Source: Bolinopsis microptera (Eukaryota > Ctenophora > Tentaculata > Lobata > Bolinopsidae). From it: a DNA stretch of 64,000 nucleotides. This document shows, one piece after another, positions 1 through 64,000 of this stretch. Position 1 is the first letter of the stretch. Each line of letters starts with the position of its first letter. The notes under the pieces are model-generated. The model was given only the letters and a program-made list of their open reading frames with translations. It was not told where the DNA came from and did no database searches. Where the stretch lies: the NCBI RefSeq assembly GCF_026151205.1, contig NC_087076.1:5694902-5758901 (forward strand), read 5' to 3'. The translations under genes were made by a program, and so were the position numbers.

Positions 1-1142
1 GGGTTCGTAGAATGTAATTCGCCCAAAAAAAAAACATATAATCCGCGTGTTAAGCTGTTAATAGTAGTCTCACCAAGTGGGAGCTACTGTGTAAACTACG
101 CAAACTAAGGCCATGCAGAATTAATGACTACATGGTCATCAAGTGGGTGCTCGCCTTCGTCTTTGTCAAGGAATTTAAAGAAAATTAAAGGAATATTTTA
201 ACCTGTTTAAAAAAAGTACAGAGATTTAAGGCCATGCAGACTTACCACTGCATGGTCGTCAAAATCTTTCGGCCAGTTCTGCATACAGCCGCCTTTTTCA
301 TTAAACTAACGGCGATCTATATAATTTAGTAGTGTTATTGGTGTTTTATGGTAAAATGTAAGAATGTCCGCAGTTGTTTAACCACGGACACATCACGCCT
401 ATTTAAGTCTAGTTGCAAATAATGGCCGTAAAATATTCGGATAAATAATGTAAAAATTCCGCGTTAATCAGTAGGCTGGCATTTGACACAGTGCTTTGTC
501 TCTTTGATTGAGACGGGTTCGACGTGATGAATATTGATTTATGAGTAAAATAAAAATAGTGGAGTGAGCTGAGCGTGAGTGAATTAATAAGTTTGGCTTA
601 AGCTGGTCCACTCGGTAACCGTGGTTTGTATTGGTGCCGTTAATTTGAATATGAGCCATATTCGATCTCAGAATTTTTTGTGTAGTTACTTTAAAATGCT
701 GGCATTCTGGGGCGTTACAAAAGGTTTGCCTATGGCCTCTCTTTTGCACATACGACAAAATGTGCCTTCCCAGCAGTAACCACGTAGCCTGGCCTTTGGT
801 TACCATAGTGTATCAACTCTCGCTTCATTACACATACAATTATTATCAGAAATTATTGTCGTCAAAAAAAACTGAATAATTGGAAAATTCAATCACATTG
901 GCCTTCGCCCTGTATTAAAATGTTGCTTTCTTTCTAGAAAGTTCGATTTCGCCATATATGGGCGTGGAACATTTTATAAACTTATAAAATTAGCCTCGAT
1001 GCTACTGCCTACATAACTTAAAATATTAAATTAACATACTTGTAACGATGAGTTGTGATGTGGATAATATATTGACGCAATTACTGACCAGCACGGTAAC
1101 ACACAACTTATACAGTACAGTTACTCCTCAGGGCTCTATTTC
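1..1142. other. AT-rich intergenic DNA, no gene seen
   Basis: No convincing coding exon. A short motif (aaggccatgcag followed by a catggtc half) occurs twice, near 108-145 and 228-262, suggesting an old dispersed repeat. The open frames here show no recognisable domain and no splice-site support. Confidence 0.4.
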
Positions 1143-1366
1143 TTAGTTACTGATTTAGTAACGCCATGTATGGCCCGTTATATTTCATTATGTTCTATCA
1201 TATTTCGCCAAAAATTTTCCGCCAGAAGTAGCACATTTAGCTTACAATTCGTTACTTAGTTACTAATTTAGTAACGCCATGTATGGCCCGTTATATTTCA
1301 TTATGTTCTATCACATTTCGCCAAAAATTTTCCGCCAAAAGTAGCACATTTAGCTTACAATTCTTT
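1143..1366. repeat. Tandem duplication, 112-bp unit x2
   Basis: Two adjacent copies of about 112 bp, starting ttagttact(g/a)atttag and each running through a cgccaaaaattttccgcc segment. They differ at only a few positions, so the duplication is recent. No coding content. Confidence 0.8.
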
Positions 1367-2568
1367 ACTAGTGCAAACTGAGCGCTTTTATGGAACGACA
1401 ACTCTTACCTTGGTGGCCTGCAATGCCTCTTCTTGGGAGTTGTCCTCTTCTTATCCACTTTGTCGCCGTAATGTGGAGTAGAGATCTTTTGAGTTTGTCT
1501 TGTCTTGCTTCTGAGGTATTCTCTCTGTCCTTCTCGGAGTTCGTCAGAGAGATAGCCGTCTGTAGGATTCGTCTTCCTTGATTGTCTTAACTCGTTACTG
1601 TTTGGGAAAGTTCTTTTAGAATCAGAGTCTCGTTTCAGTCTCCAATTTGTAGGAACCTCCCGTGGGAGTAACTACTAACTAGTCACTAGGTCTACGCAAT
1701 TTATAGGGCTCCATCCTATAAGAACCAGTATAGGATCTAACTACGCCTGGTATATAGTACTGACTACAAGTCTTAATAACTTGCGGTCTAACTACTAGTA
1801 GCTAGAGCGCTCTAATGATGACTAGCTTGAGGGTCTTCGGGATCGATAGTCTCCACCAGTATGGTGTTACTCTAATTCGCCAAGAACTTGTATCCTCCTT
1901 AGGATGAGTGGGAGGGGTGGACAGTTGAAGAGCTGGTTCTCTAATCTGCATATCGCCACCGCAGCTTAAAGAGTCGACTTCCCTCAACAAGTCCGGAGAT
2001 GAGTCTGATCGCTGGCCGGAGATGAGTCTGATCATCTTCAGTCGCACGGAGGCAGAATCAGGGCGTCATCTTAGGGATAAGGGCAGGAACAGAGTAGAAG
2101 TGAAGGGATCCAGAGGGTCAGTGTCGGAACGATCGGAGGCCGAGTGACCAACTCGAAGTTGGAATAATGGAACTGAGTAGAAGTGGGGAGAAGTCCAGGT
2201 CGTCATCTCGAATAGTCTCCCAGGTTCTGTTAATTTACCGTTTAGACTCAGAGGTCCGCTAATTAATTGGTCGTATCAGCTCGGTTTGTCTCGTCCTGTC
2301 CCGGTGCACTGAAATATGAGATTTCGCCGTCAGGACACCGGTTCGGGGGCTCCGTGATTGGTTGCTATTCGTACGGTTGCTACGGTGATTGGCGCGCTCC
2401 ACAGTTTGATGGGAGCCTCATTACTGCAACTCTTAATGAGTTTTCATTCGCTCCTAGGCAGGTGTCCCGTCCGGTCCATCACGGTATGAACTAGGTATGA
2501 AGTGTAAGTGTCAACTCCCAGTGCTCAGTTATTAACTGAGCGACAAAAAGAATAGGGGGCCGAGGTTC
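1367..2568. other. Intergenic DNA, no gene seen
   Basis: Somewhat richer in G+C than the neighbouring DNA, with a small tandem repeat of ggagatgagtctgatc near 1996-2034. Short open frames occur on both strands but none resembles a known protein. If the minus-strand galectin-like exon at 2569-2984 ends a gene, its 3' UTR should lie just below 2569; no AATAAA is obvious there. Confidence 0.35.
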
Positions 2569-2984
2569 TTACAATCTATTCAGGTCGACCTTAAATTTCT
2601 GCTCTATCTCTTTTCCGTTGATAGTCAGTACATAATACTTTTCAGTTACCAGCACATATATTTCGTTTTCTCTCGTTAAATCAGGCAAGTTTGCTTCAAA
2701 TCCTTCTGCCCATTGATATTTGCTTATTTTCGAAGATACAATTAGCTTTCTGTATCTGTTTTTATTGTGAAGTCGAAAGTCGAGATGATACATGCTGTAG
2801 TCATCGTTGTCCACAAGGTTAAATGTGAATCCACATCCTTTTCCATAATCTCCAGTGAATAGAGCATGAATGTAGAAGGTCGAGGAAACTTCCAACACCA
2901 TATCAGTTGTAAAGATTTGCTTTCTATGAATGTCCGAATAGTTGTATTCCTTTAATTCAAAATTGGCAAACTTTTCGCGGCGCT
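2569..2984 (-). CDS. Galectin-like domain, probable terminal exon
   Basis: Open reading frame of about 138 codons ending in TAA at 2569. It is the length of a single galectin carbohydrate-recognition domain and has the same beta-strand rhythm: a His-x-x-x-Arg stretch (HLDFRL), a hydrophobic IVSSK strand, a conserved-looking Trp (YQWAEG) and a final strand pair (YYVLTINGKEI). The canonical Asn after the Arg strand is not clear, so sugar binding is uncertain. An in-frame ATG exists at 2994, but a good acceptor (gatttcag) overlaps it and would split a codon after its first base. The same phase 1 is used by every domain-boundary exon of the kringle/ShKT/CCP gene on this strand, so I infer this is that gene's last exon, separated from the CCP exon by the giant transposon. 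It could also be a free-standing galectin-like gene. Confidence 0.5.
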
Positions 2985-4280
2985 CTGAAATCATTCAAAA
3001 GTATTAAATTAAGAGGCCAAAATATGAATATAAGATGTATCAAATAACACATATTATCACACTTTCGAGCCAAATTTGGCAGGAAAGCAGAATTGATATT
3101 ACATGCCCCGATGGGGAGCACTGGCTCTCACCCGGGGGCATGAAATATCAATCAGTTGCTCAGAGAGAGCCCGACATTCCCATAGGAACAAGGAGCCCAC
3201 ACTCAACAACTGTTCTACTACTGTGAGGTACTGATTTAAATAAAGATTTAAATCAACAACCTGAAGTAGTCTATGACCGTAAATGCAATGATCAGATTAA
3301 CTTTCCAGTATTAGGAAAAATATGTAAATATAGTTAGTTTTTAAAACATTTCCTTGCGTTTGAGATGTGTTAAGCGAAATAAAATTTTTTGTTGTAAAAC
3401 TTTTTCAAGCTGTTGCTTTTTTACTGCACTTCATAGTTCAAAGCCTAATTAGGCTTCGGATGATGAAACAAAGTAAAAACTCCCTGGCTTGTACGAGCTT
3501 TAAGTGACTTAAGATTACTGAAAACGAGATCAAAGTTTACAAGCAGACTTGAAAGTTGAAAGTTGCACAAAGTTTTGGTACTTGTCAGCGATACAATCAA
3601 TCAGGCTAATTAATTTCCTTAATCGCTTACTTGAAATTAAAAAGGAAGTGTCAGAACAAACTACAGTCGCCCTCACAAAAAATAGTAAACACTAAACGAT
3701 GTTTGATTAATTCGAACGAAGAAAACGCACAAAACAAGAATCTATTAAGTCAAGAGTTACTTTCATAAACAATACTAAAGAGTACGGATGTCTGCTCTTG
3801 ATATTAAAACAATCTAGAGTTGTATTGAAGAGATACATTATATTAGTACGGCTGTTCTGATAATTTCTAGTGAAGCAAATGTTGTACCCTCGTATATTGA
3901 CGTGTAACTTCGCGTGTAACTAGGATATTTACAGCGGAATCTCAGGATTGTTATGTGTTTACCTTACTAAATACCTGTCAAGCAATGTTTACTTGGGAAT
4001 CTTGTGGAGATTGTTTAGTTTCGGGATTAGGTTTTCCTTACCTCTTAATTAGGTTCACCACCCTTGAGGGGCTTTATTGGGTTTACTATCGTGTCACGTG
4101 AGCCTATTGGGTCACGTGATTAGGTCCTTATAGACCGCTTCCTTGTTGTATTCGGGGCCTTTTCGGTTCCACGTATTGTCATTCGGATTAGAATTATAAC
4201 TGAGTATCACTTGTACTAAGACTAGTAAGGTCGAGTTAACTTACTTTACAAATAATGGCAAGATGAATATAAGCAGACTA
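2985..4280. other. Non-coding DNA left of the giant transposon
   Basis: No exon with credible coding content. Contains two CACGTG E-box-like hexamers near 4096 and 4114 and AT-rich sequence. In the inferred gene model this is part of the last intron of the kringle/galectin gene. Confidence 0.35.
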
Positions 4281-4300
4281 TAGATGTGGATACTGGTGGG

Positions 4301-4430
4301 GAGGTGAAACACATTTGTTTACTTTAATAGTAAGCACCTGTTCAGCGGGTTGAGGAGGTGAAACACATTTGTTTACATTTTTAGGGTAAGCACATGTTCA
4401 GCGGGTTGAAGAGATGATACACATTTTGTA
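4301..4430. repeat. Subterminal tandem repeats of the TIR
   Basis: Two and a half copies of a unit of about 55 bp beginning gaggtgaaacacatttgttt and ending gttcagcgggttga. The mirror copies lie at about 20980-21098. Arrays this close to the tip are typical transposase-binding sites; binding is inferred. Confidence 0.65.
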
Positions 4431-5308
4431 TTATAGAAGGCTTGTAACACTTGTAACGCTTTCTTGTTACCCCCCTTTGAGGGCCCCGAATTATTTTCTG
4501 AACGAAAGCTCAAAAATAACCGAGAAATCGACCTTCTTATTAACTCATTTTGATGACTGTTTCTGACCTAAAATTGCACGAAAAATCGATTTAGCTAGGT
4601 TTCAGAACCTATAAACACTTCCTTATCCCTCAAAATTGATGTTTTATAGTTGATACGAGCAACAAGCAACATATGTTTTGATCCTTCGGTTCTACAGCTC
4701 TTGACCTAGGCAGTTAAGCTGAACCCGACAGATCGAGGCAATCCTCACCTTAACTGATCAAACTGGTACTAACACAATTTTCAGATATAAATGTTCTTTG
4801 CGATACGTTTATTGCAGCTTTGCAACTTGAGTGAAGACCAGAGTACGAAAACACACAGCAGGTAAGTAACTCACTTTTGGTGACTGTTCCTCACGAACAT
4901 TCTGATCCTGCAACATATGAACAGCTAGGGAGATCGTCTCCTTAACAAATCGGACAGGTACTATCACAATTTCCAGAGCACAGCATGATAACAAAGTCAA
5001 AAGAAACACAACGAAGGTAGGTTACCAACACCACAATATAACAATTATACTAACAACTGAATTAAATTTATTCTGACGACGGGCAGCCCTGATGTGCTCC
5101 GTCATCCTCAACGAGCGACCACTTGTAATAGAGGTGTTATGTCATGTGACACCGATCCGTCCAATCACAAACAGGACGAGTCAGCAGATCGATATCGTGT
5201 GTTTACTTTCCTTATCTTTATTTGACCCTCTGTTCACATTGTTATCTCTACCACATCTCGGCTCGGCAAGGTCCGCGTGCAATATCTGCACCGCGGTAAA
5301 CACGCCAT

Positions 5309-5355
5309 GATTACGTCATGAACTTGAAATAGTGTGATTGTTGTACTTATATAAC
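5309..5355 (+). promoter_or_regulatory. Inward promoter in left TIR (CRE-like site + TATA)
   Basis: ATTACGTCATG (CRE/ATF-like) at 5309-5320 lies about 25 bp upstream of a TATA box (TTATATAA, 5347-5354) facing into the element. The G run at 5389-5407 follows. The copy in the right TIR faces the resident genes; this left copy would produce antisense transcripts toward the transposase 3' end. Confidence 0.45.
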
Positions 5356-5730
5356 CGTGCCCATTGCCCACGTACAATACAAACTGTTGGGGGGGGGGGG
5401 GGGGGGGTTTAAGATAAACAACCGATCTTGATAGTGTGTTGTTCGCTCCTCCAACTGACTGTGATGCTAACTGTTCAATCAGGAACGGAACATTAACATT
5501 GTTTAGTTATAGCATGTTTCGGTTTAGTTGTCCAATTGCGTATTATTAAAAACATTTACTCTAATATGAGGTCGCGATTGTGAACTGAGTGAGATCCAAA
5601 TGATGAACTGTGCTTTAAGTTTACACCAACTGGAACCAAAGGAATATACCCATGAGTGCTCCCTAACTTAACTTGGACGGTAAGTGTTTGACAATAAAAA
5701 CTAGGACACGAATTCTCTGACAAGAAATGT

Positions 5731-5820
5731 TAGCAGGTTTAAATAAAATATACCTGCAATTAGCATGAGCAGGTTTAAATAAAATATACCTGCAATTAGC
5801 AGGTTTAAATAAAATATACC
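5731..5820. repeat. Minisatellite, unit gcaggtttaaataaaatatacct
   Basis: Three imperfect copies of an AT-rich unit of about 28-35 bp just inside the left TIR. A further copy sits in the middle of the element near 15165-15206 as part of a copied TIR-inner segment. Confidence 0.7.
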
Positions 5821-5884
5821 TCCAACTGACTGTGGTGCTTATCGTCCAGTCAGGAACAGAATAATAACATAATTTTTTATTTAT

Positions 5885-8192
5885 TCAAGTAGCCCTGGTC
5901 ATTTTTAAAAAATCGTTGTCGACCTCCCTTAAAAAAACAGGGTTCAAATTGACCAGTTGGGCACACACGAATGCGATGTCGCTCAGATAAGGCAACATCT
6001 TCGCCACAACTTTGTTTCCCAAAATCTTGTACCGCTTCAGATAGCCAATCGAGCGTTCCACGTGGATGCGGGCGATGCTGACTTTCCTGCTGGCTGCTAC
6101 TTCTTCCGGCGTGAACTGAGTCTTGCCCCACATCCCCGCTGGGATGTTTAGTGTAACTCCTGAAATTTAATTCGCTTTTTATTCCGCTTATTCTTAACTA
6201 ACCGGACGATGATTAATCACTCTACACACAACTAGACTGTTACGTGACGTTTCAACACGTTTTCTAGCTGGCTCTGAAACCTTAACCACCCAGAATGATC
6301 CTAACCCTAACACAAACCCGATTTCTAACTTAAGCGTATGCTGAAACCTTAACGAGAAATTAGAAACCATAGGTCATAGCACGTTATCTCGCAAGAGGAG
6401 CATCATTTGGGTGATTCGCAATCAGCATACAAAATATAAATACTACGATTTAAGTTGGTTTTAACTGTTAGTGTTATAGGGGCCCGTTCAGAAAAATCTC
6501 ATATTTCGAATGTAGCACGGTTGGAACTAACCTTCGGGCAAAATGTCATGAATGAGGAACCCCTTGTCAGCCATCACGTTGTCACCAACAGTCAGCTTCT
6601 GCAGTATGTCACTATCCACTACAATTTCCTTGTCGGTTGTGCCACCAGGGTAACAGCGGCTGACATATGTGATTACCCCACTGGGTGCAATTCCAATCAG
6701 TAACTTAGCTGTGTGCGTAGCTGGAGATGGAACAGAACGATTATGCAGGGGAAATTGTATGAGGTACGATAGCAGAAGATCTGTAATTTACGTTGCAGGT
6801 TCAGCATTATTGAAAGGTATGATCGACTGAACTTACACTTATAATGGCTGTAACATCTGGCGCCCGACTCAATGTTGGACGGAGCTTCAATTTGGACCTG
6901 TGGATTGTAGGAATTTTCAATTGCTACAGCTGCAATAACAAAATGAAATTTTGAACATCACAATTCGCACCCCGCCGTAATTGTACTGCTATAAGAACAC
7001 CAATTCACTGGTCACGTTCAAAGCGAAATATTGCGTCAACTTATCTGCTGTGACTTTCATAATTTTTTCTGAGCTCTAAAGTTGTAGCTGCTCATTCGGT
7101 TCTGGTAATGGACTCAAATCATACCTCGGTACAGTCAATCACTATCCTAGTGTTGGGGTGGGAAGCGAAGCATGCGGGCATGGCTTTCTGGCACTTCGCT
7201 AGTGACGGTAGATTGTCGCCAACCAGGGTCTTGAATTTGTTGACCATGATATCCAGCCAGGACCTCCATATCGATGTTATCTGTGATCTCGATACCTGAA
7301 TTTACCTGCATTTAGCTTCGTTGCAATATACTAGGAAAAAAGTTTTAAAGCCGTCCCTAGAACAGCTGCATCTATTTCTAACTCTTTTTTGAAAATGTGA
7401 GAAGTCAAAAATCAACATTTGAAAGGTCAACTGTTGTTACCCAAACTACCGCTGTTGCTACTAAAAATCTTACCTGAAAATCGACAGCTAAAATATCATC
7501 AGGAAGATTAACTCGCAGTTTCTTCAACGTGATGAGCAGTTGGTCCTCGTACAGGAGGGTCGAATGTTTGTTGCCAGTAACGGCGTAGGTGAGGGAGGTT
7601 TGGGTGCGATAAGACCGGAGGAACTTCAGCAAGGCAAGAAATACCTCTCCATTAGGTAATCCAGTGTATTGGTGAACCTGGGTAAATATTTCATATGCGG
7701 TAACGATTGGGACAACTTTACATAAGATGACGTGAGGAGTAATGATTGTGGACACTTAGTGATTTGTCGAAGTCATGACATTGATTTTAGAATAGTAATG
7801 AAATGTAGGAGTCTGGGATAGTTCTAAAATCGGGTACAACAGTTTGACTCAATTACGATGACAAAGAGCACAAACCATTCGCGCAGAATTCTTTATGGTG
7901 GCGAATCTGATTCCCTCCAGAAGAGAGTTCTTATACCGCTGTTGGTGGGTGTCGCATACTCTCGAGTCACTAGTAATCCATGCCCTGAAAGAGGTTACAG
8001 TTTGAGTTGTGTTCTATATAATGGTATTTATGATGATTGCAGGTGTAACTACAAGGGTCCAAGAATGTACGAATATGAAAACTGTTATGAGCAATCAACT
8101 AACGCGGGGTATGTTAGCTTGACCGATTCAAGGGCTCTTTTTGGTATCCTTCGTCTCCCAAACGTAGTACATCCAGGAATTGAACATTTCAT
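5885..8192 (-). CDS. THAP-like DDE_4 transposase (ISL2EU type)
   Basis: Proposed exons: 8192-8104, 7984-7876, 7677-7474, 7295-7125, 6897-6837, 6708-6532, 6159-5885; the frame is kept throughout, giving about 361 aa. The N-terminus has C-x4-C (MKCSIPGC) and later C-x2-H (VCDTH), the zinc ligands of a THAP-like DNA-binding domain, though the spacing is short. Next comes a helix-turn-helix leader of DDE_4 proteins (EDQLLITLKKLRVNLPDD, then VSRSQITSIWRSWLD). The catalytic triad is intact: D188 in IVIDCTE, D259 in MADKGF and E305 in HVERSIGYLKRYKIL. It should cut and join the TIR ends. The exons carrying the triad are firm. The join from 7876 to 7677 is the weakest; another linker exon could be missing. 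Stop at 5885. Confidence 0.82.
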
Positions 8193-8425
8193 AATCTTGT
8201 TAATGTAAAAGTTAGTATATAAAACTTGCAACAAGTTGACGTAGAAGTGCTGCACGTGCAATGTGCATATAATTAGATCGAGGAGCAGCGGTTCTGTATC
8301 AAAGCTGTTACAATTGATATGACTGGGCAGTTCGGCAAATTTAAAAATTAGTCGGCATCTACACTTTCCTTATTCAGCAAATGTATTCGAATAAAGTTTG
8401 AGACAAGCAATATTATATCATAATG

Positions 8426-10952
8426 TTATTTATATTTACAGCTACTTTCATGTCTGTTTTTTGCATTACTGACATTAAATTCCATACCACAGTGAGTACA
8501 GGAGTACGGTTTTGCTCCTGTGTGAACTCTCATATGCACTGTGAGATTACTGTTTCTAGTAAACCGCTTACCACACACATCACACTTGTGTGCTCTCTCT
8601 CTGGTGTGCATCAGAATATGCTCTTTAAGTGTGTCTGCCCGTACAAACCGTCTCCCACAATACCTACACTTGAACTCATCATCGCCATGTGTTAGCTTGT
8701 GTTTCTTAAGAACATCAGGTTTGTTGAAAGACATAGGACACACATCACATCTGTATTGTAGCAGTGCATGCTCTGAACTGATATGATCATACAGTTCCTG
8801 TTCAGAGGATGTCTTAACACCGCACGCATGATACTGACAATTGTGTGTCTTGTTCGTGTGGTTATGGTAGATGTGAGTAGTGAGGGTATTTTTCTGAACA
8901 GTAGTATAGTCACAATGTGTACACTTGTACTGCTTATCCCCCGTGTGTGTTAGAATATGACGGGTGAGGTGGTGCTGATGATCAGTCCTATATTGGCAGT
9001 AAGGACAGGCGAGTCTCGCTACTTCATCGTGTACTGTTCTAATGTGTCTTGTTAGATCACTCCTCCAACCAAACATGTTCCCGCACGTGTCACACTTGTG
9101 TCCTTTCTCTTTCCCCTTTCTTGATACTCCTTGAGTCGTCCCACATTTGTGTCTCTCCAGCTCTAGCTGCGTCTTAAACAGCTTCAAACAACCGGTTGCA
9201 GTGCAATGATATTGTTGACCTGTATTTAAATAAAGTAAGGAACTATCTAGTAATATCGCACGGCCTCGTGCACAAAGGTATAAAATTGCGATAACTATAT
9301 CAATGATCTGACCATTACCGACTCCTTTTTCCTTCAATGTTACTAGACTCTAGAGATTGTTCTCACCATGTTCTAGATCGTGGTGTACACCGCTACAAGA
9401 AGGTAAGTTGTCATCAGATTCAGGTTTTCTGACACACTCTTTGGTTTGTGGTATGTTACTTTTGTTAGTACTTTCTATGGTATTGTCGCCATCATCATCT
9501 AGAACAATAATTCTATCCCTGTCTTTGAGAACATTCTTCACCTTTTTTTTATACCTGCGAGATAAAAAATTAGCATGTTAGCAATCCTAAAAGTACAGTT
9601 AGCACCACGCGATCAACTACAATTGCGGAACATATGCTGCAAATTATCGGTTAAATGAAGCCATTACAGTATGTTTAAAGAAAACTTTTAATACGAACTA
9701 GGACATCAAAGTATCAAAACTCACTCCTCATGCGTCATGTTATGATAGTTATCATACAACTCAAGTGCTCGATCAAGACAAGTATCTGTTTGATCCTTGT
9801 TTATTCTACCAAACTTAAACCGTTCCTCATCATCGTCAGGTACATCCTTGCTCCTGTCTGATATAAGTTCATTGTAGAGATCAGGGGGCAGCTCAATTCT
9901 CTCGATCTCCTCATCAGAGGACTCTCCGTTCTCCCTGAAAAGTAGTACCCATTGAACATATCATAACACATTGCTAAGTTCAAAATTTAAATAGAATTTG
10001 GACTCTGACAAATATTTATGCAAATAAGGAACACAAGTTAAAGCTCCAAAACATGATTATGGTAAAGTGTTAAGTTATCCAGTAAGATTATATAAGTAGA
10101 CAGTGTTACTAACATGTCCTCCACGAATTTCTCCCAGCCACCAGGATAAGTCTCACAAGTAATTTTATAGAACTCCTCATCCGGCATAAGATAGCCTATG
10201 TCAGCCTCACATATTTCATGTGTTAACTCAGGGTTTTCTGCGATCAGTTTACACACATCTACAGGACCATCTCTGAGATGAGAGGTTAGATTCTTGTTGA
10301 CAAATAGATCTTTTAATGCTGGTACAGACTCAAGTTCTGAGTGTAGGAACATCTCTAGATCTTCTACTTCAGGAGTTTCAGCTTCTTCGTTAACAGAGTA
10401 CTGGTTAACTTTTTGTTCGTCTGTACATTCTGCAAAATCCGATTCACCATTTACATTCTTGTTCCTCGTTTCAGGAGCACTGTCCGTATCACTGTCAGAG
10501 GGGTATCTGGGATCAGCCTTAACAAATTCCTCCAGTTTTATTAATCCATCTTCATACCGATTCAGCAACATCTCATCTGAATTGTGAGCTAATGGTTAAG
10601 ATACCTGAATAAGATTTTTAAAACCTTGCACACTTGCACTCTTTACCACTCACCGACTTCCAGAGAATATTCTTATTGGCTGCGTCAGACACACACATAA
10701 ACACAAACACATTTATTGGGATTATTAGTATAGATTAGACCTACATTGTGAGTAAGCTGTGGTGTGTTCCTCCCATTCTTCAGTCCGGTAACCTTCCAGT
10801 GGTGCATCTACTGTCATCAAACCCAGTTCCACTAACTTATCTCTGTTGTCTCTTATTCTCTTGTATCTTCTGAGACTGTGTTCACACACACCTCCACAGT
10901 ACCTAGTCCCTTCAAACACCTTCCACAGTGACATATGTTCTAAATATAACAA
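8426..10952 (-). CDS. C2H2 zinc-finger protein encoded by the transposon
   Basis: Exons 10952-10745, 10576-10114, 9934-9725, 9554-9367 and 9219-8426 join with consistent phases (1, 2, 2, 1) to about 620 aa. The first exon has a Cys-containing basic segment (TRYCGGVCEHSLRRYKRI), the middle 300 residues are acidic and low in complexity (DSDTDSAPE, GESSDEEIERIELPPD), and the last exon packs about nine zinc fingers with TGxKxY/H-type linkers, for example CDVCGKRFTRNSNLTVHMRVH. The first finger is degenerate and the last is C2HC. It is probably a nuclear DNA-binding protein; whether it recognises the TIR or regulates the element is inference. An AATAAA at 10712-10717 (complement) lies in intron 1 and could permit a short transcript ending at an in-frame stop at 10725. 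The start at 10952 is the first ATG, but a good acceptor overlaps it, so an upstream exon is possible. Confidence 0.75.
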
Positions 10953-11359
10953 ACTTGGTTTAGTTGAACTTTAAAAGATCAGTTAGGAATGAAAGTTAGT
11001 TAATGCAATTTGTGTCTTTTACAATTATAGTGCTATGTGATATCCTCACCAAACGATGTGACCAGTGGCAACTGTACATATATTAGAAATAGCACTCTTC
11101 CTTGTATGTTTTGCGTAAAGCGATTGTGTGCACAGGTAAACTGTGGCCGGGATTACAATATATCAGTTAAAAAGTTGATGTCGTGCAGGCCTCGTTGAAA
11201 TTAGAATGGCACTAAAAGGAATGTGCTCCTCAAGCAGTCGTCGTTTGTACGGAAATTGGTCTGACGTTTGAGACAGCTCTCTCAACCCCCCTCCCCCCAC
11301 CAAATGTTCACAAATTAAAGTATTAAAGTCCGTGGCTGGTGCAGAGTCTGGTGCAAATA

Positions 11360-14300
11360 TTATTCGTCATCGGAGTCCGATACGCATGGCTCTGCAAGAT
11401 CGTGCTCGGCTGAAAGAGGTTTCAATTAGCTGCCTGATATGGGACTAAGTGGTGGTTCAGAGAAACTCTTGTGTAATTTGCATGCACTGCCGTATGGTAC
11501 GGGAACAAATTTAATGTACAGGTCAAAATTAGTGCCGCTCACCTTGCTTGAGGATGTGGGGTATGAATTCATTGAAGTAGAATGTCTGGAGTTGCACAAT
11601 CTTATGAACGTAGGAGTGGTCCTTCTGGACTGTGATGTAGAAATATGGTTTTTTTGGTGTCCAGGGGAAGAAATAGCACACCTTCCTTCCTGAGGACATT
11701 GAGGGACTGTTGAGCAAATATGTGATGTTCTAAATTTTGAGATTTTGCCATGGTGACAAATTATGCATATGGTACCGCGACAATTGACCCCTATGTAATT
11801 ACACTGGGCAATTGTCGCCCACCCCAAATTATTTGCTATTCTAACTCTACAATCTGAAAACCTGAAAATACAAACCAGTAAAATGCAGCTGTCCCTGTAT
11901 CTGGTCATAGTAGGTGTGGTTGGAGTTAAATTCAACCGAATCCGGTCCAGCTCGCAGATACGGCATGCTGGGCACGTTCCTAACCTTCGTTGTCTGAGCC
12001 TGACACTTTCTCACCCATTCGGCCACAGACTTGTCTTTTAGAGAGAAAATACATTTAATCTCTAATGTTCCATCCTGTCCGACTAACCCGTCAGGTGATG
12101 CACCAAGGCAGGAAGTTTCCTTATCCAGAAATATCCCTGTCTCAGTTACCTTACATTGTGCCACAGTTAGGAAAAGTTACTATGAAATAATTCATAAGGT
12201 CATATACCGGTAGAAGCCTAGTATAATATGTTATGAGATGTAGCAGTGATTGTTTGGAAAGTTATGCATGTTTGTGGCACTGTGATAGGTATGCAGTTTC
12301 GCAAACAGTTTACAAGTTACAACCTGTTCTGACCTGCAGACCCGTTAAAGCTACAAACTCCCTTCTAGCCTCGTCCTCGTGAGTAGTGCCCCACTCTAGA
12401 GCAGAGTGACCCTCGAGACGGTCAGCAGCGTAGAACAGGTCAGTCATCCTTTCCTCTCTTGTTTTAACTGGAAATTGGTCATCATGATGTTATATCGGTT
12501 ATTGGGGAAAATTGTGAAGTCGACCACTCTTCATAAGTAATGAAAAGATCCTTGAAAACATTTCACTTATGCACAGCATTGAGAAGATCCTTCATATTTA
12601 CCCTTTTCTGACTTTTTTCCGGGTTTAGATCTACCAGACAGGAGAGTCAGCACCTGATGGAACTTTGTGCTTGTCAGCCTGAACTTTTTCACCGCACAGT
12701 ACAGTATGTTTGAGAACTGGCCTGTAGTGTCCTCTGCCAGCTGTACTATGTCCCCGTCGGGAAGCTGAATCTCACGTAAAGACTCACGTGCACTGTCGAC
12801 CGTTTGCCCTGCACAAATTAGAAATGTTTGGAATACAACAGAATATTCTGTTTGAAGCTGTTTCCTTAAGTGAGTAATTTTAACAATTTACAAATGTACT
12901 CGACATTACACGTTCGGTCTTACATGACTTGATGATTTCATGTATATATTAATTACATGTAGTTCAATATACAAATCACCATACCTTTCTGTAGCAGATT
13001 GTACACAAGTATACGTGCCCACTTGATCAATGGGACAGTTTCGGGCGCCGGCTCCTCTGACAGCACAAGTTTCAATCCAAAGTTAGGGATTATGGAGTCC
13101 ATGTCGTCATAGAATTGTTTACTCCCTCCGGAGAAGTCCGCTACAGCACACTGTTGATCAGAGTTATCATCATTTTCCTCCAATCTCCTGCAAATGTACA
13201 GTAAAAGTCAGGTTGGAGGCCATTTTAGCAGGGTTGTGAAAAACGTAAATGGTAAACTCAAAAAACGTTCAAAACGTGCTTTTTTCTATTTTTTTCAAAA
13301 AACGAGAAAAAAACGAGAAAAAACGTTCGCATAATCTAATCAAGCAGACTTACGTGAAAATTCAAAATGTATCGGTATGACCAATCAAACTTGCCAGTTG
13401 AGTTGACCAGGCATGGCTCCAGCCGATTATTCTTGGGGGTTCAACTTGGTGTGAAGCACCAAGGAGAATCACATACAGCGCCGAAGGCGCTGCGGCAGGG
13501 GTCTGGGGGGCGGAGCCCCCTTTCTGCGGGGGCCTAGGGGGGCGAAGCCCCCGGAAAATTTTGCGTTTTTAGAAGCTAATAACCTTACCAGAAAGTGTTT
13601 GAATTAACTTGAAGAGTTCAATAAAACATAATGTTTTAAATGTAAAAATAAAGGTAAAAATATTTTAATAACAATTAAAACATAATAGACACTGGGACTG
13701 TTCAATTCAACACAACTCTGCGGTTACTCTCAGCAAACTTGTCAATAATGACAGTAATGTCTATAGCTTTGACAAGCTCCTTTTCGTGACTGAGAAGGGT
13801 AAGGTCGCTTGTCACTGAAGACTGCAATCTGCTTATGTGATTGTGGCCCAGGCCTCATGGTGTTCGTACTTCGCTGGTTCGTTTACTGGTAGTCGGTGAC
13901 CGTCAAAACATTGTAAATTTCCGTATAAATCACAGCGTTTTTTAAATAAATACGCAAAAACCTGTTAAAAAAACGTAAAAACGCTCCAATTCAAAAAAAC
14001 GTAAAACACGTATTTCACAACCCTGCATTTTAGATTAGCTGAATTTGCTACGCCTTAAAAAGTATTGTAAATTCACACCGCGATGCATACTCACATCTTC
14101 TTTGCAGAAGGCTGTCGGAGCAAAGCGTCCAGTGTCTGGATCGATTCAAGCTTTTTCTTGGCGGTTTTAGGCTTCTTGAGCCAACTCACTGGAACTAAGT
14201 ATTAAGTCAGCATTAAGGTGAGCATGAACTTTTTTATGACCGTTCTGTGGAACCGTTATTATTAAGATTCATGTCTAGTTGATGAATTATGCAATACCTG

Positions 14301-14971
14301 ATGTTTTCGAGAGATTTTTCGAAGCGTAGATCAAAGTTGCTGCCATGTGTGAACAAGGTGTCGTACCCACTTTGCAGGCACAGTGGTATTTCTGTACAGT
14401 TTTTTCCTTCGTGTTCAACTCCATCTACGGATATGAACATAATTTATTAATTGTAGACTATGAAATAATTTTCCTATTTGGCACAAATCACGTCGACAGC
14501 AATCGCTGAACAAAACTTTCATTGCCAACAAATCACATAGAGGTTAGAACTACTTAAATTGGACATCGTTCAAACTAATCTCTACTTTTCGTGTATCATG
14601 ATGTTACATAAACCTATATATGTGCATGTCGAGTCTTTCAAATGACGGTAAACAGATATTTCAAGTTCACAATTCTGGGTTAAACGAACCGAAAGCTTGT
14701 AAGATTGATCCTTCTGTGAGGACTGGACGACGGCTCTCAGAGTTGCGTCACGGTACTCAAAGAACAGAATTTTGTTACCATCGTACGCCTGAAATTAAAA
14801 TTTTCAGCCACAGTTTACTCTCTACAATATTCACCAAACAGTTATGACCAGGTATGGTTTGGAAACCTTACAGAATAGATCCGAGCAAATAAAAGTAATA
14901 CAAAAAAAGTAACTGCATACCCTCTGTCCCTTCAGAACAACTTTTTTAAGGGATGGACTGAAAAATGTCAT
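11360..14971 (-). CDS. SWIM zinc finger - YqaJ nuclease protein
   Basis: Ten proposed exons: 14971-14921, 14788-14690, 14424-14298, 14188-14095, 13187-12985, 12808-12602, 12467-12334, 12149-11876, 11689-11543, 11409-11360. All phases agree, giving about 461 aa. Residues about 63-76 form a SWIM finger, C-x-C...C-x-H (HCACKVGTTPCSH). A YqaJ/lambda-exonuclease core follows: FRLTSTKFHQVL, ALEWGTTHEDEARREF, then LGASPDG (D325) and LEIKC (E335, K337), with NHTYYDQIQGQL and GRKVCYFFPWTPKK closing the fold. The metal-binding D/E-x-K set is intact. YqaJ proteins are 5'-3' DNA exonuclease/recombinase relatives, and this companion gene is known from ISL2EU elements. It ends in an acidic tail (SDSDDE). 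The N-terminal exon before the SWIM domain is the least certain. A hAT MITE (13229-14025) enlarged one intron without harming the frame. Confidence 0.82.
13229..14025. mobile_element. hAT MITE nested in YqaJ intron, 797 bp
   Basis: Ends CAGGGTTGTGAAA and its complement TTTCACAACCCTG, with a perfect 8-bp target duplication CATTTTAG at 13221-13228 and 14026-14033. That duplication length and the CAGGG tips are hAT hallmarks. The interior is rich in AAAACGT motifs near both ends and has a G+C-rich core (cggagcccccttt, gcgaagcccccgg). No transposase frame, so it is non-autonomous. Confidence 0.9.
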
Positions 14972-14996
14972 GAGGTAGACTGCTGATAGGCTCATA

Positions 14997-15271
14997 CTAA
15001 GAGAGAGAGAGAATTTCAGTGTAAATGAGGGGAACGCGAACGGGTGGGTGTGTTGGGCAATTTGCACCAAAGGAATATACCCATGAGTGCTCCCTAACTT
15101 AACTTGGACGGTAAGTGTTTGACAATAAAAACTAGGACACGAATTCTCTGACAAGAAATGTTAGCAGGTTTAAATAAAATATACCTGCAATTAGCAGGTT
15201 TAAATACTAAGAGAGAGAGAGAATTTTAGTGTAAATGAGGGGAACGGGTGGGTGTGTTGGGCAATTGGCAC
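14997..15271. repeat. Copied TIR-inner segment between direct repeats
   Basis: A segment of about 70 bp starting actaagagagagagaga occurs at 14997-15066 and again at 15207-15271. Between them (about 15066-15206) lies a near-perfect copy of the element's own left TIR-inner region and minisatellite (about 5634-5757). This looks like template-switch or gap-repair filler. Confidence 0.7.
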
Positions 15272-15389
15272 AGGACGTACAAAGAAACATTTCAAAAATA
15301 TTATTTCAACGAAGTTAGCTGACCAGTTGTCTACGAATAGGGAAAACAACTCAGAAGAGTTCTTCTAAAGAACAGTTGTTTTATTTTAT

Positions 15390-15710
15390 ATATTATTATA
15401 ATGTCATCTGCTGGTGGTGAGGATGCCAGAAGAAAGAATACCCAACTATCTTCTGCACTGGATCCCAAAACATGGTAAAAGGTCAAGAGGTAGACCTCGG
15501 AAAAACTGGTTGTCATGTGTCCGGGAGGATGCAGCAATCTTCACAGGTGTCGATAACATCACGATAGAAGATGCAGAACAACAAGCTACAGACGTCAGAC
15601 AGGGTTCACTGGAGAGGTCTAATACACCAGAGAAAGGAGTTACCATGTGGTGCAGGCCACTCCAACGACTAGGAGGAGACCTTTTCAAGTACAAGTAAGT
15701 ACATCTGCTG
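15390..15710 (+). pseudogene. LINE ORF2 C-terminal fragment
   Basis: The plus-strand frame at 15414-15698 contains KRSRGRPRKNWLSCVRED, a signature seen at the C-terminus of many non-LTR reverse transcriptases. No RT domain is present, so this is a 5'-truncated LINE insertion. It ends a dozen bases from the stop of the convergent Ulp1 gene. Confidence 0.6.
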
Positions 15711-15721
15711 TAAGCTAGTCT

Positions 15722-18353
15722 TCAATGCTCTTCAACCTGCTCTTCGATGCGCACTCTGAGATGTGCGCGCAGATTGATAGACGTTTCCAAGTCCATGTTC
15801 ATATCCTGGGTGAAGACTAAATTCAGTTTTACGTGAACCTTCAGCTTAATAAACGTTCCGGGTTTAACTTACATGTGATGGAGAATAGATAGGGGAAAAA
15901 CTTTTGTACAAATGTAGTCCACAGAAACGTACATCAAGGTTGTACCGTAATGTGAATCATTGCAAAACTTACATATGCACACCATACAATTTTATGCGGA
16001 GCACGTATATTTCCGCATTACTCTCTGCCAATGTCAATTTAAAAAAATACCATACCTGCATGAGTCGCTCGGCAAACAGAAGCATGTATACACCGCAGTC
16101 CACTCTGTTTGTCTGTTGGGGGACGGGGATCTTCTGAACCTCCAGCAGTGCTGAATATGTTAACTTTTTAAAACATTTTACGCATACTGTTATTTTCTTC
16201 CAGATACTTCACGGAATATTCACACTGCACCCATTCTACAATATTATATTTACTCCCAGTTGCAGTTACCAAAAATTAAATCATTTTACTAGTCATATTC
16301 TCTTACCATACCGGGCCCTGCTTAAAACATTAAATTTTTAATAATACAAATTTGACTTACGGCCATGTGTGAGCATGCTGAAAGCCCTCCTGAGTCTTGT
16401 GTATGACTGCTGCCCATAAGACGTCAAACTGTCGTAAATCCTCATGGAGGAAGTGGTGATGGCTATCAGGAGCCAATGTCCGGCGTCACAGACTGGGATT
16501 AGCAGGGTGAGCCCACAGAGTAGTGTGTGAGCTACCCTTTGGCACCACGCGTCGTTGTTCACCTGTCAAAAACATATTACAGTACGTATTGCAGGTAAAT
16601 AGCTCTGGTAGAGAACGCCACATTATGTTTTAGTGTGCTAATACAGTGTTTAGTACAGTATATTAATATAGTACGGTACACCCTAGGATTGCACAAATCA
16701 TTGTAAGTGAATGATCAAAATTACCTCTGTCTGCGTTAAATCCTTCATATGCAAGTAAAGGAGTGGCCCCTGCACCGGTACATGGAAGGACTCGGAAGAG
16801 TTCTCATACTGGGCGACCAGGACTTGCAGCCACCCAGAGACGATGACGTCATTGAGCAGCTGCCCCGGACCAAGGGTCAGGAGATCCCCAGACTGCAGCT
16901 CAACCCCGCCTAACAACCGCTTCTCTATCGTAGCAACCTGGATGACATATTTGAATAATGTGATATACAGATTTCCTGAAGAAGATTACACACATACTTT
17001 AATTTAGCAAGTTTTGTGCCATCATTACATTTTACTAAGTACTAAGTTCAGTCTTTCTGTACATATTTCTAAATTTGGATTAGAATACAATGGCGGAGTC
17101 AAACTTACGTTGCTGTCTTCGAAGTCCATATGGTCATCGACCTCTATTCGGATCCTGTCGACAGAAGAGGGCATCTCTTCTATTGTGTCAACCTGAATGT
17201 TTAAATATACCTGACAATCTTTAATTGAACAATGTTTTTTGCACTCATGAACTTAAACAAAGTACTAATAATCCCTGTGCTAAGGGATCACTGCAGCACG
17301 TAATAGAAGGAGAAACTTACCGTTTTGGGGGATCGAGGCGGAGGAGAACTGTGGACTACAATTCCGAAGTCGTACGGGTCCTGCGATTCCTGCGATGACT
17401 GCGGCCTCAACTGAAACGCCCATGTGCAGGTTAACGTCTGGTGCCTGAAACAGTATTCTTGGTGAGTTTTGCTTAGTCGGTTAGACAGTGGATTTCAATG
17501 ATTAAAAATGGTTAATGATTTTATCCAAATTGTTAACATACGTACTAGGAACTCAAATTGTTTTTTAGCTCAGCCCAGTATACGTACCTCACAAGATTGT
17601 AGCTGTTGCTGAAGAGCTCCCAACAGCGAGGACACTTGACCTCTTCCACCCTCATGTGCACTTTCTGAAAATGCTGCTTCAACTGAAAAAGTTAGTGCCT
17701 ATCAGGAGAAGCGTAAACCTGCACCATTATATGAAAATCAACGGCAAAACCGTACTAGTCTTATCGGCCGTTCAACTAATAAAAATAGCTCACCAGGTAC
17801 TGGTTGTCACCCTTGTACTGGCAGCCTTTGTAAGTACATGGAATAGGGTCCTGGTTGCATGGGTAGCTGTTGTGTCGCGATAATGTACTGGAACAGTTGA
17901 ACGACGCTCCGCATTTTCCTGGAAAATATATATGTTGCTGTTTTTACAAAGGAACACAACACGACATGGACAGCAATCTCCAAATTACTAAATTAAGAAC
18001 TAACAGCCTCAATGAATGTGTGTACAGTAAATTTTATTAGATATGCGGCTGAATTGTAACAGGATGTCCGAATTTGAAACGTCGATTCCTGATTCACTCA
18101 GTCCGAGTTGAAAAATCACGAGATCACTTTAAACTGTTGGGAAGGTTACAAAACTTTATAAGGTGTTTTTTCCACTGTTACCAGCATACATGTGCGGCGA
18201 TAAGATGTTCACGGAAAAACAATTGTGACTATGTATTTACCCACCACAATTGAACAAGTTTTTCAATCCGTGCTTTGAAGCCATGTGGTTCTTGTAGCTT
18301 CTGTTTCTGACAAATTGTACAGGGGTCTCGCACGTTACGCACCAAAACGGCAT
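15722..18353 (-). CDS. Zinc-finger / Ulp1-type (C48) cysteine protease
   Basis: Nine exons (18353-18245, 17918-17794, 17682-17588, 17444-17321, 17192-17109, 16937-16725, 16562-16361, 16150-16056, 15805-15722) join in frame to about 376 aa. The first 110 residues hold four fingers: CVTCETPVQF...HMASKH, CGKCGASFNC...HNSYPC, CTYKGC...HFQKVH and CPRCWELF...HQTLTC (two C2H2, two C2HC). An acidic/proline linker follows, then an Ulp1 fold: LLTLGPGQLLNDVIVSGWLQ, H280 in DAGHWLLIAI, D295 in IYDSL, Q331 in VPQQTN and C337 in VDCGVYML. The Q-to-C spacing of six equals that of yeast Ulp1. All catalytic residues are present, so it may process SUMO or a polyprotein-like substrate. Longer reading upstream to 18435 is in a different frame. 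Ulp1 domains occur in other transposons but are not, to my knowledge, standard in ISL2EU. Confidence 0.83.
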
Positions 18354-18399
18354 ATTCAGATTCTAAGACTAAGAGGAAATTAAATTCACGTCGATCTAT

Positions 18400-19320
18400 G
18401 CACAGATAATTTTTAGGCACGGACACAGTAATCATGGTAGCATGGATTCAAACAGACAAGCAGTGTTATTTGCAGTAGCACCAGTTAACGATAGAGTACG
18501 TTTTCAGTTTGCGGGCCTGAATGTAAAGGACCGTCAATGTGGCCAAAAATACGATACGAATACATGTACGGTACCAGCTAAAATATTTGCCAGTTACATT
18601 CAGTACAAGTAGAATTTTCATTCCATTTAATTTTAGGGAAGGGGAAGTTAAACAAGTAAATAAAATTTACCACTATTAACGGTTGAAAATATATATTGAA
18701 CACGAAGCAGCACTACATCTGCAAAAAAGGGAACGAAGGTAAATTTAAACTAGCGTCTAAGACATGGCTTTGGCTACACAAGCAGTAAAGACGAAAGCAT
18801 ATGCAGAATGTTAGTAACACTAGCATCATAACACCAATAGTTAGATTTGTAGTTGCACCAAGCTCTACAGGTGATAATGTTTGCAATATATAGTAACAAA
18901 GTATCTGCATGCAGGATTTTAAATAGAAATTTTAATAGCGTACAGAAAAGCTCTAACCCATGATCCGAAATAAAATGCAGCTGGTAAACGAACTAAAGAG
19001 GGGTCCACTGAACGAACCGGACGCGGATCACGCACGTTACGTGCACAGTTAATTTTTAAGCACGGACACAGTAAATCATATATGGTAGCATGGATTCAAA
19101 CAGACAAACAGTGTTATTTGCAGTAGCACCAGTTAACGATGGAGTACGTTTTCAGTTTGCGGGTCTATATGTAAAGGACCGTCAATGTGGCCAAAAATAC
19201 GATACGAATATGTACGGTACCAGCTAAAATATCTGCCAGTTACATTCAGTACAAGTATATTTCGAATAGAAATTTTAATAGCGTACAGCAAAGCTCTAAC
19301 CCATGATCCGAAACCACTGA
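18400..19320. repeat. Imperfect duplication flanking the protease 5' end
   Basis: About 18400-18615 recurs at 19045-19260, and about 18920-18965 recurs at 19262-19312. The second copy lacks the roughly 300 bp between these blocks, or the first copy gained it. The duplicated block holds the region just upstream of the protease start. Confidence 0.65.
18442..18612 (+). CDS. Small ORF, 56 aa, duplicated
   Basis: ATG at 18442, stop at 18610-18612. It starts MDSNRQAVLFAVAPVND and contains VRFQFAGLNVKDRQCGQ. The duplicate at 19092 keeps the first 41 codons with few changes and then shifts frame after a 2-bp deletion. No known domain. It runs divergently from the protease gene, so it may be chance coding on a promoter region. 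Confidence 0.2.
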   Translation: MDSNRQAVLFAVAPVNDRVRFQFAGLNVKDRQCGQKYDTNTCTVPAKIFASYIQYK

Positions 19321-19389
19321 ACCATTTCAACAGCGCACCTATTACCCGTTATCTATTTTATCAATACTTGAACTTCCGTGTTATCTCAT

Positions 19390-19654
19390 CTAAAATAAAC
19401 ACCCCGCACACAAAATGAATTCCATTGACTTTGAGGGCAAGTGCTGCATTTAAAATTACACAAACTCTTATTACAATTGTGAAAAGGATTCCAAGTTTAC
19501 ATATTTAAAACGGCAATGACTAATTACACAGCACAAATTGAAATTTTGAGTGTCTAACCTGGTAAAAATGAACTGCACCATGGTGAACTAGTACTTCAAC
19601 TCTGTCAGGTATAACCATGCTTGTCCTCCTGTATACTGCCTCCTCCTGGAACAT
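19390..19654 (-). CDS. Small two-exon ORF next to right TIR
   Basis: Exons 19654-19559 and 19443-19390 give 49 aa, beginning MFQEEAVYRRTSMVIPDRVE. Donor CAG|GTTAGA and acceptor AAATGCAG fit, with phase 0 at the join. It is the first gene-like segment downstream of the right TIR promoter (TATA near 20040). Unrecognised; it may be a 5' exon of a longer transcript rather than a protein. Confidence 0.25.
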
Positions 19655-19746
19655 ACAGTTCTTGTCAGTGAAGTTGTGTCCTAGATTCTGTTTTTAAACA
19701 CTTACTGTCAAAGTTAAGCAAAGCAGCACTCATGGATATATGCATT

Positions 19747-21110
19747 ATTCCTTTGGTTCCAGTTGGTGTAAACTTAAAGCACAGTTCATCATTTGGATCT
19801 CACTCAGTTCACAATCGCGACCTCATATTAGAGTAAATGTTTTTAATAATACGCAATTGGACAACTAAACCGAAACATGCTATAACTAAACAATGTTAAT
19901 GTTCCGTTCCTGATTGAACAGTTAGCATCACAGTCAGTTGGAGGAGCGACCAACACACTATCAAGATCGGTTGTTTATCTTAAACCCCCCCCCCCCCCCC
20001 CCCCAACAGTTTGTATTGTACGTGGGCAATGGGCACGGTTATATAAGTACAACAATCACACTATTTCAAGTTCATGACGTAATCATGGCGTGTTTACCGC
20101 GGTGCAGATATTGCACGCGGACCTTGCCGAGCCGAGATGTGGTAGAGATAACAATGTGAACAGAGGGTCAAATAAAGATAAGGAAAGTAAACACACGATA
20201 TCGATCTGCTGACTCGTCCTGTTTGTGATTGGACGGATCGGTGTCACATGACATAACACCTCTATTACAAGTGGTCGCTCGTTGAGGATGACGGAGCACA
20301 TCAGGGCTGCCCGTCGTCAGAATAAATTTAATTCAGTTGTTAGTATAATTGTTATATTGTGGTGTTGGTAACCTACCTTCGTTGTGTTTCTTTTGACTTT
20401 GTTATCATGCTGTGCTCTGGAAATTGTGATAGTACCTGTCCGATTTGTTAAGGAGACGATCTCCCTAGCTGTTCATATGTTGCAGGATCAGAATGTTCGT
20501 GAGGAACAGTCACCAAAAGTGAGTTACTTACCTGCTGTGTGTTTTCGTACTCTGGTCTTCACTCAAGTTGCAAAGCTGCAATAAACGTATCGCAAAGAAC
20601 ATTTATATCTGAAAATTGTGTTAGTACCAGTTTGATCAGTTAAGGTGAGGATTGCCTCGATCTGTCGGGTTCAGCTTAACTGCCTAGGTCAAGAGCTGTA
20701 GAACCGAAGGATCAAAACATATGTTGCTTGTTGCTCGTATCAACTATAAAACATCAATTTTGAGGGATAAGGAAGTGTTTATAGGTTCTGAAACCTAGCT
20801 AAATCGATTTTTCGTGCAATTTTAGGTCAGAAACAGTCATCAAAATGAGTTAATAAGAAGGTCGATTTCTCGGTTATTTTTGAGCTTTCGTTCAGAAAAT
20901 AATTCGGGGCCTTCAAAGGGGGGTAACAAGAAAGCGTTACAAGTGTTACAAGCCTTCTATAATACAAAATGTGTATCATCTCTTCAACCCGCTGAACATG
21001 TGCTTACCCTAAAAATGTAAACAAATGTGTTTCACCTCCTCAACCCGCTGAACAGGTGCTTACTATTAAAGTAAACAAATGTGTTTCACCTCCCCACCAG
21101 TATCCACATC
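19747..21110. repeat. Right TIR of giant element
   Basis: Inverted copy of 4283-5645, nearly identical along its whole length, including a 20-bp C run (19985-20004) matching the 19-bp G run of the left arm. Similarity decays inward to about 19665. Confidence 0.9.
20039..20083 (-). promoter_or_regulatory. Inward promoter in right TIR
   Basis: On the minus strand a CRE-like ATTACGTCATG (20073-20083) precedes a TATA box (20039-20046 complement). It points into the element in the direction of all four resident genes, so it is the best candidate promoter for the rightmost gene. Activity is inferred from motif order only. Confidence 0.5.
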
Positions 21111-21268
21111 TATTATAATACTCGATAAAATTCAATAAAAGTCAATGATTACAAGTTCCAGTGATAAATCATTCTAAAATAACAGACAATCAAGACGGAC
21201 GATAATATTGTTGATATATGTATTAGGGCTTGTAGTACGAGTACAACATGAACAGTTGAAAATTTGGA

Positions 21269-23660
21269 CTTATGAATAGACAATCATGGCGCCACAGCCC
21301 AATTCAAATATAACAACCAGGAAATACTATCACCTTATCGCAGATTAGTATTACATGATAAGGACTAGGATGTAATCAACACTAAAACAGATGTTCTATA
21401 CATTATACATCTTCAGTTTTAATGACTCAAAATATATCTAATAGAAATAAAGTATAAGAATCACCTCACATCGATTGATATGCAGGAAATAATTTATGAT
21501 TAAAATACGCGCTCGTGGTGGAATATTCTAGAATGCAATAAGTACAAGACCCATAGGCGTGAATATATTGATATTCGATGCACTACGTACCAATAGAAAG
21601 CAAATTGGGCGCGGCATACAGCATTCACTGTGTCATAAATGTGGGAACGTGAGATCCTAATTTTACATATTGTATCTTCGATATCTGAAATACTAACTCA
21701 TCGAGATCTATATAATACAGGGTGGGCCAAAAGTCAGTGTGCAAACGTTGGCCTTAATAGCTCAGTCACTGAGTGCCCAATTGAAAAACTTCCTTCTAGT
21801 ATGACTAAGTACCACCACTGGTTCGAGGAATTTGTCAACTCGAAAAATATTCGCGTTCATTTTTTTCAAATGGAGGTTCATTTTCACATTTATTTGACAG
21901 TTTGGATAGTCGGATCAAGCTAAATGTTATTGAATTGTGTTTGGCCATTCGAATTACGTTTGTCCTGAAAGAATTAGAACTGTAGCTTCTCAGATGACCG
22001 AGATACGAAGCATAACGAGTTTATTCATTACGTGTGATCAGGTGATTGGTTTACCTAATCACGTGATAAGGTGACCCCGTTAACTACCCCGTTAAACATT
22101 ATGGGAATTGTTAAGGGTGCCCAATTAAGGTGTCGTGTCACGGTGTCACATAATCACCCAGTCAATTTTGTTAACGAGATACACAAAATGCTTGATAACT
22201 TCGTCATTTCTAATCCGTTTTGCCTCATGTTTTCGGATCATATGCAACATTTGATAATCTACCGTCTCTGAAAAAATTAGGCGTTCAGCATTTTCAGAGA
22301 AAACAATATAGGTGTTTTAATATTGAATGGGCGTGGTCTAAAATATTCGAATTTTCAAATTTTGACGACGGAATCCTCGAACCAGTAAGTACAGTATGCC
22401 ATCTGCAAAGCAACAGCTCTCAAATATAAAACACGGCGGAGGTATAAGACCCAACGTTTGCACACTGACTTTTGGCCCACCCTGTATATATATATATAGC
22501 TTAGACATTATAAACATAAATAAGTTCGGCATGTCTAGTTTGCTTTGGTGAGATTTATAACTAACGTTTGATCAAATTCTGCTTCTTATGAATAGACAAT
22601 CATGGCGCCACAGCCCAATTCAAATATAACAACCAGGAAATACTATCACCTTATCGCAGATTAGTATTACATGATAAGGACTAGGATGTAATCAACACTA
22701 AAACAGATGTTCTATACATTATACATCTTCAGTTTTAATGACTCAAAATATATCTAATAGAAATAAAGTGTAAGAATCACCTCACATCGATTGATATGCA
22801 CGAAATAATTTATGATTAAAATACGCGCTCGTGGTGGAATATTCTAGAATGCAATAAGTACAAGACCCATAGGCGTGAATATATTGATATTCGATGCACT
22901 ACGTACCAATAGAAAGCAAATTGGGCGCGGCATACAGCATTCACTGTGTCATAAATGTGGGAACGTGAGATCCTAATTTTACGTATTGTATCTTCGATAT
23001 CTGAAATACTAACTCATCGAGAGCTATATATAGCTTGGAAATTATAAACATAAATAAGTTCGACATGTCTAGTTTGCTTTGGTGAGATTTATAACTAACG
23101 TTTGATCAAATTCTGCTTCTTATGAATAGACAATCATGGCGCCACAGCCCAATTCAAATATAACATCCAGGAAATACTATCACCTTATCGCAGATTAGTA
23201 TTACATGATAAGGACTAGGATGTAATCAACACTAAAACAGCTGTTCTATACATTATACATCTTCAGTTTTAATGACTCAAAATATATCTAATAGAAATAA
23301 AGTATAAGAATCACCTCACATCGATTGATATGCAGGAAATAATTTATGATTAAAATACGCGCTCGTGGTGGAATATTCTAGAATGCAATAAGTACAAGAC
23401 CCATAGGCGTGAATATATTGATATTCGATGCACTACGTACCAATTATAGAAAGCAAATTGGGCGCGGCATACAGCATTCACTGTGTCATAAATGTGGGAA
23501 CGTGAGATCCTAATTTTACATATTGTATCTTCGATATCTGAAATACTAACTCATCGAGAGCTATATATAGCTTGGAAATTATAAACATAAATAAGTTCGA
23601 CACGTCTAGTTTGCTTTGGTGAGATTTATAAGTTCTAACGTTTGATCAAATTCTGCTTTC
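21269..23660. repeat. Tandem repeat, 537-bp unit, three copies
   Basis: Units at 21269-22507 (interrupted by a MITE), 22508-23044 and 23045-23582, with a partial fourth to about 23660. Each contains gaatagacaatcatggcgcc and taaacataaataagttcg(g/a)ca. Copies are almost identical. No coding content. Confidence 0.85.
21718..22484. mobile_element. Tc1/mariner-like MITE, 767 bp
   Basis: Perfect 34-bp terminal inverted repeats beginning CAGGGTGGGCCAAAAGTC, flanked by TA on both sides (21716-21717, 22485-22486). TA duplication plus CAGGGTGG tips fit the Tc1/mariner group. No intact transposase frame. It lies inside the first unit of the 537-bp tandem array; the other two units show the uninterrupted site. 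Confidence 0.85.
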
Positions 23661-23700
23661 CCGGCCAAATTTGGCTACAAAGAAAGTGTGATAAAACATT

Positions 23701-23867
23701 AATCACATGCCTTCTCATGCGATATCAACATTTTCAAAACTCGGCAAGCCTCGTGATTGAAAATGTCGATATAACCCTCGGCAAGCCTCGGGAAATATCG
23801 AAACTTTCGCTAACTCGGCAAGCCTCGTGGGCGAAAGTTTTGATATCGCATAAGAAGGCATGTGATA
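23701..23867. mobile_element. Short foldback MITE, 167 bp
   Basis: Inverted ends of about 27 bp (AATCACATGCCTTCTCATGC and complement with one or two mismatches) enclose three copies of CTCGGCAAGCCTCG. A second hairpin (caaatattc...gaatatttg) follows at 23888-23919. Family unknown. Confidence 0.65.
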
Positions 23868-24122
23868 AATGTATAATATGTTATATCAAATATTCATCTG
23901 ACAGGTAGAATATTTGATATATTTATCTAATTTTATGTTATTCTTCTATATGAAATACTTTTATATTAAAGTAAATATTAACCAGTGTACCAAAGGCAAA
24001 AGCTGGTGCCCAAACAACAAGTATCAAAGGTTTTTATTTTGAATATGATCATACCCTGTGAAGTTTTACAATTCTGTCTATATAGATGTCAAAAGGTATT
24101 CATGGTATTATTTTAGTATTAC

Positions 24123-27100
24123 CTTTTGTAATTTGGATGCATGTTGTCGACGAATCTATTTTGTGACTGTAAACAGCTGACTCCGTGCATTTAGCAGTGG
24201 TATTTGATTCTGAATCAAGTCTGTATCCTACATCACAGAATATCGTGACTGAAACTCCTGCGGGGACTTCACCACCCGGACTTAGAAATCCATGTTCCAC
24301 TGAGAGTGGAGGACAATACACTGAAAGTGAAATTTAAAAATGTTAGAGTATGAGTTTTAAGCACTTGAAGGAATCAAATAATCGGCATGTTTTGACCAGG
24401 TATTTGACAAACATTGCAAACTGGAGGTACCAAAAGTGACAAAAAGAACTCCCAAACTTAACCCATGGATTACAGACAGTATCATCCAGTCTGTAGAAAG
24501 AAAGCATGAACTGCGTAAGGAGTGGTCTGACACCGTTACTAATAAGAACCCTGGTGGTAATATCTTGCTCTACCAAGTATTTAGTGATTATCGTAGGATG
24601 CTTAAAGCTATCATTAAAGCTGCCAAACGTTGGCATTACTGTAACGAAATCCTAAACAACTGTGAAAATAGCAAGAAAACCTGGCAAATTATTAACGAAC
24701 TCAGGGGCAAAAAGAAGAGGCAAACCAAGCCCCCATTTATCATTGACAACCAAAGAATAGTTGATAGAAGAGCTATTGCTAATGGATTCAATACTTGGTT
24801 TGTCTCTATTGCACCAAAGCTGAATGAGACACTGAATAATCTATCTTATGGTCTGCCTATATTACCCATGAAAACTTTCTATGACTTCCTGAACCCAAGA
24901 AATGAAAAAATATTAGGCTAGAAGATTGCTCCTTGAACGAAATATTGAAAATCATAAGCGAGTTCGAAAATGGTAAAGCCAGTGACATTCCCATAAGTGT
25001 AGTAAAAAAGTCATCTCATGTAATTGCACCTGTATTATCGAATTACTTCAATATCCTTATGACCAAAGGTATATTTCCAGATGTCCTGAAGACTGGTAAA
25101 ATAACTCCTGTATATAAGAAAGGTAACCCAGAAGAAATCGAGAACTACCGTCCTATCTCCACACTGTCCGTCTTCGGTAAGATCTTTGAAAAGCTCATAT
25201 ATTCTAGAATATACGGATTTGTTAGCTCCCAGGGAGTTATATCGAAGACACAGTTTGGATTTAGGAAATCTCACTCAACATCTCATGCAGTCAATTACTC
25301 TGTAAATTTGATTACGAAATCTCTTAAACTTAAGAATCATGTTTTAGGAATATTCATTGACCTAAGCAAAGCTTTTGACACTATCGACCATTCAACACTT
25401 CTTATAAAATTAGAGGGATGTGGAGTGAGAGGAGTTGCAAATAACCTCATCAAAAGCTACTTGACAAACAGGCAACAATACACCGAAGTTGTAGGAGAAA
25501 AATCAGATACCCTATCTATCCAATTTGGTGTCCCACAGGGTTCAATTCTTGGACCTCTCCTATTTCTTCTTTATATGAACGACATCACAAACAGTTCTAA
25601 ACTAGGATCATTTGTTACCTTTGCTGATGATACCAATATATTTGTTGTCGGCAAAACAAAACGTGAGGCATATGAACGAGGAAATGAGCTTTTGTCATCA
25701 TTGAAGTCTTATATGAGAGCGAATAAGTTACATATAAACATGTCCAAGTGCTGCTACATACACTTCAAACCCACCATGGCAGGTTCTAAGTCAGAGACTT
25801 TATCACACCCTGAAGTTGCATTAACTATAGACAACTTTCCAATCAAAAAGGTTTCATCCGCAAAATTTCTGGGTGTTATAATTGACGAGAACCTATCATG
25901 GGATGATCACATCAAAGCACTTAAGCGAACTCTAAATCATTCCACATCCACTTTATGTAGACTTCGCTGCTCCCTTCCAGAATTTCTACACCAACAATTA
26001 TATTATACCCTGTTCGAATCACATCTTTCCTACTGTATATCTGTATGGGGTGGGGCAGCGAAACAACGTATAAGCTCATTATTTACTGCTCAGAAGTACT
26101 GTCTCAGAGTACTATTTGGTGACAGGCTGGCGTACCTTGATAAGTTCAAGACTTGTGCACGTACTAGGCCCATAGGACACCAGAAACTTGACCAAAATTT
26201 TTCATAAAAGAGCACACCAAACCGATATTTAAGCATAATAATATTCTATCTATACAAAATCTCTATACATACCACAGTTACCTCGAGCTCTACAAGATAA
26301 TGAAATTCCGTGCTCCAATATCCCTACATGAGGGTTACACATGTTCCTCAAGGAAACCCTGTCTTCTAATCTCTCAGGCAGACCCACCTGACAATCACAA
26401 CACTAGATCAACCAAAATTTTTAACATTTTAACCCCAAAGTTCAGAATGACTGACTTTACTACTAGTGTAATGTGCTTGCGAGGTAAGTTAAAACGTGCG
26501 CTATTAGCTAATCAACATAATCACGCCCTGCTTGATTGGACCGTCAAAGATTTTGACTGCACAAATGTTATTGTCCAAACATAACTGGCTGGTCACACAC
26601 ATCTCAATTAAAATTACGCTAGGCCACTGTTTTCCAAGTCTTGTCCTGTGAGTAAAGTATGTGTGAGAAAGTTTTAATAAAATCATTGTATATTTATTTT
26701 TGAATTTAAAAAATCTAATTTGAGAATGAAGGTTAAAGAAATTTTTAATTAGCACTGTATAGTTTAAGATATTTATAGCTTATTATAACAATTGATACAA
26801 AGGCCATAATCTTTCACCAGCTCTCCAATATCCACCTTGAAGCTGCATTTTATATCCTAAATATAAACTAAATCATGTTTTAGTGTAGACTTTTTGTCAC
26901 AACAAGACTGCAACCTATAGTAACAATTATAAACAGAACCTCTAATGTCTGCTAACAATTTTTCTTCTAGTCCTAATCTGAGCCTTGTCTCTAAAAACTT
27001 AACTGAACTAGCGTTTCGGTGTGTGCAAAAGCTTCCAGGCACGCGCATTCCTTGCCCCGTTAGTTACCTGTCCTTCATAAACCAAACTAGCAGTCAGGAC

Positions 27101-30100
27101 AAAAAGTCATACACCAAATGGGCATTATATTTTATGAATTGTTTTACATCTTTTTATTCTGTAAAAATGTGCTAAAATTAAATTTCTTGTTTCATTGGAA
27201 AATTTTTTGTTTCATTGATTGAATAATTGCAAATAATGCAATATAAAGCTATTTGGTGGACGTGAAAATTGAAATGTATATATTATGCTACGAAATATTG
27301 TATTTAGTAACAACCCCAACCTCCCCAGTCCCTGAACAATATTCAGATCAAATTTATGGGAGAAGTTCTCCCATAAATTTGATCTGAATTATAATTCGGG
27401 GAAACGCAATTATAATTCTCAAAACAGAACTGTACCTTTTGTGCAAATATTGCAGCTTCTTTTACAGTTCTCTTTCATGTACAGAATGTAATCTCCTGTT
27501 GGATGATTTATAGTTATCGCATTGGATATAATTTTGAATCATGTGTAAAATGTGTTCCTGTTCCTCCTTGTATTACTACTTAACTTAACACATTTGGATA
27601 ATTCCAACAGATTCCCCGAAGAGATATAACCTGAATACAATCAATGTCTTTTTTATTGTGTTTTCTCAGTGTAAAATGGGAAATTATACAAACCTGTGTC
27701 ACAATGCCCCAAAGAAGCCCATTGAATGCAATCAGCAGCATCGTCGTGACACTCACTTTCAACTGAAACAAAAAAATATTAATTCATATCTTTATTTCAA
27801 AATTTGACTGCACTTAGGATCAAAAGAAGAAAAAAGAAAAAACAATTTTTTGTGAACAACCCCTAAGTGAAGTAACTGCACCCACACGCAACCTTTAAAA
27901 TTTCGGAGCTGAGAGTATAGACACACGCCACACATGATTTCAGCTATAATATTATGATTATTTATGATTTAGCTTTAAGATCAAAATGCTTACCACTGCA
28001 TGTAGGTATATCACAATACTCCCATCGAGGCACAGTTCCCTCAGCATTATAACACCAGGCGCCTGATTCACTGAGGAAAATGATGACACATGTTATAATG
28101 AATAATTTATTATGGAACAATGATTATGGAACACTGCCAGATACCAGATATCAGATATTGAAGACTTACCCGTCTGGATTTCTGCAATAGTTCTCTTGCA
28201 GTCCTGAATCAGAGTATCTGAAAATGTTTTTGTAATAAGCTATTGTCCTAAAGTAGGTAGTTTTGTGAATCGTAACTAACAATTTGGATTCTTCCGAGAG
28301 CCCTTTTAGAAACATTTCGAAGAATAAATCTAAATCTGGATTATGCCGTATTGTTGCCGCCTGTGGGTGAGACTAGCTTATACCTGTTGTGCCTTAGAAG
28401 CACCAAGAAAACTTACCTCTCAGCAGTTCTGCTGTGTTTATTAGGTGATTGAGAGTCCCATCTCTGGCAGACGTGTCCTGATACTGTGACAGATACAGTT
28501 CCCCTGTAGTCTGATCCATCCGCTTTACCAACACACTCGTCTGGAGCTGGAGTTAACCCATTTGTTAATCTTTTTAGAAACGTTAATAATGAATAAAAGT
28601 ACCCAACGCGAGCTGACTACTCAGAATGCGCGAGCACGTCAACATAAAATTTTTCGCGCCCTACAAACTTCGGTAGACCTTATAATTTGCAACTGAACGC
28701 TTGCGTATGTCGTAGTTCAAGCTGCGCGCGCGGTATGAGTATTTTCATTGCATCATACAACATAAATTATCGGATTATAAGTAGAAGCTATTTGTACAGG
28801 GATTTTCTCATCGATACTTTAAATGACTAATCTTTAAAAAACAAGGTCGATTCTTATACAATTACAATATATTTTGCATATGCGCGTTAAATCAATTCGT
28901 TATCATGTAATAATGTGTGTCATACTTAAAGCTAGGAATATTTGTGTAATATGGATTTTCATTCTAAAACATGGAAAGATTTCATCAATTAATGTAACTT
29001 GGTACCATATGGTTTATTTGATCTTATATGTTATCGATTTATATAGTTTTACGTTATCGTGTATCATATATTGATAGTTATACATTATTATTATACAATT
29101 ACAACGAGTCCAACCCAGCGCGCGTTTTGGTAGTTTATAAACCTACAAATAATTTTATCCCCTGATAAACTCCAAGATATTATACATCAACGGATTATAA
29201 TCTCATTGTATAGTCACATAACATGATACCATGACCTAAATTTTGACAAATGGCTAAGCTCTTGACAAAAATTATAACCTGTAAAAGTCATAAAAATGAT
29301 AACTTCACATAATCGGGTGGAAATCATGCTTTTTAAAATTTTTCACGAAAGTTTTTAACAGCATATTGTTTATCACATTTTTTTACACAATATTTGAATC
29401 ATGTTGTAATTTTGTTTTCCAATATTTTGATCAAAAATAATTTTTATTTGGATTTCAAAGTACGCACTACGCCGCGCAGTTAGAAATCGTAATTGTTCTG
29501 AACAAGTGAGATTTGAGATTTAATCATTATTTTCACAAGTGAGTCGATATATTGATATCCTATCTGTTTTCGTTGCTGCTCACAGCATAGAGCTTCAATG
29601 CTCAAACCGTATATCTAGTTGATAGTAAAGTAGTATAGAAGTAGTAAAGTAGTATAGAAGCTGTTTCGTTGCACATTGAAATACAGATATTACTAAATGA
29701 TCTTGAGAGGTTATTTAATGTAATCGATTTAGTGTTACTGCCTTTAAGCTGTGATGTGCTGGAGACTACTAAAACTTGTTCTAGTATAGAAAAGCACAGC
29801 GGATTTTGCTATCATGTTACACTTTTGTAGATCAGGATCGAATTTGAACGTATTACTCCTAAACAGATTATTTCAATCCTGCATTATATGGAAATATCGA
29901 TAACCCATTCGAGCCTTTTTTTAAATGTGTTTATGTTTTTGAAAAAGTATATTATTGTGATACTTCCATGTATTAAATTGTTTAAATGGTATGGTAAAGA
30001 ACAGTACACAGATACTTATTCTTTGATGCCCCGAAACACATTCCTAGCTCTAGATCTGCCTTACATTTCAATAATGGCTCTTTCATCACATTTGCTTGAT

Positions 30101-33100
30101 AACTGCTGATTTGTAATGCTTAAAATTGATCCCACTCAGTTTGACTATCTTAGGTTAGCTGTAATATCGAACTCGACAGTAGCTTCCTCTGTCATGTCGG
30201 AGATCTCAGGAGACGACTTGGTATTTTGTGTCAAGAAGAGGTTAACCTCCCACTTAACAAGATAAACATCAAATTCATAGGTTTGTCTCTATTTTGATGG
30301 TTACTGATACAGCAGTTCATGTGTTTAGAATGCATGGGTTAAATTCTAATTAAATTCGGTAATAAATATTACTGCAAATGTTGTAAACGGTAAAACCATT
30401 GTGTATAAGACAGTCAATTATCTCAGGAGTGCCAAAAAGGTACCGTTTAAACGAGAGGACTTCACTGATGACAGAGATGTGGAAAAGACTACGTCCTTCT
30501 CTGGAAAACTACAAGGATAAAATACCCACCTTCTTCGGGAAAAAGTCCATCATATGCGAAAGGTAAATCGTTTATTTTTGAAAACCCGATCACGATCAAA
30601 GCATATACAATTTGGGCATGTCCCAGCCAACTTAAGCCGAAAATCTGGCTTTGAAATCTTTAATTTGAAAACACCCAAAAATGTAGTTAATATACCCCTC
30701 CACCATACCAGATCGATTTTAAGTCAACCAAGGCATAATTACTGCCCAAAAAGCCTGTTCCAAATTTGTCTCAATTCTGTTCCAGAATCCCAACTTCTCT
30801 GAAACCAAAATGGAACATTGCCCACAAAGCCTTTTCTGAGGATGCTAGGGCCACCAAACTTTTCAAGGACACTCCTGGTATCGATACCAATCGATTCTGA
30901 TCGCCTTCAACTCAGTTTAGGCGATTTTAGGGTAAAGTTCATTTTTGTTCATTTCATGAACCAGGGGATCATTTTGCACTAAAAAGGTTTTTTTAAAGTT
31001 GAACAAAAAATGTCACAATTTGATGTGTGAAAATAGTGCTTTCGATGTGAAACTGGATGATTCTTGACGCACCCTATCCCTTCGGTGGAGTATTAAATTT
31101 CAAAGAAAAAAACTTCTGAGTTGCTGAACATGTTAGTAAACAATATGCTACCATACCATATCGATTCCATGCCAGTCCAGGCATGATTACCGCTAAAAAG
31201 CATGTTTCTAAATTTGTGTCAATTGTTTCCACCATCTCAACTACTCTGAAACCAAAATAGAAACATTGCCCCAGAGCCCTTTTTGAACATGCTAGGCACA
31301 CCAAACTTCTCAGGGACACTCCTGGTATCAATACCGACCGATTCCAATTGGTTTTAGCCCAATTCAGGGGATTCTAGGAAAATGTTCATTTTGTGTTCAT
31401 TTCATTCATTCCATGAACCAGGGGAGTATTTTGCAAGTCTAAGTGGCTGGAAATGTTAGTACATGTGTCCTTCTACCATACCAGATAGATTCCAAGTGGA
31501 CACGTTCAAAAAAAGGTGGCACTAGAGATTGATTTTTTTTAAATGAGTTTTAAAAATGGTCATTGCTCTTTGTTGGTTGATATATCTATCTATACCTTTA
31601 GAAATTCGATTAAATTTCATGATCCTGAAATCACGGAGTCTGTAGTGCTTATATCACAGGAGTTATCGTTATTTGTGTGCCAATGATTCAAAAATCACAC
31701 AATTAGAAATGCAAGATGAATCAACACTAGATAATCTGAAAAGTACTATTCACAAAGACGCCAAAATTGATATGGTGACTATAATGCATGTAAGGAATAA
31801 AATGTCTTATCTGAAATTGTTATTGGTGCCAAAATGATTCAAAAATCACAACTTAAACATTGGAAATGAGCCTATTTTGAGCAATGATTATTGAATCATC
31901 TTACGTTTTTATTGGCTTTCTATCATTTGTTAGGGTACAAAATAGTATTAAATAGTATTAAAACCAGTTAATATGATTCAAAAATCACATTTTCGTTATT
32001 GGTGCGCTATTAAGTCTCACTATAGTAAGCCTTAAATTAAGTGCACAATATGACAACATATATCCATTCTATGGTTCTTATTATGTGATTTTTGAATCCA
32101 TGTCTAAGCTTATACCATATTGAAGGCCTTTGAGCGATAATTTTTGATCTGGGTGGTTAAATGATTCAAAAATCACACAAATCTGGCTACCAACTATGTA
32201 ATTTTCTTTAAAGTATGACAATTGAATCATATGTAATGTTCAAGTTGTAATGACATTTTGAAAAGAAAGGTAATGAATCGATTATCACATTTCAAAAATT
32301 CAATTAGGTATTATACGTAACTGATTGATTCATTTGTCACAGTATGGAGACAAAATTATCATGGCTTGAGTAGTAAAAGTACTTGCCTAGTTTAATCAGT
32401 TTAAAATCAGTGTTTTGTGATTATTGATTCCACTATTACTCTAATAACGAACTTCTCCATGGCCATAAACAAGTGCAGTGTCACAACAAATTACTGCAGA
32501 TTTACTATGAATACCAACCTGATATAGAGCCAAAAAGTGATGTTGTTGTTGTGAAACCAGTATTTCTGGTACCCATAGGGGATTTGAAATCAACTTATAA
32601 ATCAAATGTCATTCCTCAAAGTATCATAATCAAACCCCGGGCGAGTCCAAAATTAGAAACCTGAGTATTGATTCATATGAAATATGAATATCTCTTAAAC
32701 GATAAAATTTCCTGAACCAGATCTGACTCGCTATGTCTGTTCAGACATGTTTGTCTGCCAGATCGTGGTACCTGAGTCCCTTCATTGCCGTGCATTGAAA
32801 TCACACAATAACACACAAAGCTAGAATCACGGCAAATCGACATTCATCGCTTTTTCATCGGAGTACTAATGGACAGTGTTCAAATGGACAGTGTACATTC
32901 CCCTGATACAGCATAATTTCAATACATGCTCATTTATGTGATTTTTGACTCATTATGGCACTTTTAACCATCTAAATTCTCTAAATATTAGTTAGCATGA
33001 TATAATTGACATTGATAGAGTTCATTGTTACAATCATTCCGTTGATATTCATATCACATTCATCATTCTAAAATACTTAGTCAGAATTAACCCTGTATGT

Positions 33101-36100
33101 GATAATTGCATCGTAACTCCACATTTAACCGGTGATTCTTTGCACTTTTAACACTCAGCTATCTCAAAAAGGTTCAATAATCACATTGAGAAGCAGGACA
33201 CACTCACAGAATGTAAATTCATGATTAGAGGTGCAAGAAATGAATATTTTGTGATTTCTGGCTCATATCTGCACAATTAACAGATATAAAGAGATGAATG
33301 ACTTTATTATGTGACATTTGAATCTTTTTGGACCACATTAAAATTTGGTTAACTTTCATAGCATACTCCTTGAGATACAAGTATTTTAAAATGCTTCACA
33401 CAATTTTGGCAGTGAAAAATCAATCTCTAGTGCCACCTTTTTATGAACATGTCCATATTTCAATCAATGTCCAAGTCAGTACTAGCATAAATACGGCTGC
33501 AAAAGCCTTGTCTCACTTTTGTCTCAAATGTTTCCACCATCTCAACTACTCTGAAACCAAAATGGAAACATTGCCCCAGAGCCCTTTCTGAACATGCTAG
33601 GCACACCAAACTTCTCAGGGACACTCCTGGTATCAATACCGATCGATTCCAATCGGTTTTAGTTTAATTCAGGCGAGTGAAAAGAAAATGTTCATTTTAT
33701 GTTCATTTCATTCATTCCATGAATCAGGGAATATTTCCCAGGAGGCTGAAAATGTTAGTACACATGCCCCTCTATCATACCAGGGCAAATCCCACTTCAG
33801 TTCACGGACATATACAGCCGGAAAACATGTATCAGAAGTTGTCTCAAATGTTTCCACGAACTCGGATTCATCTTCTGTGGCGGCTGGCGCGAATTCGATT
33901 TTCGGTAAAAACCACATCAGTTTTCAAATTTGAGATATTTTTAGCGCGCGGCGCGCGCACTGCGTGTTAAATTTTAAATTTACGCCAGCTAGCAGGTGTC
34001 AGATTTACTGGTTATAATTATGGGAAGTCCATCTATGTTTATTATTAATAATTTTTGGTTGACTATTTATTTTCCCCAGGAAACTTACTCACGTGCGAAA
34101 GACGAACTCTAAGAATTGGAGAATAACGGCAGTAGACAGCAGCTAACTTCCCCTGTACTCAACGACATTGAACAATAGACATGAAATGACTCGCTGACCC
34201 CATACAAAGTACTTGTGCTCGGAGGCAGAATTTGGCATCGTTTGGGTCGAGAGATTTCCAAGGGTAATGATACAGTTAAACTGTATAAAAATACCTCTCT
34301 AAAACAACCTTCTCCTGGTCGGCCATGTCCCTCATCCTGCACTTGACCCCTGCAGAGGTCACAAGAACATCGGAGCACAAATGAGCGAGAAACGGGGAAG
34401 CCTTAGCTTCCGGGTCAAGGACTGCATCACTAGCACCTACCTATTGAACCTATTGATAGGTTTAAAAGTAGGCATCTTCACGCAATCTGCGGACCACCTC
34501 CTAGCAGCGAAATACGGATATACCCTCCCTATTACATGCGTTCAACCGGCACCCGAACCACACGCTGTTTCTTAGACACAACTTCCCACTTAAATCAGTG
34601 TCCTGTCGCATCAACTGGCATCAGCAAGTGGCGACACTGTGTAGACTCAACCCTGAGCTTGATCAGAATCTTCAGTCACAAACCTGACACCGTTTCGGGG
34701 CTTGCAATACGGTTTTCTGTCAGGCTCCCAGCAGTTTCTTTTGGACCACTATCTCATCTGACAATCACCCGAGGATACCTGCCAGAGCTCGCAATTTACG
34801 ACGAGTTAGCTTATGGCACCTCTGGCTGTTAAGTGAAGTCATAAAGCTCAAACAGCTCTCATCTCCCATTCTCTCTTCCTAGACAGCAGACCTGGGAGAA
34901 ACTCCTTCTAGCCGGACGTCACGCGTGATGTACGAGAAACTACGGACAGGTGTGTACCTATACTTTTTAAAATTACACATTTCGTCTGGATTGTGATTCA
35001 CTGCAAAACAAGTCGCAGGTTCCAATTGTAGAACTATAAAATTTTAATAATTCATGGTTGATTATACGGCCTAAGCGGTATACAAATAAAGCGTTATTAT
35101 TATTATTGCCTCTAATCCTCAGGGTACTCCTACTTGCGTGCGAAAGACAAAGGCAGCAAGAATCGAAGAACAGAACCCCGACCACACTGCTTGTGAGAAA
35201 TGAGCAGCTCTTGATCTAGGACAAAAAACTTTCTTCTGTTTAATATCTAAAACGTGTTACGTGTGATATTACACCAACTTTTGATTAATAATACGAAACT
35301 TTATACCTTATAAAGTATGATATTTAAACACGAAAATTTACATTCTGAAATTGGTATAGTGTTCCTTTAACTGTTCCTTCAACTTTCATCGTAGCTTTTT
35401 TCAAAATATTCTTCAGTGCCATCAACAAACAGATTTTTTCATTTGACTGAACTGTGCCATATTTGATATTGCCTCTGTATTTTATAGGGAAAATTTTTTA
35501 AATCTTGCAAGTTGATGTAATTAAGTTTTAAGTTAACGTATTATAGATATGTTAACACTAGTTTATGTTTCAGTATTTAAATTGTTTCCATTTATAGTTT
35601 AACCGCTCCCTGTTGTAGAGTTATCAGATCTTTACTTAGGATAAACAATATAATATGAAATTCGATAATAATATTAATAAACATTAATTGTATTCACTGT
35701 TTTCTAGTCATCAAACTTCAGATCAGAAGGTGACCGGGACATGATTTTAGGCCTGACCGGGACCGGGACCGGGATAAAAAATGTGACTTGACCGGGACCG
35801 GGACTGAGATTATCAATTTACCGGGACCGGGACCAATAATTTCTGGGATTTCTATCTTACCGGGACTAGGACCGGGACCAACAATACAATTTTTTCGGGA
35901 TGACCGGGATTTTACCGGGATGACCGGGACCAAAACTGGTATTCTCATATTGAAAGCTGCAACTTTCATTTACATTATAATTGAACAATTTGAATAAGTA
36001 ATAACTAGAATATTAAATTAGAAAAAAATAGAAAAAACCCGTCAATATGGGGCATGGGCCTAATGTACTACACCAATAATGTTCATGTACTGATTACTCA

Positions 36101-38162
36101 AGTTCACCCTCATTCCTCAGTCAATGATCCCTCATTATTCAACAGTTTCATTCTCCAATTGACAATTGGGCGTAGCCCGAGTTGAAAACTTGATGTTAGT
36201 TTGCACTTATGAGTTATGTAACGATATTAGTTACCTAAACTTGTTTAGCAATTTTAAACATTGTTTTATTTGGCTCAGAGGTTGTTTTAAGATGAAATTC
36301 ACAATGAATGAAAGTAAAAACTTAAAATCACAGTGAATGAAATTATGTAAAAGATCCCGGCAAATTTGATTTTGAGTGATTGACCGGGACCGGGACCAAG
36401 AATCCTGAATTGACCGGGATCATAAATCAGCATTTGACCGCGACCGGGATGAAAAATGTGACTTGACCCGGTTGACCGGGACCGGGATAACTCAAAATTG
36501 CCAATCCCGGTCACCTCCTGCTTCAGATCGGGGTAATATATTTATAATGTACAAAATGATACGCTCTCGAATGCACGCTTCCTTTTCCTCACCTTCGCAT
36601 CTTTGATCTTGTTAAGTAAAACACATAGTAAGGTTCCCCAGAAATGTCCTGTAAACTTGACTTTTTATTTAGGCCGGTAAAAACCCACAACTGACTGAGG
36701 TTTCGAAATACAGCCAAGAACTCAGATATGACACAATCAATTTTATGTGTATGAAACAAATTTTCAACTGTCTGGCGGCGATCAGCATGTCATACTGACT
36801 AAACTCTAATCGGTTTATGAAAATTACATCCCGGTTAATGAAAAGCGTAGCCTGGAGTTCCCGCTCCCAGGTAAAATACATACATAAATGAGGACCGCCA
36901 AGCAAGGAATGAAGAACGAAATTAAATATTATCTAATCGATTACAAATCTTGCAGATTCCTGAAATTAAATGTAAAATGCAGCTAAACTCGTGCATCTAA
37001 TAATAATATGACAATATGATAGAATTGTAATAATGCTACATGCTACGCGCGCTAAAACGATGAATCTAATTTAAATCTAGTAACCATATCAACGCGCAGT
37101 AACCATAGTAACGCGCTCGATTCAATTCCAGTATATTGCGACGAGTGTTTACATCACTAAATTAGCTGTAACTTTGTGTGATTATGGACGATCGTGCTAA
37201 ATTTAAGGCGCTGTGGCTAAAATCGTCCACTGAACCAACAGGTAAAATTTCAGAGAGATCGTCCCCAGCGCTCATTTTCACCTCGCGAATGATCAGCTCG
37301 CAGTGGGTAGTTTCTTGATAAACGATGGCTTGATAGTGAGGTAAATTGGGGTTTACGGTAAATCTGCGTTTGCGGTAAATTGGAGCGCAGTAAATCTGCA
37401 TTTGCGGTAAATTGGAACGAAGTAAATCGGAATTTATAAACAAGGCCAGGGCGAGGTTAATCGGACATCTGTGAATCGGAGCGCGCGGAGAATGTCGTAT
37501 ATGATCTACAAAGGCTGTAAGACCTCTGGAGTCGATGCAAACATTTTCAGACCTCTAGTTCATTAAAGGACTAGGAGGGCGTGGCAGCCTCATGATGATT
37601 AAAAAACATATTTTCCAATATCTGGCATTCTGGCTCATTATTGTTTATACGAAGTGGAAAACATACGATGTCAAGTTTAGAAACAATCACTAAGGTATTC
37701 TACTCTAAACTTAAGTTTTAATAATATGCAAAAATATTTTAACTTTATTATCATCACTCGATGGACGATGACGTCATCAAGTTAAGCGTTTTTAAAGCTT
37801 GATTGAGTATTCTTTCCTGTCGGGTCATCCTTTGGGATGTGGAGCTAAGTCTGGTTTGTATACTTAGGGGTTTCTCACATATTACGAAATAAATATTTTG
37901 GCAATTTTTAACCCCCTCCCCTCCTCAATAATCAACCGTAATCAAGACCCAACCCCCCCCCCCTCCTGACAGAAATATTACGTAATCATTGCCTGACCCC
38001 CCCCCCCCCCCCCCCCCTTTTTGCCTTTTTTCTCATTTTTCCCTGGAAACACTTTTTAGTACGTTTGATGCTACCCTGATCATAATCAGGCGAAATTATT
38101 GTTATGATATCCGGCCAAACACCTTTCAAACTACTTAAGTTATCTTAAACAATAATCTCAGA

Positions 38163-38247
<85 letters not shown>

Positions 38248-40301
38248 CTGTCTGTGTGTCTGCGTGTAATTTCCGAGCGGCTTCATCAAGAAAACGGTAA
38301 AAGTTACGGGGCTGGTTTTTTCGGTATAGTGCCGACAAAACTACGAGGAAGTCAAATGGTAGAGGGTTTTTAAATCGGTCGGTGGTAAGTGGTTTGATTG
38401 ATGGTTTTTGTACCACAAATGTTACATAAAATGGCTTGAGCAGCTTAATCAAGAAATCGGTAAGAGTTACAGGGCTTGCTCTCTTTCCCATTACTGCATA
38501 ATATTATGTATCGTTGGTACATATATCATTATTACACTGTCATGGATACTTTAAACTTTTAAACTTATTTATAGGGGAGTGAGCGCCTATAGCGGTCTGT
38601 TTGAACTGTAGAGATAGTTCATACTTTCATACGACAATGTAATGCATGTTTTCAAATATGCGGGTGTGGTGCGGAGTTAATAAAGTTTAAGATACTATTG
38701 GATACGTGAGGGCACTCCGAATAGAATTGTTCAGATAATGCGGGTTTTGACTCAGTAGGTAAATTTAAATACTCCTACCCTTTTTAACTGCGGCAGTGAA
38801 ATCCTGGCCGAAGGCCGGGTTACACTAGTAGTAGTTATATACCTTATCGGACCTTATTTGGACGGACATTACTTGAACGGACATAATTATGAACGGACAT
38901 TAATATGAACGCTAGAAGGCAATCAAAACCATCAAAAATCCGAATTTTTTTCATCTTTTTTAAAACTTTTTTAAAATTTTAGCAAATAATTTTCAAACCC
39001 ATTTTTCATACAGTAAGCAAAAAAAGCAGTTTTTAATCAGTAAACATGTTAAAATATGTGTACATGATTATTGTCTTATATCACATATCATCTTCATCAA
39101 ATGGGTTTTCGTGCATTAAATATTCCATGCTTAAAGCATCAGTAATACCCGCTTTTTGGAAACCTTTTTTTTAATCAAACTACCTCGGTCCTACATTTCA
39201 GTGTAAACTTTTATAACTATAAGTATAAGCAATTCGGCGTGAAGTGGTTTTATTTAAGACAACTTTAGGTTAACCTTAACATCACGTGGAGCTTTCAATT
39301 TCCCAACACTTATCTGTTTCATTACCTCCCCTGAGTAATATGAACTATAACAACGTCGGACAATGTTCTTGGCAACACGATTTAACGTAATATCTAGAGG
39401 CTGAAATGTGAAACAAGTGTGTGATGTTGGCGGGGACTAGCTCATGAACTATGTTGTTGAGTGCCATAATTTCGTTGAATTTTTCCGTCCCTTGAAGTGA
39501 TCCTTGAAAACATCATATACTAGAAAAGTTTTCTGTGCCTCCGGCAGACCAAGGAGAACTTTTCGTCGTTAACATACGGCACTATATGATGTTCTCGATA
39601 AAACGTATTGTTGTAGATTCATTTGCCCAATGTTTTTCGTTAAAAATAACCTCAAAGTCTTTCGGAAAGAAATGTAGATCAAGATATTGATAATGCCATA
39701 ATGTGACATTTACAATTTAGATCGTTAAAATTTTACAATAACTAGTTTTCATTGATTCAACGATATAGTTTAGTTTAATGATACTGATAGCTATTGAAAT
39801 TGACTGAAATTAAAAGTTGTCATATTCTGGACAAAAAGTTCGAAATGGAAACATTTTCGAAAAAAATTCAACGGACTTTAACTTGGACGGACATTAAATG
39901 AACGGACTTTATTTGAACGGACATTAAGATGAACGCTAGGGCCTCCAGCGTTCAAGTAATGTCCGTCCAAATAAGGTTCGATAAGGTAGTCGGATATCTG
40001 ATCAATTTCTAAATTTTATCACTATCACTATCAGAGTGAAATTGAGTGGAAATTGAATTAAAATATTGTCAAATTGTTATTATTGTAGAAGGTAAAAAAG
40101 AACATTTTGATAACTTAATCAACGACCAAATGATATCCAATAAGGTATATTCAATCATAATCGAAGCTGTTCTTATTAATTGATAAATTTTAGTATCAGT
40201 ATCAATTATGCATAGTCCATACCTTTTATTTGTTCAGCATCAGCAGGTCCGATTAACGTCACGAAAACCAAAGCCATCAACACAAGCCTTGGATACATCA
40301 T
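24123..40301 (-). CDS. Secreted kringle - ShKT - CCP/sushi protein
   Basis: Exons 40301-40223 (signal peptide, ending LIGPADA), 28540-28417, 28217-28170, 28070-27994 (kringle, C29-C108), 27762-27694, 27495-27436 (ShKT, six Cys at 114, 121, 130, 143, 147, 150) and 24320-24123 (CCP, Cys 155, 181, 197, 213). Every junction keeps frame, and every exon boundary between domains is phase 1, the signature of exon-shuffled extracellular modules. The kringle shows CQRWDSQSPNKH and GLQENYCRNPDG; the ShKT shows CIQWASLGHC and CKRSCNIC. The CCP lacks the usual Trp (Tyr instead). The gene does not end at 24123: the donor GTAATA is intact, and the likely continuation is the galectin-like exon at 2984-2569, which would give about 356 aa. 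The 11.7 kb first intron and the ShKT-CCP intron are filled with mobile DNA. Probable role: secreted recognition or matrix protein; unproven. Confidence 0.8.
24385..27221 (+). mobile_element. 5'-truncated non-LTR retrotransposon (LINE)
   Basis: Inserted antisense in the ShKT-CCP intron. Flanks AATAATCG (24377-24384) and AATAATTG (27222-27229) act as an 8-bp target duplication with one mismatch. The empty site is seen in the duplicated copy at about 41320-41360, where the flanks run together. It holds RT coding sequence at 24439-26583 and a 0.6 kb 3' region ending in repeated TTTCATTG words. Confidence 0.85.
24439..26583 (+). pseudogene. LINE reverse transcriptase, frameshifted
   Basis: RT motifs in order: NYRPISTLSVFGKIFEKL, GIFIDLSKAFDTIDH, FGVPQGSILGPLLFLLYMND and the catalytic FADD (as TFADDTN), then KFLGVIIDENLSWDDHI. 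The order and wording fit the jockey/CR1/L2 assemblage. The coding frame is broken twice: near 24905-24920 at an A-rich run (stop TAG, then continuation in another frame) and near 26190-26207 at a T run, after which KEHTKPIFKHNN resumes. The N-terminal endonuclease is missing. Not functional as it stands. Confidence 0.9.
27341..27389. repeat. Perfect 49-bp palindrome
   Basis: Arms of 24 bp (27341-27364 and 27366-27389) are exactly complementary around a single G at 27365. Located in the intron beside the second ShKT exon. Could extrude as a cruciform or fold as an RNA hairpin. Confidence 0.9.
28541..30689. other. Part of giant first intron, no exon seen
   Basis: AT-rich. Near 29100-29147 is a fragment matching one end of the foldback MITE at 56078-56344 (cgagtccaac...aaacctacaaat). 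Other open frames, such as 29888-30109, lack domain or splice support. Confidence 0.45.
30690..33880. repeat. Tandem repeat of about 400 bp, four degenerate units
   Basis: Recurring blocks are gaaaccaaaat(g/a)ga(a)acattgcc, ctcctggtatc(g/a)atacc and cattccatgaa(c/t)cagg, near 30799-30950, 31246-31420 and 33549-33730, with a partial unit to about 33880. The third unit is split by the inverted-repeat element at 31497-33455. Confidence 0.75.
31497..33455. mobile_element. Inverted-repeat element with many TGATTCAAAAATCACA motifs
   Basis: Ends share an inverted repeat of about 40 bp (AAGGTGGCACTAGAGATTGA near 31513 and its complement near 33420-33440). The interior carries at least ten copies or variants of TGATTCAAAAATCACA in both orientations (for example 31684, 31835, 31974, 32085 complement, 32162, 32937 complement). 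No transposase; non-autonomous, superfamily unknown. Target duplication not resolved. Confidence 0.7.
33881..35723. other. Intron DNA with a probable LINE 3' tail
   Basis: Near 35066-35108, gcctaagcggtatacaaataaagcg is followed by (TTA)n, a typical LINE 3' end on the plus strand. The segment acgtgcgaaagac near 34092 recurs near 35133 (gtgcgaaagac). I found no RT motif here, so only a fragment remains. Confidence 0.4.
35724..36520. mobile_element. hAT-like MITE with ACCGGGACCGGG subterminal repeats
   Basis: Ends CAGAAGGTGACCGGGA and TCCCGGTCACCTCCTG, flanked by a perfect 8-bp duplication CTTCAGAT (35716-35723, 36521-36528). Both ends contain dense GACCGGGACC iterations, giving a strongly G+C-rich subterminal zone around an AT-rich centre. 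No transposase. Confidence 0.88.
36529..38130. other. Intron DNA, no gene seen; poly-C tracts
   Basis: C runs occur near 37952-37963 and 37997-38018. Several tggtaaatt(g/c)gg-like words recur at 37337-37430. Nothing coding is supported. Confidence 0.4.
38131..38835. repeat. Dispersed repeat with (TG)n, copy 1
   Basis: A long (GT)n run at 38164-38246 is followed by a conserved block (acggtaaaagttacggggct, ttttttcggtatagtg) and ends near gccgggttacactagtagt. A second copy lies at 56690-57455 and a partial inverted one at 52680-52960, each with a different microsatellite at the same internal position. Confidence 0.75.
38842..39986. mobile_element. MITE with TA duplication, 1145 bp
   Basis: Terminal inverted repeats of 38 bp with one mismatch, beginning CCTTATCG(G/A)ACCTTATTTGG, flanked by TA on both sides. 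Repeated GAACGGACATTA words near both ends look like subterminal binding sites. No transposase. Confidence 0.85.
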
Positions 40302-40894
40302 GATTCTAAAAAAAAGTAAAATTACTTAATCAAGATAAAATAACACAGTTTTATGTTAACACTAAAAGTAAATTACTACACCGTGGTTACAGGCACGTAT
40401 CAAGGAGGATTTCTAGGGATTCGTGAACCCCCATTTGATTTATTAAGCTGCAAACTATTAAATAGTATAAAGGTTTAAACAAGGACATAATTATATTTTC
40501 TGAGTGCTGACTTACCTACGTCAAACTAGTAATTATAAACTCACAAAAGAAGAAAAGACGAACGACCGATTCAATATCCTCATTATTATAATTAACAATA
40601 TATCAATATATGTATCTTGATCTTAATGTATTAGCTCGTCACGAACGGAAGTCTATAAAACTGTATGTTCATTGTTCCTTCGGGTAACTAACAATGCGTT
40701 AAAGAGCCCTATATTTTACGTTGTCCAGGTCCAGAAAGTAAATTATATGTCAAGTCTTAACTCTGTTAAACGGACGAGAGTGTAATTGCTAAATGTGGAC
40801 CAACTATGGGGCTTACTGCGTAGGCTATGAGTAGGCAATCTATATTCTGTGGTTGCACCACGTACTATACTCCAGTAGCAGAGAGGGGTCGAGT

Positions 40895-41004
40895 GTGCAC
40901 TCCCTGCTACTGGAGTGTGCACTCCCTGCTACTGGAGTGTGCACTCCCTGCTACTGGAGTGTGCACTCCCTGCTACTGGAGTGTGCACTTCCTGCTACTG
41001 GAGT
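40895..41004. repeat. 22-bp minisatellite, five copies
   Basis: Unit gtgtgcactccctgctactg plus ga, almost identical between copies. Lies upstream of the signal-peptide exon, so it could sit near the host gene promoter. Frames through it are artefacts. Confidence 0.85.
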
Positions 41005-41218
41005 ATTAGTCGTGTCCATTCAAATAAATCAAGACTTTGCACTAGTAAATAAAACCATGTCTGCAAAAGTAGTCAAACAGTTTTTAAACTGATCAGATAA
41101 GGATGTTGTCCCAGCTGTTTTTACTAAAGTACTAACGACCTTTACTGCTTAATTTACTACTTTACTACCTTACTTCTTTATCTAATACTCTAACCCAGGG
41201 CTGATGGTGTTATAATGT

Positions 41219-41400
41219 CACACCTACGGGGACTCCTCCACCCGGACTTAGAAATCCATGTTCCACTGAGAGTGGAGGACAAGACACTGAAATTTAAAAG
41301 TATGACAGTATGAGTTTTAAGCACATGAAGGAATCAAATAATCGCAAATAATGCAATGTTAAGCTATTTGGCAGAGGTGAAAATTGAAATGCTGAAAACA
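41219..41400. pseudogene. Duplicated CCP exon end plus intron, LINE-free
   Basis: Matches the 5' part of the CCP exon (24262-24320) and its adjoining intron, then continues directly into sequence matching 27230-27290, skipping the LINE. Only about 60 bp of exon remain, on the minus strand and upstream of the signal-peptide exon, so it is not functional. Confidence 0.8.
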
Positions 41401-42218
41401 TAAACTTTAACTAGTTTGCTAGTTTTAAGTATATAAAAACATATTATGTGGCCAATCACCACCAACCACATCTATTTTTTGTTTGCTAGTTTTAAGTATA
41501 TAAAAACATGAGGAAGTGAAATAAAGATTGATTAGCGATCAATCAAACTTTAATCATTTTAAAAAGAAAAAACCAACTTTAGGATTCAATAATTTTGAGA
41601 TTATTGAACCGGCCGCGATTATAAATTTACTTCGAACGCAACCAACTAATTCTAAGCTCAAAATCTCAATTGCCTTCGTTGGACGAAGAAAATAATTCAA
41701 ACAGATATCTGTAGAAATGATATGTACATATAATAGGATCATGATATGAGGCTGATCACCACCAACCACATCTATTATTTGTCCAATTAAAATACTAATG
41801 AGACCAATAAGCTTCACAATAGTGGCTTCGCTGATAGTTGTCCTGGAAACAAAGGGTACGACTAATCATCCCAACTCAAGACGGCGCACCATGATACTGC
41901 TCTAACAGATAAACAATGAAAATAAATCAACTGATTCTCCGATTAATTCCAGCAACTATTAGTGGAAAACGTACAGAGATTAGCTATTGTTTAACCAATG
42001 GGCAAGGAGACGTGCGATGGCATTTATCACATTTAAGTATTGATCAAGCCTTACGGTGCAAGTTGCTTATAAAGCCGCCTACCATTTGTACTTAACCAAC
42101 ATATTTTATGTGAATAATCTTTTAATTTTGAGAGTTACCAAATCAACAACAAATGCATGAAGGGAGGATGAACTTAATGAGAGGCGTGAGTCACGGGCGT
42201 CACATCACTGGTTGTGGT
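41401..42218. other. Non-coding DNA with a small duplication
   Basis: gctagttttaagtatataaa recurs at about 41419 and 41483; atcaccaccaaccacatct recurs at about 41456 and 41755. No gene recognised; the minus frame 41554-41817 has no known domain. Confidence 0.4.
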
Positions 42219-42366
42219 GGAAGAGGCGTTGTGGAAGAGGCGTTGTGGAAGAGGCGTCGTGGAAGAGGCGACGTGGAAGAGGCGTCGTGGAATAGGCGTC
42301 GTGGAAGAGGCGTCGTGGAAGAGGGGTCGTGGAAGAGGGGTGGTGGAAGAGGGGTGGTGGAAGAGG
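42219..42366. repeat. 14-bp minisatellite, about ten copies
   Basis: Unit ggaagaggcgt(t/c)gt, drifting to ggaagaggggtggt at the right end. Because 14 is not a multiple of 3, every frame is open with a 14-residue period; these Arg/Glu-rich frames are artefacts of the repeat. Confidence 0.85.
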
Positions 42367-43686
42367 AAGGAGCATTATATAAACAAAGATCTTGGGTCAG
42401 TCACCATGATGGCTTGTTTGGTGCTGGTGGAAGAAGAGTCGGACTTTTAATCAGAGTTAATTAATAATTGATATTTGATAATTTTTTATTTGATAGTTTA
42501 GTCTGATATTGATATTAATATTGATTATATTGATATTGTTATTATTGAATGAAGCTAACTCCAGACATAAATAATACTACTTCTTAACAAAGGGACTTGG
42601 AGTATAAACGACCAATTTTGCATAATTGTCTTTCCAACCAAGAATTCAGGAGGCAAGGGTGGGTGCGTAAACTTTATGGTCTGCACTCTCAGATCCTGTA
42701 TCACCCTGGATTCATTTCGACGTATTTTTGGTAAAAGTATACATATACTTTCTGGTCACTCTCTTGCTACTCCAAGTCCCCTAAGATATATGGTCTAAAG
42801 TTTGCACTAGTTATATTATATATAAAATATGTTTTTGTCTGCTTTAACTGATACTAAATAAAATTGTTGTTTTCTTGAAATTGTTGTTTTCTTGACTCTA
42901 CTCAGTGCTGAGAGTTTGCCACCGTCGTAAGCAGATCTTTATCTTAGATGTAGTGGTCATAAGTTATTTTAAGTTATCTTAGATTATGTAGACTTCATTT
43001 AGTTAGGAAGAAGGGAGTTTTGATGTTTTTTATTGTGTTCGTTGCGTTTTATATGATTTGTTTCCGCGCGGTGTACTGTAGTAGTATAATAGTCAGAGGA
43101 AAGACTATTAATCAGTGAACTATCAACTAATCCTACTTGTATGACCTTTATTACAATAAGGCGAAACAGGAATACAGCCTGTTTACAGTTTTTCCTATAT
43201 AAATTGTTTAATGGACGAATAAAAAAGTTTGCTTGAAAATGTAAGTATCAAGAAATTGTGATTAACTAAACAGTCACTGTCAGTACGATTAAAAACGAAA
43301 ATCAAAATAGGGTCTTAATATTCCGACATCGGCTTCAAAAGTTCAGGTGCTGATTTTATAGGACATCCGATCAGATCAACTTGTGTAAACTAAATTGTTA
43401 TTAGAGGACGGCAACACTGCGCTCATTTGAAGAAGCCAGAAACTGAGTCGTAGATGGTTGGGCTATTTGACTGCTGGGTGGGGGCCTGCTCCTTCCCCTT
43501 CCCCTTCTCACCTCGAGCTGGCTCTGAAATGTTGGGTATATTTATTTGAAGACCAGAGGAATGGAAAATGCAACTTGATTTCTTAAAAGTTAATTAATCA
43601 AACTTTTAATCTGAATATTGAACGATCATGTCACATTTTCAAGCTATACCGTACTAAAAAGTGGTCTAGCTAACCTAAAGCGGACC
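42367..43686. other. Intergenic DNA, no gene seen
   Basis: AT-rich sequence without recognisable exons. A local duplication of attgttgttttcttga occurs near 42862-42893. Confidence 0.4.
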
Positions 43687-44041
43687 CTTTGTCTTTCCCG
43701 CTGAACACACTACCCATGAAACACTAACCTATAGCTTTGTCTTTCCCGCTGAACACACTACCCATGAAACACTAACCTATAGCTTTGTCTTTCCCGCTGA
43801 ACACACTACCCATGAAACACTAACCTATAGCTTTGTCTTTCCCGCTGAACACACTACCCATGAAACACTAACCTATAGCTTTGTCTTTCCCGCTGAACAC
43901 ACTACCCATGAAACACTAACCTATAGCTTTGTCTTTCCCGCTGAACACACTACCCATGAAACACTAACCTATAGCTTTGTCTTTCCCGCTGAACACACTA
44001 CCCATGAAACACTAACCTATAGCTTTGTCTTTCCCGCTGAA
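43687..44041. repeat. 48-bp minisatellite, 7.4 copies
   Basis: Unit begins ctttgtctttcccgctgaac and ends gaaacactaacctatag; copies are identical as far as I can read, indicating very recent expansion. Confidence 0.92.
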
Positions 44042-44796
44042 CTTTAACAAAATGAAATTGCACAAGCTTGGAATGCGGTTCTCATAAGAAAATTAGCTCT
44101 TTTGGCTACAAAATAGCACGTATGGTTTTGAACATCTATAATATGTTTTTTTTGATATTATATATCAATTAATCGCTGTTTCCTGACTTTCCACACTCAA
44201 CCAAAATGTGTTTCTCCTATATCAGTCACAACAATGTTATGTCCTGAAACCATGCACTAGTTTTGCTATGTTTAGTAAGGGTGTTCCGATCATTGCAATA
44301 TATGTACAAAATTTGTTCGTCTTGTAACCACCAGTATTATTATTTTATTTTCTATTATATAGAGATTTTTTGGAAATTTTGGAGATATTTGTGGATGATT
44401 CTTTATGTCATAAAAAATTTTTGTACATTACTGTTTACCAGCGCCAGAAAAAAAAGACATGCTGAAGTCCTTCCTCTTCACATGTATTTTGCAGAATTAT
44501 AAAATGTATTTCCCCAGCAAGTCCATTCCTCCTGACTACTGTTTGGGCAGATTTAAGAAAGATGGGTAATTAACTGGTTAGCCCTCATCTCAACCTACTT
44601 TTTACTTTTACATTTACTTATCAGATGTGATGCTGCTGCAACATTGGCTTAAAATGGATTGGCCTGGGGACATTTGGTTCAGTAATTTTCATGCTTCAAA
44701 ACACTCCTTTTTTGACAAAACACATATATGCTGAAATAAATACACACTTTATTTTAGGCTTGGTGGGGTATGGGCAAGGATATAAAGGTTTTTTTC

Positions 44797-45645
44797 CAAA
44801 TCGTCGTTTGAAATGTGGGACAATTTTGAAAAACTTAACTTAAGTACTACAAAACTGCGCGTGTTTGCTCTAGATACAACACACTATTTTTAGAGATTTT
44901 ACGTGGTGTATCCTCTTAAATCGCCTTGTTCAATTTTAAAGAGGGCCACCAAAAAGGGAGGGGCGGCCAAATAGGGGGGCGCTTTTTTTCGGCTGGGCCC
45001 AACAGTCAACGTTAACACGCCACTGCTAAGCGACCCTGCTAAAAGATCAGAATCGTGTAAGGGTCCCCTTCAGTCAGTACAGAAGGGTAAAATATGAATA
45101 TTTCGGAATATATAAGGCAGGTGATATCGAAAATGGAATGGGGGAGGGTTGACAATGAAAGAGACAGTTGCCCCTAGGATAAAGGGAATGAAAAGGGGTA
45201 AAATAAAGGAGGGTGTGAGGTGACCTGAGCCATGGCTGGAAATAGACGGTACAGAAGCCAGGAGTATCCTCTCTCTTTCTTTCTCTTTATCATTTAAAAG
45301 GGGAACCCTTTACAAGATTCTAGATCTTTAATAGGTCCCACTCCATTTAACAAAAAAAAAAACCCTTTACATTGTGGTTTTCCTTCTCATACACTAAGGA
45401 GCATGGCGTAAACATTGCCTGTTGCGCCCCCTGCCGGGAAAAGAAAAAGCGCCCCCCTGTTGGCGCCCCCTCCCCTTTTGGTGCCCTCCCTAAAATTGAA
45501 CACATTAGGGTGATTTTAAAGAATACGCCGTAAAATCTCTAAAAAAAAAAAGTGTGTATCCCTAGAGCAAAACGCAGCAGTTTTGCTAGTACTTTTAGCT
45601 AATTTTTCTTTCGAAATTGTTCCCACATTCAAACGAACGATTTGG
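44797..45645. mobile_element. Foldback element with arms of about 210 bp
   Basis: Left arm 44797-45004 and right arm 45418-45645 are diverged inverted copies (gagggccaccaaaaagggag versus ctccccttttggtgccctcc; ttagagattttac versus gtaaaatctctaa). The 410-bp centre is unrelated. Family unknown. Confidence 0.65.
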
Positions 45646-46187
45646 GTTGTGGCGCCCGCCCTAAGACGGCGACCCCCTGCACAGCGGGTCAGCAGGCCTT
45701 TCATTACCCACTGCAAAGGAAGGTGCTGCATAGACCCGACGGAGTCCCTTAGCTGAGCGTCAATGACCGCTCACGCTCAGGGACTAATGATGCACCAGCA
45801 GGAGGAGTTAGGTGACTCCAAAAGTTCATCCAGGGTTTTGGGTTCAATGAGCGTTTGGTGCAGTTATTACCATAATAATCCCTCCAGGGACTATGATACA
45901 CCAACATCCCTGAGATGAGCGTCATTTGACAGACATATGTTCTAGATAGCAGTATTTGACGCCTGTGATGGAGTTCAACTGCCGGTCCTCTCAATTCAAT
46001 TCCGTTGATGAGGGTAGAGCTGAGGTTTTTTAAAAAAATGTGTCTCATGTTTGTTGTGTACAGCAATAATACATGATCTTAATTCTATATTATCTGTAGA
46101 TTTGATCACCAAAAACCACTAACAAGAGGCATTGTAATCAATTGTAAACATACAAATTTAGATGAACTGGTCTCTAAATGTTTCGTG

Positions 46188-46712
46188 AGCAGATTTTGAT
46201 ATGCCGGTTTAACTTTGTATTTTTTTTCACAGCGCAAACGAAGGTAGAATTTCCTTTCACCAAACTAATACTTTTAAATGCTGGAATGGAATCCGTTCTG
46301 AAAAGTGGTAAAGGTTTCTTTATATTCAGAAACACTTTTATTTCCTAACAGCCACTGCTTCCGCCCCAGCCATACAAGCCTTGTGATAATTTTAATAACA
46401 TCATATTTGATCGAGATGTAAGGAAAGTTTATTATCATGAGTATACAACCCTGATTTTGTTGCTGGTATTAACTCTTCTCATCATATTGATAAAAAAAAA
46501 AAAAAAAATTGTTAATAATTTGTTTAATATAGTAGTACTAACTAATATGGTTCCTGTGTGCAGATTTGATATTCCGGTTTACTTTGTATTTTCACGAAGG
46601 AATTCTTCACCAAACAAATAATTTTATGCTGGAATGGAATCCGTTTTCGTGTAAAGGTTCTTTTCTATTTCAGAAACAGTTTTATTACCTAACAGCACAG
46701 TAATATGGTGTG
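46188..46712. repeat. Direct repeat of about 150 bp
   Basis: 46188-46352 and 46558-46712 are diverged copies sharing gctggaatggaatccgtt and cacgaaggaattcttcacc-like blocks, separated by 200 bp that include an A run. Confidence 0.7.
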
Positions 46713-46898
46713 TTTTCACTGCTTTGTCATACTGGGTTTTGCGAATTGTTTTTTTTTGAAACCTTCATTCAAGTAGATATATAGCATTTGTAGGATCAAT
46801 ATTTGGTTGATTTTCCTTTTCGTATAATGAACTGCATATGTATCTTACTACTGCTAACTGCAAATAATTCTGTAATATCTCGACTTACTTATTTGTAG

Positions 46899-49800
46899 GA
46901 AACATGTTCGAAAGGGAAACGTCGGTTACCAAGATTCAAAATGATGACAAGAAGAGAACATGTAAGTACTTTTAATATTTTATTGCAAACCCGAAGTTGA
47001 AGGTATCAGCTGGACTGTTCTCCACATGTTTATAGATGTGTGTAAACGATCACGTTTTGAGCGCTAAACAAACCATAGCGCCAGCTGCCCAAGACAATTT
47101 TTACTGAACATTAAAATTATATGATGACTGAAACACTACACTACATGCCTTGCAGAATAAGAAAAATAGCCTACAATGATTAAAGATATTTCAAACTGTT
47201 CAATTAATTTCAGAAAGGACGTTCACTACCTACGAACATTGACAAGTTGTAAAAAAGCCTGCAGTGCGAATTCTATAGATTGTAAGTAAATCCTCTGTTA
47301 GCCACTCCTCCACACTTCTTTTTAATTGTTCATAAATTGGAAGCATTGACAAAGATTCTTTGAACAAGTGGATGCCGCAAAAAACGGTAGTTTAAAAAAT
47401 AAAGGGACTTGTTGGGGTTGTGTCTGGGTTAATGTTGTGTAACGGTAAGGTTTAGAGGGTCGGGGATCCGAGCTACATAGCTCGGAGCTAGGCCAGGTAT
47501 TCGGTGTAACAACGATATGAGATTTAAAACCTGGGGTGCCAACGATCGTGAGTGAAATGTCGAGGGGTGAAAACCCTTTAATAATTTTTAACAAAAATTT
47601 TCCATGAGGAATGGATTGTATTAAAAAAGTGGTCGAAAAGGACGATTTAAAAGACCGTACTTGAATCGTTGAAAGTTAAAATGATTCCCCCTAAGACGTG
47701 TAGATATATGTATAGATACGTTTTAAGTCAATAAAATACCAGGAGAGAAAATCCGCATCTTATTGATGAACTATGCTTCCTTTCGACCACGTCTTTTATC
47801 GAATAATCGACCATTGAAGTCACGCAAGGGTAAAGGTACTATGTGATCCACTGATCAGGTATCTACTCCACTTACTCATCGCGCTGTAATGACAGTGCAC
47901 ATTTTTGATGAGAAAAAAGACAAGACTGTTCGGCGGCAAATAGAAGTTTGCTAATCGCTACAATCTGTTAGCTGATCACACGCCCTCAAAAGATAAAAGG
48001 TAAGTAATTATACTTGATGTCACAGATCTTCCCGAATAAAAGGTCCTGGCAGTGGGGATCAATTAGAAAACATCCGTAATCAGATTGAGCTGTACATGAA
48101 AGCAGGCACTTTTTGCTTTGTACAAGTTTAAAACCAGTCTTCCCCGTTTTTTTTAACTTTAACTAGGTTTCCATTTGATAATTACCGAACTGCAACATCA
48201 CCTTAGTTTCAGTAGGGTGGAAGTTTGCAGTGTTTATAATTGCTTCAAAAACAGCTGTGCATTCAGTATAAACCAATTTCCTGAACAGGGAGGTAGAGTG
48301 TGATGACAGAGTGAAGCTGAACAAAGTTAGACGAGACATCAAGAAAGTTTTTTGGAACTTCTTTAACACCGCTATAGAGACAAGGTTTGAATATTAGTTT
48401 CATCCAACTTACAGTTAATATTCTCACTGATTGAACAATAAAATTGATCATTCCCCCCTGAGGTCCTGATAGGTATTTGATATGAATCGCTTTTCTCCCT
48501 TCTCACGAGGTGTATTAGATTATTACATTAGCTATTAATTTTACCGTACCATTGACCTTTAGATCAACCCGAGAAGACAGTGTTGATGGAGGAGAACAAT
48601 TGGCAACAACTGTTAACGAGGCTCCTATCAGGGCCTCTAAATTTTCGAGAGAACGACATATATACATATTGTTACATGATAATTAAACCATAGTGAAAGC
48701 TCACTCATATCACTGTATGAGAATTTCGCTGTACCTCATGACCGACGATAAATTTGCCCTATCCTTCTGAACGCTGAATCAGTATAGGCCATCTTGGGCT
48801 TTAAAAAATGAATTTCCTCATTATGGTTAATCGTAAGCGATTCCCAGGTGCTTTTCAGAGAGTGATAAAGGAAGATGCCCCCGTTCCCGACACGAAACCG
48901 GATCATTGACAGCCCCCGAGAGTGAAACAGAGTGAGTTATAGCTATTTTAAAGTCATCCGGATGGGTCACTAGGCCTAACCTGTGCTTGAATTATGCAAA
49001 TATTTGTTTAGGAGAGAGAGTCTTTTTTGTACTATCTACTGATCGTAGAAACAGTTTTGGTCCATCGTCAGAGCGGACTCCCAGTTTTTGAAATTTTATG
49101 GGTTTACAATACGCTTCTTCAAGTAGGAACATCCTGCAATAAACTTCGTTTTCATACACTAAATCCCCGCGTGACGTTTCCAGGTGCTGTTCAGAGAATA
49201 GCTTTGGCCCATCCGGAGCGAGCCCACCGGCCCCCGTTCGCAGAAAACCCCCCCTTCAACCGGACACCACAACAGCAGCCGGGCCTGCGACCTCCAACCG
49301 GCAAGGTCCCGAAAAGACCACATAACCAGCTTCAGAAAAAGGTCCGAGAGTCCCGCCTGGAGTGAGTTACAGCTATTTCTCTAAACATCATTTAGAAATT
49401 ACGCCTGTAAAATGGATGGGTCAAAACCACTCTCACCAGGCGCAGAAAGAATTCATCTTTGTCAATTAAAGTTGCTACTTTCATCTTTGCCCAATTTTTT
49501 GTGTTACGATCTTCTTTGACGAAAAAAAATGGAGGAAACCGCATATTTTAATCAGAACTTTTGTGTGATAACTGAACGCTTTCGCCATAATACAAAACTC
49601 CCTAACCTAAGGGCGTAAGGTTTCTCCTCTGTGCAACGTCGAAAATAACTTAATCCACGCCTTTATGCATTTCCAGAGAGACGACATCTTCAACCCCAAG
49701 GGCCTCCGAGATACTTCGGCGACAATGGTTGCGGAGGCTTTGAAGATCAATCCGGTGATAGTAATAATTCATGTGCAACATATCGTTTTTTAAAATTTTC

Positions 49801-50948
49801 GGACATTAATTTTTCTTCAAGTCGAAGATTGCATCGCCGTTTCCACACAAAGGTAGCTGTTTGGTACGCACATCAAGTCAATTTTTAAAAGCGAATATAA
49901 TACCCATTCTTTCACGGTCGAAATGGGGGTAGTAGATTATGCAATCGAAACCACTACAGTTTTAGGGTCACTATAAAGTCACGTTTCCAACTGGTATGTG
50001 TATATAACTCAGTTCTAAAGTTAAAAAAATAAACAACTAAACTAACCACTTCTGCAGGTTATCTCAGAAATCCATCTCTTTACTTTTAGCAAATATCATG
50101 TCTGTTTGAACCTCAGTCTTTTATCAGGACCGTGGCCGAACGGCGAGACAATCCTCCAGGAGGATAGATGGGCTGGTTTCGGCAAGAGTATTGCCCAGCT
50201 GCGGCTGTCCGCATATCAAGGTAACTTATTTTATAGGTATTCGATCAAACAGTCCGGAAAAAAATTTGGCTTCACCGGCGCGCCCAGCCAAAATAATTTG
50301 CTACCCATTTTTTTGCAACAAAAAATCCTTTGATCAGTCCAAATACTAGGTCTCCCCAACAAAATCTTGCAAACAGCGGTCAAGAAAGCCGCGAGGATTT
50401 AACTACCTAGACAAAACAATCTGCTACAATCTCTGCTTTCCAATCAATAAGTTTGCAACAGGAAAAAAAAACTGGATTCGTTATTTGTTTGATATGATGG
50501 TGGTCAAAGCAACCTTACTCCATATAATACTATCCGTACAACAACAAGAAATGTAGGATCATTGAATCTGTTGGGCGACGTAATGTTGGTGGGGGGGGTA
50601 AACCTATTTTGACTCAATACCAATTGCCTCATTTTTTTTTTTTTTCCCTTTTTTTTTTTTTTTTTTTTTTGTTTGGCTGCCCGAATGAGTAAAATAAAGT
50701 AAAATTTCGGCAAAAAAACATTTGTTCCCTCTAAAAGGCTGCAGAAAAACCACCTAGGATTCATTTTACCCTCACTTTACCTCATTTTAACCTCCATCCA
50801 ATTTTGGCTGCCCGACTGAGGTAAAATGAAATTGACCCCCCCCCAACTAAAATGTTTAGAACCTTTCAGACAGTTCAGACGAAACTGAGCTCATGGAGCA
50901 CGCAGGAAAGATCCTACTCAAGATCGCCGGCAGACGCCGAAGACAGTA
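46899..50948 (+). other. Candidate exons of an unidentified plus-strand gene
   Basis: A series of short G+C-richer islands, each with a pyrimidine-rich acceptor and a GTAAGT/GTGAGT-like donor: about 46899-46961, 48851-48930, 49188-49360, 49678-49757, 49828-49850, 50127-50220 and 50871-50946. The island at 49188 is proline-rich in one frame. One partial chain (49188 to 49828) stays open across two junctions (for example GPPRYFGDNGCGGFEDQS), but I could not join all islands in one frame and recognise no domain. They may belong to the FTP lectin-like gene downstream or to a decayed gene. Confidence 0.3.
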
Positions 50949-52467
50949 AGTAAGATTTCAGTCTCCGTCCTCATTACTTCGAATTTGTTGGGTCAGTTAT
51001 TTAAGAAAAATTTTTACTATACCGTTTTTAAATTGTGTGGCTGTTTGTCTGTGACAATCGTTTCCCAAGTGGGGATCAATGGTTTATTTTAATTAATTTT
51101 ATCATAAGAACAGGTCTCCCACTTTAAATTATAAATGGTATATTATGCAGAGTTCCTGTGAAAACTGTTCAATTCAGCTGAAACGATTGAAAAGCCTCCT
51201 TCGGAGCTCTTTCGGACGCAGCTTGTCCCTCGAGACGAATTTCTCCTAACCATCTGTGGATTCGGGGAGAGTTACAAGGAAAAGATTGCATTATTATTTT
51301 AAAATTATGTCAACCCGATTGAGATCCAGAGATAGTTATGATGGCTGTCCCATCTTAGACCACAAACAACTCAGCCTCTTTATTCTCCTCTGCATAAGAA
51401 ACACCCACCCGCCAGATTAAATTCACTTAAATTCCATCATTTGTATTAGGGTCAATGAACTGCATACATAAAAGCTTAGACATTTCCGTCGAATAACACC
51501 TGGAAAAAAAATGGATTATACTACTTTTGGAAAGTACATAGAAACTCCTGGGAGAACTCCTATAAAAAATCATCGCATTTTTTCTATTGGCGTTTTTAAT
51601 AAAACCTGATAAAATAGAGAGCTCCTGATCAACGATATCTCATCGTTTTAAAAATAGAAAAGCATCCAATCCTTTCAGAATGGTAAGAATTTGAGTTTTA
51701 GAGGTTGTTTCTTTTAAAAAAAGGTTCTAAAACATAACTCACATCTAATTTAATTAAGCAAATATAATGCCTGAAAGTGCTCAGTATTTTGTTACCAACG
51801 TGTATTTTATTTGTAACACGTGTATTTTTAAGAATTGGTAATTTAACACTTGTAATTATTTTTGTAATACGTGCATGTATTGTTTTTGAACTAACACGTA
51901 TACTTTTCTAGAAAACGTGTTTTTTAAAAATGTCCCTCCGCAAGTGACAAGCAGTCCACACGGCCAATGTTGCGTGAACTGCTGTCTGCTAAACGGTGAT
52001 CCTTATTTCACACAAAAGAATAAACTAAGAATAATGTTCCATTTATTTATCATACTTGCTAATGGTTTTCCACGTATTTGATTTAGATATATTTATCTGC
52101 CTAAAAGAAATTGGTGTTTTCTCATTAAGTCATCAAGCTTCGTAAACACGACCTTTTCCAATAGCAGTGGGCTAAACAGTTTTTCGCCATATTTCAGTCC
52201 ACCGTTAAAATCTTGTTATCATTATAATCTGTGGTTTTTTAACAACCGATTAGAACCCATGCATCATATTCCAGTCCCGCCCAAATTGTGGCAAATACTG
52301 GCAAATTATTAAAAATTTCTAATTTGGCCGCAGACCGCGATTAACTGAAACCTTATGAAAGCTTTCGGCGGCGCTGACATTGGGTCCAATGCTTTCCAGG
52401 AAGCAGGCGCGCGACGTTTCAGGCGCGCGAACGTTCAGGCCGCGCTTAACGTTTCAATTTCACTCTA

Positions 52468-52485
52468 GGGGGGGGGTGGGGGGGT

Positions 52486-52569
<84 letters not shown>

Positions 52570-52671
52570 GGGGGGGGGGGGGGGGGGGGGGGGGTGGGGG
52601 GGGGTGGGGGGGGGGGGGGGGGGGGGGGAGGGGGGGGGGGGGGGGGGGAGGGGGGGGGGGGGGGGGGGTGG
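52468..52671. repeat. Interrupted poly-G tract, about 200 bp
   Basis: Almost pure G on the plus strand with sparse T or A. Open frames through it (poly-Gly, poly-Pro) are artefacts. Strong G-quadruplex potential, and a likely site of length error in assembly. Confidence 0.9.
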
Positions 52672-52679
52672 AACTACTG

Positions 52680-52960
52680 AGGTACTTAGCAAAACTGTCG
52701 CAACAGGCAACGTTAAGCCACTGAAGTGGACCTTTAATCAATTTGGCTTGGTTAGAGTTTTGTCGGCACTATACTGAAAAGAAAACAGCCCCATATCTTT
52801 TATAAATATAAAAAAAACCCGTTTTCTTGATTAAACCATTGTCGTAATAAACAGACAGAAGACAGACAGACAGAGACAGACAGACACAGACAGACAGAAC
52901 AGACAGACAGAACAGACAGACAGACAGACAGACACAGACAGACAGAACCGACAGACAGAC
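52680..52960. repeat. Dispersed repeat, inverted partial copy with (ACAG)n
   Basis: The complement of the 38131 family (ttttgtcggcactatactga, cccgttttcttgat), with a tetranucleotide array acagacag at 52853-52960 where the first copy has (GT)n. Confidence 0.65.
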
Positions 52961-53213
52961 ATTAATGAGATATTAGTGATCATTTACATTCTAGAGCCGC
53001 TTTATTGTTCGCTGATAATTTTTAATGTAACACTAATTCTTCACTGAATCTATCAAATATAAATTCAATCAGCGAAAAGTATTGGGAGTACTTTTCATGG
53101 TTTGTTACTATCCAGAACCAAATACTTACTATTAGGGGGGGGGGGGGGGGGGGATTTCAAATAAAAACAACATGATCACTGTCATCTCAAGACTTTATCC
53201 ATCTTTCTTCAGC

Positions 53214-54644
53214 TAAAATATCATCGTATAGGACTCGGATTACATTGGGCCTCTCAAAGTACACCTACTCAAACCGAATTGCGGAAGAGCAATTGGATGG
53301 CAACACAAGCTAATCGGAGAAGTCAAAAGTAAGTTACATTACGCTTTGTAGTCTTCCAAGGATCGATTAAAATCGCCACTATTTCAGGGCGCTAAACTGA
53401 TTCAGATTAGCACTCAACAATTCTTCAATATTTTTGCAATGAAATTTTCAAAATAAAGGTCTATTTCAAATAAAGGTCCTATTTAAATTTATTTGTGATG
53501 CTTATGCCATGTAAAACCATTTAAAAATCAGGCATGAAATGTTCTTAGTTTTAACTCTTTATTGGCTTTCACTCTTGCACTCATAGTCATACCTACAGAG
53601 ACCAAACTACGGAGAGCGTGCCCTGGTGGCAGGTATCACTCTTGGGATCGACTAAACCTTGCAATTCAACTGCAATAAGTCAAGCCCCGCCGAAGGCACG
53701 GTTACACTAGTAGTAAATATTGAACCTCCATTATTCCAACTATGGCTGGATTCACAGTAAAAAAACTCATCTCCACTCCTGCACACATACAGAATGTTCA
53801 GGCTAACCCAATGGTGGAAGTCGAACCTACAGCAGATTAACAAAGTGCACCAGGTCGTTTTATCACAACAACAAATGTGACTGTTGTGAAGAACCCGACT
53901 TGATGGAGCTCAGGTTGGGTCATAACTCAATACCAAGTAAATTATAGAGCTAAGGTCAGTCCTGTATGCAATTGTACCATCGCTTTTTTCAATTTTTTGT
54001 CACCTTCAATTTAATTTTTCATATCACATTATAATATAATATATATTACTATTAGACCAGACAGTGTCAAAGAAGAACTGATGAAAGCAAAGTTTTGCAC
54101 AAAACATAGTTCCTTCTCAGTTTTTTCCCAGATTACGATTATCTAGTTAATTCTAACTAAATTTAAAGTTGCTATCTAACTCCTCTAACAACAACACAGA
54201 TATTTAATAAAGTATTTAAGGAGGGAACAAAATTATTGTAAGCTAATCAAACTATATCAATATCACGCACATTTAAGGTTGAAGCCTCTTATTGGAAAAA
54301 CAATTTGTTAAAAATTGTGTGGTCCAAAATAGACTATGAAAGCAAAAAGGGTGCACTTTACACCATCAAAATGCGGGATACAATCGCCAGACAGGATTAG
54401 AATCATTCAAAATGGCCAGTTCTTAACTCTTTGCGAGGTGGAAGTTGATGGTGAAAAAAGGTAAACTAGAATTCAATCATCTTATCATATACATGCTTGA
54501 ATTAATTGAAATTTTACAAGTTTGTCCTTCCAAAAATAAAAAAATTTTTTTTAAAAAAATTTTTGTTTATAGCCCTCCATTCATATATACTTATTTTTTA
54601 AAATGATTATTAATATCTGCAACTTTAATTTCAGTGAAGAATAA
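53214..54644 (+). pseudogene. Fucolectin-type (FTP) lectin domain, broken
   Basis: Segments appear in the order of an FTP/F5-8C-like fucolectin domain: LGLSKYTYSNRIAEEQLDGN (53214-53326), SCTHSHTYRDQTTESVPWWQ (to about 53633, followed by donor GTATCA), NKCDCCEEPDLMELRLGHNS (about 53850-53932), then KCGIQSPDRIRIIQNGQF and LTLCEVEVDGEK (54333-54460), and a terminal exon 54635-54644 coding EE-stop. Known family anchors are DGN, C-T-H-T, PWW, N-x-x-D-C-C and LTLCEVEV. Breaks: an in-frame TAA follows DGNTS in the first segment, and the second and third segments do not join in frame with the splice sites I can see. A repeat tail (cggttacactagtagta) lies between them. Read as a decayed lectin gene; a functional gene with unrecognised exons is less likely. 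Confidence 0.5.
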
Positions 54645-55281
54645 GCGATGTCGGGCTAAAATAACAGCATGGACGTAATATGAAAGTTAAAAACCAACGA
54701 AAGGGAATTTATTATTTGAGGTATTTGGGATTTATGTTCAGCATCATGCCTTGCATGGCGAAGATGAAATAGTCCCTGAACAATTTTAGAACTACAAGTA
54801 CAAGTTTTTATAGCATGGTATGTAACTTTAAAAATGGGAAATTGTTTTTACTTTTGAGTTTAGGTAATTATTCATTTTTTTCTTATCCAAATTGAAGTTA
54901 GCGTGTAGAATATTAGAATGCTGATGTTTATAAACCATATAGTAAAAATTAACTTTTTATTAGAAACCATCCAAATTTTTAGTCGAGACTACTGGCCATT
55001 CCCCCACTTTTTGAAATTGAACAAACATTTTTTTCAACTTCTAACTCATCAAGAGCATGAGCCAAGCACTTTAAAATAAATGAACAAAATATCGAGAATA
55101 ACCCGAATTCTGCTAATATTAAATATAAACCTGCTTGGTTTGTGGGCAAAAATTTCATCCAATCAGTCAATTGTGAGTTAACAAATTTTCAAATCTGAAA
55201 ATGGGACAGAGTTTTGAAAATACAACTTTTCGTTTTGTTAAGATTTCTGCTTTGAGCTTCCTCCGTCCCAAATCAAAATTC

Positions 55282-55633
55282 CAGCACCCCAATCATGTCA
55301 TTTGCTATCTATAGTTGACTGACTAATTGGTTGCGGGTCAGAAATTCGGTCAAAACTGTAAAATTTCGGCCTTGGAAATTTCAGCTTCAAAAACCGAAAA
55401 TGGGACAGAGTGTGGGAGAGTATGATTTTTCAATTTTTTCGAAATTATGACTACCAGTACCTCAATTAGTGAAACGACCGTGGGGGTCGCAACGTGATAC
55501 AACCAGCACCCCAATCGTGTCATTTGCTATCTAAAGTTGACTGACTAATTGGTTGCGGGTCAGAAATTCGGTCAAAACTGTAAAATTTCGGCCCTGGAAA
55601 TTTCAGCTTTAAAACCGAAAATGGGACCGAATA
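55282..55633. repeat. Direct duplication of about 130 bp
   Basis: caccccaatc(a/g)tgtcatttgc through aaaaccgaaaatggga is present at 55282-55411 and 55503-55633, nearly identical. Confidence 0.8.
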
Positions 55634-56077
55634 TGGAAGCGCTCCTACTAAATCGCTCGCCCAAATTTTAAGAAAATTCTTGTGAAAAGGCCCTCTAGGC
55701 ATGAAAGTGATCTGGATCGGTGTATTTTTGGACGCTGATCCCGAATCACTCAATCAAAGCTTTATCAGCACAACACGCACAATGACATATCATCAACGTA
55801 CTTGACGGATGTTACTCGTCTAAATTTCTTCGAAGTAGCGCGCAGCAACTGCTACGGGCCAAACCATTAACAATCGTCAACAACGTACTTGATCTCAACG
55901 TACGCATCATAATATAACAGCCACGCGCACGGACTGTCACCGCTCACTTCAGACACACAACACACACACGCGCGCACACAGTACACACCCACTTACCACT
56001 ACACAGTGCACAGTACCATACAGAGTTAATTGATGATCAACGATGTCAATTTATCGCAGCTCGGTGAGTTGTAGCAT

Positions 56078-56344
56078 GTAGGTTTACAACCTACCAGGAC
56101 GCGCGCCGAGTTGGACTCGTCGACGGTCCAATATATGGAACAAATATTTTAAGAGTATCACCCGTTAACTCGGTGAGGCAAAGTAGCGCATCTCACCGAT
56201 CTAGCGAGAAGCCTCATTGAGTGCGCGGGTTGGCACAGTACTAACGCATCGCGCTTTAACGGGTGATAGATACTCGTAAAATATTTGTTCCAGGACCGTC
56301 GACGAGTCCAACTCGGCGCGCGTCCTGGTAGGTTGTAAACCTAC
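56078..56344. mobile_element. Foldback MITE, 267 bp with 90-bp arms
   Basis: Arms 56078-56168 and 56255-56344 are near-perfect complements (gtaggtttacaacctacc, ggactcgtcgacggtcc). A fragment of the same family is at 29100-29147. Confidence 0.8.
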
Positions 56345-56689
56345 AAATCGCGCTACAATACAACACACAGTGACACAGATAACCAGCAATTAATTCTAAT
56401 AACGACTAGCTGATTTTGATAAAATAACATCGTGATCCAGCGTGATCAAATATTTTTATTTTAATTGAAGTTAAACGGCTGCACCCCTGACTTTTCAACT
56501 AAAGATAAGAAACGTATATATTAGCACGGCGCAGTTTATATCTCCGCGCCAAAAGCATCACATTTTAGCATTAATGCGCGTAGTTTTCTCAACTATTTTC
56601 ACAGTCGCGCCTTCCTGAAGTTACATTAAACAGCCTCTTTTGCTTCCTAACATACCAGTTTAAAGGAAGCAAAATATTATCACCTTAAT

Positions 56690-56711
56690 AACACCAGAAT
56701 TTGTGTGTGTG

Positions 56712-56743
<32 letters not shown>

Positions 56744-57455
56744 CGTGTGTAATTTCCGGTCGGTTATACAAAAAAAAACGGTAAGAGTTACGGGACTGAT
56801 TTTTTCGGTATAGTGTCGACAAAACTCTGATGAAGCCCATAGGAAATTTTTTTAAAAATCGGCCAATGGTAAGTGGTTTAATTGATGGTTTTGTACCACA
56901 AATGTTACATAAAATTGCGTGAGCAGAACGGCAAGAGTTACGGGGCTTGCTCTCTCTCTCATTACTGTGTAATATGCTATAGCTGCATTTAAGTAGCGTC
57001 ATAATTGGATTAGCCTGGAAGATTCGCTGTAATGTTATACCTTAAGCTTATTAGGGGAGGGGGGACTGTTAGTGTTTGGGGTCTGTTTGGACTGCAGAGA
57101 GAGAGAGAGAGAGAGAGAGTTCATACGACAATGTTATGCGTGTTTTCAAATATAATATGCGGGTGTGGTGCGGAGTTAACAAGGGTTAATTTCTATAACG
57201 ATTTAAATAAAAATAGAAAGCGGTTCAAGACGGGAGTGATGAGGTGTAATACTCGGTGTTCAGACCTTATGATCATGGAGTGTGGTGCCTCATGGCTAAT
57301 AATGACTTAATTATCCACAAGAAATAACTGATTATGAGATTATTGTTTAAGAAACTATTGGGTCACCTAATGCGGGTTTTGACTCAGCGGGTAATTACTC
57401 CTACCCTTTTTAACTGCGGCAGTGAAATCCCGGCCGTAGGCCGGGTTACACTAGT
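56690..57455. repeat. Dispersed repeat with (GTCT)n, copy 2
   Basis: Matches 38131-38835 in the same orientation, including aatttccggtcggtt, ttttttcggtatagtg, gcgggtgtggtgcggagtta and the end gccgggttacactagta. The microsatellite here is GTGT followed by (CTGT)n; a (GA)n run sits at 57097-57118. Confidence 0.75.
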
Positions 57456-58087
57456 ATATAAGTAAAGTGCAAGAAACCGAATTCGAACTTGATACATTAA
57501 TAGCATGGGAGACGATATTATACATGGGCGATATTTAGTAGAGAATAAACCGGTACCTACGGTGTACCGGTACTGGTATACCTACGGGGTGATATTAGTA
57601 CAATTTGGTTAGAACACCTCCTCCCGTATTATTGAGAATAAATTTACTTTTCCATACAATTGTGCACTTCAGTCGTATAGTAAACCGGCAGTAAAGCATG
57701 AAATGCTTTAATGATAAAAGATTCGTTTGTTATATAATAATGCTTTTTTTGAGTCGAGAAATACAAAATATAATGTTAACAAAACACAACTTTAAAGAAC
57801 GATCAAAATTCTTACTAAGTTTTATTATAAAACTCTGTGACTGTTAAAAAGTATTAGGTAAATGATTCTTTTAATTCTGCCTTGATGGTCTGTAGCTTTT
57901 TCTCCTGTTTCCCATTTTGAGGAAGTCAACCCTCTTGTTAGAAATTGTGGCTGTGCAGTTATAGAGTGTCGACGGGTCTGAGAACTCCAACGAATGAGGC
58001 ATGATATCTTCTTTTACAGTCTTTTCAAAAACTTGTTAACATTCTGAGTTATATTATTGTCATAACAACGAATAGAATTTAATTTTA
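57456..58087. other. Non-coding DNA before satellite
   Basis: AT-rich; contains a local ggtaccta(c/t)ggtg-type repetition near 57550-57590. No gene recognised. Confidence 0.4.
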
Positions 58088-61000
58088 TTAGAGTTGAGCT
58101 ATTCCTAGTCCTTGTTATGACAGTATTAAAACTACAATAGTTGTCACGAGATGTTTGATCTAGTGGCTAGAGTTGAGCTATTCCTAGTTCTTGCTATGAC
58201 AGTATTAAAACTACAATAGTTGTCACGAGATGTTTGATCTAGTTTCTAGAGTTGAGCTATTCCTAGTCCTTGCTATGACAGTTTAAAACTGTAATAATTG
58301 TCACGAAATGTTTGAGCTAGTTATTAGAGTTGAGCTATTCCTAGTCCTTGTTATGACAGTATTAAAACTACAATAGTTGTCACGAGATGTTTGATCTAGT
58401 TATTAGAGTTGAGCTATTCCTAGTCCTTGCTATGACAGTATTAAAACTACAATAGTTGTCTCGAGATGTTTGATCTAGTTATTAGAGTTGAGCTATTCCT
58501 AGTCCTTGTTATGACAGTATTAAAACTACAATAGTTGTCACGAGATGTTTGATCTAGTTATTAGAGTTGAGCTATTCCTAATCTTTGCTATGACAGTATT
58601 AAAACTACATTAGTTGTCACGAGATGTTTGATCTAGTTATTAGAGTTGAGCTATTCCTAGTCCTTGTTATGACAGTATTAAAACTACAATAGTTGTCACG
58701 AGATGTTTGATCTAGATATTAGAGTTGAGCAATTCCTAGTCCTTGTTATGACAGTATTAAAACTACAATAGTTGTCACGAGATGTTTGATCTAGTTATTA
58801 GAGTTGAGCTATTCCTAGTCCTTGTTATGACAGTATTAAAACTACAATAGTTGTCACGAGATGTTTGATCTAGATATTAGAGTTGAGCTATTCCTAGTCC
58901 TTGTTATGACAGTATTAAAACTACAATAGTTGTCACGAGATGTTTGATCTAGTTATTAGAGTTGAGCTATTCCTAGTCCTTGTTATGACAGTATTAAAAC
59001 TGTAATAATTGTCACGAGATATTTGAGCTAGTTGTTAAAGTTGAGCTATTCCTAGTCCTTGTTATGACAGTATTAAAACTGTAATAATTGTCACGAGATG
59101 TTTGAGCTAGTTATTACTATTAAAGTTGAGCTATTCCTAGTCCTTGCTATGACAGTATTAAAACTACAATAATTGTCACGAGATGTTTGATCAAATTATT
59201 AGAGTTGAGCTATTCCTAGTCCTTGCTATGACAGTATTAAAACTACAATAGTTGTCACGAGATGTTTGATCTAGTGGCTAGAGTTGAGCTATTCCTAGTC
59301 CTTGTTATGACAGTATTAAAACTACAATAGTTCTCACGAGATGTTTGATCTAGTGGCTAGAGTTGAGCTATTCCTAGTCCATGTTATGACAGTATTAAAA
59401 CTACAATAGTTGTCACGAGATGTTTGATCTAGTGGCTAGAGTTGAGCTATTCCTAGTCCTTGTTATGACAGTATTAAAACTACAATAGTTTGTCACGAGA
59501 TGTTTGATCTAGATATTAGAGTTGAGCAATTCCTAGTCCTTGTTATGACAGTATTAAAACTACAATAGTTGTCACGAGATGTTTGATCTAGTTATTAGAG
59601 TTGAGCTATTCTTAATCTTTGCTATGACAGTATTAAAACTACATTAGTTGTCACGAGATGTTTGATCTAGTTATTAGAGTTGAGCTATTCCTAGTCCTTG
59701 TTATGACAGTATTAAAACTACAATAGTTGTCACGAGATGTTTGATCTAGATATTAGAGTTGAGCAATTCCTAGTCCTTGTTATGACAGTATTAAAACTGT
59801 AATAATTGTCACGAGATGTTTGAGCTAGTTATTACTATTAAAGTTGAGCTATTCCTAGTCCTTGCTATGACAGTATTAAAACTACAATAATTGTCACGAG
59901 ATGTTTGATCAAATTATTAGAGTTGAGCTATTCCTAGTCCTTGCTATGACAGTATTAAAACTACAATAGTTGTCACGAGATGTTTGATCTAGTGGCTAGA
60001 GTTGAGCTATTCCTAGTCCTTGTTATGACAGTATTAAAACTACAATAGTTGTCACGAGATGTTTGATCTAGTGGCTAGAGTTGAGCTATTCCTAGTCCAT
60101 GTTATGACAGTATTAAAACTACAATAGTTTGTCACGAGATGTTTGATCTAGTGGCTAGAGTTGAGCTATTCCTAGTCCTTGTTATGACAGTATTAAAACT
60201 ACAATAGTTGTCACGAGATGTTTGATCTAGATATTAGAGTTGAGCAATTCCTAGTCCTTGTTATGACAGTATTAAAACTACAATAGTTGTCACGAGATGT
60301 TTGATCTAGTTATTAGAGTTGAGCTATTCCTAATCTTTGCTATGACAGTATTAAAACTACATTAGTTGTCACGAGATGTTTGATCTAGTTATTAGAGTTG
60401 AGCTATTCCTAGTCCTTGTTATGACAGTATTAAAACTGTAATAATTGTCACGAGATGTTTGAGCTAGTTATTACTATTAAAGTTGAGCTATTCCTAGTCC
60501 TTGCTATGACAGTATTAAAACTACAATAATTGTCACGAGTTGTTTGATCAAATTATTAGAGTTGAGCTATTCCTAGTCCTTGCTATGACAGTATTAAAAC
60601 TACAATAGTTGTCACGAGATGTTTGATCTAGTGGCTAGAGTTGAGCTATTCCTAGTCCTTGTTATGACAGTATTAAAACTACAATAGTTGTCACGAGATG
60701 TTTGATCTAGTGGCTAGAGTTGAGCTATTCCTAGTCCATGTTATGACAGTATTAAAACTACAATAGTTGTCACGAGATGTTTGATCTAGTGGCTAGAGTT
60801 GAGCTATTCCTAGTCCTTGTTATGACAGTATTAAAACTACAATAATTGTCACGAGATGTTTGATCTAGTGGCTAGAGTTGAGCTATTCCTAGTCCTTGTT
60901 ATGACAGTATTAAAACTACAATAGTTGTCACGAGATGTTTGATCTAGATATTAGAGTTGAGCAATTCCTAGTCCTTGCTATGACAGTATTAAAACTACAA

Positions 61001-62340
61001 TAGTTGTCACGAGATGTTTGATCTAGTTATTAGAGTTGAGCTATTCCTAATCTTTGCTATGACAGTATTAAAACTACATTAGTTGTCACGAGATGTTTGA
61101 TCTAGTTATTAGAGTTGAGCTATTCCTAGTCCTTGTTATGACAGTATTAAACTACAATAGTTTGTCACGAGATGTTTGATCTAGATATTAGAGTTGAGCA
61201 ATTCCTAGTCCTTGTTATGACAGTATTAAAACTACAATAGTTGTCACGAGATGTTTGATCTAGTTATTAGAGTTGAGCTATTCCTAGTCCTTGCTATGAC
61301 AGTATTAAAACTACAATAGTTGTCACGAGATGTTTGATCTAGTTATTAGAGTTGAGCTATTCCTAGTCCTTGCTATGACAGTATTAAAACTACAATAGTT
61401 GTCACGAGATGTTTGATCTAGATATTAGAGTTGAGCAATTCCTAGTCCTTGTTATGACAGTATTAAAACTACAATAGTTGTCACGAGATGTTTGATCTAG
61501 TTATTAGAGTTGAGGCTATTCCTAGTCCTTGCTATGACAGTATTAAAACTACAATAGTTGTCACGAGATGTTTGATCTAGTTATTAGAGTTGAGCTATTC
61601 CTAGTCCTTGCTATGACAGTATTAAAACTACAATAGTTGTCACGAGATGTTTGATCTAGTGGCTAGAGTTGAGCTATTCCTAGTTCTTGCTATGACAGTA
61701 TTAAAACTACATTAGTTGTCACGAGATGTTTGATCTAGTTATTAGAGTTGAGCTATTCCTAGTCCTTGTTATGACAGTATTAAAACTACAATAGTTGTCA
61801 CGAGATGTTTGATCTAGATATTAGAGTTGAGCAATTCCTAGTCCTTGTTATGACAGTATTAAAACTACAATAGTTGTCACGAGATGTTTGATCTAGTTAT
61901 TAGAGTTGAGCTATTCCTAGTCCTTGCTATGACAGTATTAAAACTACAATAGTTTGTCACGAGATGTTTAATCTAGTTATTAGAGTTGAGCTATTCCTAG
62001 TCCTTGCTATGACAGTATTAAAACTACAATAGTTGTCACGAGATGTTTGATCTAGATATTAGAGTTGAGCAATTCCTAGTCCTTGTTATGACAGTATTAA
62101 AACTACAATAGTTGTCACGAGATGTTTGATCTAGTTATTAGAGTTGAGCTATTCCTAGTCCTTGCTATGACAGTATTAAAACTACAATAGTTGTCACGAG
62201 ATGTTTGATCTAGTTATTAGAGTTGAGCTATTCCTAGTCCTTGCTATGACAGTATTAAAACTACAATAGTTGTCACGAGATGTTTGATCTAGTGGCTAGA
62301 GTTGAGCTATTCCTAGTTCTTGCTATGACAGTATTAAAAC
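58088..62340. repeat. 79-bp satellite array, about 54 monomers
   Basis: Monomer includes gagttgagctattcctagtc, atgacagtattaaaactaca and ttgtcacgagatgtttgatc. Variant junctions (agtggctag, agttattag, agatattag, ttactattaaag, caaattattag) recur in a fixed order; the block with ttactattaaag appears near 59110, 59830 and 60470, implying a higher-order unit of eight to nine monomers. No coding function. Confidence 0.95.
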
Positions 62341-62420
62341 TAGGAATAGCTCAACTCTAATAACAACTAATAACAATCAAACATCTCGTGACAACTAATG
62401 TAGTTTTAATACTGTCATAT
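62338..62420. repeat. Inversion junction: one monomer in reverse
   Basis: At 62338 the array flips: ctaggaatagctcaactcta is the complement of the preceding monomer. The reversed unit runs to about 62420, with a small duplication of aactaataac. Confidence 0.85.
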
Positions 62421-63573
62421 TTTTAATTTATATAATTGGTTAACCTCATAATTCGAGAACTGAGTCAAATAAAAAAAATCGCTGCACCAGATATCTAGAT
62501 AGTTGTCCAAGGAACCACTGTACCAAATCTCAATATCAGGGGGTGGCTGGTTTTCTCAACTAAGGAATTGAAAACCACAAAAGTGTGTTTTGAGATAAAT
62601 GGATTTTAGTGTTTTCAAAATTTTGAGTATTCACTGGAATTTATCACAGTTCGTTAGTTAGGACTTTTTATACACTTAATAGTTCGTTTGCTTGATCAGA
62701 CCTGGCCGTCCCCTAAATGATTTTAGCCACTTTCAGTAGTTAATGTCCTTGTATTGTAAAAAATGAGGTTAACCAAGACTTCCTGTAAACACTAACTGCT
62801 TAAAATTTGGTTGTTAACCTCGCTTTAGACCATATAACACTGGGATTGGTTTATCAATATGTTATTATATATGTAGTAAAACATTTGCACAGTACAACGA
62901 TTAAGTTTTTGAGGTTAACATGTAATTGACTGGTCAGATATTCAAAAAATGAGAGGTTAACCTCATTTTTTAGCCATTTACGGGTAAAATCTTCTACTAA
63001 AATATGGTCAGTTCAAATCACCTTTGTCACGTGATTATAGTTGTAGGCATCGTGATACCAATAGATACCTCACTTCGATATTGTGGTACATAACATAAGT
63101 AAGAATCGTATGTATATTCCCTACGGTACCAAAATGTGATGGTTAACCTCATTTTTTTCATTTTCCCAAGATAAAAGAAAGTCAATCAACATGTCATCTA
63201 TTTAGAAATGTGTATACCGTAAACTTACGATGAAAATAATAACTCTATCATTTGATCTATTCTCGCTATATCTAAAAGACGAGGTTAACCTCATTTAATC
63301 ACGTTTGGATATTAATTTTTCTGATAATTATGAACCTAAAATTTAGAGTTTACATTTGCTGACCGAAATAACAAAAAATTATGGCGTGTAATAAAATATT
63401 AACCTCAATTTTATTAACCTCAATGTTGTATAGTCAATTTTGTAAAAATCGGTTAACCTCAATTATAAAATAAAGTTAATCAGCTACAAATATGTGAATA
63501 GCGGTGATGTTTTCGTCATTAAAAATTAAATCGATTTAGAAAATAATATTTTGGTAGAATTTGTTGACCCCTT

Positions 63574-63628
<55 letters not shown>

Positions 63629-63636
63629 TGGCCTTA
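62421..63636. other. Core with repeated GAGGTTAACCTC palindrome and poly-C
   Basis: About ten occurrences of the 12-bp palindrome GAGGTTAACCTC or half of it, at roughly 62438, 62765, 62812, 62911, 62953, 63139, 63281, 63399, 63412 and 63451. A run of 52 C occupies 63575-63626. No coding frame. The core is bounded on both sides by inverted satellite monomers. Confidence 0.8.
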
Positions 63637-64000
63637 ATACTGTCATAACAAGAACTAGAAATAGCTCAACTCTAATAACTAGATCAAACATCTCGTGACA
63701 ACTATTGTAGTTTTAATACTGTCATAACAAGAACTAGAAATAGCTCAACTCTAGCCACTAGATCAAACATGTCGTGACAACTATTGTAGTTTTAATACTG
63801 TCATAGCAAGAACTAGGAATAGCTCAACTCTAGCCACTAGATCAAACATCTCGTGACAATTATTACAGTTTTAATACTGTCATAGCAAGGACTAGGAATA
63901 GCTCAACTCTAATAACTAGATTAAACATCTCATGACAACTATTGTAGTTTTAATACTGTCATAACAAGGACTAGGAATAGCTCAACTCTAGCCACTAGAT
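63637..64000. repeat. 79-bp satellite, inverted orientation, leaves window
   Basis: Four and a half monomers complementary to the main array (tagctcaactcta, catctcgtgacaac, tttaatactgtcat), continuing past the right edge. Confidence 0.93.

Follow-up and report, generated by a model that had tools for sequence, protein, structure and literature searches.

The window, a stretch of 64,000 nucleotides of the ctenophore Bolinopsis microptera, contains an ISL2EU-like element of 16.8 kb (positions 4283-21110) with four predicted genes, all of them on the minus strand. In excerpts of Han et al. 2015 (PMC4482050) the ISL2EU group is placed in the PHIS superfamily, and its elements are described as having an average length of about 4.8 kb, TIRs of 6-259 bp, ends that are usually GG, and two genes. 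ISL2EU elements have a 2-bp AT duplication in an A|AT|T target and a transposase with THAP. It is probable that the element belongs to a giant, recently active ISL2EU-like cut-and-paste family, a reading that covers its anatomy and the capture of a gene. The functional roles proposed below for the protease and the PRDM9-like gene stand no better than about an even chance of being right.

Ends, copies and classification of the element

The initial annotation had described near-identical long inverted repeats, a 2-bp duplication and four genes on one strand, and these descriptions were borne out (Table 1). The 1.36-kb TIRs are identical without gaps, with 100% complementary arms at 4280-5410/19983-21113 and 5389-5646/19746-20003, the two arm pairs overlapping at a G-tract; a gapped alignment extended the repeat to 1456 columns (98.2%). 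The TIR tip is GATGTGGATACT, the left flank ends with ..GACTATA, and the right flank starts with TATTATAA.. From these flanks the duplication is a 2-bp TA, or AT should the element ends be A..T. TA was present on both sides in 16 of 16 flank pairs examined, which fits 2 bp and leaves TA and AT indistinguishable, and no equal 3 bp were found at these flanks. When the flanks of the C1 copy, and likewise those of the C4 copy, were joined and searched for, no empty site was retrieved, the matches being the two flanks themselves. Rfam yielded no match within the 64-kb window.

Table 1. Features of the element (positions in the window)
Feature	Position	Strand	Details
Left TSD copy	4281-4282		TA, or AT one base earlier; flank pairs
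Left TIR	4283-5646		contains 56-bp tandem units at 4300-4426
Transposase core	5885-7677	-	exons 7677-7474, 7295-7125, 6897-6837, 6720-6532, 6159-5885; HTH_Tnp_4 and DDE_Tnp_4, D/D/E present
Candidate N-terminal THAP-like (C2CH) exon pair	7850-8192	-	splice tentative, no Pfam match
SET-less PRDM9-like C2H2 gene	8429-10943	-	predicted exons ~10943-10746, 10577-10114, 9934-9725, 9554-9367, 9219-8429 (zinc fingers)
YqaJ (lambda-exonuclease-like) gene	11532-14788	-	eight exons modelled, boundaries approximate
YqaJ-intron stretch absent from C12 and C1 copies	13229-14025		copy comparison
C2H2-Ulp1/SENP-like protease gene	16056-18359	-	eight exons modelled, boundaries approximate
Right TIR	19746-21110		inverted-repeat search
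Right TSD copy	21111-21112		flank comparison

Loci matching the YqaJ query over its length were found on four contigs, i.e., C5 (in the window), C4, C12 and C1. All four copies are bounded by TIRs, have lengths of 14.7-16.8 kb and contain the same four genes, one copy being without the first three YqaJ exons; the C4 copy lacks a larger stretch (13187-15728) than the one listed in Table 1. The protease and the C2H2 gene, which had been attributed to the whole lineage, were present in three of three further YqaJ-bearing copies, and their absence from other copies, which would have refuted the proposal, was thus not observed. That the long inverted repeat is an artefact of the assembly is hardly conceivable. 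A G-tract within perfect repeats of 1.36 kb makes assembly difficult, but the copies on C4, C12 and C1 have the same four genes and the same kind of TIRs in the same layout, each with its own flanks and TA pair, and the artefact was thus refuted and the TIRs are real. The scoring of TIR copies covered 40 of the 501 candidates from a first look, and the copy number is therefore a lower bound. The aligned coding exons of the window and of the C4 copy differed by one (transposase), zero (YqaJ), one (C2H2 gene) and five (protease) substitutions, indicating recent activity, as had been proposed.

The transposase and the YqaJ gene resemble, as judged by their sequences, those of the ISL2EU group, and the DDE_Tnp_4 and YqaJ domains were found together, in agreement with the predicted ISL2EU-like coding set. 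Shared with published ISL2EU elements, as excerpted from PMC4482050, are a DDE_4 transposase with HTH, a YqaJ gene, a 2-bp A/T duplication and an animal host. The element differs from them by its length of 14.7-16.8 kb, its 1.36-kb TIR, its GATG ends and two further genes; size and TIRs thus lie beyond the published range, which is no strict definition, and the giant size noted at the outset holds.

PIF/Harbinger elements have a Myb/SANT second gene and a 3-bp TWA duplication. A Harbinger element with a Myb/SANT gene was rejected: the second gene is YqaJ, no Myb/SANT was found in the scanned frames, and the flanks fit 2 bp. A virus-like element was likewise rejected. The initial annotation had envisaged growth toward virus-like complexity, but a Pfam scan of 20 of the 51 stop-to-stop frames of at least 70 aa in the element gave no polymerase or capsid match.

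The predicted genes and their conservation

The transposase core consists of five exons with GT-AG at all four introns and encodes 299 aa without a stop. Pfam reported DDE_Tnp_4 (E=2e-39) and HTH_Tnp_4 (E=3.5e-12), and D, D and E were present in 43, 43 and 42 of 43 aligned transposase sequences. The transposase tree comprised the query and 42 homologues hand-picked from 120 listed matches, without a Harbinger reference. By manual count, 31 of these 120, which were listed out of 659 relatives found, have THAP, HTH_Tnp_4 and DDE_4, or a part of this set that includes THAP. The candidate THAP-like exon pair occurs in five of five copies covering that region, and by eye the differences between the subfamilies in its first exon are mostly synonymous; no Pfam match to THAP was obtained at E<=5 with the tentative splice model.

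For the nuclease, YqaJ was confirmed by Pfam (PF09588, E=1.5e-15), and a match to lambda exonuclease had an E of about 1e-7. The SWIM part of the proposed SWIM-YqaJ nuclease is a SWIM-like motif adjoining YqaJ (exon ~14424-14299) that was spotted by eye and is not reported by Pfam. A frame overlapping the YqaJ gene had a sub-threshold Pfam match to LEF-9 (E=0.047).

The protease gene matched Peptidase_C48 (PF02902, E=2e-09); upstream of this domain, a C2H2 match lay at the cut-off. Candidate catalytic residues were assigned by eye, i.e., H (GHW), D (IYDS), Q (PQQTN) and C (VDCGVY). Weak matches were found to SENP7 (E=4e-05, made up of two short segments, neither significant singly) and to SENP5 (E=0.0013 over residues 18-164). 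The C48 domain, the H-D-Q-C residues and the Cys motif DCGVY are thus shared with SENP/Ulp1 SUMO proteases, from which the predicted protein differs by its N-terminal C2H2 fingers. A large protein search revealed no outside relative among 1561 candidates at E<=0.01. Recruitment, which had been proposed for both additional genes, is probable for the C2H2 gene, which is kin to a host PRDM9-like family, and conjectural for the protease.

All four genes are under purifying selection and have been kept readable. When the window was compared with the C1 copy, which represents a second subfamily, the aligned codons were free of stops in all four genes. The dN/dS values were 0.25 for the transposase (295 codons), 0.21 for YqaJ (428), 0.21 for the protease (345) and 0.45 for the PRDM9-like gene (621), and nonsynonymous changes were depleted with chi-square p values of 5e-4, 5e-6, 1e-14 and 9e-5, respectively. 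The description of the genes as apparently intact thus applies to the exons modelled; start codons and the N-terminal splice of the transposase lie beyond that scope.

The PRDM9-like gene and its host relatives

The predicted zinc-finger protein of the element has eight fingers by motif count and is, by sequence comparison, PRDM9-like without PR/SET and kin to a host multigene family. This identity, a PRDM9-like gene devoid of the PR/SET exons, goes beyond the initial annotation, which had described a C2H2 protein. In the usual PRDM layout, PR/SET lies between the N-terminal part and the fingers. Residues 1-375 and 729-997 of the host protein P0121 (999 aa, PRDM9-like) align with the element gene. 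P0121 residues 371-735 (linker and PR/SET) match all three host clusters compared, whereas their best match to any element copy had E=4.8. The host relatives in multigene clusters thus retain PR/SET, and the best solved match of the P0121 PR/SET is PRDM9 (E=2.6e-14). Pfam reported no KRAB or SSXRD domain in P0121. Compared with PRDM9, the element protein has the C2H2 array but no PR/SET.

To the likeness of PR/SET, the host family adds hypervariable contact residues, the variation being seen between members of the multigene family. In 13 genes, pN/pS was 1.44 at DNA-contact residues versus 0.28 elsewhere; these values are averages over pairs, without a formal site test and ignoring gene conversion between paralogues. 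The contact-codon pN was 0.361, random codon sets averaged 0.082, and none of 5000 draws was as high. Each host finger had 9-13 distinct contact tetrads, except finger 4 with only 3. The 13 genes remained from 17 host finger exons after removal of two duplicates and two outliers (C3 and C2 loci), and one of them, L054, had a shorter match with six fingers. In the element fingers, pN/pS was 0.49 at contact codons versus 0.46 elsewhere.

Exons 2-4 are 97-99% alike among seven host copies on C10, C13 and C5, indicating a recent spread of the family; in a C5 copy the finger exon is in pieces. Element and host sequences formed two separate clades in an unrooted tree. Both C8 copies contain stops and fall, as broken members, within the host clade; they are unsuited to root the tree.

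Possible origin and roles of the additional genes

The gene was probably captured from the host, with loss of the methyltransferase; the sole pointer to this direction is that PR/SET is missing from the element gene, the tree being unrooted. The reverse, that the host clusters derive from the transposon gene, is quite improbable. The separate clades in the unrooted tree and the recent spread of the seven host copies would suit it, but the host genes carry PR/SET between the shared parts, no element copy does, and no TIR match was found in the host clusters L024-L028. Assuming capture, the acquired PRDM9-like gene would have shed the exons for linker and methyltransferase, while its N-terminal part and eight fingers would have been retained for sequence-specific binding. 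The gene might instead be a mere passenger, picked up by the transposon as a fragment of the host and functionless in it. It is indeed less constrained than the other three genes and has lost its catalytic domain; nevertheless this is rather unlikely, as its aligned codons are free of stops in six copies (C5, C4, C12, C1, four of five exons in C3, and the finger exon only in C7), its nonsynonymous changes are depleted, and it is the sole survivor of the four genes in a 5.4-kb element on C3.

In the roles proposed here, the C2H2 protein would be a decoy of the host PRDM9-like proteins or a DNA binder serving the element, and the zinc-finger SUMO protease would act on chromatin at the element, perhaps removing SUMO-dependent silencing. 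Two narrower readings are both tentative and less likely than not. The C2H2 protein may be a DNA-binding helper of transposition, analogous to Harbinger Myb/SANT, that would act on the 56-bp subterminal units and have no anti-host role. These tandem units sit inside the TIR, and the contact codons of the element evolve no faster than the rest, as would be expected if the target were the element itself. However, excerpts of PMC4482050 give published ISL2EU elements no more than two genes, though according to excerpts of PMC9179366 activity has so far been demonstrated for none of them. Alternatively, it is tempting to speculate about a two-part anti-silencing module. In it, the SET-less protein would be a decoy that competes with the diversifying host PRDM9-like multigene system, and the SUMO protease, addressed by its zinc fingers to the element ends, would strip SUMO-dependent silencing. 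The DDE transposase would act at the TIR ends and insert at A/T-rich TA sites, and the YqaJ exonuclease would process DNA ends in excision or repair.

A decoy arms race might predict an excess of contact-residue change; in the fingers of the element such an excess was not clear (7/32 versus 25/233 elsewhere, Fisher p=0.08).

Ctenophores are often regarded as the sister group of the other animals. If the anti-silencing module existed, their zinc-finger proteins would be engaged in a PRDM9-type arms race against transposons, one of which had stolen the weapon, and the paired SUMO protease gene would be another candidate means of overcoming host silencing. If the anatomical reading is right, a small cut-and-paste transposon type can grow to 15-17 kb and four genes, one of which derives from a host family whose PR/SET is PRDM9-like and whose contact residues change fast. 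It can be tested directly whether a fast-evolving PRDM9-type zinc-finger family exists in ctenophores, what its targets are, and whether the SET-less copy of the transposon interferes with it.

Ulp1 is carried by KDZ elements. Fungal transposons, including Harbinger-related ones, have captured TET/JBP genes according to excerpts of PMC12730594. Common to these and to the element described here is a chromatin-related gene in a cut-and-paste transposon; the latter differs in that it is ISL2EU-like and combines a SET-less PRDM9-like gene with a predicted C2H2-Ulp1 gene.

Ends, target sites and copies of the element

The genome searched comprised 264.65 Mb in 232 contigs (C1 etc.), with the window at C5:5694902-5758901; the Bolinopsis microptera assembly is described as 13 chromosome-scale scaffolds (PMC10232365). 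The long inverted repeats reported in the initial annotation proved to be real, with 1.36 kb identical and 98.2% identity over 1456 columns when gaps were allowed. A G tract is also present in the terminal inverted repeat (TIR), in addition to the long G and C runs elsewhere in the window. A genome search with the TIR tip yielded at least 40 scored matches from 501 first-look candidates, and 28 of the 40 formed, by our own count, 14 head-to-head pairs with a spacing of 2.8-16.8 kb, mostly short derivatives. For the 2-bp duplication claimed earlier, TA was present at both sides in 16/16 flank pairs examined (13 of the 14 head-to-head pairs and the C1, C3 and C7 copies), and TA with GATG ends is indistinguishable from AT with AGATG ends because nearly all flanks read ATA..TAT. 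Two genome searches for empty insertion sites found none.

With a YqaJ DNA query, four full-length matches were obtained, on C5, C4 and C12 at 100% and on C1 at 96%, as well as three further fragments on C9 (72-82%). The tip-to-tip lengths were 16,828 bp (C5), 14,664 bp (C4), 15,533 bp (C12) and 15,286 bp (C1). Exons of the transposase, YqaJ, protease and C2H2 genes occurred together at all four loci, and therefore the set is common to two subfamilies. The C4 copy lacks one internal stretch (see table) and hence the first three YqaJ exons. The C3 element (5.4 kb) has retained the C2H2 gene minus its first exon, and the C7 element (5.7 kb) the transposase and the finger exon.

Coordinates of features in the window and in the genome
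Feature	Position	Strand	Details
Reverse transcriptase frame	window 24906-26207	+	433 aa; RVT_1, E=1.3e-37
G run	window 52468-52668		201 bases
Satellite	window 58085-62342		79-bp units, ~54 copies
C run	window 63575-63626		52 bases
Second satellite block, same period	window 63634-64000		near window end
Stretch missing from C4 copy	window 13187-15728		
C1 copy	C1:8303707-8318992		mid near-palindrome; ~20 bp per side match as reverse complements
Part compared with C1 copy	window 17440-21110		protease finger exons and TIRs anciently diverged, remainder 91-99% alike
Host PRDM9-like multigene clusters (loci L024-L028)	C10:348001-376500; C13:14485001-14494500; C5:22429001-22438500		
Decayed protease exons 6-8 in tandem (loci L019-L023)	C12:12714001-12752000; C12:12988001-12997500		

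Transposase, nuclease and protease

The transposase core of 299 aa is encoded by five exons and contains HTH_Tnp_4 and DDE_Tnp_4. At E<=0.001, a protein search revealed 659 relatives. Identities were ~35-54% for the best 120 of them, which came from fish, hagfish, insects, a spider, amphioxus, corals, a sponge and metagenomes. The catalytic D, D and E were present in 43/43, 43/43 and 42/43 aligned sequences. A conserved two-exon C2CH stretch upstream of the core may be a THAP domain; these candidate exons gave no Pfam match to THAP. The YqaJ gene matched PF09588 (E=1.5e-15) and lambda exonuclease (E ~1e-7), and the exons before this domain bear, by eye, a SWIM-like CxC..CxH motif.

The ISL2EU-like label of the initial annotation was borne out in part. 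According to the published descriptions, the group and the element have DDE_4, HTH and YqaJ in common, whereas the length and the TIR of the element exceed the published range. A THAP domain, the sequence of the target-site duplication and a position in the ISL2EU clade, which also characterize the group, may be shared. It is named ISL2EU-like, and with its transposase and nuclease it putatively works as an ISL2EU element does. Among the matches listed for the literature on ISL2EU, YqaJ transposons, Bolinopsis microptera and ctenophore PRDM9 there was nothing about such an element.

The protease gene encodes C2H2 fingers followed by Peptidase_C48; SENP matches were weak, and a large protein search revealed no relatives at E<=0.01 among 1561 candidates. 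Beyond the four element copies, the protease query also matched decayed sequences clustered on C12 (at 12.717-12.745 Mb and 12.99 Mb). This cluster contains only protease exons 6-8, with stops and with transposase fragments between the exons. It looks like a derivative of the element, not its source. In several units of this array, transposase-gene pieces (93-96% identical) are inserted at one shared junction.

The PRDM9-like gene and its host relatives

The C2H2 gene of the element has five exons and eight fingers, and its relatives are host clusters on C10, C13 and C5, plus other loci. The exon positions match between host and element genes; in the host genes, however, a linker and PR/SET exons separate exon 4 from the finger exon, and these are found in no element copy. 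Two annotated proteins were found by similarity. The PR/SET of the PRDM9-like host protein P0121 (999 aa, on C10) had PRDM9 as best match among solved structures, and P0122, the NCBI model of the C3 element ('zinc finger protein 771-like'), has the N-terminal part spliced to the fingers without PR/SET, in agreement with our gene model. The element-to-host dS was ~0.32-0.37 in exons 2-4. The most likely history is a capture, in which a host PRDM9-like gene would have been taken up by the element, PR/SET would have been lost, and the N-terminal part and the fingers would have been kept.

In 13 host genes, pN/pS was 1.44 in the codons of the DNA-contact residues versus 0.28 in the other codons of the finger exon, and the contact value was reached by 0/5000 random codon sets. 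PRDM9 fingers are said to evolve fast in other animals, which is attributed to Oliver et al. 2009. Stops were absent from 17/17 host finger exons fetched; broken family members are the C8 copies and a C5 finger exon in pieces. In contrast to the host genes, the element fingers had similar values for contact and other codons (0.49 vs 0.46; Fisher p=0.08). The element's protein may be a decoy of the host PRDM9-like proteins, or it may be a DNA-binding helper. The host clusters, with PR/SET exons and hypervariable finger contact residues, are a separate finding for a ctenophore.

Selection and probable module exchange

Between the window and the C1 copy, dN/dS was 0.25 for the transposase, 0.21 for YqaJ, 0.21 for the protease and 0.45 for the C2H2 gene, with zero stops in the aligned codons of the four genes and p values of 5e-4 to 1e-14 in a simple chi-square test on sites. 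The protease was revealed to be a mosaic, with a dS of 1.42 and a dN/dS of 0.11 in finger exons 1-3 versus a dS of 0.061 in exons 6-8, and the outer regions including both TIRs were more diverged than the element body. Therefore, the finger module and the element ends were apparently exchanged jointly, which fits a recognition of the TIRs by the protease fingers and also fits a simple linkage of the finger exons to the right end. The divergence pattern of this part of the window against the C1 copy would represent module exchange between subfamilies.
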